Shown here: piece by piece, positions 1 to 64,000 of the stretch
Position numbering within the stretch: position 1 is the stretch's first letter
How the letters are laid out: every line of letters starts with the position of its first letter
Assembly (NCBI RefSeq): GCF_001700965.1
Contig: NZ_CP016756.1
Coordinates: 1,736,001 to 1,800,000 of the forward strand
Reading direction: 5' to 3'
Source: Stenotrophomonas nitritireducens
GTDB lineage: Bacteria; Pseudomonadota; Gammaproteobacteria; Xanthomonadales; Xanthomonadaceae
DNA length: 64,000 nucleotides
Position numbers and translations under genes: made by a program
Notes under the pieces: model-generated
What the model was told of the DNA's origin: nothing
The model's database searches: none
What the model saw: the letters and a program-made list of their open reading frames with translations, nothing else

Positions 1-45
1 AAGGCCGAGCTGGCCCTGGATGGGGTACTGGCCGTACGCCGCTAG
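1..45 (+). CDS. 3' end of an upstream gene (partial)
   Basis: An open frame enters from the left edge and ends at TAG 43-45, giving the C-terminal residues KAELALDGVLAVRR. Only 14 residues are visible. The LDGVLAVRR ending resembles the last strand of some ACT domains, but this is too little to name the protein. It could also be a chance frame. Confidence 0.4.
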   Translation, partial: KAELALDGVLAVRR

Positions 46-53
46 CAGGCAGC

Positions 54-155
54 TTGTGGGAGCGGCGTGAGCCGCGAAGCTCACACACCTACAGAACACC
101 AGGTCAACGGCAATCTCATTGCCCGCTCGCTTCGCGGCTCACGCCGCTCCCACAA
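54..155. repeat. Inverted pair of REP-like palindromes
   Basis: Two copies of a 27-base element (TGTGGGAGCGGC...GCCGCGAAGC) lie at 54-80 and, inverted, at 129-155, about 48 bases apart. Each copy has its own GCGGC...GCCGC stem, and the two together could form a larger hairpin. The same family recurs at 12920-13053 and in the duplicated block after priA. They are probably non-coding BIME-like elements and may act as transcript 3'-end structures for the gene ending at 45. Confidence 0.8.
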
Positions 156-225
156 ACAACACCGGCATACGCCCCGCCTTAACGTCCCGCGCGCGACACT
201 GTGCCTTCAGAAGCGGAGGCAGCCC

Positions 226-867
226 ATGGCAACCGAAACCGTACGCGGCAGAACCGTCACCATTCATTTCGATGGCGAACGCTGCATCCACTCGCGCAAC
301 TGCGTGCTCAGCCACCCGGACGTGTTCGTGCCCAATGTGGTCGGCGAGTGGATCCACCCCGATGCGGTGGCACCGGAAGAAGTGGAACTGATCGCGCGCA
401 ACTGCCCCTCCGGCGCCATCCGCTACGAATACAACGACGGCAGCCACGCCGAGCCCGCTCCAGTGGTGAACCTGGTGCATATCCGCGAGAACGGCCCGCT
501 CGCATTCACCGCACCGCTGCTCATTGCCGGCAAGGATGAAGGCATGCGCGCCACTCTGTGCCGCTGCGGCGAATCGCACAGAAAACCCTTCTGCGACCAC
601 CGGCACGTCGACTGTGGTTTTACCGCCAGCGGCGAGCCAGCGGAAAAGAAATCCGACCCTTTGCCGCAACGTGATGGCCCGCTGCAGGTCAACCCGACCA
701 GGAACGGCCCGCTGCACGTCATCGGCAACCTTGAAGTGGTCAGCGGCACCGGCCGCACCATCGACCGCGTCACCGAGACCTGGTTGTGCCGCTGCGGTCA
801 TTCCAACAACAAGCCCTTCTGCGATGGCAGCCACCGAAAAGTGGGCTTCCAGGCCGAAGGCGAATAA
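226..867 (+). CDS. Fe-S protein: Fer4_19 domain plus two CDGSH domains
   Basis: Predicted 213-residue iron-sulfur protein. Residues 8-70 form a divergent mono-cluster ferredoxin (YjdI/Fer4_19 type) with Cys20, Cys26 and Cys60 and the CPSGAI signature. Two CDGSH-type zinc-finger-like domains follow. The first has Cys112, Cys114, Cys123 and His127 but reads CDHRH instead of CDGSH. The second is canonical (Cys188, Cys190, Cys199, His203). CDGSH domains bind a redox-active 2Fe-2S cluster with 3Cys-1His ligation; the cellular role is not known. ATG 226 was chosen because GGAGG (215-219) lies at ideal distance. The frame stays open upstream to 67, but that part runs through the repeat pair at 54-155. 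The small acidic protein gene follows 30 bases downstream and is probably cotranscribed. Confidence 0.9.
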   Translation: MATETVRGRTVTIHFDGERCIHSRNCVLSHPDVFVPNVVGEWIHPDAVAPEEVELIARNCPSGAIRYEYNDGSHAEPAPVVNLVHIRENGPLAFTAPLLIAGKDEGMRATLCRCGESHRKPFCDHRHVDCGFTASGEPAEKKSDPLPQRDGPLQVNPTRNGPLHVIGNLEVVSGTGRTIDRVTETWLCRCGHSNNKPFCDGSHRKVGFQAEGE

Positions 868-897
868 CCGTCCCCTCACGTCCGCAAGGAGATTTAC

Positions 898-1194
898 ATG
901 GCAAACCTCGAACTCCGCCTCACCGCCGACGACGGCGTCGCCCAGGCCATGCTCGACATGCTCAAGGGCATGGACGATGTGGATTCAGCCGAAGACATCA
1001 CCGAACCCGCGTTCGCCGCTGATGACGAGGACAGCAGCTCGGCAGGCCTGAGCGACAACGAAGGCCCGGGCTCCTATCTGATCCAGGTGGAAACCCTCAA
1101 CGACGAAAGCTTGGCACGCGTGCTGGACGCCGCGCAGGCCCTGGCGGAAAGACTGGGTGCGGTACTGGAGATCGAATCCGATTCGCAGGACTGA
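898..1194 (+). CDS. Small acidic protein of unknown function
   Basis: 98 residues, cytoplasmic by appearance, with no signal peptide or membrane segment. The sequence is strongly acidic, especially around residues 39-52 (DDEDSSSAGLSDNE), and ends ESDSQD. AAGGAGA (885-891) sits correctly before ATG 898. I do not recognise a named domain. The predicted alternating helix/strand N-terminus and the C-terminal helix (LARVLDAAQALAERLGAVLEI) suggest a small folded domain. It follows the CDGSH protein by 30 bases, so both are probably on one mRNA. Confidence 0.7.
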   Translation: MANLELRLTADDGVAQAMLDMLKGMDDVDSAEDITEPAFAADDEDSSSAGLSDNEGPGSYLIQVETLNDESLARVLDAAQALAERLGAVLEIESDSQD

Positions 1195-1325
1195 GGTGAG
1201 CGACCCGCGGCCACGGTAGAGATATGCGACAGCTGCAGCCAATGCTGTAAATTTGTCGGAGGTGTCGTTGCGGCGCGCACATGACATGCTTCATCCCTGC
1301 AACTGACACCGAGCCGGGGAAACCG

Positions 1326-2456
1326 ATGAAGCTGCTGCCGTTGTTCCTGTTCTGCATTGCCGTTGGCGCCTGCTCCGGCGCAAGCGCCGCCGTGCCCGAA
1401 GCGCCCGTGCCGCGTGATCGGGCACAGGCCACTGCGATCGTGGCGGACATGCGCCGCGTGGTTGCCGACAACGGCATCGAGCGCCTGGAGAAGGTCCGCA
1501 TTGGCGGGATTGATCAATGGGTATCGATCCGCGGCAACGATGCCCGCAACCCGGTTTTACTGATGCTGCATGGTGGGCCGGGCTGGGTCGCCATGCCAAC
1601 CAGCTGGTATTTCCAGCGCGGCTGGGAGGAGTACTTCACCGTCGTGCAGTGGGACCAGCGCGGCGCGGGCAAGACCTTTGCGAGCAACGACCCAGTGCAG
1701 CTGGCCCCCACCATGACCCGCGAGCGCATGGTTGCCGATTCACTGGAAATGGTGGCATGGCTGCGCCATGAATTCGGTAAGCAGAAGATCTTCGTGCTCG
1801 GCCATTCCTGGGGCAGCTATCTGGGCCTGGAAGTTGCCAAGCAGCGCCCGCAGTGGCTGCATGCCTATATCGGCATGGGCCAGATATCCAACGCCCCGGA
1901 GAGCGAACGGCGCGGCTGGGCATGGACCATGCAACAGGCGCAACGCGACCACAACGCGCAGGCCATCGCCGAGCTTCAGGCGATAGCACCCTATGCCCAG
2001 GGCAACGCACCTGTTGCATTGGATGCCCTGTTCAAGCAGCGACGCTGGTTGAACCACTATGGCGGCATGGTCCACAACCGCCGCGGCGGTGACGCCGAGG
2101 CCGCAGCCTTTGCGCTGTCACCCGAGTATGCCGACGCGGATATAGCCGCAGCCTGGAAGGGCAACGAGTTTTCCATGCAGCACCTGCTCGCGGATGTGCT
2201 GACCCTCAACATGAGCAGCACCCGCCAGCTCAAGACGCCGCTGTTCCTGTTCCTGGGCCGGCACGATTACAACGTGTCCTCCAAACTGGCGGCCGAATGG
2301 TTCGCCAGCGTGGATGCGCCGCAGAAGAAACTGATCTGGTTTGAACAGTCCGCGCATGAAGTGATGAATGAAGAGCCGGGAAAGACCTTGCTGAGCCTGG
2401 TGCAGGAGGTACGGCCCATCGCAGAAGCGGCCGGCGATGGCGTCTTTGAGAACTGA
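1326..2456 (+). CDS. Secreted alpha/beta hydrolase, proline iminopeptidase-like
   Basis: 376-residue alpha/beta-hydrolase of the proline iminopeptidase (S33) type. The oxyanion motif HGGPG is at 82-86 and the nucleophile elbow GHSWGS contains Ser161. The charge-relay residues are probably Asp314 (LGRHDYN) and His344 (QSAHEV). The N-terminus has a hydrophobic signal segment ending VGAC, so Cys16 could be a lipidation site; ordinary signal peptidase cleavage near Ala21-Ala22 is the alternative. ATG 1326 is preferred over the in-frame ATG 1281 because it places the signal peptide at the N-terminus and follows a GGGGAAA. Substrate is unknown: family members cleave N-terminal proline or hydrolyse esters and amides. 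Confidence 0.85.
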   Translation: MKLLPLFLFCIAVGACSGASAAVPEAPVPRDRAQATAIVADMRRVVADNGIERLEKVRIGGIDQWVSIRGNDARNPVLLMLHGGPGWVAMPTSWYFQRGWEEYFTVVQWDQRGAGKTFASNDPVQLAPTMTRERMVADSLEMVAWLRHEFGKQKIFVLGHSWGSYLGLEVAKQRPQWLHAYIGMGQISNAPESERRGWAWTMQQAQRDHNAQAIAELQAIAPYAQGNAPVALDALFKQRRWLNHYGGMVHNRRGGDAEAAAFALSPEYADADIAAAWKGNEFSMQHLLADVLTLNMSSTRQLKTPLFLFLGRHDYNVSSKLAAEWFASVDAPQKKLIWFEQSAHEVMNEEPGKTLLSLVQEVRPIAEAAGDGVFEN

Positions 2457-2558
2457 ACCAGATGGCCGCGCGGCAACGGCAACAATCGCGCCCCAATTCC
2501 AGTAGTAGCGGGTCCATCGAAGATGGACACAATACTGCGGGTGCATACCCGCACTCGA

Positions 2559-3824
2559 TCAAAGATCGTACGAAAGAAGATCGTACCCAGTCGCCGCGCG
2601 CACCACCCGCCGGTGCACGAACGAACCGCTGCCGCCATTGGTCAACACCACGATGCCCCGCCCCCGCTGCGCATCGCCAATGGCGAAATTCTTGAAGATG
2701 CCGCTGTTGCTACCCGAGTGATAGAACATCGGGCCGTCGCGGGTCTGCTCGGTATTCCAACCCAGGCCTTTCTCGGTCCATCGCCCCGGCAAGCTGATCT
2801 GCGGCGTCAGCATGGCCCGTCGCGCACTCTCACTGATCTCCCATGCCGCAGCTTGCCGGCCCGCCATCATCAAGCTCAGGAACGTCGCATAGTCCTGCAC
2901 CGTCGTGCGCAGACTGGCGGCGGCGTTGGCGAGGATGTCACCCGGCCAAGTCACCAAGCCTGGCGGCGATGCGGCCTGTACCTCCGGTAGCGCACGCTCG
3001 GCATCTTCATACTTCCATGCAGACAGCGGCTTTCCCCAGCGCTCGGCGACGCGTTGAGCTGCGTTCCATTGTTCACGCAGCACCTGCGGCGGCACGCCGG
3101 CATCAATGCGATCGTGTGCGGGATGACCAAACACGGAGCGCTCCGCCAGATCCATATTCCAGGTGTAGCTGCTGTTCTTCATCCCGGCAGGACCAAACAG
3201 ATAGGCCTGCATCGACTCATCCAGACTCTGGCCGGTGAGCGTTTCAACAACCAGCTGCAACCAGACGAATGCCTCACCGGAATAGTTGATGCGCGTACCG
3301 GGCTTCACCATCGGCACCAGCTTCTCGGTGGCGGGTGACTTGCGCCAATCGGGTAACCCCGTCGTATGCCGCAATACGTCGCGCGCGGTGATCAGTGCCA
3401 CCCATGGATGATCGCCAAGGTAATCAGGGCGCCGATACCGAACCAGCGGAACATCCAGATCGATCCGCCCCTGTCCCACCAGCTGCATCACCAGATAGGC
3501 GAACACGGGCTTGCTGAGCGAGGCGTCCTCGAACACCGTGCGCGCATCAACAGGTCTGCCGGTCTGTACCTCGGCCAAACCAAAACCTCTACTCCATGCC
3601 ACAGCACCGTCTTCAACCACGGCGATGCCCACGCCAGGAACCGCAAAGGCCTGCATGATCCGAGGCAACTCGGCGAGAAATGTATCGTCAGGAATCCAGG
3701 AACCGCTGTCGGTGTTTTTACACGACGCAGCCAATGCTCGGGTTGAAGGCAACGCGGCGAGAATCCCCAAGGTGGCGGACTGCGCGATGAAGCGGCGACG
3801 ACCTGGAACCGTGCGTATGGACAT
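2559..3824 (-). CDS. Beta-lactamase-fold serine hydrolase with Tat-like signal
   Basis: 421-residue class C beta-lactamase/penicillin-binding-like hydrolase. The SxxK motif is SLSK at 102-105, the tyrosine motif is YSG at 181-183, and a HSGSNSG third motif lies near the C-terminus. The N-terminus carries RRRF followed by a hydrophobic stretch and Ala-Leu-Ala, which looks like a twin-arginine export signal, so the enzyme is probably periplasmic. ATG 3824 was chosen over the upstream in-frame start at 3884 because it has AAGGGAGA upstream and puts the RR motif near the N-terminus. Family members include esterases, D-aminopeptidases and carboxypeptidases, so real beta-lactamase activity should not be assumed. 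It converges with the hydrolase ending at 2456. Confidence 0.85.
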   Translation of the reverse strand: MSIRTVPGRRRFIAQSATLGILAALPSTRALAASCKNTDSGSWIPDDTFLAELPRIMQAFAVPGVGIAVVEDGAVAWSRGFGLAEVQTGRPVDARTVFEDASLSKPVFAYLVMQLVGQGRIDLDVPLVRYRRPDYLGDHPWVALITARDVLRHTTGLPDWRKSPATEKLVPMVKPGTRINYSGEAFVWLQLVVETLTGQSLDESMQAYLFGPAGMKNSSYTWNMDLAERSVFGHPAHDRIDAGVPPQVLREQWNAAQRVAERWGKPLSAWKYEDAERALPEVQAASPPGLVTWPGDILANAAASLRTTVQDYATFLSLMMAGRQAAAWEISESARRAMLTPQISLPGRWTEKGLGWNTEQTRDGPMFYHSGSNSGIFKNFAIGDAQRGRGIVVLTNGGSGSFVHRRVVRAATGYDLLSYDL

Positions 3825-4506
3825 TGCCAGCAGTCTCCCTTGCGGAGGGCTCAGCTTAGCCGGTGTTCTATAAGTCGTGATCAAAAAGTTTCGGCATTGA
3901 TATCACCCGGCCAACACCGACATCACACATGCCCCATCCATAAGCCACCAGGTACAACTGCGTCACCCCACTGCAAGCAACTCCCCACGACTCAACGCCA
4001 CGTGGAGCCGAGGGATTCAGGCCCCTCGATTGCCGGCCAAACCCACCCGCAAACTTTGCAGGAAACCGACTGCCCCGCAGCGGCATCCGCCCCACGTAGA
4101 AAGCAGATTCATCAAGGACGGAAGCCAGGTGTAGAAGCGCTGGACCCACACCGATGCATCTATCTGTACGCGCATCGAATGCCGCGAGAAGCACATGCCG
4201 GCAGCTGTGCTGTGCCTCAAACTCGATGTCAGAAAGATAGGGCCTTGCTACGACTGATGGCATCGTCTCATCGCGGTCGTCGAGCATGCAATGAAGAGAT
4301 CAAGAATAGAATTTTTTTTCATGCATCTCCCAATTTCATTATGTCAGCGATTCTGTAGCTGAGTTCATAACTTATGTCAGTGACCACTGCTGAACCGTCA
4401 ACTACAGTTCGAGCGCTTCGTGGAAGTTGGATACATCAGCAACCAAAGTTCCGTCTTCCGTTCATCCTCGGGCGAAGCGCATTCCTAAGCAGTAGAGAGA
4501 ACAGCG
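3825..4506. other. 682-base gap without a convincing gene
   Basis: This gap separates the divergent serine hydrolase and TonB receptor genes. Base composition drops towards its right half, with A/T runs near 4300-4370 including eight consecutive T at 4313-4320. An open frame of 139 codons exists on the minus strand (3868-4287), but its product has no recognisable domain, is rich in Cys and Trp, and lacks a good ribosome-binding site. The right end should hold the receptor promoter, but I cannot pick out a clear -35/-10 pair. Confidence 0.6.
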
Positions 4507-7494
4507 ATGACGACAGTAAAGGTACTGGCCCGTTCCGGGCTTACGGTTGCCCTGATGAGTGCTGTATTGAGTTTCGGTGCACACGCACAATCCACATCCG
4601 GCGCCATCAGCGGCAGCGCCGACGCTGGAAGCACCATCGTTATTGAAAGTACATCGGGCCTTTCGCGCACCGTGGTGGTCGACGAAAATGGGCGTTATAA
4701 CGTGGGTAGCCTGCCGGTTGGCGCCTATACGGTGAAGCAGATCAAGGGTGGCGCTACCGTTGGCACCCGCAGTATCACCGTTGCGGTTTCATCCACCGCG
4801 GATGCTTCATTCAACGCCACGACGCTTTCTACTGTCGAAGTGGTGGGCACGCGAATGCAGCCCATCGACGTGACCCAGGTCGATTCACGCATGGTCATCA
4901 CGGCCGAACAGTTGGCCAAGCTGCCGATCGCGCGTAGCGCCGATGCCATCGCACAATTGGCTCCTGGCGTCATTCAAGGGTCCAACGACTTCGTCAATGC
5001 ATCCAACGGTCAGCGACTGTCCTCCTTCGGCGGCGCGTCTGTCTCTGAGAACGCTTACTACATCAATGGCATGAACGTCACCGATCCGCTGAAAGGTTTC
5101 GGCGGCATTGAATTGCCTTATGGCTCCATTGAGCAGCAGGAAGTGTTGACCGGCGGCTATGGCGCTGCGTACGGGCGCACCACCGGTGGCGTCATCAACC
5201 AGATTGGTAAGCGCGGTACGAATGAGTGGAAGTTCGGAGGACAGCTGCAGTGGACCCCTGAATGGGGCAAGAGTGATCCGCGCAACACTTACTATTCGGA
5301 TGCGCTACCAGGCAAACTCGGCAGCCATGATCTGTACCAGTACCGCGAGGACAACGTAGGTTGGACGAAGGTAGAAAGTGCCTACGTCGGTGGTCCGATC
5401 ATCAAGGACAAACTGTATTTCTTTGCTTCGGCGGAAGGCGCCCGGACAGAGGATCAGCTGGTAGGTGTAAAGTCATCCGCATCACAAGTCTCCGAACGCA
5501 CGTTCAAGGACCCGAAGTGGTACGCCAAGGTTGACTGGAACATCACCAACGACCACGTGCTTGAACTCACTGGAGCGTCAACACAACACAAGTTCTCTGG
5601 CCAGAACTACCGCTACAACTACAACACGTTCAACCGCGGTGACTACCTCAGCGACGCGACCGCGTCGGAGACGAAGGCGGTGATGTGGATCGCCAAGTAC
5701 ACGGGCTATCTAACGGATAACCTGACGGTCAATGCCCAGTATGGCGAACAGAAGACGGACCTGGAGTCCGATCCGGACAACAAGTTCTCCAACCTGATAC
5801 CCGTCAGTGGCAGCGTCAATCAGAACCCGGCTTTGAACGGCGGAACTCCCATCACCAATGCCAACAAGCTGGCGCAGATATCCGATCCCAGGCATCAGAC
5901 GTTTGGCGCAAACTACCGTTTCGATGTGACCTATCAACTGGGCGGTCACGCGATCACCGCAGGCATCGACAACCAGCGGACCGAAGACCGCAACGACAGC
6001 ACCATCATGGCGCCGGACGCCGGTTACATGTGGCTCTACGGCCGCAAGCCGAACGCGATGACGCCCATCAGCGAAGGGGGAGTGGGCGCTCCCGGCAACT
6101 ATCCCGGCGGCGAGACCGGCTACTACGTTTCCAAGTACATCCAGGAAACCCGCGCCTCGGTCAAAGTCATGCAGCGCGCCCAGTACATAGAGGACAACTG
6201 GCAGGTAAACGACCGCTGGCTGGTCAAGCTCGGCCTGCGCAACGACCAGTTCATCAATTACAACCCGGAGGGCAAGGCTTACATCAGGCAGACCAAGCCG
6301 CAGTGGGCGCCGCGACTGGGCTTCGCTTGGGATGTCAATGGCGACAGCACATTCAAGGTCTACGGTAACGCTGGACGCTACTACCTCGCACTGCCGACCT
6401 CACTGGCTGCACGCGGCGCCGCAGGTTCCATCTATACCAACGAGTACTACACCTACACGGGCATCGATGCGAACGGCAACCCGACCGGCCTGACCGCAAT
6501 CGACACAATCAACGGCCCGGGCGCGCCGTACTCGGCCAATCGCGAATACGGTCAATCGCCGGATCCGAAGACGGTTACGGCGAAGAACCTGAAGGCCCAA
6601 TCGCAGGATGAGTACATCGTGGGCTTTGACAAGGTCTTCAACGAGAACTGGAACTACGGCGCCAAGCTGACATACCGCAAGTTGAACAACGCCATCGACG
6701 ATACCTGCTACATCGACAAATTCGAAGAAATGGCTGCTGCTCAAGGTATCGATACTACCGGTCTACGCGGTTGCTATTTCTTCAACCCCGGTAGTGCCGC
6801 GGTGTTCAACCTGCCCAATGCTCAGGGCGGCTACACCGAGCTGGCCATCACCAACGCAGACTTCGGTTATTCAAAGGTAAAGCGCACCTATACGGCATTG
6901 GATGTCTATGTCGAACACCCGTTCGACGGCAGGCTGTGGGGGCGCGTGACTTACACCTACGCCCACAGTCGCGGCAACACCGAAGGCCAGGTGAAGTCCG
7001 ACATCGGCCAAAGTGACATCTCGGCTACGCAGGACTGGGACTACCCATCCCTGATGGAATATGCCGGTGGCCACCTTCCGAATGATCGTACCCACCAGCT
7101 CAAGGCGATGGGCATGTGGCAGATCAACCCGCAATGGAGCATCAGCAGTACGTTGCAGGTCATGAGCGGGACGCCGAACTCCTGCCAGGGCGCATATGGT
7201 CCGGATGAAACCTCTCCGGCCTACGCGGGCAACTACTACCATTGGTGCGGTGGCAAGCCGGCCAAGATGGGCGACGCCGGTGAAACGCCCTGGATCAAGA
7301 ATCTCAACCTCAGTGCCGAGTACCGTCCATCCTTCGCGGACGGAAAACTGGCCTTCACTGTTGACATGCTGAATGCTTTGAACGAGCAGAAGGCTACCCG
7401 TCTGGAGCCGGACTACGGCCCCGGCATCTATCGCCAGGTCCTGTCCTGGCAGGCTCCGCGCAGCATGCGCCTGGGCGTGACCTACGACTTCTGA
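4507..7494 (+). CDS. Oar-like TonB-dependent outer-membrane receptor
   Basis: 995-residue outer-membrane receptor. A signal peptide (about residues 1-27, ending AHA-QS) is followed by a carboxypeptidase-regulatory-like beta-sandwich (about 30-105), then the plug domain beginning near VVGTRMQPIDV with the LAKLPIARSADAIAQLAPGV segment. The 22-strand barrel ends in the terminal Tyr-Asp-Phe typical of barrel proteins. The N-terminal domain plus large barrel is the Oar/CarboxypepD_reg TonB receptor architecture common in Xanthomonadaceae. Such receptors import siderophores, peptides or carbohydrates using TonB-ExbBD energy; the ligand is unknown. The gene stands alone, preceded by AGAGAGAAC and followed by a strong terminator, with no adjacent transport or enzyme genes to suggest a substrate. 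Confidence 0.92.
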   Translation: MTTVKVLARSGLTVALMSAVLSFGAHAQSTSGAISGSADAGSTIVIESTSGLSRTVVVDENGRYNVGSLPVGAYTVKQIKGGATVGTRSITVAVSSTADASFNATTLSTVEVVGTRMQPIDVTQVDSRMVITAEQLAKLPIARSADAIAQLAPGVIQGSNDFVNASNGQRLSSFGGASVSENAYYINGMNVTDPLKGFGGIELPYGSIEQQEVLTGGYGAAYGRTTGGVINQIGKRGTNEWKFGGQLQWTPEWGKSDPRNTYYSDALPGKLGSHDLYQYREDNVGWTKVESAYVGGPIIKDKLYFFASAEGARTEDQLVGVKSSASQVSERTFKDPKWYAKVDWNITNDHVLELTGASTQHKFSGQNYRYNYNTFNRGDYLSDATASETKAVMWIAKYTGYLTDNLTVNAQYGEQKTDLESDPDNKFSNLIPVSGSVNQNPALNGGTPITNANKLAQISDPRHQTFGANYRFDVTYQLGGHAITAGIDNQRTEDRNDSTIMAPDAGYMWLYGRKPNAMTPISEGGVGAPGNYPGGETGYYVSKYIQETRASVKVMQRAQYIEDNWQVNDRWLVKLGLRNDQFINYNPEGKAYIRQTKPQWAPRLGFAWDVNGDSTFKVYGNAGRYYLALPTSLAARGAAGSIYTNEYYTYTGIDANGNPTGLTAIDTINGPGAPYSANREYGQSPDPKTVTAKNLKAQSQDEYIVGFDKVFNENWNYGAKLTYRKLNNAIDDTCYIDKFEEMAAAQGIDTTGLRGCYFFNPGSAAVFNLPNAQGGYTELAITNADFGYSKVKRTYTALDVYVEHPFDGRLWGRVTYTYAHSRGNTEGQVKSDIGQSDISATQDWDYPSLMEYAGGHLPNDRTHQLKAMGMWQINPQWSISSTLQVMSGTPNSCQGAYGPDETSPAYAGNYYHWCGGKPAKMGDAGETPWIKNLNLSAEYRPSFADGKLAFTVDMLNALNEQKATRLEPDYGPGIYRQVLSWQAPRSMRLGVTYDF

Positions 7495-7510
7495 TGCAAC
7501 CGCGGTGAAC

Positions 7511-7543
7511 AGAAGGGGGCGCCAATCAATGCGCCCCTTTTCT
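7511..7543 (+). terminator. Rho-independent terminator of the Oar-like receptor gene
   Basis: A near-perfect 12-13 bp stem, AGAAGGGGGCGC paired with GCGCCCCTTTTCT around an 8-base loop, begins 16 bases after the stop codon. The T-rich right arm serves as the U tract. Confidence 0.85.
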
Positions 7544-8015
7544 GTGTTGCTCCATGATCCATCGCAGGCAAGAGTGGCAAGCACCAGCGCCCGCCCCGAG
7601 CGCTGAAGATGATGACTCAAGATGCGGCCTATGCCGCCACATCAACCGCACGACCTGAGCACAAAACGTTTGCTCTCCACTGCTTCGATCCAATGCCTAC
7701 CACCGCAAAGAAATCGCGGGTTTCGATCCGTGCGCGTTGCAGAGCGATTTCTATCGAACGTTTTTCCATGCCGTTTGCCGTTGCCATGAGCTGGCCGTAG
7801 ATGGGATTAGCCAAGCCCCTGACTGATCAGCAACGGTATTTTTCCAAGAGATTTACCTCGGGCATCTGCTTCAATCAGAAGAAAACAGAGCCAAGCAATT
7901 GCTTCCACGCTATGCGCAGTGGACGGAGCTGATTGATTGATCGCGGAATTTTCCCGCGAATTCTTCAACGCCCCTGCTCCAACCCGACAAAAACAGAGCT
8001 AAGCGATTGATTTCA
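7544..8015. other. Gap between receptor terminator and tRNA
   Basis: About 470 bases with no gene I can support; short open frames on both strands (about 60 codons) have no recognisable product. The one structured feature is a 20-base direct repeat, AAAACAGAGCnAAGCnATTG, at 7882-7901 and 7990-8009, 18 of 20 identical and 108 bases apart. The second copy ends a few bases from the tRNA 3' end. Confidence 0.6.
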
Positions 8016-8091
8016 TGGTGGGCCCACCAGGATTCGAACCTGGAACCAAAGGATTATGAGTCCTCTGCTCTAACCGTTGAGCTATAGGCCC
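8016..8091 (-). tRNA. tRNA with CAT anticodon, probably tRNA-Ile2
   Basis: 76-nt cloverleaf on the minus strand with encoded CCA (8016-8018). The acceptor stem is GGGCCTA against TGGGCCC, the D arm is GCTC...GAGC, the anticodon loop is CTCATAA (anticodon CAT), and the T arm is CCAGG-TTCGAAT-CCTGG. CAT anticodons belong to initiator Met, elongator Met or lysidine-modified Ile2. The anticodon arm and variable region (GGACTCATAATCC, then TTTGGTTC) resemble gammaproteobacterial tRNA-Ile2 more than elongator tRNA-Met. It is not the initiator, because the three G-C pairs at the base of the anticodon stem are missing. Confidence 0.9.
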
Positions 8092-8265
8092 GTAGCGACG
8101 ACACAGTGTAGTGGAGCCGGCTGCGTGCGACTACTTCCCTGTGTCTGCTTTTGATGTGCGCGTGTTGCGCGCTGCACCGCACGACTGCAGGGCCGCCACA
8201 CCGGCTCCGCAACGCGCCGCAGAACGCCTGTGCCGCTCTGTGCCCCCACCAATACACACACCAAA

Positions 8266-8292
8266 GAAAAACCCCGCCTGGCCGGGGTTTCT
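8266..8292 (-). terminator. Rho-independent terminator after rpoD
   Basis: Read on the minus strand, AAACCCCGGCC-AGGCGGGGTTTTTC forms a GC-rich stem followed by a T run. It lies about 45 bases beyond the rpoD stop. Confidence 0.85.
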
Positions 8293-8336
8293 CCTTGCCG
8301 GCACTTACGCGCCAGCCGTCAGCTGCAAACCAGCGA

Positions 8337-10184
<1,848 letters not shown>

Positions 10185-10225
10185 GTAATGCTCGCGCCAC
10201 CGGCGATTGTGAAGATGGGAACCTA

Positions 10226-10236
10226 GCATTATACCA
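10226..10236 (-). promoter_or_regulatory. Extended -10 promoter element for rpoD
   Basis: On the minus strand the sequence reads TGGTATAAT: a perfect TATAAT (10228-10233) with the TGn extension. The hexamer 17 bases upstream (CGGCAA) is a poor -35, which an extended -10 can compensate for. Transcription would start about 35-40 bases before the rpoD ATG. Confidence 0.6.
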
Positions 10237-10277
10237 GCGCAGCATAACGCTTGCCGGGGCGGTGGGTTCACGGCGCG

Positions 10278-10718
10278 TCATGGTCTGAGCAGAAAGGTTA
10301 CAGGCCCGTCGTTGATCAGGCTGACAACCATATGGGCGCCAAAGCGGCCGGTTTCCACCCCTGCGGCGTGTTTTTCCGTGCAGATCGCCACCAGCCGATT
10401 GAAAAGCCGTTCAGCCTCGGCCGGCGGCGCGGCACTGGTGAAGCTGGGCCGCATGCCTGAACGGGTGTCGGCAGCCAGGGTGAACTGGCTCACCAGCAGC
10501 AGCCCGCCGCCGGTATCGCGCAAAGAACGGTTCATCTTGCCGGCATCGTCGGCGAAAACCCGATAACCCAGCAGCCTGTCGGCCATCCGAGGCAGCATCG
10601 CCTCATCGTCACCTGGCTCCACCCCGACCAGCGCCAGCAGGCCCGGGCCGATCTGCCCTACCACCGCATCGTCGACAGTGATCGAGGCTTGGGCAACACG
10701 TTGGATCAGGCAAAGCAT
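10278..10718 (-). CDS. dtd: D-aminoacyl-tRNA deacylase
   Basis: 146-residue cytosolic editing enzyme that hydrolyses D-amino acids (and mischarged glycine) from tRNA. The family signatures are intact: SQFTLAADT (77-85), which supplies part of the catalytic pocket, and the cross-subunit Gly-cis-Pro region NDGPVT (136-141). Length matches the bacterial family (about 145). AGGAG lies 7 bases before ATG 10718. It is upstream of rpoD on the same strand and divergent from the LpxL-like gene, with only 63 bases between their starts. Confidence 0.96.
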
Positions 10719-10781
10719 GGACAGCTCCTGCAGGCGGGCCGGGCACCATAGCACCGGGCGCCAGCGGCTAAACTTGGGGGA

Positions 10782-11702
10782 ATGAAACCGCAATCCGTCG
10801 CCAAGCTCTATTACCGCCTCGCCAGCATCCTGACCCACCTGCCCTGGTCCTGGCAGCGGACGCTGGCCGATACCGTGGCCTGGCTGTGGCGCAGCATCAA
10901 TGCCCGCGAAAGCCGGGTGACCCGTCGCAACCTGGAGCTGGCCTACCCCGAACTGGACGCCGCGCAGCGCGCGCGCCTGCACCGCGAGGTATTGCGCACC
11001 ACCGCCCGTCAGGCTCTGGAAACTCTGTACCTGTGGACTCACGACCCGGCCAGTAACCTGTCCCGGCACCTGCGCGAACGCCATGGCCAGGAGCTCTACG
11101 ACGCTGCTCTGGCCTCCGGCAAGGGCGTGATCGTGGTCGCCCCGCATTACGGCAACTGGGAGCTGCTGAATCAATGGCTGGCTTCGCGCGGCCCTATCGC
11201 CATTGTCTATGCGCCGCCGGAGAACCCGGTTGGCGACGAATTCCTGCAACTGGTGCGCGGCGGTGACAACGTGCGCCAGGTGCGTGCCGAGGGCCCGGCG
11301 GTACGCCAGCTGTTCAAGGTACTCAAGGACGGTGGCGCCACCGGCATCCTGCCCGATCAGCAGCCCAAGAACGGCGACGGCGTGTTCGTTCCGTTCTTCG
11401 GTATCCAGGCGCTGACCATGACCTTGGTCAACCGCCTGGCCGAGCGCACCGGCGCCACCGTCCTGTACGGCTGGTGCGAGCGCACCGGGCCCAACCTCGA
11501 CTTCGCCCTGCATATCGAACCAGCCGAGGCACAGATCGCCGACCCGGACCTGCAGCTGGCTGCCGCCACCCTCAGCGCCGGTATCGAGCGCATCGCCCGC
11601 CGCGATCCCACGCAATACCAGTGGACCTACAAGCGCTACACATTGCGGCCACCCGGCAGTGGCGAGCACGACCCTTACGCCACCGCCCGTCACCCGCATT
11701 GA
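10782..11702 (+). CDS. lpxL: Lipid A late acyltransferase (LpxL/HtrB family)
   Basis: 306-residue inner-membrane acyltransferase that transfers a fatty-acyl chain (lauroyl-type in the best studied members) from acyl-ACP to the Kdo2-lipid IVA precursor. The catalytic HxxxxE motif is PHYGNWE with His122 and Glu127. Other family blocks include the [16 protein letters not shown] segment and the C-terminal YQWTYKR. GGGGGA lies directly before ATG 10782. It could equally be the LpxM-type paralogue, since substrate order cannot be read from sequence. It precedes the ribA-like gene by 74 bases. Confidence 0.9.
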
Positions 11703-11776
11703 ACCTGCTCCTGCAACACTGCATCACCCGTGCTGCTTGATTGATTCGACAGCCAACGGCCCCCATAAGGTTTCAA

Positions 11777-12898
11777 ATGAACAGCCCCGCATCCGCCAGC
11801 CCGCCCTATTTCGGCCAGACCGCCGCCATCGCCTGCGAGCGCGCCGCCGCCGAGCTGCGCGCGGGCCGCCCGGTGGTGATCAGCGACGGCCGGCGCCGGC
11901 TTGCCAGCATCGCCCTGGACAGCGCCTCGCCGGCAGGCTTCGCCGCCTTCGCCAAGGCTGCGCAGAACCGCCACTACCTGTTCCTGAGCGCCGCGCGCGC
12001 ACAGACGCTGGGCATCCACGCCGCCGATGGCATCCGCGTTCCGCTGGCCGGCCGCGACTTCGCCGAGCTGCCGGCGCTGGCCTATCTGCGCGATGCAACT
12101 GCGCCTGCCGATGCATTGCCCGAGGGCGACGCGCTGGACGCTGCCAGCGTGGAAGTGGCGCGGCTGGGCCTGCTGCTACCGGCCATGGTGTCGGTGGAAC
12201 TGGAAGCGGCGGGCAGCCCGTTTGACGACTGCATGCAGCTCAGCGCCGATGCCCTGCGCGAAGGTGCCGGCCAGGCCGGCCAGGACTATGAACTGGTCAC
12301 CCGCTCGCCGGTGCCGTTGCGCGATGTCGGCATGAGCGAGTTCGCCGTGTTCCGTGGCGGCGTGGCGCAGCGCGACCAGGTCGCGGTGATTGTCGGCAAC
12401 CCAGACATGAGTGGCATCGTACCGGTGCGCGTGCATTCGTCCTGCCTCACCGGCGACCTGTTCGGCTCGCTCAAGTGCGACTGCGGCGACCAGCTGCGGC
12501 GTGGCCTGCGCACGCTCAAGGAGCTTGGCGGCGGCATCCTGTTGTATTTGGACCAGGAAGGCCGCGGCACCGGTATCGCCGCGAAAATGCGCGCCTACGG
12601 GTACCAGCACGAAGGCCTGGACACCATCGACGCCGACGCGCAGCTGGGCTTCGGCTCCGACGAGCGCCGCTATGGCAGTGCGGTGGCGATGCTGCGTGCA
12701 TTGGGCGTGCAACGCATCCAGCTGTTGACCAATAATCCGACCAAGGTGCAGCGCCTGCGCAACGCCGGCATCGAAGTGCTGGGCTGCGTGCCGATCACCG
12801 GCGAGATCACCCACGAGAACGAGCAGTACCTGCGCACCAAGGCCGCACGCGCCGGCCATCATCTGGATGTGGACGCACTGATCATGGCAGCGCAGTAA
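11777..12898 (+). CDS. ribA: GTP cyclohydrolase II with degenerate RibB-like N-terminal domain
   Basis: 373-residue protein for the first committed step of riboflavin synthesis, converting GTP to 2,5-diamino-6-ribosylamino-pyrimidinone phosphate, formate and pyrophosphate. The C-terminal half is a clear RibA domain: zinc ligands Cys223, Cys234 and Cys236 in SSCLTGDLFGSLKCDCGDQ, then LDQEGRGTGIAAK and LLTNNPTK. Residues 20-175 follow the length and layout of a 3,4-dihydroxybutanone-4-phosphate synthase (RibB) domain. However, the acidic catalytic loop (normally DDEDRENEGD) is replaced by SDGRRRLAS, so that half is probably inactive. ATG 11777 follows AAGG at a usable distance; an in-frame ATG at 11741 is less likely. 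No FMN riboswitch fits in the 74-base leader. Confidence 0.92.
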   Translation: MNSPASASPPYFGQTAAIACERAAAELRAGRPVVISDGRRRLASIALDSASPAGFAAFAKAAQNRHYLFLSAARAQTLGIHAADGIRVPLAGRDFAELPALAYLRDATAPADALPEGDALDAASVEVARLGLLLPAMVSVELEAAGSPFDDCMQLSADALREGAGQAGQDYELVTRSPVPLRDVGMSEFAVFRGGVAQRDQVAVIVGNPDMSGIVPVRVHSSCLTGDLFGSLKCDCGDQLRRGLRTLKELGGGILLYLDQEGRGTGIAAKMRAYGYQHEGLDTIDADAQLGFGSDERRYGSAVAMLRALGVQRIQLLTNNPTKVQRLRNAGIEVLGCVPITGEITHENEQYLRTKAARAGHHLDVDALIMAAQ

Positions 12899-12919
12899 CA
12901 GCCCTGCTTCCTGGCAATT

Positions 12920-13053
12920 TTGTGGAAGCGGCGTAAGCCGCGAAGCCTATGCCGTAGTGAGTCAACGAAAAGCCTGCACTCTGGTTTTCGAGGTAGGCCA
13001 CCATTGTGGGCGCCGGGTGCTGCACCAGCTTCGCGGCTTACGCCGCTCCTACA
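12920..13053. repeat. Inverted pair of REP-like palindromes
   Basis: The same family as 54-155. One copy is at 12920-12946 (TGTGGAAGCGGCGTAAGCCG...) and an inverted copy at 13028-13053, with about 80 bases between. They lie immediately downstream of ribA and before the PH-domain pair. Confidence 0.8.
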
Positions 13054-13108
13054 GCAGCCATCGATGCCCACCTAACGTTGTACGGCCCCGCCGTTATATC
13101 GTCTGCGC

Positions 13109-13618
13109 ATGACTGAACCTGCCGACTTCGATATACCCGCCCCGGACGACAAGCAATGGCAGGCCCTGCCGCCACGCGGCGCGCTGTTTGCCGCCGCTGG
13201 TGCGGCACTGAGCATGGCGCTGCTGCTCGGTGTCGCCTGTGTGGTGCTGATGCTGGCCACCGATCAATCGAACTGGTTGCTGGGCCCCTTGGCAGCCGCC
13301 GGGTTGGGGGCGCTGATCGGCGCATGGTTCGGCTGGCGTCGGCATCGGCTCACCTTCTGGCGGCTGGACAGCCAATCGCTGGGCGTGCGCCGCGGCCATA
13401 TGTGGCAGAGCGAAAGCCATGTGCCGGTATCGCGCGTGCAGCACCTGGACCTGCGCCGCGGCCCGCTGGAGCGCATGGCCGGGCTGGCCACGCTGATCGT
13501 GCACACCGCCGGCACCCGCATGAACACCGTGGCGGTGGCCGGGCTGGCGCAGGCCGACGCCGAACGCCTGCGTGACCGGCTGGCGCGGCAGCTGGACCAC
13601 GACGACGACGCGCTGTGA
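13109..13618 (+). CDS. PH-domain membrane protein, YdbS-like
   Basis: 169 residues: two transmembrane helices (about 26-50 and 56-76) followed by a bacterial PH (bPH_2) domain that begins RLTFWRLDSQSLGVRRG and includes VPVSRVQHLDLRRGPLER. YdbS/YdbT-type proteins are found as pairs; their biochemical role is poorly defined. The stop overlaps the GTG start of the next gene (GTGA, 13615-13618), so the two are translationally coupled. Confidence 0.88.
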   Translation: MTEPADFDIPAPDDKQWQALPPRGALFAAAGAALSMALLLGVACVVLMLATDQSNWLLGPLAAAGLGALIGAWFGWRRHRLTFWRLDSQSLGVRRGHMWQSESHVPVSRVQHLDLRRGPLERMAGLATLIVHTAGTRMNTVAVAGLAQADAERLRDRLARQLDHDDDAL

Positions 13619-15126
13619 GCGAACTTCCACCGCCGCTACCCGGCCAGGAACAACGACTGCATCCGTGGTCATGGCTGTTCGCCCTGCAGCAGCAGGTGCA
13701 GCAGTTCCTGCTGCCCTTGCTGGCCCTGCTGGTATTCGGCAGCCGCCGCGATGACGACCTGCCCTACCACCACTGGATCAGCGCCGCGATCGTGCTGGCA
13801 CTGGTGGCCACGGCGGTACTGCAATACCTGAGTTATCGCTACCGCATCGGCAGCGACGCCCTGAGCATCCGCAGCGGCATCTTCGAACGCACGCGCCGTG
13901 AGATCCCGTTTGCGCGCATCCACAACGTGGTGGTGCACCAGAACCTGCTGCACCGGATGTTCGGCGTCGCCGAGCTGCGCCTGGAATCGGCCGGTGGCGA
14001 AAAACCCGAGGCAGAGATGCGGGTGCTCAAGCTGAGCCAGGCGCTGGAGCTGGAACGGCTGATCCGCCAAGGCGGCAGCGCGCCCGTAGCCAGCACGCAG
14101 AGCGAGGCCCCCGGCGATGGCGTACTGCTGAGCCTGCCGCTGCCCGAGCTGGTACGGCAGGGACTGATCGCCAACCGCGCGATGGTGGTAGTGGCCGCGG
14201 CGATCGGTGCGGCGTATCAATTGTTCCCGCGCCGGGCCACCTCCGATTTCATCGAGGAGCAGGGCCGGCACGCGTTCGGCTATGCCAGCCAGTTGCAGCT
14301 GGGCACGCTGACCATGGCCGCCACCGGCGTGCTGCTGCTGGCGTTCGCACTGGTGCTGATGCGGCTGCTGTCGGTCGGGCTGGCCATCGTGCAGTACTAC
14401 GGCTTCCGCCTGAGTGAGGCCGACCGCCGCCTGACCGTCGAGCGCGGCCTGTTCACCCGCGTGCGCAGCAGCGTTGCCCGCCGCCGCATCCAGGCCTGGA
14501 CCCTGCGCGAAGGCGCGCTGCATCGCCTGTTCAAGCGCCGCCAACTGCGGGTGGACATCGCCAGTGGCGGCCAGCAGCAGGAACAGGACGGCCGCGCGCT
14601 GAAGGAGCTGGCACCACTGGCACCGCCGGCCACCTGTGACAGCCTGCTGCAGCATCTGTTGCCGCACCTGCAATGGCCACCCGCGCAGTGGCAGCCGGTG
14701 AGCACCCGCGGCTGGTGGCGGCTGTGCCTGCCCGCGCTGCTGTTGATGGGCAGCCTGTCAGCATTACTGGTCTACGAGACCGGTCGCGCGTGGGGGCTGC
14801 TGCCATTGCTATGGCTGCCGTGGTCGGCACTGAAGGCGCACCGTCAGGTGAGCCGCATCGGCTACAACATCGATGCGCAGCGTGTCGCCATCCGCGGCGG
14901 CTGGTGGAACCGCTGGTGGCGCGTGGCCGAACTGGACAAGCTGCAGGCCCTGCGGCTGGATCGTTCGCCGCTGGACCGGCATTTCGGCACCGCGACATTG
15001 ACCTTGGATACTGCGGGTGCGGCCGGCGCGCCGGCCTTGCAGCTGCGGTTTTTGGAGGAAGCCCAGGCGCGTGCGCTGATGGCGCAGCTTGAGCGGGAGA
15101 TGGTGCGGCGCAAACTGCGTTGGTGA
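13615..15126 (+). CDS. PH-domain membrane protein, YdbT-like
   Basis: 503-residue membrane protein with three bPH_2 domains alternating with paired transmembrane segments. Helices lie near residues 20-75, 190-270 and 370-405. PH repeats begin YRIGSDALSIRSGIFERTRRE, FRLSEADRRLTVERGLFTR and YNIDAQRVAIRGGWWNR. Each carries the same IPFARIHNV/ARRRIQAW-type strand. This is the YdbT architecture, always found next to a YdbS partner, as here. The GTG start at 13615 overlaps the YdbS stop. A large inverted repeat directly after the stop probably ends the transcript. Confidence 0.88.
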   Translation: MSELPPPLPGQEQRLHPWSWLFALQQQVQQFLLPLLALLVFGSRRDDDLPYHHWISAAIVLALVATAVLQYLSYRYRIGSDALSIRSGIFERTRREIPFARIHNVVVHQNLLHRMFGVAELRLESAGGEKPEAEMRVLKLSQALELERLIRQGGSAPVASTQSEAPGDGVLLSLPLPELVRQGLIANRAMVVVAAAIGAAYQLFPRRATSDFIEEQGRHAFGYASQLQLGTLTMAATGVLLLAFALVLMRLLSVGLAIVQYYGFRLSEADRRLTVERGLFTRVRSSVARRRIQAWTLREGALHRLFKRRQLRVDIASGGQQQEQDGRALKELAPLAPPATCDSLLQHLLPHLQWPPAQWQPVSTRGWWRLCLPALLLMGSLSALLVYETGRAWGLLPLLWLPWSALKAHRQVSRIGYNIDAQRVAIRGGWWNRWWRVAELDKLQALRLDRSPLDRHFGTATLTLDTAGAAGAPALQLRFLEEAQARALMAQLEREMVRRKLRW

Positions 15127-15139
15127 GGGTGTAGAGCAC

Positions 15140-15280
15140 TCCCCTCTCCCGCCCCTTCGGGGCACCCTCTCCCGCAAGGGGAGAGGGGCGAAGCAGCGCG
15201 AGCTCAAGCATTGCCTGCAATTGCAGATCTTCCCCTCTCCCCTTGCGGGAGAGGGTGCCCCAAAGGGGCGGGAGAGGGGG
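15140..15280. repeat. Large inverted repeat of intergenic CTCTCCCGC family
   Basis: A 49-base block (CCCCTCTCCCGCCCCTTCGG...) at 15140-15188 is repeated in inverted orientation at 15232-15280. The blocks flank a 43-base centre. Each arm contains its own GC-rich hairpins, so the region can fold either way and could act as a bidirectional terminator between two convergent genes. Related sequences occur at 31144-31253, 60720-60935 and 61027-61057. Confidence 0.75.
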
Positions 15281-15294
15281 AAAAGCGCGTTACC

Positions 15295-16326
15295 TCAAAC
15301 CCGCGCCGGGCCCCAATAACCGATGCGCTTGCGCAGCTTGATCTTGCGCCACCAGTTGCGCGGCTTGGGCTTGCGGTTGCGCCCGCCCTTGGCGATGAAA
15401 TCGTCAATGGCCTGCAGGATGCGCTCGCTGGAGCGGCCATCGCGGTAGGGATGCAGCTGGTCGGCGAACTGGCGCACCGCCGCCATCAGCTCCGGCGGCC
15501 GCGACAAGGCAGTTCGGATCGCGCCTTCAAACTGCGCCGGGTCATCGATGTCGATCAGCTGCGGGCCCGGCCGACGGTTTTTGAAGGTGACCACCGGCTT
15601 GTAGGTCAGCAGGAATTCGTTGAGCGCCGAGGAGGTGTCAGAGCACATCATGTCCACCTGCGGGAACAGGTCCAGGATGTTGTCGTCATCGGCAAAGCGC
15701 AGGTACGGGCCTTCAAGGGCGCGGTACTTGGCGGTGATTTCCGGGTCCATCTTCGGGTGGAAGGTGACGATCCAGCGCCATTCCCCGGTCTGCGACAAGC
15801 GCTTGATCTCGTCGTACAGAAGGCCGGCGGCACTCCAGGACGGCGAGAAGGTGGAGTGGTAAAGGATCACCGGCGGCTCGCGCACCGGATCGGGCTGGTC
15901 CTTGAGCTGGCTCATGAACGGGTCGATCTTCGGGAAGCCGGTCTCCACCACCGAAAAATGTCCGGACTTCTGCGCCAGTTCCGAGAACGCGGCGGTATCG
16001 CGCGGGCCGGTGGTGCAGTACAGGTCGAAGAAGCCACGGATGTAGATATGCCGCGGCTTGCCCGCGTCGAAGCCGTGGAAGGTCTCGACCTTCACCCCGG
16101 GGAAGAAGTGCGGCACCGCGTTGGACGAGGTGATCACCGCGCAGGGGTTCCAGGCGCGCACCTGCGCAACCGTGAGCAGGGTTTCATCGGCGGCCAGATC
16201 TTCCGCGCCGGGGCCGTCGAAAAACCATGCCGCCTCATCGCCACGTGCGCGGATCGCTGCCTGCAGCGGGCGGAGGATGGCCAGGGCATAACGCTCGGAC
16301 CCGTACAGCAGATAGTGGCGTGGCAC
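15295..16326 (-). CDS. CDP-glycerol glycerophosphotransferase-like protein
   Basis: 343-residue soluble or peripheral GT-B-fold protein resembling the CDP-glycerol:poly(glycerophosphate) transferase family, which adds glycerol- or ribitol-phosphate to cell-surface polymers. Family-like blocks are HGFDAGKPRHIYIRGFFDLY, LYHSTFSPSWSAAG, IVTFHPKMDPE and MMCSDTSSALNEFLLTYKP (the nucleotide-binding DxSS region). The C-terminus is very basic (RNRKPKPRNWWRKIKLRKR), suggesting membrane association. I prefer GTG 16326, which has CAGGAG 9 bases upstream, over the in-frame TTG at 16362. The gene is divergent from the WaaE-like glycosyltransferase, so it probably modifies LPS or another surface glycan. 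The transferred group is unknown. Confidence 0.75.
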   Translation of the reverse strand: MPRHYLLYGSERYALAILRPLQAAIRARGDEAAWFFDGPGAEDLAADETLLTVAQVRAWNPCAVITSSNAVPHFFPGVKVETFHGFDAGKPRHIYIRGFFDLYCTTGPRDTAAFSELAQKSGHFSVVETGFPKIDPFMSQLKDQPDPVREPPVILYHSTFSPSWSAAGLLYDEIKRLSQTGEWRWIVTFHPKMDPEITAKYRALEGPYLRFADDDNILDLFPQVDMMCSDTSSALNEFLLTYKPVVTFKNRRPGPQLIDIDDPAQFEGAIRTALSRPPELMAAVRQFADQLHPYRDGRSSERILQAIDDFIAKGGRNRKPKPRNWWRKIKLRKRIGYWGPARV

Positions 16327-16427
16327 GGCGGGGAACTCCTGAATATCCCGGATATTGCGCAATTATCGCATCGCCAGTGGGAGCCGTCGCTGCTAGGCTT
16401 TGGCCCATCCCCCGTACCAGATGCCGC

Positions 16428-17255
16428 ATGCCCAGCCCAAGCACCACCCTGTCCAGCCAACGCCCGCGCCTGTCGGCCTGCATCATCGCCTTCAATGAAG
16501 CCGACCGCATTGGTGACTGCCTGGCCTCGCTGGCGTTCTGTGACGAGATCGTGGTGGTGGATTCGTTTTCCAGCGACGCCACCGTCGCCGTCGCCGAGGC
16601 GGCCGGTGCGCGCGTGCTGCAGCGGGCCTTCGATGGCTTCCGCAGCCAGAAGGCGTTCTGTGTTGAACAGGCCAGCCATGACTGGGTGCTGTGCCTGGAT
16701 GCCGATGAGCGGGTCAACCCGGAACTGCGTGCGGCCATCGAATCCGAACGCGATGCCGGCTTGCCCCGCGCCGTGGGCTACCGCTTCGCGCGCTGCTCGG
16801 AATACTTCGGCCGCTTCCTGCGGCACGGCACGGCCTACCCCGACCGCGTACTACGCCTGTTCGACCGCCGCCACGGCGGCTGGCGCGGTGATCGCGAAAT
16901 CCACGAAGCGGTGTCGCTGGACGGCCCGGCCGCGCTGCTGAAGGGTGATCTGCTGCACCACCCGTACCGCAGCTTCCTGCAGCTGCTGGACAAGAAACAG
17001 AAGTACGCGCGGATGATGGCCGAGCACGAGTTCGGCAAAGGCAAGCGCGCCAGCCTGGGCAAGCTGATCATCGCCCCGAGCTGGCGCTTCATCCGCAGCT
17101 ACGTGATCAAGCGCGGCTTCCTCGACGGCTGGCCAGGGCTGATCGAAGCCTTCGTCAGCGCTAATTACGTGCGGCAGAAGACCATCATGCTGTGGCTGCT
17201 GCAGAACGGGCAGCCGCTGGTGACGCCGCCAACCGGTGCCGGGCCCGGCAACTAG
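16428..17255 (+). CDS. GT2 glycosyltransferase, WaaE/KdtX-like
   Basis: 275-residue family 2 glycosyltransferase. The nucleotide-sugar domain starts LSACIIAFNEADRIGDCLAS and has VVVDSFSSDATV and the DxD-like LCLDADERVNPELR. The later blocks FARCSEYFGRFLRHG, RVLRLFDRRHGGWRGDREIHE and DLLHHPYRS match the WaaE/KdtX group that adds glucose to the first heptose of the LPS core. It is likely cytoplasmic-face membrane-associated. ATG 16428 was chosen because the open frame upstream overlaps the divergent gene. The downstream O-antigen ligase fits an LPS role. Confidence 0.85.
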   Translation: MPSPSTTLSSQRPRLSACIIAFNEADRIGDCLASLAFCDEIVVVDSFSSDATVAVAEAAGARVLQRAFDGFRSQKAFCVEQASHDWVLCLDADERVNPELRAAIESERDAGLPRAVGYRFARCSEYFGRFLRHGTAYPDRVLRLFDRRHGGWRGDREIHEAVSLDGPAALLKGDLLHHPYRSFLQLLDKKQKYARMMAEHEFGKGKRASLGKLIIAPSWRFIRSYVIKRGFLDGWPGLIEAFVSANYVRQKTIMLWLLQNGQPLVTPPTGAGPGN

Positions 17256-17325
17256 CCCGGCACCGGGCTCACGGCGTTTGCTGAACCCTGCCTCGGCAGG
17301 TGCCATCCACATGCAATCCGGTTCG

Positions 17326-17354
17326 TTGAAGATGCAGGTTCGCGTCGCTAGAAT
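17326..17354 (+). promoter_or_regulatory. Promoter for the O-antigen ligase gene
   Basis: TTGAAG (17326-17331), a 17-base spacer and TAGAAT (17349-17354) form a good sigma-70 promoter. An 8-base inverted repeat, GTCGCTAG (17344-17351) and CTAGCGAC (17367-17374), overlaps the -10 and the expected start point near 17361, so it could be an operator or a leader hairpin. Confidence 0.6.
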
Positions 17355-17396
17355 TGTCCGTTCCAGCTAGCGACTGAGAATCAGACTGGTTGCCCG

Positions 17397-18752
17397 GTGG
17401 CGGTCCCTGTCACTGCCACTTTCCCAGCGGCGTCCCCACGCCCCACCGGTGTGATCCATTACGTGAATCATTTGACTGCGGCCCCCTCCACCCCGCTGTT
17501 GCAGGCACTGCGAGCCCGGCTGCTGACCCTTGGCCAGTGGTGCGCGGTGCTTTCGCTGTTTGCCGCGCCCATCAACAAGCCAGCCACCAACATCCTGATC
17601 GGCCTGGGCCTGCTGGGCTCGCTGGCCGGTACCGGGCTGGTCGAGCGCTGGCGTGCCGCCGTGCGCGAGCCGGTGGTGATCGGCTTCCTGGTCTGGTTCG
17701 CCGTGCTGCTCGCCAGCGCACTGCATGCCACGCTTACCACCGGAGCCTCGATGTTCAGCGAAGCGGGATTGTGGGGCTGCCTTTACCCGGCCCTCATTGC
17801 CAGCCTGCTGCGCGATTCGCGCTGGCGTTGGCGCGCGCTGGCCGCGTTTGCCGTAGCCGCCGGCCTGGTGGTGGTGATTTCCTACCTGATGCAGTTCGGC
17901 CTGGTGCCGCAGCGGGCGGTGGCTGAAATCCAGCCTTCCATGCGCAACACCGTGTTCAAGGAATACACCCAGCAGGGCCTGGCCAGCCTGATCCTGATGT
18001 CGATGCTGGTGGCCATCGGGCTGAACAGCCCCAACCGCCGCTGGCGTGTCGCCGCCCTGCTCGGTGCGGCGGTGGTGCTGGCCAACGTGGTGTTGCTCAT
18101 CCAGAGCCGGACCACCTATATCGTGCTGTTGCCGCTGCTGGGGTATTGGATCTACCGCCTGGTGGCGCACCGCTTCAACGGCTGGCGCACGCTGATCATC
18201 AGCGCCGGCCTGATCGTGCTCACCATTGGCAGCCTGTGGTCGACCCCGAGCATCCGTGAGCGCATGCTCAGTTCGATCACCGAGGAAGTCGACAGTTACC
18301 TGGTTACCCAGCAACCCACTTCCAGCGGCATCCGTCTCTGGTTGTGGCAGCAGACCCTGCCAATCATCGCCGACGCGCCGGTATTCGGGCACGGGCTGAA
18401 CCAGTGGGAGCCGCTCTATCTTGAGCAGATGCGCGATATTCCCGGCTCAGCGCCGTTCATCACCGGCCACCCGCACCAGGAAGCCCTGCTCATCCTGGCC
18501 GAAGAAGGGACGGTAGGCCTGCTCGTCTTCATCGGCCTGCTGCTGGGCTTTGCCGCCCATGCGCACAAGCTGCCCTCTCCGCAAAAGGGTATCTTTGCCA
18601 GCATTCTGATCATCTATGTCGCCGCCGGCCTGGCCAACGGGCTGTGGAGCAACTTCACCCATCGACACGTCTTCATCCTGTTGATGGCCTGCATCCCGCT
18701 GGGCAGCTTCCCTTGGTACGGTGTCGGCAGAGAGCGCGAATCCACCTCATGA
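17397..18752 (+). CDS. O-antigen ligase-like membrane protein (WaaL/Wzy_C)
   Basis: 451-residue polytopic inner-membrane protein with about 11-12 transmembrane helices and a large periplasmic loop near residues 270-365. The loop ends in the family block GHPHQEALLILAEEG, which contains the conserved periplasmic His-Glu region used to transfer undecaprenyl-linked glycan to lipid A-core. The C-terminal block NGLWSNFTHRHVFILL is also family-like. Wzy_C proteins include both O-antigen ligases and polymerases, and neighbouring LPS glycosyltransferases favour ligase. The start is uncertain: GTG 17397 gives the longest frame, but GTG 17463 (start NHLTAAPS) has a better upstream GGTGA. The last bases overlap the next gene's ATG (ATGA). 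Confidence 0.85.
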   Translation: MAVPVTATFPAASPRPTGVIHYVNHLTAAPSTPLLQALRARLLTLGQWCAVLSLFAAPINKPATNILIGLGLLGSLAGTGLVERWRAAVREPVVIGFLVWFAVLLASALHATLTTGASMFSEAGLWGCLYPALIASLLRDSRWRWRALAAFAVAAGLVVVISYLMQFGLVPQRAVAEIQPSMRNTVFKEYTQQGLASLILMSMLVAIGLNSPNRRWRVAALLGAAVVLANVVLLIQSRTTYIVLLPLLGYWIYRLVAHRFNGWRTLIISAGLIVLTIGSLWSTPSIRERMLSSITEEVDSYLVTQQPTSSGIRLWLWQQTLPIIADAPVFGHGLNQWEPLYLEQMRDIPGSAPFITGHPHQEALLILAEEGTVGLLVFIGLLLGFAAHAHKLPSPQKGIFASILIIYVAAGLANGLWSNFTHRHVFILLMACIPLGSFPWYGVGRERESTS

Positions 18753-19663
18753 ACCCCAGCCCGTCGTTTGATGAGGTGACCATTGTCTGCGTCACCTACA
18801 ACAGTTCGACTCTTGTGGAGGCGATGGCCAGCACCCTGGCTGCCTTCCCGCATGTCGTCATCATCGACAACGGCAGCAGTGACGACACCGCCGCGCACAT
18901 TGCCCAACGCATCCGGCATGCACGGCTGGTCACGCGCACCACCAACGCCGGCTACGGCAGTGCCAACAACCAGGCAATGGCGCTCGTGCAGACGCCCTTC
19001 GCCTTGCTGCTCAACCCCGATTGCCTGATCGCGGCGGATGACCTGCAATGCCTGCTGGACTGCATGCGCGATCACCCGCAGGCCGGCGTGGTTGGCCCGC
19101 AGAACTGGCGCAGTGACACCGTGCCGCAGATCTCGCATCGCGCGGCATTCTTCAAGCCCGATGTCGACAGCACCTGCACGGTACCGGACAAGGTCATCAG
19201 CGCCGACTGGATCCACGGCTGCTGCCAGCTGCTGCGGACCCGCGCGTTCCGCGATATCGGTGGCTTCGATGAAATATTCTTCCTGTACTACGAAGACGAC
19301 GACCTGTGCCTGCGCATGGCCCAGGCCGGCTACCAATGCCTGCTGCAACCGGCCGCACGCGCCTTCCACAAGGGCGGCGCATCCTCCGCCCCCAGCATCC
19401 GCATCGACTTCATCAAACGTTTCAACTATGCCCGCTCACGGCAGATCGCCATCCGCCGCTACATGGGCAACGGCGCCGGGCGCATGCACCTGGCCAAACT
19501 GATGGTCGCAGCGGTGCCGGCGGTGGCGGTCTACAGCCTGCTGCTGCGGCGCCGTGACGTGATCAAGTGGGCCGCGTGGGGAGCGGCGGCATTCTCCGCC
19601 GCGCTGGGGTTGGACGTGGTGCCAGGACGCGGTAAGCCGGCGCCCGCCACCAGCCGCGCCTAG
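18749..19663 (+). CDS. GT2 glycosyltransferase, rhamnosyltransferase-like
   Basis: 304-residue family 2 glycosyltransferase. The N-terminal Rossmann-type domain has VTIVCVTYNSSTLVEAM, VVIIDNGSSDDTA and the metal-binding LLNPDCLI. The acceptor-side block WIHGCCQLLRTRAFRDIGGF and FLYYEDDDLCLRMAQAGY is typical of dTDP-rhamnosyl transferases of LPS and O-antigen pathways. A hydrophobic segment near 250-285 suggests membrane anchoring. ATG 18749 overlaps the stop of the ligase gene by 4 bases, showing a coupled operon. The sugar transferred cannot be read from sequence. Confidence 0.85.
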   Translation: MNPSPSFDEVTIVCVTYNSSTLVEAMASTLAAFPHVVIIDNGSSDDTAAHIAQRIRHARLVTRTTNAGYGSANNQAMALVQTPFALLLNPDCLIAADDLQCLLDCMRDHPQAGVVGPQNWRSDTVPQISHRAAFFKPDVDSTCTVPDKVISADWIHGCCQLLRTRAFRDIGGFDEIFFLYYEDDDLCLRMAQAGYQCLLQPAARAFHKGGASSAPSIRIDFIKRFNYARSRQIAIRRYMGNGAGRMHLAKLMVAAVPAVAVYSLLLRRRDVIKWAAWGAAAFSAALGLDVVPGRGKPAPATSRA

Positions 19664-19763
19664 CGGCAGACAGCACCGCACTGCGCGGCGCTGCCAGCAC
19701 TACGAAACAGCATCCAATCCTTCATGCCGGGCGCTGCCTGCAACGGCCGGGCCTCGCCTGGGA

Positions 19764-20531
19764 TCAACCGTTGCCGATACGCGTGCGCCAGCGCAGCCGC
19801 GACGCCAGGTTGTAGGCAAACCAGCGCACGCTCAGACGCGCGCGGTAGATCTCGCGGCTCCACCACCCCAACACACCGACACCCGGCTTGGCCTTGCGCC
19901 CGGCCTGGATCACCGATGCGAACAGATCGCCGCTGCGCACCACCCCGGGCTTGAGGCCCAGGCATTCCACACCATGCAACCAGGCCAGATCCATGTAGTC
20001 GTCGACCGGCAGTACCCAGCGATCGGCATGACGCAGGAATTTTTCCGCCGCCGACGGTGCCAGGTAGTAGCCGAATGCACACAGGGGACTGCGCCAGTAG
20101 CGGTGCAACACGAAGTCGCCAAACTGTACCCAGGGCGAGCTGGGCCGGTCTGCTGCATGCAGGCGGAAGTACCCCACCGAATCCGGCAGGCGCGGCAGGT
20201 CGCGCAGCACGTCCAGGAAACGCGGGTCGATGGTGATGTCGTCTTCAAACACGATCATCGGCCGGCCGCTGTCCACGCATTGCTGCCACAACAGATAGTG
20301 GCTGGCCCAGCAACCGATTTCGCCCGGGCGGAACGGCCGTCCCTTGCAGGTCAGACGGCGCTTTTCATCCACCTTGGCGAACAGCGGGTGATCGCTGTGG
20401 CCGTTGACGGCATCCCATACCGTAACCTCGATGCCCAAGGCAGCCGCCTGCCGCTGGATCGAGGCACGGCGATCCGCCGATGCCGGCAGATTGATGACAT
20501 AAAGGGGCAGGTCTGCGGACGGCCGGGTCAT
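19764..20531 (-). CDS. GT25 glycosyltransferase (LPS biosynthesis)
   Basis: 255-residue family 25 glycosyltransferase (LgtB/LpsA type; galactosyl or glucosyl transfer onto LPS oligosaccharide). Characteristic blocks are LYVINLPASADRRASIQRQA, AVNGHSDH, PGEIGCWASHYLLWQ and the catalytic acidic motif IVFEDDITID. The substrate-side loop VDDYMDLAWLHG follows. ATG 20531 begins the conserved domain almost at once; the open frame upstream to 20684 has no domain support. It is transcribed towards the GT2 and O-antigen ligase genes and sits downstream of rsmB on the same strand. It completes a five-gene surface-glycan group with mixed orientation. Confidence 0.88.
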   Translation of the reverse strand: MTRPSADLPLYVINLPASADRRASIQRQAAALGIEVTVWDAVNGHSDHPLFAKVDEKRRLTCKGRPFRPGEIGCWASHYLLWQQCVDSGRPMIVFEDDITIDPRFLDVLRDLPRLPDSVGYFRLHAADRPSSPWVQFGDFVLHRYWRSPLCAFGYYLAPSAAEKFLRHADRWVLPVDDYMDLAWLHGVECLGLKPGVVRSGDLFASVIQAGRKAKPGVGVLGWWSREIYRARLSVRWFAYNLASRLRWRTRIGNG

Positions 20532-20745
20532 TGCGCGAAGCGATCCTGGAAAAGAATCAATACAGGCTCCCGACGCATCAGGAGCCATCCTGAGCACAAC
20601 TGCGAGCCATGATAGTACCTGATCACCACCTTGCCACCTCCGCCCCATACCTGCCCGCCGACACGTCGCGGCGGGGCTTTCCATTGATCGGCAGCAATGC
20701 CGCCAGCTTGATCGGATTTGTCCGCGATCTGCGGACGCGGCGTCT

Positions 20746-22083
20746 TTACGCCCGTTTCAGCAACCGCGCATAGAAGAAGCCATCACCGCCCTGCTCACCT
20801 GGCAGCCGCTGGCGGCTGCCCACAACGTCATGCCCGAATGCATCAGGCAACACCTGCACCTGCGCATCCGCGGTACGGGCGAGGAAACGTTCCACCTGCT
20901 GGCCGTTTTCCGCGCGCAGGATCGAACAGGTGGAGTACAGCAGCACGCCACCGGGACGCAGCACCGTCCACAAGGCATCCAGCAGACGTGCCTGCAGCGC
21001 GGCCAATGCGGTGATGTCTTCGGCGCGGCGGTGCAACAGCACGTCGGGCTGGCGGCGGATGATGCCGGTGGCCGAACACGGCGCATCCAGCAATACCGCA
21101 TCAAACGCGGTGCCATCCCACCAGGCGGCGGTATCGGCGGCATCCACCGCGACTACCTGCGCCTGCGGACCAACGCCGGTACGTGCAAAGGTTTCGCGGA
21201 TGCGCTGCAGACGTCGCGCATCCACATCCAGCGCTAGCAGCTGCAGCGATGGATCGCGCTCCAGTAGGTGGGCGGATTTGCCCCCGGGCGCCGCGCAGGC
21301 ATCCAGCACGCGTGCGCCAGGCGTCGCCTGCAAGGCATCGGCTACCTGCTGCGCCGACAGATCCTGCACCGACACCGCGCCCTGCGCGAAGCCCGGCAGG
21401 CTGCTCACCGGCACCGCCATCGGCAGGCGCACCGCGTCGGCCGACAAGGGCTCGGCAACGGCTTCGATACCCGCCTCGGCCAGCAACGCCAGATACGCCT
21501 CACGTGTGTGCTGCTGGCGATTCACCCGCAGCCACATCGGCGCCGGCTGCAGGCTCTGCGCGATGATCTCCGGCGCCTGCTGCGGCCAATCGGCCTGCAC
21601 CTGGGCCAGCAGCCACGCCGGCCAGGCGTCCTCGGCTCGTGCCTCGGCAAAGCCTTCGCGCTGCGCACGCCGCAGCAGGGCATTGACCATGCCGGCCTGA
21701 CGTTCACGGCCCAGCGCGCGCGCGGCATCCACCGTCGCCGACAACGCGGCATGCGCCGGCAGCTGCAGTACATCGAGCTGGGCGAAACCGGCCATCAGCA
21801 GCGCGCGCAGATCGCTGTCGCGCGCACCCAGCGGTTTCTGCAGCCACTGCCGCAGTGCCTGGTCGTAGACCACCCGGCGGCGCAGTGCCGCAAAACAGAT
21901 GGCTTCCAGCAGCGCGCGATCGCGGCTGTCGTCCAGCTTGGGCAGGGCCGCGCCCAGTTCGGCCTTGAGCGAGCGCCCCTTGCCGATGACCGCCGCCAGC
22001 ACCTTGGCCGCCAGCGCGCGGGTCTGCACGCCGGGCTGTGCCGCCGGGGTCTTACCCCACGGCGAGGAAGTAGCAGCCGTCAT
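20746..22083 (-). CDS. rsmB: 16S rRNA (cytosine-967-C5) methyltransferase
   Basis: 445-residue SAM-dependent methyltransferase for C967 of 16S rRNA. The N-terminal NusB-like RNA-binding domain covers about 20-145. The Rossmann methyltransferase domain follows, with the SAM motif [14 protein letters not shown]. It carries the two family cysteines: one in DAPCSATG (motif IV) and the catalytic one in YSTCSI (motif VI). Length agrees with Fmu/RsmB (about 430). It starts 4 bases after the fmt stop, the classic fmt-rsmB arrangement, so they are one transcript. Confidence 0.96.
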
Positions 22084-22087
22084 CCGC

Positions 22088-23011
22088 TCAGCCCTCGATC
22101 CGCAGGTCGCGACGTGCGTTCAGATAATCGGCGGCGGTGATCGCCTTGCCGCCTTCGCGCTGCACCACGCGCAGGCGCAGCGCACCCTGCCCGCAGGCAA
22201 TGTCGATGCCATCGCGCGAGGCGCCGATCACCGTGCCCGGTGCCTTGCCACGGTTGTCGTCGATGGCGACCGCGCCATGGATGCGAACGCGCTCGCCGGC
22301 CAGGGTGGCTTCGGCCACCGGCCACGGATTGAAGGCGCGCACGCGCCGCGCCAGCGCAGCAGCAGGTTCGGCCCAGTCGAGCTTGGCCTCGGCCTTGTCC
22401 AGCTTGTGCGCGTAGGTGACGCCGGCCTCGGGCTGCCGCTGCGGCACCGGCTTGAGGCCGGCGCGCAACAAGCCCAGACCATCGGAGAGCACCTGTGCGC
22501 CCAGCTGTGCCAGACGGTCATGCAATTGCCCGCCGGTATCGGTATCGCTGATCGGGGTGTGCTGGCGCAGCAGCACCGGGCCGGTATCCAGGCCGGCTTC
22601 CATCTGCATCAGGCAGACGCCGGTTTCGGCATCGCCGGCCTCGATCGCGCGCTGGATCGGCGCCGCGCCGCGCCAACGCGGCAGCAGCGAGGCATGCACG
22701 TTCCAGCAGCCGTGGGTAGGAATGGCCAACACCGCCTTGGGCAGGATCAGGCCATAGGCCACCACGATCATCAGATCCGGCTGCAGGTCGCGCAGCTGCT
22801 GCTGTGCTTCGGGCGTCTTCAGGCTTTCCGGCTGGAACACCGGAATGCCGCGCGCAATCGCGTCAAGCTTCACCGGCGAGGGCATCAGCCCGCGGCCACG
22901 GCCGGCAGGACGGTCCGGCTGGGTGTAGACCGCAACCACCTCATGCTGGCGGGCGGCGGCAGCCAACGAGGCGACGGCGAATTCCGGCGTACCGGCGAAG
23001 ATGATTTTCAT
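22088..23011 (-). CDS. fmt: Methionyl-tRNA formyltransferase
   Basis: 307-residue enzyme that formylates the amino group of initiator Met-tRNA with 10-formyl-tetrahydrofolate. The N-terminal formyl-transfer domain opens [18 protein letters not shown] and contains the catalytic Asn-His-Asp elements, seen as [18 protein letters not shown] followed by DTGPVL. The C-terminal OB-like tRNA-binding domain starts near residue 205. Length is normal for the family. It is followed by rsmB after 4 bases and preceded by def 165 bases upstream, the usual def-fmt-rsmB order linking formylation and deformylation. Confidence 0.97.
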
Positions 23012-23176
23012 TGGGCGGGATTCGCGATGCGGGATCCGCGAGGGGCTGAGGCGGCGCAGCGGCGGCCGTTACCCATCACGAATCGAAAAAGAAAGGTGCA
23101 GGCCGTTGATGTACTACACAACGCCAAGACGGCAGCAGGCGTGGCAGGGCCTGCGCCTGCCTCCGCCAGCGCCGGA

Positions 23177-23692
23177 TCAAGCCACGTGCTTGCGCGTCTT
23201 GGCCAGCTTCTTGCGCACCATCTCGCGCTTGAGCGGCGACAGATAGTCGATGAACAGCTTGCCGTCCAGGTGATCCATCTCGTGCTGGATGCAGGTGGCC
23301 AGCAGATCATCGGCCGCCAGTTCCTGCTGCTTGCCGTCGCGGTCCAGGAAGCGCACCACGATGGAATCGGCACGGGTGACATCGGCATAGATGCCCGGCA
23401 CCGACAGGCAGCCTTCCTGATAGACGCGGCCGCTTTCGCTGGCGCTGACGATCTGCGGGTTGATGAATACCTGCGGCTCGTTGTGCTCTTCGCTGACGTC
23501 GATGACCATGAAACGCTTATGCACGTCCACCTGGCTGGCGGCCAGGCCGATGCCGGGGGCGTCGTACATAGTCTGCAGCATGTCGTCGAGCAGCTGCTGG
23601 AATGCCGGCGTGGTCACTTCGGCCGCTTCGACAAGGGCCGCCTTGGTGCGCAGGCGCGGATCGGGGAACTCAAGAATGGGCAGGAGGGCCAT
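23177..23692 (-). CDS. def: Peptide deformylase
   Basis: 171-residue metalloenzyme that removes the N-formyl group from nascent proteins. All three family motifs are intact: GIGLAASQ (47-54), EGCLSVP (93-99, metal ligand Cys95) and HEMDH (137-141, two His ligands and the catalytic Glu). ATG 23692 gives the standard [14 protein letters not shown] start; the longer open frame to 23779 has no support. It is divergent from the LysM protein gene, with 129 bases between the starts holding both promoters. Confidence 0.97.
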
Positions 23693-23821
23693 GGTGGTAC
23701 CAATCTGGGAATGCCGCTTATTTCGGCAAGATGTCGCAATTCTAACGCTTGCGCTTGCCCGGCGCCCCCGTTTCTGCAATATAGTGCGCCAACCTGTTGG
23801 GGAATCAGGCAGATCGCAACC

Positions 23822-24946
23822 ATGTTTAAACAGTTACGTACGGTCGCCGCCGTGGCGATGCTGACCGTCACGACGTATGCCGTGGCCGTCGAAATGAACG
23901 GCACTCACCCTGACACCTACGTGGTGCGCAAGGGCGATACTTTGTGGGACATATCAGCACGTTTCCTGAAAAAGCCGTGGCTTTGGCCGGAAATCTGGCA
24001 GGCAAACCCGCAGGTAAAGAATCCGCACCTGATCTATCCGGGCGATGTATTGAGCCTGGCCTATCTGGACCGTGTCACGGCCCAGGCCGGCCCGCGCCAA
24101 GAAGCACCCATCACCGGCGTACCGCTGTCGGACGTTGAACCGTTCCTCAGAAACCTGAACGTTGTCGACAGCTTCGAAGAGCTGCCCTACGTGGTTGGCC
24201 TGGAAGACAACCGTCTGCGCGCCAGCAGCGGGCAGAAGGCTTACGTCGTGGGCCTGGACGCGGCGCAGCCCGGCCAGCGCTACATGGTGGTGCGTCCGAC
24301 CGTGCGCTTTGCCCAGCCCAAGCCCACCGAGGATCTGGACAGCCGCGGCAAGGTCACCCCGGGCAGCGGCAACCTGTGGAGCAACTACGTTGCCTCCAGT
24401 GACCGCAACGAGGTGCTTGGCTATGAGCTGGCCAAGGTCAACGTCGGCACCCTGACCCAGGTTGCCAGCGGCGACGTGCAGGCCTCCACCCTGCAGCTGG
24501 AAGACAGCGGCAGCGAGGTACGCAGGGGCGACCGGCTGATGCCGGTGCAGATCAATCCGTACGACCTGCAGTTCTTCCCGCATGCCCCGGCCAACGCCAC
24601 GGCACCGGGACAGCTGCGCGTGCTGGCGGTGACCGACACCTTCACCAGCGGTGGTCCACGCGACGTGATCGCCATTTCCGGCGGCGCACGCGAGGGCATC
24701 AACAACGGCACGGTGTTCTCGGTCTGGCGCAATGGCAGCCATGTGGCGGACCGCATGCATCACCCGGGTTCTTCGCGCGCGGACGATGCCATGAAGGCCG
24801 GCGCAGGTCGGGTCAGCCTGCCTGACGAGTACGCAGCCCACGCCATGGTGTTCCGCACCTTCGACAAGGTCAGCTATGCGCTGATCATGGAAGGCACCAA
24901 GCCGGCACGTCTTGGCTATGAGCTGAAGCACCCGGACGCGCAGTAA
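23822..24946 (+). CDS. LysM-domain envelope protein
   Basis: 374-residue exported protein. A signal peptide (about 1-23, ending AVAVE) is followed by a LysM peptidoglycan-binding domain at about 32-80 ([29 protein letters not shown]...[11 protein letters not shown]). The rest, about 290 residues, has no catalytic motif I recognise. The position between def and dprA is conserved in many gammaproteobacteria, where this protein is simply annotated LysM-domain protein. It probably binds the cell wall in the periplasm. ATG 23822 lies in the divergent def promoter region, and a strong terminator follows. Confidence 0.9.
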
Positions 24947-24972
24947 GCGCCTGCGGTCTAGCCTTACGATCT

Positions 24973-25006
24973 ACAACAACGGCGCCTGAGGGCGCCGTTG
25001 TTGTTT
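24973..25006 (+). terminator. Rho-independent terminator after the LysM protein gene
   Basis: A perfect 14-bp stem, ACAACAACGGCGCC and GGCGCCGTTGTTGT with a TGAG loop, sits 26 bases after the stop. Only about 18 bases separate it from the dprA ATG, so dprA expression needs either readthrough or a promoter inside this region. Confidence 0.88.
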
Positions 25007-25024
25007 GTGGCGGCAGGCTGGGCC

Positions 25025-26176
25025 ATGCCCGGATCAACTGCCCTCGATGCCCACACCCCGCCCTGTTGCCCGGCGTTGCTGAGCCTGGCGCTGGCGGGCG
25101 GCCCGCTGGAACCGCTGCGCCATCTGCGCGACCAGTACGACAGCGCCGCCGCCGCGCTGGCGGCCGGGCCGGCGCAATGGCGCGCGGCAGGCTGCAGTCC
25201 GGCGCAGTGCCAGGCGCTGTCGCGGCCAGAGGCAGACCGCCGGGCCAGGGCCGAGACCTGGCTGCAGGACGACAACCACCACCTGATCGGCTGGGGCGAA
25301 CCCGACTATCCGCCGCTGCTGCGCGACAGCCCCAACCCGCCGGTGGCGCTGTTCATCGCCGGAGACCCCACCCGCTTATGGCAACCGGCGATCGCTATCG
25401 TCGGCAGCCGCATCCCCACTGCAGGCGGCCGCGACAGCGCGCGCGATTTCGCCACCGCGCTGGCCGGCCACGGTCTCACCATCGCCAGCGGCCTGGCGGC
25501 CGGCATCGACGCCGCCGCGCACCGTGCGGTCTTGGCCTGCGATGGCAGCACCTATGCAGTGATCGGTACCGGCCCGGACCTGGCCTACCCTCGTCACCAC
25601 CGCCAACTGCAGGCGCAGATCGCCAGCCAGGGCGCGGTTGTCAGCGAATACCCGCCCGGCACCGTGCCGCGCAGCGGCCAGTTCCCCGCCCGCAACCGGC
25701 TGTTGGCGGCGCTGGCGCTGGGCACGGTGGTGATCGAGGCGGCCGAGCGCTCCGGCGCGCTGATCACCGCCCGCCTTGCCAGCGAGGCCGGCCGCGAGAT
25801 CTTTGCCCTGCCCGGCTCCATCCACAACCCGATGGCGCGCGGCTGCCACCGGCTGATACGCCAGGGTGCAACCTTGGTGACACATGCCGACGACATTCTT
25901 GAAGGCGTGGCCAATCTGGCCGGTGAACTGGCCTGTGCCTTGCAAACCCGGCTCCAGACCCCCATCTCCGGTGTACCGTCCGGCCAGCACCCGGCCGTCA
26001 CACCAGAAGATCCAAACTACAAGCGATTGTGGGATGCCTTGGGTTACGACCCAACCGGTATGGATTTACTGATCGAGCGCACTGGATTGACGGCCGCCAG
26101 CCTGTCCTCCATGCTGCTGCTCATGGAATTGGAAGGCAGGGTCGCGTCCGCACACGGCCGCTACACCCGCACCTGA
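25025..26176 (+). CDS. dprA: DNA-processing protein DprA
   Basis: 383-residue DNA-uptake protein that binds incoming single-stranded DNA and loads RecA during natural transformation. An N-terminal helical region precedes the Rossmann-like core: IAIVGSRIPTAGGRDSA, TIASGLAAGIDAAAHRAVL, VVSEYPPGT, FPARNRLLAALA and VVIEAAERSGALITARLA. The C-terminal winged-helix domain (about 325-383, MDLLIERTGLTAASLSSMLLLMELEG) is present. ATG 25025 is used because the in-frame TTG at 24998 lies inside the terminator. Its neighbours smg and topA match the usual gammaproteobacterial order. Confidence 0.94.
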   Translation: MPGSTALDAHTPPCCPALLSLALAGGPLEPLRHLRDQYDSAAAALAAGPAQWRAAGCSPAQCQALSRPEADRRARAETWLQDDNHHLIGWGEPDYPPLLRDSPNPPVALFIAGDPTRLWQPAIAIVGSRIPTAGGRDSARDFATALAGHGLTIASGLAAGIDAAAHRAVLACDGSTYAVIGTGPDLAYPRHHRQLQAQIASQGAVVSEYPPGTVPRSGQFPARNRLLAALALGTVVIEAAERSGALITARLASEAGREIFALPGSIHNPMARGCHRLIRQGATLVTHADDILEGVANLAGELACALQTRLQTPISGVPSGQHPAVTPEDPNYKRLWDALGYDPTGMDLLIERTGLTAASLSSMLLLMELEGRVASAHGRYTRT

Positions 26177-26221
26177 AGGTTTCTTCACCTCCACAGCGCC
26201 AATGGCGCAGGCCGAGGGGCA

Positions 26222-26695
26222 ATGAAAGAGAGCATCCTGGACGTCCTGTTGTACCTGTTTGAACACTATTTCAGCGAAGATGCCGATCTCATCCGAGACC
26301 GCGACTCGCTCCAGAACGGCCTGATCCAGGCCGGTTTCAGTCCCGCCGAAATCAACAAGGCCTTCGATTGGCTCGATGCCTTGGCCGAACAGCGCCCAGC
26401 CGTGGCCCAGCCACGCGTTGACGGGCCGGTACGTGTTTTCCACGGCCCCGAGCTGGACAAGCTGGACGTGGAATGCCGCGGTTTCCTGCTGTTCCTCGAA
26501 CAACAGCGCGTGCTCGACGCCGACCAGCGTGAGCTGGTGCTGGACCGCGCCATGGCCTTGGACCAGGACGAGCTGGACCTGGACGACCTGAAGTGGGTGG
26601 TGCTGATGGTGCTGTTCAACCAGCCCGGCGCGGAAGCCGCCTATGCCTGGATGGAAACCCAGATGTTCGTCGACGAACCCGAACCCCTGCATTAA
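26222..26695 (+). CDS. smg: Smg family protein (DUF494)
   Basis: 157-residue cytosolic protein of the Smg/DUF494 family, function not established. The diagnostic start [20 protein letters not shown] and the C-terminal [26 protein letters not shown] are both present. Length is the family norm. GAGGGG precedes ATG 26222 at good distance. It lies 45 bases after dprA, as in many gammaproteobacteria, and is followed 42 bases later by the first GYF-domain gene. Confidence 0.93.
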
Positions 26696-26737
26696 GCCGC
26701 ATGGCGGCGTGCAGGGATGCATAAGGACAACACCTAC

Positions 26738-27457
26738 GTGAACCAGTGGTTCTACGCCGAGGGCAACCGCGAACGTCGCGGCCCGATCAGCGACGAAAAC
26801 ATCGTCGCGCTGTTCCAATCCCGCCGCATTGATGAAGACACCCTGGTCTGGCGCGAAGGCGCCAGCGACTGGCGCCCGCTGCGCGATTTCGCCAGCGAAC
26901 TGGGCCTGGACACAGCCACCGCAGAACCCTCCGCAGCCGCTGCCCCACCTGTCCTGCCACCACCGCTGCAGACCCAGGCGCAGCCTGTCGTCACCCCCGC
27001 CGTCGCCCCCAAGCAGGGCCTGTCCGGTTGCGCCATTGCAGGCATCATCGCCGCCGTGGTCGGGGTGATCCTGATCGCCGTCATTGGCATCCTGGCAGCC
27101 ATCGCCATGCCCGCCTACAACGCGTATGTGCTGCGCTCCAAGACTGCCATGGTCAATGGCCAGCTACTGGGCCTGAAGCATCAGGTTGCCGAATTCGCCG
27201 CCGCCAACGCGCGTTGCCCGATCAACGACGACGCAGGCTTCGGCCCCCCGGACAGCTACGCCAGCGGTGATCTGGCCCAGGTCCATATCGGGCGCTTCGA
27301 AGAGGGGCATTGCGGGCTGGAAGCGTTCATGCGTGTCCCGAAACACGCCCAGCTTGACGGCAAAAGCATCTGGCTCGACTACGATATGCAGGCCGACACG
27401 TGGGAATGCAGTTCCGATGTCGAGGACAACTTCCTGCCCACCAGCTGTCGCGGCTGA
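26738..27457 (+). CDS. GYF-domain protein fused to a pilin-like segment
   Basis: 239 residues in three parts. Residues 1-55 are a GYF_2 (DUF4339) domain, NQWFYAEGNRERRGPISDE through WREGASDWRPL. A Pro/Ala-rich linker (60-92) follows. Residues 98-137 are a hydrophobic helix whose second half, IGILAAIAMPAYNAYVLRSK, is the N-terminal helix signature of type IV pilins. The C-terminal 100 residues contain four cysteines and resemble a small pilin-like domain. The pilin prepilin-peptidase site (G|FTLIE) is absent, so the segment is probably a membrane anchor. GTG 26738 has AAGGAC upstream and aligns with the start of the next gene; ATG 26717 is the alternative. Function is unknown. Confidence 0.75.
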   Translation: MNQWFYAEGNRERRGPISDENIVALFQSRRIDEDTLVWREGASDWRPLRDFASELGLDTATAEPSAAAAPPVLPPPLQTQAQPVVTPAVAPKQGLSGCAIAGIIAAVVGVILIAVIGILAAIAMPAYNAYVLRSKTAMVNGQLLGLKHQVAEFAAANARCPINDDAGFGPPDSYASGDLAQVHIGRFEEGHCGLEAFMRVPKHAQLDGKSIWLDYDMQADTWECSSDVEDNFLPTSCRG

Positions 27458-27490
27458 CAGGCAGCGGCCAGAACTTTTACGGGGAACACG

Positions 27491-28447
27491 ATGAGCCAGT
27501 GGTATTACGCTGACAGCCAGCGCGAACGGCATGGGCCGATCGAAGCGGAGCAACTGCGCGAGATTTTCCGCGCGGGCCAGATCGACATGAGCACTCTGGT
27601 GTGGCGCGAAGGCATGCAGCAGTGGCAGCCGCTGTCAGCGGTGAGCGATGAGCTGCAGCTGCTGGCCCAGGCCACCACCGGCATCGACCTGCGCCAGGAC
27701 TATGCCGCCATCGAAAGTGGCGAGGCACTGGCCGCGCCGGTCACTGCCGCCGAAGGCCAAACCTTTGGTGGAGCTTCCGCCGAGACCTATTCGCCATACA
27801 CCGCCCCCGCCAGTCGCCCGCAGGATGTGGATGCCGCTGCGGTGCAGGGTGGGCTGGTGGTACAGGCTGGCTTCTGGAAGCGGGTGGCCGCCTACTTCAT
27901 CGATTACGTCATCCTGACCGTTTTCACCTATATCGTGCTGATCCCGCTCAGCATTCTGGGTGTGGTGGTGGGCGGCATATCGGGCAACACGGACTCGGCG
28001 GCCGGCTCGATCGGCATGATCCTGACGATGGGCATCGGCTATCTGTTCATCTTCGTCGCCAACATGATGTATCCGGCCTGGATGCACTCGTCCAAGTACC
28101 AGGCCACGCTGGGCAAGATGGCCGTGGGCATCAAGGTGGTCCGCAGCAACGGCGAGCGCCTGACACTGGGCCGCGCGGTGGGCCGCTTCTTCGCCTACCT
28201 GCTGAGCAGCATCACCTTGTGCATCGGCTTTGTAATGGCGGCTTTCACCCAGCGCAAGCAGGCCTTGCATGACATCATCTGCGACACCCTGGTGGTGGAC
28301 AAGTTCGCCTTCACCGAACACCCGGAATGGCAGCAGCAGGGCCTGGGTACGGTCACCATCGTGATCCTGTCGCTGGCTGGCCTGGGCATCCTTTGCCTGA
28401 TCGGGCTGTTGGTACTTATCGGCGTTGCCGCAGCTGGCTTCAACTGA
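27491..28447 (+). CDS. GYF-domain protein with RDD membrane domain
   Basis: 318 residues. Residues 1-55 are a GYF_2 domain very like that of the preceding gene (SQWYYADSQRERHGPIEAEQ; LVWREGMQQWQPL). Residues 125-270 form an RDD domain with the Arg and Asp-containing first helix GFWKRVAAYFIDYVIL, two further helices and TLGKMAVGIKVV. An extra C-terminal helix (295-316) is present. RDD proteins are membrane proteins, some implicated in ion or solute exchange. The shared GYF module, same strand and 33-base spacing point to a duplicated module in one operon. Confidence 0.85.
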   Translation: MSQWYYADSQRERHGPIEAEQLREIFRAGQIDMSTLVWREGMQQWQPLSAVSDELQLLAQATTGIDLRQDYAAIESGEALAAPVTAAEGQTFGGASAETYSPYTAPASRPQDVDAAAVQGGLVVQAGFWKRVAAYFIDYVILTVFTYIVLIPLSILGVVVGGISGNTDSAAGSIGMILTMGIGYLFIFVANMMYPAWMHSSKYQATLGKMAVGIKVVRSNGERLTLGRAVGRFFAYLLSSITLCIGFVMAAFTQRKQALHDIICDTLVVDKFAFTEHPEWQQQGLGTVTIVILSLAGLGILCLIGLLVLIGVAAAGFN

Positions 28448-28513
28448 CAAATTGCCGGGGGCGGCTTGACATCAGCCCCTCCGGCATGATTCCTCTAATA
28501 AGGAACCAAGCTG

Positions 28514-28539
28514 AACGCCCGGGCCGCAACCCGGGCGTC
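28514..28539 (+). other. Stem-loop in the topA leader
   Basis: ACGCCCGGG (28515-28523) pairs with CCCGGGCGT (28530-28538) around CCGCAA. There is no T tract. A TTGACA lies at 28466-28471, but no -10 at the correct spacing is convincing. It could terminate the GYF operon weakly or structure the topA leader. Confidence 0.4.
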
Positions 28540-28634
28540 GGCTTATGCACAATCCAAACATCGGCTTCACTATCGTCCCGGTTTAAGCCACCCTAGCGCC
28601 CCCCAAGGGCGTTCCGCCCCAAGAATGTACTGAC

Positions 28635-31136
<2,502 letters not shown>

Positions 31137-31143
31137 TCCCGCA

Positions 31144-31253
31144 CTTCCTTCTCCCTCCGGGAGAAGGTGCCCGAAGGGCGGATGAGGGTGGGCTCTGTGA
31201 TCCTGCACTTCCTTCTCCCTCCGGGAGAAGGTGCCCAAAGGGCGGAAGAGGGT
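31144..31253. repeat. Tandem pair of intergenic repeats downstream of topA
   Basis: Two direct copies of CTTCCTTCTCCCTCCGGGAG followed by AAGGTGCCC(A/G)AAGGGCGGA lie at about 31144-31188 and 31207-31251. Each contains a CTCCCTCCGGGAG hairpin. The family is related to the blocks at 15140-15280 and 60720-60935. Confidence 0.7.
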
Positions 31254-31360
31254 TGGCTCTGCTCCGAGAACAGGCCAAAAGGTCTTGCTCCAAGGCAGCC
31301 GACCGATCCCTCTATCCCCCTCCCCCGCCAACAAGCGGATAATCAGCAACACCCGCAGCA

Positions 31361-31387
31361 GGCCGCCCATCGGGCGGCCTTTGTTTT
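31361..31387 (+). terminator. Rho-independent terminator between topA and tsaC
   Basis: GGCCGCCC-ATC-GGGCGGCC followed by TTTGTTTT forms a strong hairpin with a U tract, about 58 bases before the tsaC start. Confidence 0.88.
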
Positions 31388-31444
31388 GCGTCCCTTTCGT
31401 GGGTTGACCGCTTCGTGTGCGGCGGCCCTCCAACGGTGCTTATC

Positions 31445-32005
31445 ATGCTCGAACTCGACCTGCACAACGTCGTCCCGGCCCTCAAGGCCGGTGGCGTGAT
31501 CGCCTACCCGACCGAAGCGGTCTGGGGGCTGGGCTGTGATCCTTCCAACCAAGCGGCGGTGATGAAGCTGCTGGCGCTCAAGCAGCGGCCCATCGAGAAA
31601 GGCATGATCCTGGTCGCCGCCAGCCCGGCACAGCTGGACGGCTGGGTGCGACTGGATGCATTGGACGACGCGCGCCGCCAAGCGGTACTGGACAGCTGGC
31701 CCGGCGCCAACACCTGGATCGTCCCGGCCGGCCCGCATGCGCCGCGCTGGATCACCGGCGAGCACACCGGCATCGCCGTGCGGGTCAGCGCCCACCCGCT
31801 GGTGCAGGCGCTGTGCGAGGCCTGGGGCGGCCCGCTGGTATCGACAAGTGCCAACCTCGCCGGCCAGCCCCCGGCGCGCGCCCGTGAGCAGCTGGATCCC
31901 GCCCTGCTGGGCCTGCTGGATGGGTTGGTGGACGGCGCCACCGGCGGCTTGGCCCAGCCCACCCGCATCCGCGTGGCAGCCACCGGCGAAGTCCTGCGCG
32001 ACTGA
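31445..32005 (+). CDS. tsaC: Threonylcarbamoyl-AMP synthase (YrdC/Sua5 family)
   Basis: 186-residue enzyme making threonylcarbamoyl-AMP from threonine, bicarbonate and ATP for the t6A37 modification of ANN-decoding tRNAs. Family blocks are GGVIAYPTEAVWGLGCDP, LALKQRPIEKGMILVAA and the C-terminal LVSTSANLAGQPPA. The length (about 190) fits the short TsaC type without the extra Sua5 domain. ATG 31445 starts the conserved domain; an in-frame GTG at 31415 is less likely. It is separated from topA by repeats and a terminator, and followed by the SMAG array. Confidence 0.93.
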   Translation: MLELDLHNVVPALKAGGVIAYPTEAVWGLGCDPSNQAAVMKLLALKQRPIEKGMILVAASPAQLDGWVRLDALDDARRQAVLDSWPGANTWIVPAGPHAPRWITGEHTGIAVRVSAHPLVQALCEAWGGPLVSTSANLAGQPPARAREQLDPALLGLLDGLVDGATGGLAQPTRIRVAATGEVLRD

Positions 32006-32032
32006 GCCGCCCAGTCCAAGGCCTGGATTTCT

Positions 32033-32304
32033 GTAGTGCCGAGCCATGCTCGGCAGGGGCTTCACCAGTAGAGCCTCAGCCGAGCATGGCTCGGCTCTAC
32101 AGCGCCACTTCCGGCAATGCTTCTAGGAGCTACTGTAGTGCCTAGCCATGCTCGGCAAGAGGCTTCACCGGTAGCGCCTCAGCCGAGCATGGCTCGGCGC
32201 TACAGCCCCGCTTCCGGCAATGCTTGTAGGAGCTGCGGTAGTGCCGAGCCATGCTCGGCAGGGCTTCACCGGTAGAGCTTCAGCCGAGCATCGCTCTGCT
32301 CTAC
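32033..32304. repeat. Three tandem SMAG-pair units (about 102-base period)
   Basis: Three copies of a paired GTAG palindrome lie at 32033-32100, 32135-32203 and 32238-32304. Each pair is GTAGTGCC(G/T)AGCCATGCTCGG, then a CTTCACC(A/G)GTAG centre, then the inverted partner ending CTAC. The spacers between units are also conserved (CTTCCGGCAATGCTT...TAGGAGCT), so the whole 102-103-base unit was tandemly copied. This fits the SMAG REP family known from Stenotrophomonas. Confidence 0.88.
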
Positions 32305-32345
32305 AGACGCGCTTCCAGGAAGGGCAGAGCTCCCACGCCAAGGCC

Positions 32346-33263
32346 TCAACGCTGGCCCGGCACGCGCCTCCAGCGATGCCAAAACAGTACCGCGCCCAGC
32401 AACAGCACGCCGGCGAAAGCAGTGGCAAACGGCAACACCGGCAAGGCCGTCGCGGGCAGTACCAAGGCCAGGAACGGGAATGCATACACCGCCGGCACCC
32501 GCATCTTGAAGATCGCCAGAAGGGCATGCACCAGCAGCAGGTCCAGCAACGCTATCAGCAGCCATGACTCCAGCAACTGCGCCGTCAGCACACCCACGCC
32601 GGCAGACAGACTGAGCACTGCCACCTGTTTGCCCAACAGACGCGCCGAATACATTTTCATGTGCAGCGATTCGTAGACCACCACCGCCAGTGGTGGGATC
32701 ACCATCAGCTGTGCATGCCCCAGCGCCAGCGCAACGCCCATCCATGCAGCACTGATCAACGCGTAGAAACCGAGCAGGGGCCATTGCGGCGGCGCTGCAT
32801 CACGCGATGCGCCGCGCGGCCGGCGCCACACCACGCCGATGGCCAGCACCGCGGTGGTGACCAGGATCGCCAGCATGAAGGACCAATGGGTGGCATTGGT
32901 GACAACAGGCAGAAAGCCCGTCGCCAACGCCGGAGCCAGGCTGTACCGCAGCACCGCGAACAGGCCCAGCATGCCGATCAACACCAGCGCCAGTTTCGCG
33001 CTGACCGGCAGTTGGGTCAGGTTGATCGCAAACCCCAGCAATGCGGTGAGGCTTGGCCAGAGGAAGATTTTCTCCGGGTGCCGCATCCATTGCGGGTCTT
33101 TCCACGTCCACAGCGCCACCGCCATCGCCGCCAGTTCCGGAAGGATGATCTCCCTGTCCTGGAACAACACTGCCGCTGCAACCATCAGCAGGATGAAGGC
33201 GAAGGCAGGCAGATATGAGCGCAGTGGCAAGGGAAGCGGCGGCGCCGGAGTTTTGGTGGGCAT
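32346..33263 (-). CDS. Integral membrane protein, possibly HPP-like
   Basis: 305-residue inner-membrane protein with about nine predicted helices and almost no hydrophilic domains apart from a short Arg-rich loop near residues 148-158. The sequence seems to have two similar halves. The first has LPELAAMAVALWTWKDPQWM and TNATHWSFMLAI; the second has IPPLAVVVYESLHMKMYSARLL and VPAVYAFPFLALVLPATALP. This layout resembles HPP-family or other small transport proteins, but I cannot assign it with confidence. ATG 33263 is the first Met before the hydrophobic region; the frame is open further upstream without support. It is divergent from the DUF4124 gene pair. Confidence 0.65.
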   Translation of the reverse strand: MPTKTPAPPLPLPLRSYLPAFAFILLMVAAAVLFQDREIILPELAAMAVALWTWKDPQWMRHPEKIFLWPSLTALLGFAINLTQLPVSAKLALVLIGMLGLFAVLRYSLAPALATGFLPVVTNATHWSFMLAILVTTAVLAIGVVWRRPRGASRDAAPPQWPLLGFYALISAAWMGVALALGHAQLMVIPPLAVVVYESLHMKMYSARLLGKQVAVLSLSAGVGVLTAQLLESWLLIALLDLLLVHALLAIFKMRVPAVYAFPFLALVLPATALPVLPFATAFAGVLLLGAVLFWHRWRRVPGQR

Positions 33264-33403
33264 GCGTGAGCGGCTGACGGCATGAAGACCGCGCAAGGAT
33301 GCGCCTTCCCACCGTGTGAGGGTCAAGCACAGCGCGCGCTGTGCCGCAGGCAGGACCGCTGCCGTCACTTGCGCCAGCCCCCCTGCAGGGTAACTATCAC
33401 GCC

Positions 33404-34084
33404 ATGCGCATCTTCCACCTGTCCCTGCTCGGCTGCCTGGCCCTGCTGCCCTTCGCCGCAGCTGCGGCGAATCCGCCGCCTGCCTCCACCGGAACCGGCG
33501 GTGCCGACAACGTGCGCATCTACCGCTGTGTTGGCAGCAATGGTGCGGTGTCGTTGCAGGACGCGCCGTGCACCAAGGCGGCACAGCAGCAGGTGCTGGA
33601 CATGACGCGCCCCAAAGATCCGCCGCCGCGCACCGCTGCCGCAACGCCGGCACCTGCCGCACCCGCACTGCAGCGCGAGGTGCGGGTGGTCACTGTGCAG
33701 GCGCCGCAGCCGATGTACGAATGCGTCACCAGTGAAGGCGAGCGCTATACCAGCGACAACAACGACGGCAATCCCCGTTGGATGCCAACCTGGGGCTATG
33801 CCTATCCGACCCATGGCCCCGGCCACGGTGGGCTGCGCCCGCCGCACCCGCCCGCTGGCGGCGGCATCCCCTGGCAACCCGGCATCGCGGTTCCGATGGG
33901 TTCGGTGCTGGTGCGTGACAGCTGCCATGCGCTGCCGCAACGGGAAGTGTGCGCGCGCCTGCGTGATCGCCGCTGGGAACTGATCCGCCGCTACAACAGC
34001 GCCCTGCAGAGCGAGCGCCAGGAACTGATGCGCGAGCAGCGCGGCATCGATGCCCGGCTTGAGCAGGATTGCGGGGGAACCTGA
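33404..34084 (+). CDS. Exported DUF4124-like protein
   Basis: 226 residues. A signal peptide (about 1-21, ending AAAAN) is followed by a short DUF4124-like motif, IYRCVGSNGAVSLQDAPCTK (about 40-59), and a second copy-like element, MYECVTSEGERYTSDNN (about 105-121). A Pro/Gly/His-rich stretch (HGPGHGGLRPPHPPAGGG) and a charged C-terminal helix follow. Paired cysteines suggest periplasmic disulfides. ATG 33404 was chosen for the signal peptide. The stop overlaps the start of the next gene by one base (TGATG), and the two products share the same layout. Confidence 0.75.
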   Translation: MRIFHLSLLGCLALLPFAAAAANPPPASTGTGGADNVRIYRCVGSNGAVSLQDAPCTKAAQQQVLDMTRPKDPPPRTAAATPAPAAPALQREVRVVTVQAPQPMYECVTSEGERYTSDNNDGNPRWMPTWGYAYPTHGPGHGGLRPPHPPAGGGIPWQPGIAVPMGSVLVRDSCHALPQREVCARLRDRRWELIRRYNSALQSERQELMREQRGIDARLEQDCGGT

Positions 34085-34710
34085 TGCGCCATCTACTTGC
34101 ACTACTGCTCTGCGCCAGCGCCGGTGCGCAGGCCGGCGAAATCGTGTTCTATCGCTGCACCGATGCCAGTGGCGCACTCACCGTGCAGAACATGCCTTGC
34201 CCAAAAGGCACGCAGCTGCAGAGCAGGAAAGTGATGCAGGCGGTGGACACTCCACCGCCAATGCCGGCCCCAGCGGCGCCCGCCGCATTACCAGCGCTGA
34301 TGGCAGCACCAGCGGAAGCACCACCCGTGGCAGCAGCCACCCCGGCAAAAGCACCAGCCGCGCCCGTTGCAGCGCCAGTACCCTTGCCCGATCTGTTCCA
34401 ATGCCGCACCCGCGAAGGTGAGAGCTACTTCAGCGAAAGCAGTGCGCCGCCCTCACGTTGCGTAGCGATGCAGGTCACCGGCCTTGACGGCAACCCGTCG
34501 ACCGGCGCTGGCGAAGCCTGCGAAGTGGTGCGTGATACCTGCACCGCGATTGATCCTGCCCAGCAGTGCGCCACCTGGCAGCAGCGGGTGGACGAGGCCG
34601 AATCGCAATGGCGCTTCGCCGCGCCCAGCCAGGCGCAGACCCTGCAGAAGAACTATCAGCGGCTGCAGTCGCTGCTCGACGGCAGCGACTGCAAGACTCA
34701 GAAGCCGTAG
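34084..34710 (+). CDS. Exported DUF4124-like protein, paralogue of its neighbour
   Basis: 208 residues with a signal peptide (about 1-17, ending AQAGE) and a DUF4124-like motif, [21 protein letters not shown] long Ala/Pro linker follows, then a second Cys-bearing element ([20 protein letters not shown]) and a C-terminal helical region with [17 protein letters not shown]. It repeats the plan of the upstream protein, so the pair arose by duplication. The start codon shares a base with the upstream stop (TGATG). Its last 13 bases overlap the 3' end of the convergent SDR gene. Function is unknown. Confidence 0.75.
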
Positions 34711-35474
34711 CGCAGGAAACCGCCATCCACCGCGATGCATTCGCCGGTGACATAGCTTGATGCAGGCAGGCACAGGAAGCCTACGGCCGCCGCAACTTCC
34801 TCCGGCTCACCGATGCGGCGCATCGGCGTGCGCGCGATCACTTCGTCGTAGTAGTCGGCATCGGACAGGGGCCCGGAGGTGCGGCGGGTACGGATGTACC
34901 ACGGCGCCACCGAGTTGACGCGGATGCCGTCCTCGGCCCATTCGCAGGCCAGGTTGCGGGTCATCTGCTGCATGGCCGCCTTGGTCATGCCGTAGACCAC
35001 GCCGCTGCGCACATGGGTGATGCCGGACACGCTGCCGACGTTGACGATGGCCGAGGATGCATGCCGGGTCAGCAGCGGATGTGCATAGCGGCACAGCTCG
35101 AACGCCGAGAACAGGTTGGTCTCGAAGATGCCGCGCCACTCGTCCTCGGAATATTCGGTTGCCGGCTTTGTGATGTTGCCGCCAGCGTTGTTGACCAGGA
35201 TGTTCAGGCCATCGCTGTGGTCCTCGACCCAATCGAGGATTTCCTGGCGGTCCTGGTCATCGCTGACATCGGCGGACAGCGCATGGATGATGCGCTCGGG
35301 GAACGCCTCGACCAGTTCATCGCGGGCGGTTTCCAGCGCATCGACATCGCGCCCGACGATCAGTACATCGGCGCCGAAGCCCAGCAGTTCGCGGGTGATT
35401 GCCAGGCCGATGCCGGCACTTGCACCGGTTACCAGTGCGGTCTGTCCATCCAATCGCCAGCGCTGCGGGTTCAT
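34698..35474 (-). CDS. Short-chain dehydrogenase/reductase (tropinone reductase-like)
   Basis: 258-residue classical SDR. It has the dinucleotide motif TGASAGIG (about 17-24), NNAG (about 95-98), the catalytic Ser in NVGSVSG, and Tyr/Lys in YGMTK (about 160-164). The C-terminal CIAVDGGFL block is normal. The Arg in VLIVGRD after the second strand suggests NADP(H) preference. The best resemblance is to the tropinone reductase/3-oxoacyl reductase-like group; the substrate is not known. AGAGGAA lies before ATG 35474. The 3' end overlaps the convergent DUF4124-like gene by 13 bases. Confidence 0.9.
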
Positions 35475-35569
35475 TGCGGTTCCTCTTCGGTGCTCGGGTG
35501 CGGCGTCGCGGAAGGACGCTGCGGGGGGATGGGGCTAGGATAGCGGCCTGAGCCCAGCGGAGCATGCCA

Positions 35570-35797
35570 ATGAAACGCCTTTCCCTGTTGACCCTGCCGT
35601 TGCTGATTGGCCTGGCGGCGTGTGGCAAGCCGCAGCCACCGGAAACCGAGCGCCGGCCCGATCCGCAGGCCAGCGCGCTGCGTGATGCGATGAGCAAGGA
35701 TCTGAAACAAGCCAAGGCCGCCGGCGCCGCGACCGAGGAAGCTGCCAAGGCGCAGAAAGCCGCGTTGGATGCCGCCGAAGGGGCAAACAGCCAATAG
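35570..35797 (+). CDS. Small lipoprotein
   Basis: 75 residues. MKRLSLLTLPLLIGLAAC is a lipoprotein signal with the lipobox LAAC, so the mature N-terminus would be the Cys at position 18. The mature part is a single charged helix of about 50 residues rich in Ala, Lys and Glu, with no domain I recognise. ATG 35570 is favoured over ATG 35564, two codons earlier. A SMAG palindrome and a terminator follow. Confidence 0.75.
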   Translation: MKRLSLLTLPLLIGLAACGKPQPPETERRPDPQASALRDAMSKDLKQAKAAGAATEEAAKAQKAALDAAEGANSQ

Positions 35798-35809
35798 CAC
35801 GCATCGCCT

Positions 35810-35836
35810 GTAGTGCCGAGCATGGCTCGGCACTAC
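35810..35836. repeat. Single SMAG palindrome
   Basis: GTAGTGCCGAGC-ATG-GCTCGGCACTAC is a perfect 27-base palindrome with 12-bp arms. It is the simplest SMAG form in the window. Confidence 0.85.
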
Positions 35837-35851
35837 AGAGCTGCGGATACA

Positions 35852-35877
35852 ACAACGCCGCCCTTGGGCGGCGTTGT
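35852..35877. terminator. Bidirectional terminator-like hairpin
   Basis: ACAACGCCGCCC-TT-GGGCGGCGTTGT is a perfect 12-bp stem between the convergent lipoprotein and sppA genes. The U tract is weak in both directions. Confidence 0.7.
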
Positions 35878-35900
35878 CGGTATTCACCAATCAGGTGCGT

Positions 35901-37808
35901 TTACAAACCGCAGAAGCAATACGCCAGTGACTTCACCGGTGCGCCGTTGCGGTCCTTCACTGCGTCTTCGACGAAGCGCAGCTGGGTGTCCAGCTCCGGC
36001 ATCTGCTTGGCGATCAGCATGCGCGCGATGCCCGAGTCGGCCAGCATCCAGGCGCCTGCACGGCTGCCGGCAAAGCCGGTCATGAACTGTGCAAACGGGG
36101 TGGCGGCCTTCTCGATGTAACGCACGCGGAACTTGCCGGCCTCGCCCAGCTTGGCCAAGGTGGCGGCGTGCGCGACGGCGGCCTTCAAGCCACCAAACTC
36201 GTCCACCAGGCCGCGTTCCTTGGCCTGTGCACCACTCCACACGCGGCCGCGGGCGACTTCATCCACTGCTTCAACCGTCTTCTTGCGTGCAGCGGCCACC
36301 TTGCCGGTGAAATCGGCATAGCCCTTGTTGATCACCGACTGGATCACCTGGCCAACGGCCGGGTCCATCGGCCGAGTCACGTCGAACGCGCCGGCAAAAC
36401 GGGTGGTGCCGACGCCATCGGTATGCACGCCGATCTTGTCCAGGCTGCGGGCGAAGTTCGGGATCATGCCGAAGATGCCGATCGAGCCGGTGATGGTGGA
36501 TTCGTCGGCATAGATGCGATCGGCATTCATGCTGATCCAGTAACCGCCCGATGCCGCCATGTCACCCATCGAAACCACCACCGGCTTGCCGGCGGTCTTC
36601 AAGGCTTCGACTTCGCGGCGGATCTGCTCGGAGGCGAAGACTTCGCCGCCGGGCGAATCCACGCGCAGCACCACGGCCTTGACGTCGTCATCGTCGCGGG
36701 CCTCGCGCAGCAGCGCCGAGGTCGAAACGCCGCCAATGCGGCCGGCCGGCAGGTCACCGCCGCCGATTTCACCTTCAGCCACCACCACCGCGACCTGCGG
36801 ACGCGAATCCACCGGCGAGCGGTGCGCATCGACCTGGGTCAGGTAGTCGCCCAGACTGATCTGGCGGTAACCGCCGTCGGCATCGCTGTCGGCCACGCCA
36901 CGCTCGGTCAGCAGCGCATCCACTTCTTCGCGGGTCTTCAGGCCATCCACCAGCTTCTGCTGCAGGGCGAAGCGGGCCAGGTCGCCTTCGGCGGCGGCAA
37001 CCCCTTCAGGCAGGGTGTCGATGCCGGCCGCCAGCTGTGCGGGGTCCAGCTTGCGTGCCTTGGCGATGTCACCCAGGTAGCGCTGCCACACATCGTTCAT
37101 CCAGAACAGGTCGGCTTCCTTGGCCTGCGGCGATGCGGCGTCGAGCACGTAGGGCTCGGCGGCGGACTTGAATTCGCCCACCTTGAACAGGTGCACGTCC
37201 ACGCCCAGCTTGTCCTGCAGGCCACTGCGGAAGTACTGGCGGTAGCGGCCCAGGCCTTCCAGCAGCAGGCCACCCATAGGGTCCAGGTAGATCTCATCGG
37301 CCTGCGCGGCCAGCAGGTACTGCGACTGGCCCATGTTCTCGCTGAAGGCCACGACCTGCTTGTTGGCCGCACGCAGGTCCTGCAGCGCGGCGGTCACTTC
37401 ACGCATCGAGGCGAAGCCGCTGGGCTGCAGCTTGTCCAGCTGCAGCACCACGCGGTTGATCTTCTTGTCGTCCTTGGCCGCTTCGATGGCGCGGATGAGA
37501 TCGCGCAGCTGCAGCTCTTCAGCGTTGCGTTCACCCAAGGCCTTGCCCAGCGCGCGGCTGAGCGGATCGGTGCTGAACTGCTCGACCAGGCGGCCTTCCG
37601 GGGCGATCACCAAGGTGGTGCCTTCCTGCAGCAGGGCGGTGGATGAAGCGCCCTTGCCCACGGCAACCATCAAGCCGATCAGGATCAGGAACAACAGGCC
37701 GAAGAACAGCAGGTTGAGGATCAGCCGCCGGGTGAAGTTCATGACGTCCCACAGGCCGATGAAGAAGCTGGCAATGGGATTGCGGCGTGGCAAGGGGGGG
37801 GGATTCAT
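35901..37808 (-). CDS. sppA: Signal peptide peptidase SppA, 67-kDa type
   Basis: 635-residue inner-membrane serine protease that degrades cleaved signal peptides in the periplasm. An N-terminal membrane anchor (about 29-52) precedes two tandem S49 domains. The general-base Lys lies in the first domain (KVGEFKSAAEPY) and the nucleophile Ser in the second (SMGDMAASGGYW), the Ser/Lys dyad split typical of long SppA. The VVLRVDSPGGEVFASE and TGSIGIFG blocks are intact. ATG 37808 was chosen over 37868 because it places the anchor at normal depth. The C-terminal tail (VKSLAYCFCGL) is unusual in holding two Cys. Confidence 0.94.
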   Translation of the reverse strand: MNPPPLPRRNPIASFFIGLWDVMNFTRRLILNLLFFGLLFLILIGLMVAVGKGASSTALLQEGTTLVIAPEGRLVEQFSTDPLSRALGKALGERNAEELQLRDLIRAIEAAKDDKKINRVVLQLDKLQPSGFASMREVTAALQDLRAANKQVVAFSENMGQSQYLLAAQADEIYLDPMGGLLLEGLGRYRQYFRSGLQDKLGVDVHLFKVGEFKSAAEPYVLDAASPQAKEADLFWMNDVWQRYLGDIAKARKLDPAQLAAGIDTLPEGVAAAEGDLARFALQQKLVDGLKTREEVDALLTERGVADSDADGGYRQISLGDYLTQVDAHRSPVDSRPQVAVVVAEGEIGGGDLPAGRIGGVSTSALLREARDDDDVKAVVLRVDSPGGEVFASEQIRREVEALKTAGKPVVVSMGDMAASGGYWISMNADRIYADESTITGSIGIFGMIPNFARSLDKIGVHTDGVGTTRFAGAFDVTRPMDPAVGQVIQSVINKGYADFTGKVAAARKKTVEAVDEVARGRVWSGAQAKERGLVDEFGGLKAAVAHAATLAKLGEAGKFRVRYIEKAATPFAQFMTGFAGSRAGAWMLADSGIARMLIAKQMPELDTQLRFVEDAVKDRNGAPVKSLAYCFCGL

Positions 37809-37878
37809 GGACGCTCCGGTAGGGGCTGGTTGCAAGTCAGGATACGCATAACCGGACGCCGCCGGCATGGCCTTTAAG

Positions 37879-39243
37879 TCAGGGGGAAGCCTGGGCGATA
37901 AGCCGGCCGCTGCTTACCCGCAGCCGCCAGCCCAACAGTACGGCGGCCACGGTCAAACCGATGATCAGGCCGATCCACATGCCCTGCGGCCCCCAGCCCA
38001 GACCCAGTCCAAGCCCGGCGCCGACCGGCATGCCCACGCCCCAATAGGCGAACATGGCGATGAACATCGGCACCCGGGTGTCCTTCAGCCCGCGCAGCGC
38101 GCCGGCGGACAGCACCTGGATGCCATCGGGAATCTGGAAAGCCGCCGCATACAACAACAAGGTGGAGGCCAATGCGGCCACCGCAAGGTCGTTGGTGTAC
38201 AAACCCACCACCGCGTCGTGGCCGAGCAGCAGCGCGGTGATCGACACCAGCTGGGTAACCAGCACGATGCCGTAACCGGCCCAGGTGGCGCGGCGCACGC
38301 CCAGCGGGTCGTTGCTGCCCACCGCATGGCCGACGCGCACCGTGGTGGCCTCGGCCACGCCCATCGGGATCATGAAGCACAGCTGCGCCACGTTGATCGC
38401 GATCTGGTGGGCACTGGCTTCAATGGCGCCGATGCGACCGATCAACAGTGCGGTGATGATGAACAAGCCGCCTTCCATCAGCACGGTGATGCCGATCGGC
38501 AGGCCGGTGCGCAGCAGGTCCCAGATCGCCCGCCAGCGCGGCAGTTCGAAATGGGTGAACAGCCCAAGGTGGGCAAAGCGCTTGGTGGTCCACAGGTAGG
38601 TGGCGAACGCCAGCGCCTGTACCCACATGGTTACCGACGACGCGATGCCCAGGCCTTCGGCGCCCATTTCCGGGAAACCAAACTTGCCGTTGCACAGCGC
38701 ATAGCCCAATGGCCCAAGCACCAGCAGGCCGCCGAAACCGATCAGCATGGTCGGCAACGTCCAGTGCATGCCTTCGCTGAGGTAGCGCATGCAGAAATAC
38801 AGGGTCAGCGCAGGCACGCCCCAGCGGATGGCATGCAGGAAGTCGGTGGCACCGGGCACGATTTCCGGGGCGATGCCAAACGCGGGCAGGAACGCCGGTA
38901 CCACGCTCAGGAACAGGAACATCAACGCGCTCAAGCCCACGCCCAGCCAGAGCGCCTGGCGGAACAAGGGACCGATTTCACGCTCACGACCAGCGCCATG
39001 CAGCTGCGACACCGAGGCGGTGAGCGAGATCAGGGTGCCGATCGGCACCAGCATCGGCAGCCACAACAGGGCCGTGCCGATGCTGACCGCAGCAAAGGTA
39101 TCGGTGCCGTGGTGGCCAGCGATGGTGTTGTCGACAAAAGCGATCAGACCGGTGGAGACATGGCCCAGCACCAAAGGCAGGGCAAGCAGTCCGGTCGTCC
39201 GCACTTCCTGCAGGAAGCGCGGCGTAGCGGGAGAGATGGACAT
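37879..39243 (-). CDS. MATE-family efflux transporter (NorM-like)
   Basis: 454-residue inner-membrane antiporter with 12 predicted helices. It belongs to the NorM branch of MATE exporters that use Na+ or H+ gradients to expel cationic drugs. Family blocks are LPLVLGHVSTGLIAFVDNTI in helix 1, GIPxxLxxxxE-like GLPIGITVLMEGGLF in helix 7, and VRVGHAVGSNDP. The two-fold internal repeat of MATE proteins is visible. The gene starts 70 bases upstream of sppA on the same strand. Substrates cannot be predicted from sequence. Confidence 0.92.
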   Translation of the reverse strand: MSISPATPRFLQEVRTTGLLALPLVLGHVSTGLIAFVDNTIAGHHGTDTFAAVSIGTALLWLPMLVPIGTLISLTASVSQLHGAGREREIGPLFRQALWLGVGLSALMFLFLSVVPAFLPAFGIAPEIVPGATDFLHAIRWGVPALTLYFCMRYLSEGMHWTLPTMLIGFGGLLVLGPLGYALCNGKFGFPEMGAEGLGIASSVTMWVQALAFATYLWTTKRFAHLGLFTHFELPRWRAIWDLLRTGLPIGITVLMEGGLFIITALLIGRIGAIEASAHQIAINVAQLCFMIPMGVAEATTVRVGHAVGSNDPLGVRRATWAGYGIVLVTQLVSITALLLGHDAVVGLYTNDLAVAALASTLLLYAAAFQIPDGIQVLSAGALRGLKDTRVPMFIAMFAYWGVGMPVGAGLGLGLGWGPQGMWIGLIIGLTVAAVLLGWRLRVSSGRLIAQASP

Positions 39244-39370
39244 AAAACCAAGAGACGCAGACTACGGCCGGCGCAGGACGCGCGCAGATGCCGGGTTGCG
39301 GAGTGTGCCTATTCTAGCGTGGCGACGGTGTTACAGCGCCGCACCGCGGATGAACGGGCGGCGCGGGCCT

Positions 39371-39940
39371 TCAATGCCCCACTTTCTCGCGCAGCCAGGC
39401 ATCGCGCTGGGCCGGCGCGAGCGCCAGCAGCTCGGTGCGCAGCGCTTCACGTTGCTGCGGCGGCGTCCGCTGCGAGATCAGGCTCAACTGCTCCAGCTGG
39501 ACCGGATCAAGTTGGCGCAGCAAGGCGATGACCGGTTCCCGCTGCGCGGCGGGCAGATAGCCGAACAAGGGCTGCAGGCGCGGATACAACACGCCCAGCT
39601 GTGGGCCCAGCAACCAGCCGTCGCGGTGCATCTGATCAATGGCCAGGTAGCGCGCGCGCAACGCCTGCTGGTCTGCAACCGGCAGTGCGGCAACCGCCGC
39701 CGCCGCGTGGCGGATGCGCTGGCGCTCGCTTTCGGGCAGGGCCTGCCAGGCCGCATAGCGGCTGCGCAGCTCGCGTTTTTGCGCCGCGGTCTGGGTGGCC
39801 CAACTGCCCGGCGTACCTGCCACATTGGCCGGGCTTGCCGGCGACGGCATCGACGGCACCGCACTCGGCACCGCGGCGTGCACGGCCAACGGGAGACCTG
39901 CCAGCAGCAGCCAGGCCAGCACCAACCTACTCATCCGCAT
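39371..39940 (-). CDS. Exported DUF3106 protein
   Basis: 189 residues with a signal peptide (about 1-22, LVLAWLLLAGLPLAVHA). The mature part is helical and rich in Arg, Gln and Leu, with repeating WQALPESERQRIR, LPAAQREPVIALL and LAPAQRDAWLREK elements typical of DUF3106, thought to be periplasmic. ATG 39940 (or ATG 39934) lies inside the last codons of the upstream gene, so the two are translationally coupled. The pairing with the sigma-like membrane protein suggests a shared function, not yet defined. Confidence 0.8.
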   Translation of the reverse strand: MRMSRLVLAWLLLAGLPLAVHAAVPSAVPSMPSPASPANVAGTPGSWATQTAAQKRELRSRYAAWQALPESERQRIRHAAAAVAALPVADQQALRARYLAIDQMHRDGWLLGPQLGVLYPRLQPLFGYLPAAQREPVIALLRQLDPVQLEQLSLISQRTPPQQREALRTELLALAPAQRDAWLREKVGH

Positions 39941-40937
39941 CGCTTGTCTCCAGAGCGGCACCGGCCGGTTCCGGGCGGCTCGGCTGCGGTTGCGATTCAT
40001 CCACCGGGATCGGGCCACCGGCGGCATACCAGGCATACAGATCAGCGTCGCGCGCCAGTTCCAGCTCGGCATCGGCAAGCATCGCCGCGTCGCTGGCGGC
40101 GTGCGGGTCTTCGCCCGGGCCCGCCGGGGCACTGTCGTCTGGCAGGTCTTCAACCTGCACCGGGCTGTTGTCGGACAGGCCATTGCCGGCATTCGGATCG
40201 GCTGCCGCCGCGGTATGCGAGCGCCACCACCACAGCGCCACCACCGCCAGCAACAACAAGGGCAGGCACAGCAGCAACCAGGTGCGCAGCGTCCACGGTT
40301 GCGACGGTTTGCGCCGCGACGCCGGCTTGCGCTTCGGCGTCTGTTCCACCGTCGCTTTGGGTACAGCTGCCGCAGACGTTGCCGGCAGTGCCCCGCTGAC
40401 CACCGACTCGCGCAGCTGTTCCAGCTGCTGCAGGCGCGGTGGCGACAGGTCCCGGATACGCACCTGCACCCGCTCGGCCAGCGCACGCCAGCTGGCGGCG
40501 TCCGGTCGTCCGCCCGCATCCAAGGGGCAGGCGCCCGCCAGCGCCTGCCGATAGGCGTCGGCATCCACGCCCAATACGCTGGCGGCCGGGGCTTCATCCA
40601 AGCCGGCGCCGATACGCAGCAACAGTGCCAGGCGCTCACCGGCCGCCAAGCTGCCAAGATGGGCCAACGCCGGCTCCCACTGCCCGGGGCTGGCTGGTTT
40701 CAACAACAGCGGGGTGCTGCACAGCAGGCCCCAGAAGCGGGCCGGCCATTCCACCATCAACAGTTGTGCGGCCGGGCCAACGAAGGCGCGCATGGCCACG
40801 GCCACCGCGCGCTCACCGACCACGGCGTCGCCGGCCTGCAATTCAGCAACTACCAGTGCACGACGCTCCACCCCGCGCAGGAAGGCGGACAGAGCGTTGG
40901 CTGCGGCCGGCGAAAGAGGGGCTGGTGCAGCCATCAT
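39927..40937 (-). CDS. Membrane protein with degenerate sigma-factor-like N-terminus
   Basis: 336 residues. Residues 16-76 (LSAFLRGVERRALVVAEL...WPARFWGLL) and 93-137 (ERLALLLRIGAGLDEAPAAS, VLGVDADAYRQAL) follow the spacing and hydrophobic pattern of regions 2 and 4 of ECF sigma factors; the second ends in a helix-turn-helix-like segment. A basic linker (200-213), one transmembrane helix (218-238) and an acidic C-terminal domain follow. This would place the sigma-like part in the cytoplasm and the acidic part in the periplasm. GGAG lies 7 bases before ATG 40937. The sigma relationship is my inference from pattern, not a proven homology. The DUF3106 gene overlaps its 3' end. Confidence 0.6.
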   Translation of the reverse strand: MMAAPAPLSPAAANALSAFLRGVERRALVVAELQAGDAVVGERAVAVAMRAFVGPAAQLLMVEWPARFWGLLCSTPLLLKPASPGQWEPALAHLGSLAAGERLALLLRIGAGLDEAPAASVLGVDADAYRQALAGACPLDAGGRPDAASWRALAERVQVRIRDLSPPRLQQLEQLRESVVSGALPATSAAAVPKATVEQTPKRKPASRRKPSQPWTLRTWLLLCLPLLLLAVVALWWWRSHTAAAADPNAGNGLSDNSPVQVEDLPDDSAPAGPGEDPHAASDAAMLADAELELARDADLYAWYAAGGPIPVDESQPQPSRPEPAGAALETSDADE

Positions 40938-41358
40938 GTGAACTCCGTCATGCCGTGATGATACCCAGCGCTCACCGCGCTGCCGACGCCCTGCAGCGCC
41001 AACCGGCCGATTCCGCAAGCCTCTGCTACAACTTGTGCACAGCGTCAATACGCCAAGGAAGGCGCGCCGCGCACGCCGCTCCGAGACTGTGTTTCGTTTT
41101 TGTTTCACGGGCAAGTTGTTGATTTTAATGACTTATACATTGTGGCTATTTTTTGACCAAGTTGACCCAGAGGCCCCAACCGTCGCCTTGAGCGCGTGGA
41201 GCACAATACTCACCCACAGAGTTATCCACAGGAAATGTGGATAACAATAAATCCCCAAGCGCAGCCAGCGTTTACGCCTCATTTATGCAGGACTTCACAG
41301 GAAGCGGATGCAGGTGAATGGAGGGGGCCAAATGCTCCACTGCCGCTAAACTGAGCCC
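40938..41358. other. 421-base gap upstream of priA
   Basis: No gene is supported here. An A/T-rich stretch lies at about 41090-41160 (TTTTGTTTCACGGGCAAGTTG, TTTTAATGACTTATACATTG). A DnaA-box palindrome follows at 41221-41245. Divergent promoters for the sigma-like gene and priA should both lie here. Confidence 0.6.
41221..41245. promoter_or_regulatory. Palindromic pair of DnaA boxes upstream of priA
   Basis: GTTATCCACA (41221-41230) and TGTGGATAAC (41236-41245) are exact reverse complements with a 5-base gap. Each contains a perfect consensus DnaA box, TTATCCACA. It lies 114 bases before the priA start, next to an A/T-rich stretch. DnaA binding here could regulate priA or the divergent gene. 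Confidence 0.7.
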
Positions 41359-43554
41359 ATGTCCGCCTGCCCCACTCTGCGCATCGCCCTGCCGGTGCCG
41401 CTGCCCCAAGTGTTCGATTACCTGCCCCCCGTCGGCAGCCCCGCGCCCCGGCAAGAGGACGTCGGCCGGCGGCTGCGGGTGCCGTTCGGGCCACGCGAGC
41501 TGGTTGGGGTGGTGGAGTCGCTGGGTCAGATTGATGACCCGGCCAGCCTGCGCCCGGCCCTGCAGTGGCTCGACGGCAGCGCCGTGCTGCACGGCGAACT
41601 GCTTGCCAGCCTGCGCTGGCTGGCGCGTTACAGCCACGCCCCGCTCGGCGAAGTGATCGCCACCGCGCTGCCGGCACCGTTGCGACGGGGCGATGCCCTG
41701 CCCGATACCCACGGCTGGGCCTGGCAACTCTCCGAGGCCGGGCGTGCCGGCCATGCGCGCCTGCGCAGCGGCACCCGCCCGCAGCGCCTGGCCACGCTGC
41801 TGCTCGACGGCGCGGTCAATGAAGACCTGCTCGACGAACAACTGGACGACTGGCGCAGCGCCGCCCGCGCGCTGCTCAAGCGCGAGCATGTACAGCGCAT
41901 CGAGGTGGCGGCGGTGATCCCGCAGCCGCGCATCGTGCCAGGCCCGCAGCCCAACCCGCAGCAGCAACAGTCCATCGATGCGCTGCAGGCCGCCGATGGC
42001 TTCCAGCCGTTCCTGCTTGATGGCGTCACCGGCAGCGGCAAGACCGAGGTCTACCTGCAGGCGATCTGCCATTGCCTGCAACAGGGCAAGCAGGCGCTGG
42101 TGCTGGTGCCGGAAATCGGCCTCACGCCGCAGACCCTGCATCGCTTCCGCAGCCGCCTGGGCATTCCGGTGCATGCACTGCATTCGGGCTTGAACGACAA
42201 CGAACGGGCCCGCGTCTGGGCAGCGGCATCGCGCGGCGAAGCGCGGGTGATCGTCGGTACCCGCTCGGCGATTTTCACGCCTTTGCCGCAGGCCGGCTTG
42301 ATCGTCATCGACGAGGAACACGATGGCAGTTACAAGCAGCAGGACGGCATCCGCTACCACGCGCGTGACTTCGCGCTGGTGCGCGGCAAGGCACTGAACG
42401 TGCCGGTGGTGCTGGGCAGCGCCACGCCGTCGCTGGAGTCGCTGCACAACGCGCGCAGCGGCCGCTACACGCACCTGCGCCTGCAGCAGCGCGCAGGCGA
42501 TGCCAAGCCACCCGGCGTGCGCGTGTTCGACGTGCGCAAGCGTCCGCTGCAGGATGGCCTGTCACCGGAAGTGCTGGTCGGCATCGAGCAGCATCTGAAG
42601 GCCGGCAGCCAGGTCTTGGTGTTCAAGAACCGGCGAGGTTATGCGCCGGTTCTGTTGTGCCATGACTGCGGCTGGACCGCGCCCTGCAAACGCTGCAGCA
42701 CGCCCCTGCATAAAACTCCGATGACGGTGCACGGCGGTGGCCGCCGCCTGCAATGCCATCACTGCGGCGCGCGCCAACCGGTGCCACTGGCCTGCCCGGA
42801 TTGCGCCAGCCTCGCGCTGCAGCCGCAGGGCATCGGCACCGAACGGCTGGAAGAGCGTCTGCTGCAGTTGTTTCCGGATTACCCGGTGCTGCGCATCGAC
42901 CGCAGTACCACCAGCCGCCGTGATGCGCTGGAGCAGACCCTGGCAACGCTGGGCGAGCAACCGGGCATCCTGGTCGGCACGCAGATTCTGGCCAAGGGCC
43001 ACGACCTGCCCAAGCTGACCCTGGTAGTAGTGGTTGGCATTGATGAAGGCCTGTTCTCGGCCGACTTCCGCGCCAGCGAAAAACTGGCGCAGCAGTTGAT
43101 CCAGGTTGCCGGCCGCGCCGGCCGTGCCGAGCGCCCCGGTGAGGTCTGGCTGCAGACCCATCACCCGGACAACGCGCTGCTGCACACACTGGTCAACGGC
43201 GGCTACCACGCCTTTGCCGATGCCGAACTGCTGCAACGTGAGGCGGCGGGATTTCCACCCTTCGCGCACATGGCCTTGCTGCGTGCCGAAGCCAAACAGG
43301 TGGAACAGGCCAATGAATTCCTGGCCGCACTCAAGCAGCTGATCCCGCAACAGCGTGATGTCGAACGGTTTGGCCCGATGCCGGCGCCAATGCCACGCCG
43401 CGCGGGTTTCCAACGCACGCAGTTGTTGTTGTCGGCCGAGCAACGCCGGCCGCTGCATGCGGCATTGGACAGCGTGATGGCGCAGGCCTACGGGCTGCCG
43501 CAGGCGCGCCGGGTGCGCTGGTCGCTGGATGTCGACCCGATGGATCTGTACTGA
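41359..43554 (+). CDS. priA: Primosomal protein N' (replication restart helicase PriA)
   Basis: 731-residue superfamily 2 DNA helicase that recognises stalled or D-loop forks and reloads the replisome. An N-terminal 3'-DNA-end-binding domain (about 1-105) and winged helix precede the helicase core: Walker A GVTGSGKTEVYL (about 218-229), DEEH box IDEEHDGSY (about 315-323) and GSATPSLES. Eight zinc-ligand cysteines occur as four CxxC pairs (CHDC, CKRC, CHHC, CPDC). The motifs VGTQILAKGHD and QVAGRAGR are intact. Length and order are normal. A diverged copy of its last codons lies 172 bases downstream. Confidence 0.97.
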   Translation: MSACPTLRIALPVPLPQVFDYLPPVGSPAPRQEDVGRRLRVPFGPRELVGVVESLGQIDDPASLRPALQWLDGSAVLHGELLASLRWLARYSHAPLGEVIATALPAPLRRGDALPDTHGWAWQLSEAGRAGHARLRSGTRPQRLATLLLDGAVNEDLLDEQLDDWRSAARALLKREHVQRIEVAAVIPQPRIVPGPQPNPQQQQSIDALQAADGFQPFLLDGVTGSGKTEVYLQAICHCLQQGKQALVLVPEIGLTPQTLHRFRSRLGIPVHALHSGLNDNERARVWAAASRGEARVIVGTRSAIFTPLPQAGLIVIDEEHDGSYKQQDGIRYHARDFALVRGKALNVPVVLGSATPSLESLHNARSGRYTHLRLQQRAGDAKPPGVRVFDVRKRPLQDGLSPEVLVGIEQHLKAGSQVLVFKNRRGYAPVLLCHDCGWTAPCKRCSTPLHKTPMTVHGGGRRLQCHHCGARQPVPLACPDCASLALQPQGIGTERLEERLLQLFPDYPVLRIDRSTTSRRDALEQTLATLGEQPGILVGTQILAKGHDLPKLTLVVVVGIDEGLFSADFRASEKLAQQLIQVAGRAGRAERPGEVWLQTHHPDNALLHTLVNGGYHAFADAELLQREAAGFPPFAHMALLRAEAKQVEQANEFLAALKQLIPQQRDVERFGPMPAPMPRRAGFQRTQLLLSAEQRRPLHAALDSVMAQAYGLPQARRVRWSLDVDPMDLY

Positions 43555-43852
43555 GAAAGGATTTGCTTTTGTAGGAGCGGCATCAGCCGCGAAAATGGCA
43601 ACGCCTGAAAGGCCAGAGCCTACCCCTCCCCAACCCTCCCCTCCGCCTGCGGCGCAAGGGAGGGGGCAACAGCCGTCGGTCGCTGCATACGGGTCGCTGC
43701 ATGTGGCCCCGATGGATCTGTACTGAGAAAGGGATTCTCTTTTTGTGGGAGCGGCGTCAGCCGCGAAGCTGGCAACGCCTGAAAGGCCAGAGCTTACCCC
43801 TCCCCAACCTTCCCCTCCGCCTGCGGCGCAAGGGAGGGAGCAACAGCCACGC
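43520..43852. repeat. Tandem 172-base duplication including the priA 3' end
   Basis: The segment from 43520 (GGTCGCTGGATGTC..., the last priA codons and stop) to about 43680 is repeated from 43692 to about 43852. The second copy still carries CCCGATGGATCTGTACTGAG, a REP element (GGAGCGGC...GCCGCGAA), the block CAACGCCTGAAAGGCCAGAG and the TCCCCTCCGCCTGCGGCGCA hairpin. Differences are scattered, so the copy is not recent. The second copy of the priA tail has no start of its own. Confidence 0.85.
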
Positions 43853-44941
43853 TCATCTGTAGAAATCGGCGATCTTCGCGGTGAATTGCTGCGGGTTGGC
43901 ACCGACCAGGTTGGTCAACACCACAACCGCCAGGCCTTCCTCCGGATAAACCACAAACGCCGAACGTGCGCCGCCGAAACTGCTGATCTGGCGCCGCCCC
44001 TGCAACGTGGACACCGGCCAGCCCGCGGCCCAATCACCTGCGCTGCCGTCATTCAAGCGCTCGGGCGTCCACATGCGTTCAAGGCTGTCGGCACGCAATA
44101 CACGATGCTGCAACAAGGCTGCCAACCACTGCGCCAGTTCGTCTGCGGTGATCTGGATGCCGCCGCCAGCCCACAGCCCGTGCGGCATGTCATAGAACCA
44201 GTGCGACAGCCGCGCCGGCGCGTTGGCCGCATCACTGCTGCGTGGGAAAAAGCTGTACGTCGTTACCGCATTCGGCACCAGGTCGTAGCTGCCGCCGAAA
44301 CGGACGTTGCGCAGCCCCAGCGGCTGGAACTGATGTGCCACAAGATGATCTTCGTAGGTTTGGCCGCTGCGCTGGGCGATGATCCGGGCCAGCAAGCCAT
44401 AGTTGGTCTGGTTGTAATCGAACTGCGCCCCCGGCACGGCCTGCACCGGCTGCTGCTCCACCCGCTGCCAGGCCTGTGCTTCCGAGCCCCCACCCACCAG
44501 GCCGTTGCCATCAACGATGTTCGGCAAGCCCGAGGTATGGGCCAGCAACTGACGCACGCGGATACCCTGCCATGCCACCGGCAGCTGCTGCAGATACGTG
44601 GAAATGGGCGCATCAAGATCCACCTGCCCAGCCTCGACCAGCTGCATCATCGCCACACCGGTAAATGCCTTGGTCGCCGAATTGATCGGAAACAAGGTGC
44701 TGCGTGTAGCTGCGATCTGGTATTCGACATTAGCCAGGCCGGACACATCGGAGAACACCACGCGGCCATCCTTGACCACCGCAACCTGCAGGGCGGGAAT
44801 GCCCCGCTCCTTCATCGTCGTTGCAATGAAAGTGCGCGTCGCCTGGTTGGCATCATCCAGCGTTGCCGCAAATGCCGGCGCGCAGCACACAAATAGAATG
44901 GCCTGCAGGCAAAGCAGGTAGGGACGGGCTGCCAATCGCAT
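43853..44941 (-). CDS. Exported beta-lactamase-fold serine hydrolase
   Basis: 362 residues. A signal peptide (about 1-26, ending APAFA) precedes a class C beta-lactamase-like domain. The SxxK motif is SATK in FPINSATKAFTGVAMM; the second motif region is FDYNQTNYGLLARII, where the usual YSN is replaced by YNQ. The HTSGLPNI block is typical of the family. The third-motif region near the C-terminus has SFGGARSAFVVYPEEG. ATG 44941 gives a normal signal peptide; in-frame ATG 44953 is an alternative. The role is probably esterase or peptidase in the periplasm. It lies downstream of the mannosidase operon on the same strand but is separated by a 224-base gap. Confidence 0.85.
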   Translation of the reverse strand: MRLAARPYLLCLQAILFVCCAPAFAATLDDANQATRTFIATTMKERGIPALQVAVVKDGRVVFSDVSGLANVEYQIAATRSTLFPINSATKAFTGVAMMQLVEAGQVDLDAPISTYLQQLPVAWQGIRVRQLLAHTSGLPNIVDGNGLVGGGSEAQAWQRVEQQPVQAVPGAQFDYNQTNYGLLARIIAQRSGQTYEDHLVAHQFQPLGLRNVRFGGSYDLVPNAVTTYSFFPRSSDAANAPARLSHWFYDMPHGLWAGGGIQITADELAQWLAALLQHRVLRADSLERMWTPERLNDGSAGDWAAGWPVSTLQGRRQISSFGGARSAFVVYPEEGLAVVVLTNLVGANPQQFTAKIADFYR

Positions 44942-45095
44942 GTTCTTATCCATTCTCGGCCGAGGCACGGCGTGCCCCATCCAAGGCTTGGATGCAGAGA
45001 GCGTGGAAAAGGTTTAAACAGCGGGATCAACTGGCCGGGGAATTCCGCAGCCAACCCAAGGGCTTTCGTTGCGCAACCATCCGATGGTTCACGAA

Positions 45096-45131
45096 CTTCC
45101 CCCCCACTCCACCGAGGGAGTGGAGGGGAAG
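45096..45131 (-). terminator. Hairpin after the mannosidase operon
   Basis: CTTCCCCCCCACTCC pairs with GGAGTGGAGGGGAAG with one mismatch around ACCGAG. It lies 35 bases beyond the GH47 stop. No T tract follows on the minus strand, so termination may be Rho-assisted or the hairpin may mainly protect the transcript end. Confidence 0.5.
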
Positions 45132-45165
45132 CCTGGCTCCGGATGGCCTTCGCAGAACCCCGTTC

Positions 45166-46602
45166 TTACCAGGTGCGGCGCAGCGGGTGGGCTTCGGTAT
45201 TGAAGACCACGCCATTGAAGTCCAGGGTCTTGGCCGGGGCGAACAGCAGGTAGTAGTACTTGAAGGTCTCGGCGAACAGGAAGCTCTCCATCGAGTCGTC
45301 CTTCTCCTTGCTGCGCACGTCCTTCAGCGCCGAGAAACCGTGATCGGTGCGGGTGTAACGCACGAAGTCCTCGAAGAACTCCTTGCCCATGCCGCGGTAG
45401 CGGGCGTCACCGGTGTAATGGTGCAGGTAGTACGCCGACTCCACGATCTCCGGGCGCAGCGCGTAACTGGGCGAGCGCACTTCCATCTTGGCGTAGTCCA
45501 GCGACTCCGGCTCGATGTCGTGCAGGCGCCACATCTTCAGGTTGGATTCCTGCAGGCGCTTGGCGCGGTCGACATCGCCACCCAGGGCCAACAGGCCCGG
45601 CATGAACGCGTCCAGTGCGCCATAGGTGGTGGAGGTGCGGGTGCCGGTATCCATGTCGGCGTGGCCGTACCACAGCTCACCTTCACGCACTTCGTCGGCC
45701 AGGTACTGGTTGATCGGGCCGATGCTCTCGTCCCACATCTTCTTGCAGTCCTCGTCGCCGAACAGCTTCCAGCACTTGAGCAGGTACTCGTAGTACGAGT
45801 CGATGCCGCCGGCAATCGAGGCGTCCTTGTTGGTCCACTCGCCGGTTTCGACGTTGATGTTCAAACCGACCAGACCGATCTTGGAGCGACGCTTGTGGGT
45901 TTCCACCAACGCACGCTTGGCCTTGTCGTAGTACGCCTGCTTGCCGGTGAGCTTGGCCAGGGTGCCGAATTCCAACAGCAGGGTGCCGGTCTCGGCCGGG
46001 TTGCTGATCTTGCCGCTGGTCTTGCCGGTATGCAGGTTGACGTGGGTGTAGGGCAGGCCGGTGGGGCTGTCGAATACCGGCGACAGGCGCGTGCCCAGAT
46101 CATCGGCGAGCTTGAGCAGGCGCTCGTCGTTGGTCATCTGGTAGGCCGACAGCAGGCCACCGAGCAGACGGATGGTGACCTCGAAGTTCTGCACGTCCAT
46201 GTCCTGGTCGAAGGACAGCTGGGTGACGATCAGCTCGCGGGCCTCGTTGGCCTCCTTGTCCAGGCCGAGCAGCAGCAGCGTGTCCAGCGCATCCACCGGC
46301 GACATCAGCAGCGGCTTGGGATACCAGTCGCGCGGCTGCGCGCTGATCGGCTTCAGGTCGTCATGGCCCTTGGCGTACTGCATGTAACCCTGCCAGGCAT
46401 GGCGGGTGGCCTCGCGGACCTGTTCGGCCATGCGTGCGGCTTCGGCTTCATCCACCGCAGGCAGGGCGGCATCGGGGGTCGTTGCGGCGGCAGCAGCCGG
46501 AGCAGCCGGGGTCTTGGCGGGAGCGGCGGCCTGCTGGTTGCAGGCGGAGAGCGCCAGCATCAGCGCGGCGACCAGGGGGGCGGTACGCAGGGAACGGGTC
46601 AT
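45166..46602 (-). CDS. GH47 alpha-mannosidase, lipoprotein
   Basis: 478-residue family 47 glycoside hydrolase, a class of inverting, Ca2+-dependent alpha-1,2-mannosidases best known from eukaryotic N-glycan processing. MTRSLRTAPLVAALMLALSAC is a lipoprotein signal with lipobox LSAC, followed by an Ala/Pro linker. Family blocks are ATRHAWQGYMQYAKGHDDLK, SPVDALDTLLLLGL, FEVTIRLLGGLLSAYQ, ASIAGGIDSYYEYLLKCW, RPEIVESAYYLHHYTGD and the C-terminal VFNTEAHPL, whose Thr binds Ca2+ in the family. It should trim high-mannose glycans at the outer membrane or in the periplasm. It is the last gene of the operon and overlaps the GH2 stop (TGATG). Confidence 0.93.
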   Translation of the reverse strand: MTRSLRTAPLVAALMLALSACNQQAAAPAKTPAAPAAAAATTPDAALPAVDEAEAARMAEQVREATRHAWQGYMQYAKGHDDLKPISAQPRDWYPKPLLMSPVDALDTLLLLGLDKEANEARELIVTQLSFDQDMDVQNFEVTIRLLGGLLSAYQMTNDERLLKLADDLGTRLSPVFDSPTGLPYTHVNLHTGKTSGKISNPAETGTLLLEFGTLAKLTGKQAYYDKAKRALVETHKRRSKIGLVGLNINVETGEWTNKDASIAGGIDSYYEYLLKCWKLFGDEDCKKMWDESIGPINQYLADEVREGELWYGHADMDTGTRTSTTYGALDAFMPGLLALGGDVDRAKRLQESNLKMWRLHDIEPESLDYAKMEVRSPSYALRPEIVESAYYLHHYTGDARYRGMGKEFFEDFVRYTRTDHGFSALKDVRSKEKDDSMESFLFAETFKYYYLLFAPAKTLDFNGVVFNTEAHPLRRTW

Positions 46603-49316
46603 CAGTGAATCCTCTCGACGTAAGCGTTGTCTTGCGATGCAACGGGACGGGACTGCAGGGTGTCGCCCAGCGTCTGCAACTGCAGGGCTGTGCGCAGGGT
46701 GGAAAGCGGTGCGGTGCTGCGCACGATCAGCATGCGGGTCTGGCCGGGCAGCAGGTCGAAGGCGTTGTCTTCGAGGCTGGCGTTGGCGCCATCGAAACCT
46801 ATCCAGATGCCGCGTACCAATGCATCGGCGCGCAGCTGCAAGACGTAGTGATCGCCTTCGGTACGCAACGCGGCGTGCAGCTGCCCGGCCTGCAAGGCCT
46901 GCTGCTTGGCGGCGACGAAATAGACCAGGCGCTGCGCCACTACCTCACTGCCACGGGTCAATTCGAAAGCCGCCACGCTGCGGTTAGGATCTGCTCCCTG
47001 CAGCAGTTCGGCGTCAGTGAAGCGCGCCGCTTCCGTCGCCACTCCTCCGGCCAGACGAATGGCCTTGCGTTCCTGTCGCAGCACACGGCCATCAAAATCC
47101 AGCACGCGCATCTGCCACTGTGCATCCAACGGTTGGCGGTCATCGTTGAGCAGACTCACACGGGTCGTACCGTCATCGCGCAACGCCGCCACCGCTACAT
47201 CGGCGAAGAATCGCCTGGCATGGAAGTTCAGCGCTTTCCAGTTGCCGTAATAATCCACGCTGGACCACGACGCACCCGGCCACACATCGTTGAGCTGCCA
47301 ATACAGCGAGCCCATCGTGTAAGGCCGCGAGGCGCGATGATGCAGTGCCGCCAGCGCGATGCCTTCAGCCTGCATCATCTGGCTCAGATAGACGAAGTCG
47401 GCGAAGTTGCGCGGCGTGCCGTATTCCATCTCGATGTAGTGCAACAGCCGCTCGTTGCCCTTGCCGGCGAGGAATTTCTGGTGCGCCTGGATCACCGGGC
47501 CATCAATCTGCTGTTCTTCCGCCGTGGCAAAGGCATTGATCGTCGACAGCTGCGGCCAGGCCTGCAGTCCGAACTCGGACATGAAGCGCGGGGTTTCCTT
47601 CAGGTAGGCGGTCGGCGGCAACGCCGGGTTGCCCCAGACTTCCCAGTAGTGCTTGTCACCGCGGCGCGAATCGTTGGCCTTGGCATCCAGGTCATTGCTG
47701 GGCGAGCTGGACCAGTACGGCACGCCCAGTCCCTCCTCGGCCACCACGCTGCGCAGGTCCTTGCCGAACAGGTCCACGTACCCCTGCCACACCTTCTGCG
47801 CGAACACCGGATCGGCGTCCTTCAGCGTCTTGCCGTGGCCCCAATCCTTCCACGCGGTTTCTTCCTCGTTGTTGCCACACCACAGCACGATGCTGGGGTG
47901 ATGGCGAAGACGTCGGATATTGTCGCGCGCTTCGGCGACCACATTGGCGCGGAACGCCGGGTCATAGCCTGGCTGCATGCCGCCGCCGAACATGAAGTCC
48001 TGCCATACCAGCAGGCCCAGCTCGTCGGCGATATCGTAGAAGGCGTCGTCTTCGTAGTAACCGCCGCCCCAGTTGCGCAGCATGTTCATGTTGGCATCGC
48101 GCGCAGCCTGCAGATCGCGTCGCAGCCGTTCGCGCGTGACCCGTGCGGGGAACGCATCGAAGGGAATCACGTTGGCCCCCTTGGCAAACACCGGCACGCC
48201 ATTGATGACGAAGGCGAAACCCTGCCCGCCGTCCTTGTCCTCGTCGCGCTGCAGCTGCACGGTACGCAGGCCGATGCGGATGCTCGACGCCAATGCATCC
48301 TGCTTGCCGTCACCCAGCCGCGCCTGCACGGTATAGCGGTCCTGGGCGCCATAGCCAACCGGCCACCAGCGCCGTGGCTTGTCGATCTGCAGCGGCAGCG
48401 ACACGTTGTTCTCGCCCGGCGTCAGCGCGATGTCCTGCGTGATCCGGGCGACCCTGGCACCGTCCGGGCCAAGCACATCAACAAGCACTTTCTGCGTGGC
48501 AGCGGCATCCGCCTGCTCCACCTGCAGCAGCACGCTCAGCCGCGCGGTGTCCGCATCCAGTGCATCGGTACGCACCGACAGATCGGTGATGCGCTGCTGG
48601 TCCCAGCTATCCAGATGCACCTGCCGCCACACGCCGGCAGTGACATAACGCGGGCCCCAGTCCCAGCCGAAATGGTAGGCCGGCTTGCGCACGAAATTGC
48701 CGACCATTGCGTCCTTCGGCTCATCGCCGTAGGGCGAAGGGTAATTGCCGGCGATCTTGTGCGGCATCGCCTGTACCTGCGGAAGCAGCGTGCGGATCGG
48801 CGAGCGGAACACGATCTGCAGCGCATTGCCCTGCGCACGCAGACGACCATCAACGCGCGCGCGCCAGGTGCGGTGTGCGTTGTCGGCGTTGAGCAAGGGC
48901 TGCCCGTTGAGCCGCACCTCGGCAAACGTATCCAGACCATCGAAGCGCAGCTCGGCATGCGGGCGCGCCAGCGTTGCCGCATCCACATCGAAGCGCGCGC
49001 GGTATTCCCAGTCGCCCAGGCCTATCCATTGCAGGCCGGCTTCGGCCGCACCGACATAGGGATCGCCGATCACTCCGGCCGCCATCAGATCGGTGTGCAC
49101 GCTGCCCGGCACGGCCGCCGGCTTCCACGCATCCAGGCCGGGATGTGACTGCAGCTGTGCATCGCCGGGCAGCAACCGGAAACTCCACTGCGCCTGCAAT
49201 TCGGCAGCCGACGCGTTGCCGGCCAGCGCCAGCAGAACACACGTCAGCCACGCACGCTGCGCGCTGCCAGAGTGCCTTTGTATCCATCCAAATTTTCTCT
49301 GCAAACGCTGCCGCAT
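46602..49316 (-). CDS. GH2 beta-mannosidase, exported
   Basis: 904-residue family 2 beta-mannosidase. A signal peptide (about 1-38, ending NASAAE) precedes the jelly-roll, immunoglobulin-like and TIM-barrel domains. The acid/base Glu is in LWCGNNEEETAW, near residue 480. The nucleophile Glu is in RFMSEFGLQAWP, near 580. WGGGYYEDDAFYDIADELG is a further family block. It releases beta-linked mannose, such as the core Man-beta-1,4-GlcNAc of N-glycans or mannan oligosaccharides. GGAGGGG lies before ATG 49316. It sits 33 bases after the mannose isomerase gene and overlaps GH47 by one base. Confidence 0.94.
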   Translation of the reverse strand: MRQRLQRKFGWIQRHSGSAQRAWLTCVLLALAGNASAAELQAQWSFRLLPGDAQLQSHPGLDAWKPAAVPGSVHTDLMAAGVIGDPYVGAAEAGLQWIGLGDWEYRARFDVDAATLARPHAELRFDGLDTFAEVRLNGQPLLNADNAHRTWRARVDGRLRAQGNALQIVFRSPIRTLLPQVQAMPHKIAGNYPSPYGDEPKDAMVGNFVRKPAYHFGWDWGPRYVTAGVWRQVHLDSWDQQRITDLSVRTDALDADTARLSVLLQVEQADAAATQKVLVDVLGPDGARVARITQDIALTPGENNVSLPLQIDKPRRWWPVGYGAQDRYTVQARLGDGKQDALASSIRIGLRTVQLQRDEDKDGGQGFAFVINGVPVFAKGANVIPFDAFPARVTRERLRRDLQAARDANMNMLRNWGGGYYEDDAFYDIADELGLLVWQDFMFGGGMQPGYDPAFRANVVAEARDNIRRLRHHPSIVLWCGNNEEETAWKDWGHGKTLKDADPVFAQKVWQGYVDLFGKDLRSVVAEEGLGVPYWSSSPSNDLDAKANDSRRGDKHYWEVWGNPALPPTAYLKETPRFMSEFGLQAWPQLSTINAFATAEEQQIDGPVIQAHQKFLAGKGNERLLHYIEMEYGTPRNFADFVYLSQMMQAEGIALAALHHRASRPYTMGSLYWQLNDVWPGASWSSVDYYGNWKALNFHARRFFADVAVAALRDDGTTRVSLLNDDRQPLDAQWQMRVLDFDGRVLRQERKAIRLAGGVATEAARFTDAELLQGADPNRSVAAFELTRGSEVVAQRLVYFVAAKQQALQAGQLHAALRTEGDHYVLQLRADALVRGIWIGFDGANASLEDNAFDLLPGQTRMLIVRSTAPLSTLRTALQLQTLGDTLQSRPVASQDNAYVERIH

Positions 49317-49349
49317 AGCCCCTCCGCTAGTGCTTGACGTTGCCGGGCC

Positions 49350-50591
49350 TCAGCCCGGCTGCTGCTCGCGAACCACGTTCAGTACTTCGTGGCAGGCGCC
49401 CATGGTGTGATAGTCGGTCTTGCCGGCCGGGCTCTTTTCATCGTCGTACTTGCGGTTGTCGGCATCGAGGATGCGGAACCAGGCGCCGTAACGATGATCT
49501 ACGAAGTACTGCCACGCGTATGCCCACAGGCGGTCATACCAGTCCCAATAACCGGCATCGCCGGTGCGTTTGGCCAACAGCGCGGCAGCGGCCAGCGACT
49601 CGGCCTGCACCCAGAAGTATTTGTCGTCGTCGCAGACAAAACTGTCGCCACCGATGGCGGCGCCGTCCATGTTGGGCTGCCGGCGCGACTCCGGCGCGAA
49701 CCCGTAATACAGGCCACCGCGTGCCTCATCCCAGGAGCGCATGACTGCGCTATCGAACAGATGCTGCGCTGTCGGCACCAGCCAGTCGGCATCGACATGG
49801 CGATCAAGGATCATCAGCAGCTTGGCCCATTCGGTCTGATGACCGGGCTGGAAGCCCCACGGCCGGAACAGGTGCTTGGGGTTGTCCAGGTTGTAATCCC
49901 AGTCGATGTTCCAGTCGATGTCGTAGTGTTCCCAGACCAGGCCGCCAGCCTTGGAAGCCTGGCGGCGGGTCATGTTGTCGGCCAACTGCAGCGCACGCAG
50001 CAGATAGCGCTGCTCGCCACTGGCCTCGAACGCGGCCAGCATGGCCTCGCACATGTGCATGTTGGCGTTCTGGCCACGGTAGCCGGTGAAGTTCCAGCTG
50101 GCATCGGCTTCGTCGCGGTACAGGCCATGCTGCGGCTCCCAGAAATGGCGCTCCAGCAGCTGCCAGGTTTCATCCATCCATTCGCGGCCCTGCTCGATGC
50201 CCGCCTTCAACGCGCAGCTGTACGCCAACAGCACGAAGGCCACGCCGTAGCAGTGGTTCATGTCGTCCTCGACCTTGCCATCGCGCAGGGTCCAGGCATA
50301 ACCGCCGGTCGCCGGGTTGCGGTGCACATCGCGCAGATAGCGCACGCCGTGCTTCACCGCGTCCAGATACTCGGCATTGCCGTACTCACGGTAGGCCATG
50401 GCGTAGTTGAAGACGAAACGGGTGCTGCTGACCAGGTGCCGGTGGCTGCGGTCATAGATGCTGCCGTCGTCGCGGTAGTAATGGAAGAAGCCACCTTGCG
50501 GATCGATGCAATGCGGGTGATAGAAGGCCATCGTGTCGGCGACATGCGCGCGCAGGAAGGCCGGTGAACGGAAATCGGGCGTGGTGCTCAT
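49350..50591 (-). CDS. AGE-family isomerase, probably D-mannose isomerase
   Basis: 413-residue N-acylglucosamine 2-epimerase-fold enzyme. The (alpha/alpha)6-barrel blocks include FFHYYRDDGSIYDRSHRHLV, DDMNHCYGVAFVLLAYS, WNFTGYRGQNANMHMCEAML, WGFQPGHQTEWAKLL and YHTMGACHEVLNV. The conserved histidines fit the catalytic set of YihS/mannose isomerases that interconvert mannose and fructose. No signal peptide is present, so it is cytoplasmic. It overlaps the sugar kinase gene by 4 bases (ATGA). The context of mannosidases and a fructose-type kinase favours mannose to fructose over GlcNAc epimerisation or cellobiose epimerisation. Confidence 0.88.
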   Translation of the reverse strand: MSTTPDFRSPAFLRAHVADTMAFYHPHCIDPQGGFFHYYRDDGSIYDRSHRHLVSSTRFVFNYAMAYREYGNAEYLDAVKHGVRYLRDVHRNPATGGYAWTLRDGKVEDDMNHCYGVAFVLLAYSCALKAGIEQGREWMDETWQLLERHFWEPQHGLYRDEADASWNFTGYRGQNANMHMCEAMLAAFEASGEQRYLLRALQLADNMTRRQASKAGGLVWEHYDIDWNIDWDYNLDNPKHLFRPWGFQPGHQTEWAKLLMILDRHVDADWLVPTAQHLFDSAVMRSWDEARGGLYYGFAPESRRQPNMDGAAIGGDSFVCDDDKYFWVQAESLAAAALLAKRTGDAGYWDWYDRLWAYAWQYFVDHRYGAWFRILDADNRKYDDEKSPAGKTDYHTMGACHEVLNVVREQQPG

Positions 50592-51583
50592 ACGATGGCC
50601 TCGTGTTGCTGCAGCAGCTGCTGCACTTCATTCAATGCAGGCATGGCGGCGAATGCGCCCTTGCGGGTGACTGCCAATGCGCCCACCGCCGCGGCAAAGC
50701 GCAGCGTGCCGTGGATGGCATTGGGGGTTTTGCAGAACGCGGCAAAGCCGGCGCCCGCACCGCCGCGTTCAACCAAGCCAACCAGCACGCCGCCGACAAA
50801 GGCATCGCCCGCCGCAGTGGTATCCACCGCCTGCACGCTGAAGCTGGGCACTTCACCCTGGCCATGGCGGGTATACCAGCGCAGCGTGCCGGCGCCGTCG
50901 GTGACGATCACCCACTGCGCCTGCGCGGCCAGCAGCCGGCGCAGTACCTGCGCGTCGCCGTCCGCGCCCAGGGGGGCGGCCAGATAGTCCAGTTCCTCGC
51001 GCGAGAGCTTGATCAGGTCGGCACGTTCCAGTGCCTGCCAAAGACGTGGGGTGGGGTCGACATCGGCCGGCCACAGCGCCGGGCGCAGGTTCAAATCCAG
51101 GCTGACCACCGCACCGGCGGCGCGGGCGCGCTCCATGCCGGCGAAGGTTGCCGCAGCGATCTCCGCCTCGGTCAGGCTGTTGGAGCACACATGGAAGCAG
51201 GCGGTGCCGTCGAAACAGGCCGGCAGGTAATGCTCGGCGCGGAACAGCAGGTCCGCCGCCGGTGGCCGGTAGAAGCTGAAACTGCGCTCGCCATGTGCAT
51301 CCAGGGCAACAAATGCCAACGCGGTCTTGGCCTGGTCGGTGCGCACCACACAGTCGGTTTCAACTCCGGCCTGCTGCAGGCTTTCCAGCAGGAAATCAGC
51401 AAACATGTCGCGGCCCAGCATGCCGGCGAAATGGCTGCTGGCACCCAGCCGCGCAGCCGCGACGGCGACATTGGCCGGGGCCCCGCCAGCGTACTGCAGG
51501 AAGGCGCGCGGGGTGTCGGCCGAGGCCGGCGGTTGCGCTAATAGATCGATCAAAATTTCGCCGAAACAAACAATCTTGCCCAT
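50588..51583 (-). CDS. PfkB-family sugar kinase, probably fructokinase
   Basis: 331-residue ribokinase-fold kinase. The N-terminal FGEILIDLLAQ and YAGGAPANVAVAAARLG bind the sugar. The C-terminal signature DTTAAGDAFVGGVLVGL, near 250-265, holds the catalytic Asp and the anion hole. By context it phosphorylates fructose from the isomerase to fructose-6-phosphate with ATP; family members also act on ribose, 2-keto-3-deoxygluconate or tagatose-6-phosphate. Its start is 6 bases after the transporter stop and its end overlaps the isomerase gene. A sequence within its first codons matches the putative operator at 12 of 14 positions. Confidence 0.9.
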   Translation of the reverse strand: MGKIVCFGEILIDLLAQPPASADTPRAFLQYAGGAPANVAVAAARLGASSHFAGMLGRDMFADFLLESLQQAGVETDCVVRTDQAKTALAFVALDAHGERSFSFYRPPAADLLFRAEHYLPACFDGTACFHVCSNSLTEAEIAAATFAGMERARAAGAVVSLDLNLRPALWPADVDPTPRLWQALERADLIKLSREELDYLAAPLGADGDAQVLRRLLAAQAQWVIVTDGAGTLRWYTRHGQGEVPSFSVQAVDTTAAGDAFVGGVLVGLVERGGAGAGFAAFCKTPNAIHGTLRFAAAVGALAVTRKGAFAAMPALNEVQQLLQQHEAIV

Positions 51584-51589
51584 CTGGCC

Positions 51590-52897
51590 TCAGTCCTTTT
51601 GGCTGACACCGGTGCTGGCGCGTGAACCCACCAGCCCGTAGAAAATGATGTAGCCGTAGCACAGCAACGGCAGTACGAAGGAGTGGTGCAGGCCGATGCG
51701 ATCGGCCAGCATGCCCTGCAGGAACGGCACCACCGCGCCGCCGACAATGGCCATGATCAGCAGGCTGGAGGCCTTGTTGGTCAACGGCCCCAGGCGTTCG
51801 ATGCCCAGCGCGAAGATGGTCGGGAACATGATCGAGTTGAACAGGCCAATCGCCACCACCGAATACAACGCCAGCGTGCCTTCACTGGCCATGGTCAATG
51901 CCAGCAGGCCAACGTTGATCAAGGCGAACAGCGCCAGCAGCTTGCGCGGCGAGAAGCGCACCAGCAGCGCCGAGCCGGCAAAGCGGCCGATCATCGCCAT
52001 GGTCCAGTACAACGACACGTAATGCGTTGCCTGCTGCTCACTGAAACCGCCGATATTGGGCAGCGACAGGTAATTGACCAGGAAGCTGCCGATCGACACC
52101 TCGGCACCCACATAGAAGAAGATGCCCAGCACGCCGAACAACAGGTGCTTGTGACGCAGCGCATCGCCGTAGCTGTGCCGCGCAGTGTCGGCCTGCTCGC
52201 TGTTCTCGCTCAGCGTCGGCAGGCGGAACAGGAATACGAACAGGGCCAGCAGGAACAGCGCCACCGCCAGGCCGAGGTACGGGCCCTGCACCGACTGCGC
52301 TTCCTGCGCGCGGTAGGCCAGCTGGTCGGCCAGCGGCAGCGCGGTCAGCTCATCGGCGCTCTTCACCGTATTGCCCAGGATCAGCATGCCGCCGAAGATC
52401 GGCGCAATCGCCGTGCCCAGCGAATTCAGCGCCTGCGCCAGGGTGAGGCGACTGGAACTGGTGCGTTCCGGGCCGAGCAGCGCCACATAGGGATTGGCGG
52501 CGACCTGCAGCACGGTGATGCCGGTTGCCAACACGAACAACGCCGCAAGGAACGCGCCATAGATGCGCAGCTCCGCCGCCGGCCAGAAGCCCAGCGCGCC
52601 GATGCCGGCAATGACCAGCCCGGCGACAATGCCCTGCTTGTAACCCAGCCGCGCCACCAGCCGCCCGGCGGGCAGTGACATCAGGAAGTAGGCGCCGAAG
52701 AAGGTGAACTGCACCAGCATCGCGCGGGTGTAGTTCAACTCGAACACCGATTTCAGGTGCGGGATCAGGATGTCGTTGAGGCAGGTCAGGAAGCCCCACA
52801 TGAAGAAGATGGTGGTGGCCACCGCCAGCGCCACGCGCGTATTGACCACGGGCGCCGCAGCATTTGGTGCAGACGATGGCGATGTTGGTATGTGCAT
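51590..52897 (-). CDS. FHS-family sugar:H+ symporter (FucP/GluP-like)
   Basis: 435-residue, 12-helix major-facilitator transporter of the fucose:H+ symporter family. The family start TIFFMWGFLTCLNDILIPHLK, then FFGAYFLMSLPAGRLVARLGYKQG, VLQVAANPYVALLGP and NSLGTAIAPIFGG, identifies the FHS group, whose members carry fucose, glucose/galactose or N-acetylglucosamine. By context it brings free mannose from the periplasm into the cytoplasm. ATG 52897 starts close to the first helix; the open frame to 53068 runs into the LacI gene. It is 43 bases after the regulator and 6 bases before the kinase. Confidence 0.92.
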   Translation of the reverse strand: MHIPTSPSSAPNAAAPVVNTRVALAVATTIFFMWGFLTCLNDILIPHLKSVFELNYTRAMLVQFTFFGAYFLMSLPAGRLVARLGYKQGIVAGLVIAGIGALGFWPAAELRIYGAFLAALFVLATGITVLQVAANPYVALLGPERTSSSRLTLAQALNSLGTAIAPIFGGMLILGNTVKSADELTALPLADQLAYRAQEAQSVQGPYLGLAVALFLLALFVFLFRLPTLSENSEQADTARHSYGDALRHKHLLFGVLGIFFYVGAEVSIGSFLVNYLSLPNIGGFSEQQATHYVSLYWTMAMIGRFAGSALLVRFSPRKLLALFALINVGLLALTMASEGTLALYSVVAIGLFNSIMFPTIFALGIERLGPLTNKASSLLIMAIVGGAVVPFLQGMLADRIGLHHSFVLPLLCYGYIIFYGLVGSRASTGVSQKD

Positions 52898-52940
52898 GTG
52901 GGCTGCCTGGATGCGGTAGTCAAAAAAGGGGGTTACAAAC

Positions 52941-53999
52941 TCAACTCGGCCTTGCTGCACTGCTTTCGCGGATCCGCAGCTGCACCGGCGCGACGGTGCG
53001 CATCGGTGCCGCGTCGGGGTTGTCCAGGCGCTGCAGCAGCAACGCCGCCGCCTGGCGGCCACGTTCACGCGGGTCGGCGGTAAGCGTGGTCAACGGCGGC
53101 ACCGCGACGGCGGCCTCGGAGATATCGTCGAAACCGGTGACAGCAAAATCGCCGCCCGGTCGGATGCCGCGCGAGGTCAGGCCCAACATCAGGCCCAACG
53201 CAACCGTATCGTTGTAGCAGACCGCCGCGCTGGGCCGCTGTGCGCTTTCAAACAATTCGCCGGTACGCGCAGCCGCTTCCAGTCGGTTCGGGGCCGATTC
53301 GATCATCCAGCCGGCATGCACCGGCAGGCCGGCTTCGGTCAGCGCCTGCTGGTAACCCAGGCGGCGCTGCGCGCACGAACTGGAGACGGCGTGACCGCCG
53401 AAGAAGGCGATGTCACGGTGTCCGCGCTCGATCAGGTGCCGGGTCGCCATGTAGGCGCCGTGCTGGTTGTCCAGGGTCAGGAAGTCCCACTCGGCACCGG
53501 GCAGCTCGCGGTTGAACAGCAGCACGTTCGCGTGCGCGCCCAGCACATGGCGCAGTTCCTCGGCATCGCTGCCTTCGGCCGGCGACAGGATGAAGCCGGT
53601 GGGGGTGTGCTCCATCAAGGTACTCAGCACCGCCTGCTGCCGCTGCGGTGATTCGCCGGTGCTGCCGAGCAGGGTGACATAACCCTTGCCGCCCAGCGCC
53701 TCGTCCACGCCCGAGGCAAACTCGGCGAAGAATGGGTTGGACAGATCGTTGATCACCAGCGCGATCGATGACGAAGTGCGCCGGCGCAGGTTGGCGGCAG
53801 TGCGGTTGTAGACATAGCGCTGCTTGCGCAGCTCGGCCTCGACCTTGGCGCGGGTGTCGACATTGACCAGCGGGCTGCCACGCAGCACCAGCGACACGGT
53901 CGCCCGCGACACCCCCACCGCCTGCGCGATGTCGGTGACGGTGACCGCGCGTTGGCCGGGCTTGCGTGCGTTCTTGGCGCCAGGTGAGGTTTCTTTCAT
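52941..53999 (-). CDS. LacI-family transcriptional regulator
   Basis: 352-residue regulator. The helix-turn-helix is at about 18-42 (VTVTDIAQAVGVSRATVSLVL), followed by the hinge helix region YNRTAANLRRRTS. The periplasmic-binding-protein-like effector domain follows, with LVINDLSNPFFAEFASGVDEA and FDDISEAAVAVPPLTTL. LacI proteins normally repress and are released by a pathway sugar. It lies between GH92 and the transporter in the same operon, so it probably regulates that operon and the divergent receptor. Three palindromes with a central CG (TTAGATCGATCCAA type) in the divergent region are its likely operators. ATG 53999 follows GCGGAAACG. Confidence 0.93.
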   Translation of the reverse strand: MKETSPGAKNARKPGQRAVTVTDIAQAVGVSRATVSLVLRGSPLVNVDTRAKVEAELRKQRYVYNRTAANLRRRTSSSIALVINDLSNPFFAEFASGVDEALGGKGYVTLLGSTGESPQRQQAVLSTLMEHTPTGFILSPAEGSDAEELRHVLGAHANVLLFNRELPGAEWDFLTLDNQHGAYMATRHLIERGHRDIAFFGGHAVSSSCAQRRLGYQQALTEAGLPVHAGWMIESAPNRLEAAARTGELFESAQRPSAAVCYNDTVALGLMLGLTSRGIRPGGDFAVTGFDDISEAAVAVPPLTTLTADPRERGRQAAALLLQRLDNPDAAPMRTVAPVQLRIRESSAARPS

Positions 54000-54097
54000 C
54001 GTTTCCGCTACGGTTCCGGGATGCGCCAAGCCTATAGGATCGCAGCCCCCGCCAGCGGTGCCCGCTCCCCTGCGTGTGGCCTTGGCGCTGCCCTTGC

Positions 54098-56554
54098 TCA
54101 CGGCTGGGCGCTGCCCGGGGTGGCGCAGTACGACACCGGCAAGTCGGCCGTTGCGGTGCCCCAGCCCTGCTCCGGTGCCTGCGTGCCCAGCGTGAAGCGG
54201 ACATCGCCGCCCTGCTGCAGGCGCTGCCAGTCCAGCCACACCGCGGCCTGCGGCTTGCCATCAACCTGCACTGCCTGGATGTACTGCAGGCTGCGGCCAT
54301 CGGCACCTTGCGCATGCAGGCGCAAGGTGCGGCCATTGCCCAGGGTGATCTCGGCCTTGCTGTAACGCGGTGCATGCAGCAGGAACTGGCCGCTGCCCGG
54401 CACCGCCGGATACAGGCCCAGCGCGCTGAACAGGTACCAGGCCGACATCGTGCCCAGGTCGTCATTGCCGGTGACGCCGTTCGGCGCATTGGTGAACAGC
54501 TGCTGCGCGGCGCGGACCACGGTAGCGGTCTTCCACGGCTGGCCTATCAGCGTATACATCCACGGCGCATGCAGGTCCGGCTCGTTGTTGGGGTTGTATC
54601 GGTACTGGTTGTAATAGCTGTACGGGCCGACCACCCACTCCTTGCGTGCGGCGGTCAGCGGCGCCTGCAGCAGCGCGTCGTAGGCGAAGAAAGCATCCAG
54701 CCGCTTGCCCGCCTGTTCGCGACCATGCATGGCCTGCAGCATGCCCGGCACGTCCTGCTGTACCAGCCACTGGTACTGCCAGCCGGTGCCTTCATGGAAG
54801 CCGTGCTGCGAACGCGGGCTGTAGTGGCCATCGGCCGGCGTATACCACTTGCCGTTCTCGTCGCGCGGACGCGGGAAGCCGGTGAAGCCAGTCTCGGCAT
54901 CACGCACATCCGCATCCCATACCTTGTGCCAGTTGCCACCGCGACTACGCAGGGTAGCTGCATCGTCAGCATGGCCGAGACCATCGGCCATCTGCGCCAG
55001 CGCACAATCGGCCAGCGCGTATTCCAGCGTCGCCGAACCACCGTGGTGCGGATCCACATCCATGCCCTTGGACGGGAAGGCACGGTCGTAACCGACATAA
55101 CCGTTGGCGAGATAACTTGCGTTGCCGGAACGCCCTGCATGGCGCGAGTTGATCGGCGGCATTTCAAAGGCATTGCGGCGCAGTGCGCCCCAGGCTTCCG
55201 CCTCGCGGCCCTGCAGCGCACCGAAGCGCCACAGATCAACCATGAACGGCGTTACCGGGTCGCCGGTCATCACATTGGTTTCGAAGTTTGCATAGCCCCA
55301 ACGCGGCAACCAGCCGCCCTGTTCGTTGATGGCGAGCAGGCTGCGGCCGATATCGCGGGCAACGTCCGGGCGGGTCAGCGCAAGCCACTGGTTCTGCGTG
55401 CGGTAGGTATCCCACAGCGAGAAGTACTCGTAGTAGGTCCAGCCATCGGCGCGATGAATCCCGTCGTCATAACCACGGTAGCGGCCATCGGCATCGCTGC
55501 CGGTCATCGGCTGCAACAACGCGTGGTACAGCGCGGTGTACAGCACGCTGCGATCGTCGGCATTCGCGCCTTCCAGCTTGACGCTGGCCAGCTGCTCGCG
55601 CCATTGCGCCTGCGACAGCGCGCGCATGTGGTCGAAGCTCAACAGCTTGCCGCCCTGCATGCCATCGCTGCGCAGGTTGTTGCGCGCGCCTTCGGCATCC
55701 ACATGCGAGATCGCACTGGTGGCGGTGACGCTGCGGCCATCGGCCAGGTCAAAACTCAACCACGCACCATTGGGCTTGGCCTCGCCTTCCATGCTGTGGC
55801 GCGCACCGGGCAGGCCGCCTTCCTCGCCCCAGGTGCCATGCGCCTTGAACGGACGATCGAACTCGATGCGGAACCACGTCGTGTACTGGTGGCCACCGCA
55901 GAAACTCTTGGTAACCAACTTGCCTTCCACCGCGCGGTCACCGACCACATCGACGACGCTGCCGATCACCGAATGGCGTTCGTTGGCCTGCGCAACATTG
56001 ACCAGCACCTGGCCTTCGCTGACACCGGCGCTGAAGGTATAGCGCTCGGCGGCGGCGCGGGTGAGCGCGGTGGTTTCCACGTCGATACCGCGGTAGTCGG
56101 TCAGCCGGACCTTGTAGTAGCCGGCCTGCCCGACTTCACCGTCATGGCTGTAGGCCGATGCGTAATTCTTGTGGTCGAAACGCTTGGGGTCCTTGGTATC
56201 GAAATCACCGCCCGGGCCAATGCTGCCGGTCACCGGCAAGACCGACACCTGCCCGCCCTGCTCCCAGCAACCGGCGCCGGAAATGAAGGAATGGCCAAAA
56301 CCACGGATCTTCTCGTCGTCATAGCGCCAACCCGAGTAGTGGCTGCCGATCGGGCTGACCTGGATCAGGCCGAACGGTGCCGATGCGCCCGGGAAGGTGT
56401 TGCCGTCGTCCTTGCTGCCGATGAAGGTGTTGACCTCGCGCTCCAGCGCGGCCGACGGTGCGGCCTGCAGCAAGGGCGCGAAACTCAATGCCAGCAGGCA
56501 GGCGGCCATTGCCGCAGGGCGGCTGAAATGGGCGGTGGACGGCGATCGGCTCAT
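54098..56554 (-). CDS. GH92 alpha-mannosidase, exported
   Basis: 818-residue family 92 Ca2+-dependent inverting exo-alpha-mannosidase. A signal peptide (about 1-31, ending LLQAAP) precedes the N-terminal beta-sandwich (TFIGSKDDGNTFPGASAPFG, SGWRYDDEKIRGFGHSFISG) and the (alpha/alpha)6 barrel. Family signatures are YEYFSLWDTYRTQNQW, HEGTGWQYQW and GNDDLGTMSAWYLFSALGLYP, which carries catalytic-base acids. GH92 enzymes remove alpha-1,2-, 1,3- or 1,4/1,6-linked mannose; linkage cannot be read here. It is the first gene of the seven-gene operon and is followed 98 bases later by the regulator. Confidence 0.95.
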   Translation of the reverse strand: MSRSPSTAHFSRPAAMAACLLALSFAPLLQAAPSAALEREVNTFIGSKDDGNTFPGASAPFGLIQVSPIGSHYSGWRYDDEKIRGFGHSFISGAGCWEQGGQVSVLPVTGSIGPGGDFDTKDPKRFDHKNYASAYSHDGEVGQAGYYKVRLTDYRGIDVETTALTRAAAERYTFSAGVSEGQVLVNVAQANERHSVIGSVVDVVGDRAVEGKLVTKSFCGGHQYTTWFRIEFDRPFKAHGTWGEEGGLPGARHSMEGEAKPNGAWLSFDLADGRSVTATSAISHVDAEGARNNLRSDGMQGGKLLSFDHMRALSQAQWREQLASVKLEGANADDRSVLYTALYHALLQPMTGSDADGRYRGYDDGIHRADGWTYYEYFSLWDTYRTQNQWLALTRPDVARDIGRSLLAINEQGGWLPRWGYANFETNVMTGDPVTPFMVDLWRFGALQGREAEAWGALRRNAFEMPPINSRHAGRSGNASYLANGYVGYDRAFPSKGMDVDPHHGGSATLEYALADCALAQMADGLGHADDAATLRSRGGNWHKVWDADVRDAETGFTGFPRPRDENGKWYTPADGHYSPRSQHGFHEGTGWQYQWLVQQDVPGMLQAMHGREQAGKRLDAFFAYDALLQAPLTAARKEWVVGPYSYYNQYRYNPNNEPDLHAPWMYTLIGQPWKTATVVRAAQQLFTNAPNGVTGNDDLGTMSAWYLFSALGLYPAVPGSGQFLLHAPRYSKAEITLGNGRTLRLHAQGADGRSLQYIQAVQVDGKPQAAVWLDWQRLQQGGDVRFTLGTQAPEQGWGTATADLPVSYCATPGSAQP

Positions 56555-56859
56555 GTCTTGGATCCTTGGGTCGGTCGTTGCGGCAACGATGTTGGTACGG
56601 CAAAGGTTGGCCCGGACAAGCCGGGCCGCTGATGCCCAGCCCGTCCCGCGAGGGACGGGGGAGAGATGCCAGGCATCAGCAAAACTGCTCAGGCCCCGCC
56701 ATCCGCCGCTGCCGCCGCGATGGCAGCGGCAAGCAAGGCAGAAGCACACATCGCGCGGCCTTCTGAAGCTTCTTTGGCAGCATTTCCAGTGGTTTACAGC
56801 GGCCGCGCAGCCACATCTGCGCAACCATCCCTGCCCCCTGGGAACGCCCCTCTGAAAAT

Positions 56860-56873
56860 TTAGATCGATCCAA
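56860..56873. promoter_or_regulatory. Putative LacI-family operator O1
   Basis: TTAGATCGATCCAA is an imperfect palindrome (TTnGATC-GATCnAA) with a central CG, as in LacI-type operators. It lies 306 bases upstream of the GH92 start. Confidence 0.65.
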
Positions 56874-56974
56874 GTAAAGCACGGTCATTTCCGCGAACGC
56901 ATTCTGCGGCGCAACATCAACTGCCCCGAGCAGACCGACAAGGCCCGTCCCATGCTCGGCAGCAGCATCACCCT

Positions 56975-57041
56975 GTAGCGCCGAGCCATGCTCGGCAGAG
57001 GCTTTCCCGGTTAGGCCCCGCCGAGCGTGGCTCGGCTCTAC
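56975..57041. repeat. SMAG pair
   Basis: GTAGCGCCGAGCCATGCTCGG, then an inverted partner ending GGCTCGGCTCTAC. It is the same family as 32033-32304. Confidence 0.8.
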
Positions 57042-57178
57042 CCAGGCAAAAGCCTACCCCTCCCCAACCCGTCCGGCCCGAAGGCACAGCCTTCGGTCGT
57101 TCATCAGGCCGCGCGCCAGTGGCGCGCAAGCAGGCCTTCTTCACCCCCTTCGCTACGCGAAAGGGAGGGAGCAAAGCG

Positions 57179-57246
57179 GTAGTGCCGAGCCATGCTCGGC
57201 AGAGGCTCTCTCGGTAAGGCCCCTGCCGAGCATGGCTCGGCACTAC
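57179..57246. repeat. SMAG pair
   Basis: GTAGTGCCGAGCCATGCTCGG, then an inverted partner ending GGCTCGGCACTAC, 137 bases after the preceding pair. The sequence between the two pairs is unrelated to other copies. Confidence 0.8.
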
Positions 57247-57274
57247 CCGTTGCACCTCTGCCCCGCCAACCCCA

Positions 57275-57299
57275 CCGCCCCGCCCCGCCCCGCCCCGCC
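57275..57299. repeat. Five tandem CCGCC units
   Basis: CCGCC is repeated five times without interruption, about 230 bases before the receptor start. Simple repeats of this kind can change length by slippage. Confidence 0.8.
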
Positions 57300-57358
57300 A
57301 TATTGCGTAGCAACATGCGTCCGCCCCGTGGCTGTGCTAAAAAATGCGCGCCAATCGT

Positions 57359-57372
57359 TTAGATCGATCCAA
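57359..57372. promoter_or_regulatory. Putative LacI-family operator O2
   Basis: TTAGATCGATCCAA, identical to O1. It lies 157 bases upstream of the TonB receptor start. Confidence 0.7.
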
Positions 57373-57467
57373 ATCGACACCCCCACGATCGCCGGCAGCG
57401 GAAGCCCAGGCATACGCCAAGCAGGTCTTGAGCGGACGCACCACAAGGCCCCGGTTTCACAGGTTTT

Positions 57468-57481
57468 TTAGATCGATACAA
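57468..57481. promoter_or_regulatory. Putative LacI-family operator O3
   Basis: TTAGATCGATACAA, one base different from O1 and O2. It lies 48 bases upstream of the receptor ATG, a typical place for a repressor site over or after a promoter. Confidence 0.7.
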
Positions 57482-57528
57482 GTCAACGTTCCAGCAAACA
57501 ATTCAATCCAGGAGAGGGAGAGAGTGGA

Positions 57529-60500
57529 ATGAAACAGATCAAACCCAAGCAGGGCCGCGACACATTGTCCGCCGCCATTGCCGTGGCCTTGTTGGCCGTG
57601 GCTGCCGTCCCCGGCGCCGCGTTCGCGCAGCAGGCAACTACCACCAGCAGCGCCGATGCCACCACGCTCGACAGCGTCAACGTCACCGGCTACCGCTACG
57701 CCATCGAAAAAAGCCTTGAGCAGAAGCGCGACGCCAATGCCGTGGTCGAGGTGATCACCGCCGAAGACGTGGGCAAGTTCCCCGACAAGAACGTGGCCGA
57801 CGCGCTGCAGCGCGTGCCCGGCGTGATCATCACCCGCGACGGTGGCGAAGGTAAGAACGTCAGCGTGCGCGGCCTGTCCTCGGAGCTGACCCTTACCGAA
57901 TTGAACGGCAATTACGTGGCCACCGCCGAATCCAACGGCGACCCCACCCGCTCGTTCAACTACACGCTGCTGCCGTCGAACATGCTGGGCAGCGCCGAGC
58001 TGTTCAAATCGCCGGAAGCGCGCATCGACGAAGGCGGCATCGGCGGCACGGTGATCCTGCACACGCGCCGCCCGCTGGACATGGAAGCCAACACCGGCTT
58101 CGTCTCCGTTGAAGGCACCTGGGCCGACACCACCAAGAAGACCGACGGCCAGCTTTCCGCCTCGTACTCGTGGCACGACAAGGACGAACGCTTCGGCGTG
58201 TTCGTCGGTTACACCGACCAGAAGCGCACCACCCGCACCATGGGCGCCAGCACTGAAGGCTGGTCCTGGTATGGCCGCGACGAAGGCGGCACCGCGGTTG
58301 ACGTCCACGGCAACCCCTCCGACTTCAATTCCAACTGGTGGGGCGGTACCGGCTTCTACGACCAGAACGGCAAGTACTACACCGGCTTCATGATGCCGAC
58401 CTCGGTGAACCTCGATGTCACGGATGAGGAACGCGAGCGCAAGGGCGGCCAGATAACCCTGCAGTTCAAGCCGCTGGACAACCTCACCCTGACCGCGAAT
58501 TACTTCCGCTTCGACCTGTCGCAGAACTCCCAGACCCACACCATCAAGGTGCCGGAATGGAACATCGCCCGCTATTGGGGCGACGGCAACTGGGCCGGCG
58601 GGCGCCTGCTCGACGGGCTGACCATGGACCCGAGTGGCACCATCGTCACCGGCGCCGATTACAGCAAGCACCCCGGGAAAACGTACTACTGCAAGGAGCC
58701 GACGAAGGAAGAGATCGAGGCGGGCCGGCTGCCCGGCGGCTGGGGCTCGGACGACTGCACCGTGCCGACCCCACAGATCACCGGCAGCTACAACCTCGAA
58801 GAGGCACTGTCGCAGACCGTCGATTTCTCCGCCGAATGGATCGGCGAGTCGGTCGACATCGCCTTCAAGGGCGGGCGCACCTGGGCCGAGGGCGGCCCGT
58901 CGCTGCAGTTCTCGGTGCCGCTCAAGCCGCGCAGCCAGAATACGGACGGCAGCTGGAACCTGGGCAACCTGACCAGCTCCTGGAACCTGACCGGTACGCC
59001 GTCGATGGCGTTCTCGCCGGAACTGATGCAGAACCTGAAGAACGGCATCCTGCAGGTTGACCTCGGCTCCACCGGCTCGTCGTGGACCCGTAATACCAAT
59101 CAGCAGAAGTTCGCCCAGATCGACACCACCTGGCACAACGACTCCGGCTTTCTGGAATCGCTGCAGTTCGGCGTCAAGTACCGTGACGGCGGAATCCACC
59201 GCAGCACCGGCAACAGCTACTGGGCCTGCCCGGGCACCGACCCCAGCGACTACGCCAACCGCTATTGGAACGGCCGCTGCAACGACATCGCCCAGCAGTT
59301 CTCGCCGGACTTCATCTACGGCATGGGCAACCTGGCCGGCGGCATCAATGCAAGCGCGTTCCCGGCCATCAACTACCCGGCCTATATCGCCCATCTGAAC
59401 AAGACCTACGGGCCGATGCAGACCCGCAACGAGGACAACTTCGTCTACAACGTGGACGAAAAAATCTACGCCACCTACCTGCAGGCCAACTTCCGTACCG
59501 AGCGCCTGCGCGGCAACGTCGGCGTGCGCGTGGTCAGCACCCGCCAACACGCTGATTCCACCGACAAGGTCACCTCGTACAACGACTACTTCTACGACGA
59601 CGCCAACGGCAACCCGCTGGCCTGCCAGGCCGGCGCGACAGTACCCGGTGGCGCACCCGCCGATACCTATTGCGGCACCGAAGGCTACTGGCGGCTCTCG
59701 GATGACGAGCAGCGCGTCGAGTCGTTCGCAGTCAGTGGCCTGGACCGCAGCTACACCGACGTGCTGCCCAGCTTCAACCTGGCCTATGACCTGACCGATA
59801 ACCTGCTGCTGCGTGCGGCGGCGTCCAAGGTGATCGCACGCCCGAGCTACAACAACATCGCCGCACCGGGCAGCCTGGAATACTTCAGCCCCGAATACGT
59901 CAACGACCGCCGCCTCACCGGTGGCGCCAGCGAACAGGGCTGGTACGGCTCGGGCAGCAACAAGAATCTGAAAGCCTACAAGGCCACCCAGTACGACATC
60001 GGCGTGGAGTGGTACTTCCAACCCGGCTCGGTGTTGGGCTTGGGCCTGTTCCGCAAGGACGTCAGCAACTTCTTGGTACCGGTGGTGCAGGACGTCACCC
60101 AGAACGTTGGCGGTCAGAGCGTGGTGGTGCAGAACTACTCCACCACGGCCGGTGGTCGTGATGCGGTGTCGCAGGGCCTGGAGTTCTACGCCCAGCACAC
60201 GCTGGATTTCGGCCTGGGCTTCCAGGCGAACTACACCTGGAACGACACCAACGAAGCGGCGATCACCCTGGAAGACGGCACCGAGATCGGCAAGTCACCG
60301 CTGGTTGGCAGCGCCGAGAACCAGGCCAACTTCACCGTGTTCTATGAAGTTGAAAAGCTGCTGCTGCGTGCCTCGTGGAACCGTCGTGGCGAAGTGGTGC
60401 AGGGCCTGGTCAGCGGCCTGAACCTCTACCAGGAGCCCTACCAGCAGATCGATCTGAACGCGGCCTACAACATCACCCCGGCGTTGAGCCTGAGTGCCTC

Positions 60501-60621
60501 GGTGTTGAACCTGACCAAGGAAGAGACGCGCACCCATCTGGGCAACGACACCAAGGCCCGTTTCTACTCCAACGGTTACGCGGGTCGTGTGGTCTATTTC
60601 GGCGTGAACTGGAAGTTCTAA
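57529..60621 (+). CDS. TonB-dependent receptor, Xanthomonas/Caulobacter type
   Basis: 1030-residue outer-membrane receptor. A signal peptide (about 1-28, ending AAFAQ) is followed by a TonB-box-like stretch near TTLDSVNVTGYR. The plug domain has VVEVITAEDVGKFPDKNVAD, ALQRVPGVIITRDGGEGKNV, SVRGLSSELTLTELNG and GGIGGTVILHTRRPLD. The barrel ends YFGVNWKF with terminal Phe. It fits the TonB-Xanth-Caul group, whose members often import plant or glycan oligosaccharides. The divergent mannosidase operon and shared operators suggest that it captures mannosides. AGGAGAGGGAGAG precedes ATG 57529, and a strong terminator follows. Confidence 0.94.
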   Translation: MKQIKPKQGRDTLSAAIAVALLAVAAVPGAAFAQQATTTSSADATTLDSVNVTGYRYAIEKSLEQKRDANAVVEVITAEDVGKFPDKNVADALQRVPGVIITRDGGEGKNVSVRGLSSELTLTELNGNYVATAESNGDPTRSFNYTLLPSNMLGSAELFKSPEARIDEGGIGGTVILHTRRPLDMEANTGFVSVEGTWADTTKKTDGQLSASYSWHDKDERFGVFVGYTDQKRTTRTMGASTEGWSWYGRDEGGTAVDVHGNPSDFNSNWWGGTGFYDQNGKYYTGFMMPTSVNLDVTDEERERKGGQITLQFKPLDNLTLTANYFRFDLSQNSQTHTIKVPEWNIARYWGDGNWAGGRLLDGLTMDPSGTIVTGADYSKHPGKTYYCKEPTKEEIEAGRLPGGWGSDDCTVPTPQITGSYNLEEALSQTVDFSAEWIGESVDIAFKGGRTWAEGGPSLQFSVPLKPRSQNTDGSWNLGNLTSSWNLTGTPSMAFSPELMQNLKNGILQVDLGSTGSSWTRNTNQQKFAQIDTTWHNDSGFLESLQFGVKYRDGGIHRSTGNSYWACPGTDPSDYANRYWNGRCNDIAQQFSPDFIYGMGNLAGGINASAFPAINYPAYIAHLNKTYGPMQTRNEDNFVYNVDEKIYATYLQANFRTERLRGNVGVRVVSTRQHADSTDKVTSYNDYFYDDANGNPLACQAGATVPGGAPADTYCGTEGYWRLSDDEQRVESFAVSGLDRSYTDVLPSFNLAYDLTDNLLLRAAASKVIARPSYNNIAAPGSLEYFSPEYVNDRRLTGGASEQGWYGSGSNKNLKAYKATQYDIGVEWYFQPGSVLGLGLFRKDVSNFLVPVVQDVTQNVGGQSVVVQNYSTTAGGRDAVSQGLEFYAQHTLDFGLGFQANYTWNDTNEAAITLEDGTEIGKSPLVGSAENQANFTVFYEVEKLLLRASWNRRGEVVQGLVSGLNLYQEPYQQIDLNAAYNITPALSLSASVLNLTKEETRTHLGNDTKARFYSNGYAGRVVYFGVNWKF

Positions 60622-60655
60622 GACGGTTGTAACCGTGCCCAGTGCACGGAGGTAG

Positions 60656-60693
60656 TGAAAAGCCGCGCTGGCAACAGCGCGGCTTTTTCTTTG
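60656..60693 (+). terminator. Rho-independent terminator of the receptor gene
   Basis: AAAAGCCGCGCTG-GCAA-CAGCGCGGCTTTTTCTTT: a 13-bp stem with a strong T tract, 35 bases after the stop. Confidence 0.92.
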
Positions 60694-60697
60694 CAGC

Positions 60698-60943
60698 AAC
60701 CGCAAGAACCAACGGAAGCCGCTGTCCCTTCTCCCGCTTGCGGGGGAAGGTGCCCGGAGGGTGGATGGGGGCGCTGTTGCTTGTGCTGTTGCTTGTGCTG
60801 TTGCTTGTGTTGTGGCTGTTGCCTGTGCTGTGGCTTGTGCTGTTGCTGTGGCCTTTGCAGCTACCGCAAAGACCGACGGAAGCCGCTGTCCCTTCTCCCG
60901 CTTGCGGGGGAAGGTGCCCGAAGGGCGGATGGGGGCGCTGTTG
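60698..60943. repeat. Duplicated 83-base block with TTGCTTGTGCTG tracts
   Basis: A block of about 83 bases (ACCGCAAGAACCAACGGAAG to GGGGGCGCTGTTGC) at 60698-60780 recurs at about 60861-60943 with few changes. Between and after the copies lie imperfect repeats of the 12-base unit TTGCTTGTGCTG. Each block includes a CTTCTCCCGC-TTGCGGGGGAAG hairpin of the window's intergenic repeat family. No coding function is apparent. Confidence 0.8.
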
Positions 60944-61026
60944 CAGTTGCTTGTGCTGTTGTTTGTGCTTCTACGGCATTTCCGGGCAAAGAAAGCACAA
61001 GGCAAAGTCAAAAGCTCCCCTCACCC

Positions 61027-61057
61027 CAACCCCTCTCCCGCAAGCGGGAGAGGGGCT
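61027..61057. repeat. CTCTCCCGC hairpin element
   Basis: CCCCTCTCCCGC-AA-GCGGGAGAGGGG forms a 12-bp stem, a short member of the family at 15140-15280, directly before the 8-base tandem repeat. Confidence 0.7.
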
Positions 61058-61058
61058 C

Positions 61059-61200
61059 GCATTCCTGTGCTCCCGCATTCCTGCATTCCTGCATTCCCGC
61101 ATTCCCGTATTCCCGCATTCCCGCATTTCCGCATTTCCGCATTTCCGCATTTCCGCATTCCCGCATTCCCGCATTCCCGCATTCCCGCATTCCCGCATTC
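61059..61200. repeat. 8-base tandem repeat GCATTCCC, about 17.7 units
   Basis: Seventeen full 8-base units and a partial unit run without interruption. Most are GCATTCCC; a block of four is GCATTTCC, early units are GCATTCCT, and one each is GTGCTCCC and GTATTCCC. The array ends 18 bases before the glutathione S-transferase stop on the opposite strand. The clustering of identical variants shows expansion by slippage. Confidence 0.95.
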
Positions 61201-61218
61201 AAAAATCTTCGTATCAAC

Positions 61219-61839
61219 TCACGTCAACGCCGTCATGACTCCCTTCCGATACGCAGGCCGCTGCTGCAGCCGTGCATACCACGCCGCCAGATGCGGCAGC
61301 TCCGGGCGTTGGATCGGCATTTCAAACCAGGCGTAAATAAACGACCCCAACGGAATATCGCCCATCGCGAAACGTTCGCCAGACAGCCACGGTTGCTCGG
61401 CCAGCGCCGCGTCAGCGAGCGTCAGCAGCTCACCACAGCGCAGCAGGGCCGCTGCGATGCGCGCCTCATCGCGATCCGCTGGAGCAGTGCGCAGCACGCC
61501 CCAGAACAGATCACGGAACGCCACCGCAAAACTCGACGTGGTCCAATCCATCCACTGCTCGCTGCGTGCACGCTCAACCGGGTCGGCCGGGTACAGCACG
61601 TCCAAGGCATAGCGCGCGCTCAGGTAACGGACGATGGCGTTCGATTCCCAGACCGGCAGGCCCTGATCCTCGATCACCGGCACCAGGCCATTGGGATTCA
61701 TCGCCCGGTATTCGGCGGTCTGCGTGCCGCCAAACGCGCCGCCGACTTCGATGGATTCATACGGCAAACCGATTTCCTCGGCACACCACAGCACCTTGCG
61801 CACATTGCTGGAATTGCGCCGGCCCCAGATCTTCAACAT
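61219..61839 (-). CDS. Glutathione S-transferase-like protein
   Basis: 206-residue cytosolic protein with a thioredoxin-fold N-terminal domain (LKIWGRRNSSNVRKVLWCAEE, NPNGLVPVIEDQGLPVWESNAIVRYL, with the cis-Pro at VPV and the glutathione-binding ES) and an all-alpha C-terminal domain (PWLSGERFAMGDIPLGSFIY). The SSNVRKV start suggests a catalytic Ser of the theta/beta-like GST groups. It probably conjugates or reduces electrophiles with glutathione; the substrate is unknown. It is 16 bases downstream of the NYN protein gene on the same strand. Confidence 0.9.
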   Translation of the reverse strand: MLKIWGRRNSSNVRKVLWCAEEIGLPYESIEVGGAFGGTQTAEYRAMNPNGLVPVIEDQGLPVWESNAIVRYLSARYALDVLYPADPVERARSEQWMDWTTSSFAVAFRDLFWGVLRTAPADRDEARIAAALLRCGELLTLADAALAEQPWLSGERFAMGDIPLGSFIYAWFEMPIQRPELPHLAAWYARLQQRPAYRKGVMTALT

Positions 61840-61855
61840 TCAGTCACTCCTTCCA

Positions 61856-62707
61856 TCAGGTTTCATCACGTGCGCCCTTGCGCGGCAGCGTGCGTACCGC
61901 CGATGCCTTGCCGGCGCGCTTGACCTCGAACAGGCCGGTCGCAGCAATCAGGTCGCTCAGCTTGCGATAACCATAGTTGCGCGAATCGAACGAGGCACGG
62001 TTGGCAATCTGGTTGCCCACCGCGCTCAGCAGCGCCCAACCCTGCTCGTCGGCCACCGCATCCACCGCGCCACGCAGCAGGTTGAGCAGGCGCGTGTCGC
62101 CGCGCAGCTCGTTGGCACTGCGCGGGGTGATCGGAGCTGCAGGTGACTCCGCCGATTCACTGCCTGTCGGCTCGCTACTTGCCGGTTCACTGCTTGTCGC
62201 TTCGCTACTCGTTGGTTCACTGCTTGCCGGCGCGGTGCTGGCGGCAGGCTCGGCCACTTCCGCCGGTGCATTGCCCAGCGCTTCAAGATAGATGAACTTC
62301 GAGCAGGCGTTGACGAAAGCCAATGGCGTCTTCTGCTCGCCGAAACCATATACCTTCAGGCCATCGGTGAGGATGCGCATCACCAGCGGAGTGAAGTCGG
62401 CATCGCTGGAGACAATGGCAAAACCATCCAGGTTGCGCGCGTACAGCAGGTCCATCGCATCCACCACCATCGCCATGTCCGAGGCATTCTTGCCCTTGGA
62501 ATAGGCGAACTGCTGGATCGGCCGGATCGCGAACTCGTGCAGCACGCTTTCCCAGCCCTTCAGGCGTGGGTTCTTCCAATCACCGTAGGCGCGGCGTACG
62601 TTGGCCACGCCGAACGCGGCCACTTCCACCAGGATGTCGTCGATCTTCGACGACGGTGCGTTATCGGCATCGATCAACAGCGCGATGCGTTTCTCGGGTT
62701 CAGACAC
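61856..62707 (-). CDS. NYN-domain protein with OST-HTH (LOTUS) domain
   Basis: 283 residues. Residues 7-140 are a NYN/LabA-type PIN-like nuclease domain with acidic residues Asp13, Asp15, Asp77, Asp102 and Asp104 placed as in metal-binding active sites (LLIDADNAP, SDMAMVVDAMDLL, IVSSDADFTPL). A repetitive Ser/Glu/Pro linker (about 161-188) follows. Residues 203-275 form an OST-HTH/LOTUS domain, which binds RNA in eukaryotic relatives. This suggests an RNA-processing or RNA-decay role. GTG 62707 has GGAG 7 bases upstream; the in-frame GTG at 62728 lacks a site. It lies upstream of the GST gene and divergent from ndh. Confidence 0.88.
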   Translation of the reverse strand: MSEPEKRIALLIDADNAPSSKIDDILVEVAAFGVANVRRAYGDWKNPRLKGWESVLHEFAIRPIQQFAYSKGKNASDMAMVVDAMDLLYARNLDGFAIVSSDADFTPLVMRILTDGLKVYGFGEQKTPLAFVNACSKFIYLEALGNAPAEVAEPAASTAPASSEPTSSEATSSEPASSEPTGSESAESPAAPITPRSANELRGDTRLLNLLRGAVDAVADEQGWALLSAVGNQIANRASFDSRNYGYRKLSDLIAATGLFEVKRAGKASAVRTLPRKGARDET

Positions 62708-62834
62708 GGGACGACTCCATGGCGACACGCTGGATGCCAGTATCGGTCATCGCTGTTTCAAAGCACATCAATGCGATGATGCCGGCTGACAACCCGCCCC
62801 CATGGCCGGTTCACCGGCCCCACCGGAGTACGTC

Positions 62835-64000
62835 ATGCCGCAACACCCGCATCTTGTCGTCGTCGGCGGTGGTTTCGCCGGGCTCTGGGCCAGCCGTGCG
62901 CTGGCCGATGCGCCACTGCGCATCACCCTGGTCGACCGCCGCAACCACCATCTGTTCCAGCCCCTGCTTTACCAGGTTGCCACGGCCGGGCTGTCCGCGC
63001 CGGATATTGCCGCGCCGCTGCGCCACATTCTCGGCGGGCAACGCAACATCGAGGTCCGCCTGGGCGAGGTGACCGCCATCGACAAGCATGCCAGGCAGCT
63101 GCAGCTCGGCGACGGCAGCCAGCTCGGCTACGACATGTTGCTGGTGGCCAGTGGCGCTACCCATGCGTATTTCGGCCACGACGAATGGGCCAACGACGCA
63201 CCTGGCCTGAAGACCCTGGACGATGCCCTCGCGCTGCGCCGCAAGCTGCTGCTGGCGTTCGAGCGCGCCGAGGCCGAGCCCGACCCAGCCAAGCGTGCGG
63301 CGTGGTTGAGTTTCGCCATCGTCGGCGGCGGCCCCACCGGGGTGGAACTGGCCGGCACCCTGGCCGAGATCGCCCGCCACACGCTGAAGAACGAATTCCG
63401 CCACATCAACCCGGCCGATGCCAAGGTGCGGCTGGTGGAAGCCGGCCCGCGCGTGCTGTCCTCGTTTCCGGAGGTGCTGTCCTTGAAGGCACGCCGCCAG
63501 CTGGAAAAACTGGGCGTGGAAGTGCTCACCGGCACCCCCGTCAACCATATCAACGGACAGGGCTTCCAGCTCGGCGACACCCATGTGCCGGCACGCACGG
63601 TGGTGTGGGCCGCCGGTGTGGCCGCCTCACCGCTGGCACGGACGCTGGACGTGCCGCTGGACCGCGCCGGCCGCGTGCTGGTCGAGCCGGACCTCACCAT
63701 TTCCGGCCACCCGGAGATCTTCGTCGGCGGCGACCTGGTCGCGCTGACCCAGGCCAATGGCCGGCCGGTGCCCGGGGTGGCGCCGGCGGCCAAGCAGATG
63801 GGCAAGTACGTGGCGCAGGTGATCAGCGCCCGCCTTGCCGGCAAGCCGGCACCTGCCGCGTTCCGCTACAACGACCAGGGCAACCTGGCCACCATCGGGC
63901 GCATGGCGGCCATCGTCCACGTCGGCAAGCTGCAGCTCTCCGGTGTGCTGGCGTGGTGGTTCTGGCTGGCCGCCCATGTGTTCTTCCTGATCGGCTTCCG
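62835..64000 (+). CDS. ndh: Type II NADH:quinone dehydrogenase (partial at right edge)
   Basis: The first 388 residues are visible, without a stop. This is a membrane-peripheral FAD enzyme passing electrons from NADH to quinone without proton pumping. The FAD-binding motif VVVGGGFAGLW is near residue 10, and HHLFQPLLYQVATAGLS follows. The NADH-binding motif IVGGGPTGVELAG is near 166, and the FAD-contacting VGGDLVAL and GVAPAAKQMGKYVA are near 300-325. The part at the edge begins the C-terminal membrane-binding region (WWFWLAAHVFFLIGF). CGGAG lies before ATG 62835. Confidence 0.95.
   Translation, partial: MPQHPHLVVVGGGFAGLWASRALADAPLRITLVDRRNHHLFQPLLYQVATAGLSAPDIAAPLRHILGGQRNIEVRLGEVTAIDKHARQLQLGDGSQLGYDMLLVASGATHAYFGHDEWANDAPGLKTLDDALALRRKLLLAFERAEAEPDPAKRAAWLSFAIVGGGPTGVELAGTLAEIARHTLKNEFRHINPADAKVRLVEAGPRVLSSFPEVLSLKARRQLEKLGVEVLTGTPVNHINGQGFQLGDTHVPARTVVWAAGVAASPLARTLDVPLDRAGRVLVEPDLTISGHPEIFVGGDLVALTQANGRPVPGVAPAAKQMGKYVAQVISARLAGKPAPAAFRYNDQGNLATIGRMAAIVHVGKLQLSGVLAWWFWLAAHVFFLIGF

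Follow-up and report, generated by a model that had tools for sequence, protein, structure and literature searches.

A two-place, LacI-linked gene set for the probable use of high-mannose N-glycans in Stenotrophomonas nitritireducens

An eight-gene locus of Stenotrophomonas nitritireducens probably forms the larger portion of a regulon under LacI control that serves the use of high-mannose N-glycans, presumably in the form of glycopeptides or glycoasparagines. The locus occupies positions 45166..60621 of the analyzed window, a stretch of 64,000 nucleotides (contig NZ_CP016756.1, positions 1,736,001 to 1,800,000). Sequence and comparison directly provide the gene families, the gene order, an operator motif at two separate locations, and a neighbourhood of glycosylasparaginase (AGA), GH20 and GH29 genes in relatives. 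Members of Stenotrophomonas are met in soil and clinical settings as well as on plants. For this genus the analysis supplies an operator that is exact and can be tested, together with a regulon, split over two places, through which the mannose of N-glycans would be used. No paper on the locus was found by title or abstract among the open-licence papers searched.

Results

Seven of the genes lie on the minus strand, separated by gaps of 98, 43, 6, -4, 33 and -1 bases, whereas the gene of a TonB-dependent receptor diverges from them on the plus strand. With the chosen starts, all eight genes and the six gaps were recovered exactly as listed in an earlier note on this DNA, and its assignment of the receptor to the same unit is supported as well. 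The order GH92-LacI-MFS-PfkB-isomerase-GH2-GH47 was found again in named Stenotrophomonas, and the same GH92-to-GH47 order, with the loss of some genes, in other Xanthomonadaceae; since the order is repeated, the gene set is not a matter of chance. A search for sigma-70-like promoters in the locus region found none, with 2.1 expected.

The receptor (57529..60621, plus strand, 1030 aa) carries Plug and barrel domains (Pfam TBDR barrel, 140.5 bits) and scored 784.7 bits with TIGR01782 against a cut-off of 310. It is predicted to carry mannose-capped glycans or glycopeptides across the outer membrane, and its position beside exo-glycosidases for N-glycan linkages is that of the receptor in a nix-like locus. 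An inner-membrane sugar transporter of the FHS family is encoded at 51590..52897 (minus strand, 435 aa; Pfam MFS, 89.3 bits). This protein scored 333 bits with the gluP model TIGR01272 (cut-off 202.55), and it also passes the L-fucose permease cut-off (TIGR00885 fucP, 286.2 versus 280.4 bits).

Three glycosidases are encoded on the minus strand of the locus. The GH92 alpha-mannosidase (54098..56554) has 818 aa from the chosen start, in an open frame that extends to 56824, and a signal peptide that was recognized by eye. It matched PF07971 with 475.8 bits and TIGR01180 with 474.8 bits (cut-off 249.55); its best solved relative scored 301 bits. The GH2 protein (46602..49316) is clearly related to solved beta-mannosidases (6byc, 972.6 bits; 2vjx, 586.6 bits) and would be an exo-beta-mannosidase, with an N-terminal domain of 178.8 bits in Pfam and a signal peptide by eye; GH2 genes are also frequent neighbours in the loci of relatives. 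The GH47 alpha-1,2-mannosidase (45166..46602) belongs to a mainly eukaryotic family. Its membership follows from the profile (PF01532, 413 bits, cut-off 22.9) and from the conservation of E73, D200, E317 and T401 (numbering of alignment A1), which we take to be the catalytic positions and which are invariant in 18 out of 18 sequences. The N-terminus looks like that of a lipoprotein (LSAC, by eye). The bacterial GH47 structure 4ayo, from Caulobacter, aligns over its length with the locus protein, at 286 bits only and compared as a protein alone. Considering that no match was found 3' of GH2 in six Stenotrophomonas loci, GH47 is the variable last gene, and thus an optional one, of a conserved bacterial operon.

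The intervening genes, likewise on the minus strand, suggest how mannose would enter glycolysis. The isomerase (49350..50591) belongs to the AGE superfamily (PF07221, 414.4 bits), where the Pfam name GlcNAc 2-epimerase is a superfamily name. Its solved relatives 3gt5 (736.9 bits) and 5x32 (513.3 bits) make it a probable D-mannose isomerase, although it remains below the equivalog cut-off for that function (NCBIfam NF051846, 208.9 of 600 bits). PMC7762179 names 5x32 a D-mannose isomerase and reports an AGE-family enzyme of P. geniculata measured as such, which we count in favour of the locus reading. The PfkB-family kinase (50588..51583; PF00294, 207.8 bits) is probably a fructokinase to judge from 3ljs, a structure named 'Fructokinase' that scored highest among its solved relatives (418.7 bits), and it too falls short of the equivalog cut-off (NCBIfam NF006957, 220.9 of 450 bits). 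These families and solved relatives support the earlier proposal of mannoside use with conversion of mannose to fructose-6-phosphate.

The LacI-family regulator, here named ManR (52941..53999, minus strand, 352 aa), contains the domains PF00356 (39 bits) and PF13377 (Peripla_BP_3, 118.5 bits). Its DNA-binding helix SRATVSLVL is shared by 13 of 13 hand-picked Xanthomonadales orthologues and differs from the recognition helix of the three Burkholderiales LacI proteins compared. A palindrome-like putative operator of the LacI type, TTAGATCGATYCAA, is repeated between the GH92 and receptor genes: on the plus strand one copy lies beside the receptor gene (57467..57481, TTTAGATCGATACAA), one in the middle (57358..57372, TTTAGATCGATCCAA) and one on the GH92 side (56859..56873, TTTAGATCGATCCAA), and Stenotrophomonas relatives have a site near the same place in each case. 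The window holds five matches at up to two mismatches, where 0.03 were expected. At up to one mismatch the whole genome yielded eight rows at six places, with all three exact places in this locus, versus a single match for the reversed control pattern. Within the genus, 37 of 41 genomes carried the exact operator and none the reversed control pattern; the four genomes without the operator are the same four that lack a GH92 match. Among 17 loci (L120-L136), one (L134) had no site at up to one mismatch, and the sequence of another (L122) stops before the region; at the same threshold no sites were found in 450 kb of loci grouped as Burkholderiales, nor in 473 kb grouped as Acidobacteriota/Verrucomicrobiota. 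At the sequence level the sites thus lie 5' of their targets and are conserved together with the regulator, as in a local LacI regulon, and ManR would be the protein that binds them.

Two further one-mismatch matches were set aside. The one within the kinase gene (window 51541) was treated as coding sequence, because a similar site recurs within the kinase gene of relatives. The other, at 4,172,665, is surrounded by six open frames that match only Abi_C, DUF4942, HNH or nothing. It therefore seems to have arisen by chance within mobile or defence-related DNA; PADLOC, run on one of the adjacent frames, returned nothing.

The only other GH92 gene of the genome lies 1.7 Mb from the locus, with a one-mismatch operator 10 bases before its presumed ATG. 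A site was present at this place in all 30 orthologous loci examined, this genome included (one exact, nine with one mismatch and 20 with two), and nowhere else in the same 147 kb. However, 18 of the 20 two-mismatch sites are identical in sequence and are therefore not independent. Since the second GH92 gene bears an operator-like site directly before it, the earlier description of the locus as self-contained has to be rejected.

Genes for the core of the N-glycan are found elsewhere in this genome. As the earlier note had stated, the locus contains no hexosaminidase or GH18 gene (none of the eight proteins matched such families in Pfam), and its expectation that a GlcNAc part lies elsewhere was borne out: two GH20 genes belong to a nag-like locus (about 1.41-1.44 Mb), another is located at 0.58 Mb, and the AGA gene lies at 4.494 Mb in a glk-AGA-cutC module. 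In relatives these functions come closer: AGA and cutC accompany seven of the 12 Stenotrophomonas loci L120-L131, GH20 five of them as well as the loci of Rudaea (L132) and P. sacheonensis (L051), and GH29 the latter locus only. Thus some relatives' loci have the core GlcNAc and fucose enzymes that a nix-like cluster would contain and that are absent from the cluster here; AGA was not found near the locus in the other five of the 12 flanks, nor in this genome. The Lysobacter-type AGA, to which that of this genome is 75% identical, is closer to glycosylasparaginase (353 bits) than to L-asparaginase or isoaspartyl peptidase (122.6 bits for the best entry named L-asparaginase). No operator accompanies AGA in this genome, the sole match at up to three mismatches in 18 kb being 7.7 kb past cutC, and none was found at its GH20 genes at up to one mismatch. 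The link to N-glycans therefore rests on the gene neighbourhood in relatives, which makes an N-glycan or glycoasparagine the likeliest mannose source and speaks against a locus dedicated to mannose as such.

No endoglycosidase was identified in a genome search that covered GH85, GH18 and PNGase F. GH85 gave no match (its control matched in 1/14), the three GH18 genes all have best solved relatives named chitinase, and the PNGase F search is uninformative, as it matched none of its controls. GH29 was without a match in this genome.

Discussion

From sequence and comparison we infer the substrate, the secretion, the order of cuts, the inducer and the repression in the following scheme. The receptor would bring mannose-capped glycans into the periplasm, where GH47 and the two GH92 enzymes, one encoded here and one 1.7 Mb away, could cut off alpha-mannose and GH2 could take off the core beta-mannose. 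The FHS permease would then import free mannose, to be converted to fructose by the AGE-fold isomerase and to fructose-6-phosphate by the PfkB kinase. ManR would sit on the TTAGATCGATYCAA-like sites, three in the interval that separates the receptor gene from GH92 and one before the second GH92, until an inducer releases it; mannose itself or a mannoside is the probable signal. In this strain the chitobiose/asparagine end would be left to genes outside the regulon, namely the GH20 enzymes and the glk-AGA-cutC module.

That module gives CutC, a widespread family labelled 'copper homeostasis', a concrete and testable metabolic setting. Glycosylasparaginase releases 1-amino-GlcNAc, which is unstable. 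It is conceivable, if rather doubtful, that N-glycans are dismantled from the non-reducing end only, in a lysosome-like manner and without an endoglycosidase, first by alpha-mannosidases, then by beta-mannosidase and hexosaminidase and in the end by glycosylasparaginase, and that CutC is a working part of this route and, for instance, clears 1-amino-GlcNAc.

Other substrates have to be considered. Two GH92 enzymes and one GH47 target alpha-mannose, and fungi are a plausible source for an environmental bacterium, so that the locus might serve fungal cell-wall alpha-mannan or O-mannosyl glycans with GH2 as a side activity. We consider this unlikely, given that GH2 is often present as a neighbour, that GH76 and GH99 are absent among the locus genes and that relatives add AGA, GH20 and GH29. 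If, on the other hand, GH2 were the main enzyme, as its clear relation to solved beta-mannosidases would allow, plant beta-mannan oligosaccharides could be the target. The locus genes include no GH26, GH5 or GH130, however, three genes for alpha-mannosidases are linked by the operon or the operator, and the enzymes encoded beside the locus in relatives are directed at the GlcNAc-Asn end, all of which renders a plant beta-mannan substrate highly improbable. Slightly less credence still is given to a mixed scavenging set whose transporter and kinase work on a different sugar, either L-fucose or fructose: the FHS protein does exceed the fucP equivalog cut-off, but its gluP score is higher, the adjoining isomerase resembles D-mannose isomerases, and the genome has no GH29 match. 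High-mannose N-glycans thus remain the likeliest substrate.

The closest known kind of system is the nix cluster of Xanthomonas (nixD-L), which degrades plant N-glycans. According to PMC5700972 and PMC6718126, it shares with our locus a TonB-dependent receptor, a beta-mannosidase and an alpha-mannosidase, and its hexosaminidase has a counterpart in relatives of the locus. It further includes a fucosidase, the GH18 protein NixF and a beta-galactosidase, whereas the locus described here differs in having GH47, an internal LacI gene, the FHS transporter, the isomerase and the kinase, in a genome without GH29 or GH85 matches and with GH18 genes that are chitinase-like and outside the locus. The asparaginase XAC3092 and cutC (XAC3091) lie near the nix cluster, much as AGA and cutC lie near the locus in many relatives; since PMC6718126 already places cutC in the nix region, the neighbourhood of cutC and N-glycan genes is not new. 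PMC3146418 names a cutC and an asnA2 gene solely in expression lists. The Bacteroides loci for high-mannose N-glycans likewise have several GH92 enzymes that act in sequence on high-mannose chains, yet according to PMC10154615 they carry a GH18 endoglycosidase in the same operon, of a kind not identified here. Finally, LacI regulons of the ManR type for mannose and mannosides, of which PMC4052901 describes five orthologous groups, similarly have a LacI-family regulator inside the mannoside locus, and the present regulon would differ from them in that its sites are split over two distant places.

Gene content of the locus

All eight genes named in the earlier note are present as open frames and were placed correctly: seven on the minus strand (45166-56554), encoding GH92, LacI, transporter, PfkB kinase, AGE-fold isomerase, GH2 and GH47, and the divergent TonB-dependent receptor gene (57529-60621, plus strand). 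The six intergenic gaps reported there are exact, given set starts for LacI, the transporter and GH92. The best solved relative of the GH47 protein is 4ayo (286 bits), and among solved structures the GH2 protein matches the beta-mannosidase 6byc best (972.6 bits). For the kinase the nearest solved relative is 3ljs, deposited as a fructokinase (418.7 bits), and for the isomerase 3gt5 (736.9 bits) and 5x32 (513.3 bits), the last of which is named as a Marinomonas D-mannose isomerase in PMC7762179. Both isomerase and kinase score below the NCBIfam equivalog cut-offs; the transporter lies above the gluP cut-off, which belongs to a subfamily model, and narrowly above that of fucP. By eye, GH92, GH2 and GH47 carry signal-like N-terminal segments, with a lipobox-like LSAC in GH47. 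Immediately downstream of GH47 on the same strand lies a PF00144 beta-lactamase-family serine hydrolase gene (43853-44980), and at 61856-62728 NYN and OST-HTH/LOTUS domains are combined in one putative RNA-related protein.

The predicted operator and its distribution

The LacI-type operator-like sequence TTTAGATCGATMCAA occurs three times between GH92 and the receptor gene, at 56859, 57358 (the middle copy) and 57467. At up to two mismatches the window holds five matches versus 0.03 expected; the other two are the middle site on the opposite strand and a match at 49278, just within the GH2 gene. A search of the complete genome (one contig, 4.54 Mb) with a wider pattern and one mismatch gave eight rows at six places, and the three exact places are all at the locus; the reversed control pattern gave one row. 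One stray one-mismatch site is flanked by Abi_C, DUF4942 and HNH proteins (L036:6363-10097, about 4.171-4.175 Mb), in what looks like a mobile or defence region. Between the first operator and the second, in the divergent promoter region, sit three palindromic GTAG...GCCGAGCCATGCTCGGC repeats (56975-57246), with others at 32033-32260 and 35814; we take them to resemble the GTAG repeats known from Stenotrophomonas.

A site within one mismatch was found outside the kinase gene in 15 of the 17 relatives' loci L120-L136; L134 has none and the L122 stretch stops short of the region. The Stenotrophomonas loci have two or three sites at corresponding places, and other genera one to three. Within the genus, 37 of 41 genomes contain TTAGATCGATYCAA without mismatch (98 matches summed; reversed control 0/41). 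At up to one mismatch there is no site in 450 kb from 23 Burkholderiales-group loci, nor in 473 kb from 29 Acidobacteriota/Verrucomicrobiota-group loci, both groupings being made from record names. The LacI helix SRATVSLVL is shared by 13 of 13 selected Xanthomonadales orthologues and by none of three from Burkholderiales.

The genome encodes one other GH92 protein (domain at 3,497,934-3,499,325), and TTAGACCGATCCAA is located 10 bases before its presumed ATG. We examined 30 of 35 close orthologues, and all 30 loci, own genome counted, have a site 339-360 bases upstream of the query's first residue, adjoining the presumed start; the same 147 kb contain no further site. One of these sites is exact, nine have one mismatch and 20 have two, 18 of the last being the identical TTGGATCGATTCAG and thus not independent. 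An exact-match scan of the remaining five orthologues returned a site at the matching distance in G300, G309 and G322, and none there in G301 and G308. The four genomes of the genus that lack an exact TTAGATCGATYCAA (G231, G302, G320 and G325) are the same four without a match to the second GH92 protein (Fisher p ~1e-5, relatedness ignored). The description of the locus as self-contained therefore does not hold, provided that the predicted sites work as they look, since the genome has two operator-bearing loci 1.71 Mb apart. In G309 an additional exact operator, 12 bases before a presumed GH43 start (L225:5648-6681), suggests GH43 as an extra enzyme of the regulon. The second GH92 of G313 is listed with one internal stop codon (L183, G313:C1:407862-409871).

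Distribution of GH47

Within the order, 18 of 299 genomes have GH47, and so do 4 of the 19 listed genomes that belong to the same genus. The protein of Stenotrophomonas terrae is 99% identical to that of the locus, and those of eight other named Stenotrophomonas records 91-98%, which makes it likely that the window comes from this genus. In six Stenotrophomonas loci, which we take to be of the S. maltophilia group (L166, L167, L170, L171, L174 and L176), the operon ends after GH2 and no GH47 match follows. Because the GH2-GH47 neighbourhood is common to Stenotrophomonas, Luteimonas and Lysobacter loci, loss of GH47 from these six would be the simpler reading. A neighbourhood survey, in which 80 named loci were kept of 227 relatives, placed the isomerase near GH47 in 9/9 Stenotrophomonas, 11/13 other Xanthomonadaceae, 3/6 other or unclear Gammaproteobacteria, 20/23 Burkholderiales-group and 0/29 Acidobacteriota/Verrucomicrobiota-group loci, where absences may be misses as the stretches reach at most 10 kb to each side.

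A probable N-glycan source of the mannose

Of 12 Xanthomonadaceae loci (L120-L131), seven contain or adjoin an Asparaginase_2 gene of the glycosylasparaginase type (AGA). It lies upstream of both the operator and the receptor gene in five (L123, L124, L126, L128 and L129), and L121 and L122 carry it between LacI and GH92. Against glycosylasparaginase the Lysobacter-type protein scores 353 bits, versus 122.6 for the best entry named L-asparaginase. Among 12 Stenotrophomonas flanks, three have a glk-AGA-cutC module at 0.2-0.5 kb from the receptor gene and two have it about 7 kb away, AGA-cutC is within the operon in two (L121, L122), and none was found in the other five. In 3 of 8 further stretches from seven genomes (L228, L230, L232) cutC and AGA are beside the receptor gene; one of the three ends within this region, and several other stretches are too short to reach it. 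GH20 is present in the stretches of the same five loci with AGA upstream (5/12), in two of L132-L136 (L132, L136), in the named loci L049-L052 and L084, and in three of the 23 loci of the Burkholderiales group; GH29 was seen in L051 alone. In G190 a legumain-type protease (Peptidase_C13, L125:9155-10306) follows the receptor gene; this asparagine-cutting enzyme would fit the use of glycoasparagines. That stretch, which excludes the far side of GH47, contains GH47, LacI, GH92 and receptor, with no match to isomerase, kinase, transporter or GH2.

In the present genome AGA is part of glk-AGA-cutC at 4.494 Mb (L209:6837-9650, genome 4,492,837-4,495,650), where the AGA frame shares 4 bases with that of cutC. 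The genome has another Asparaginase_2 gene at 3.316 Mb, just 38% like AGA. Three GH20 genes all lie away from the locus, searches of the genome gave no match to GH29 or GH85, and the best solved relatives of its three GH18 proteins are chitinases. Since AGA, GH20 and GH29 attack N-glycans at the end that carries GlcNAc, fucose and asparagine, the gene content of the relatives makes an N-glycan the most likely source of the mannose. Unfucosylated high-mannose chains fit best, because the search, which covered GH29, gave no match. The glycan-releasing families described in PMC10154615 are GH18, GH85 and PNGase; should the bacterium do without an endoglycosidase, the route would be exo-only, with AGA as the final step.

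A possible role for CutC

The copper role of CutC has been doubted. The gene (PF03932) adjoins AGA wherever both occurred in one stretch, in many Xanthomonadaceae and often beside the locus, and cutC and glk are found beside GH92 in the Undibacterium loci L062 and L065. In X. citri, cutC is next to the asparaginase gene by consecutive locus tags (PMC5700972, PMC6718126). According to PMC6960285, the glycosylasparaginase AsnA2 of Lactobacillus casei acts on GlcNAc-Asn and yields 1-amino-GlcNAc, an unstable product. From the gene neighbourhood, our guess is that CutC might clear the AGA product. Against such a role counts L068, which has AGA and no cutC match nearby. In addition, the AGA N-terminus appears twin-arginine-like by eye and that of CutC does not, which argues against a hand-over in one compartment.

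Relation to known systems

ManR-type LacI regulons are already known (PMC4052901). The nearest known kind of system is the nix cluster of Xanthomonas, which, in PMC5700972 and PMC6718126, comprises a receptor, beta-mannosidase, alpha-mannosidase, hexosaminidase, fucosidase, GH18 protein and beta-galactosidase; an asparaginase gene and cutC lie near it. The two have the theme in common and, in many relatives of the present locus, also neighbour genes. Unlike the nix cluster as described there, the present locus is without the core enzymes; it has GH47, its own LacI gene and the mannose route in addition.
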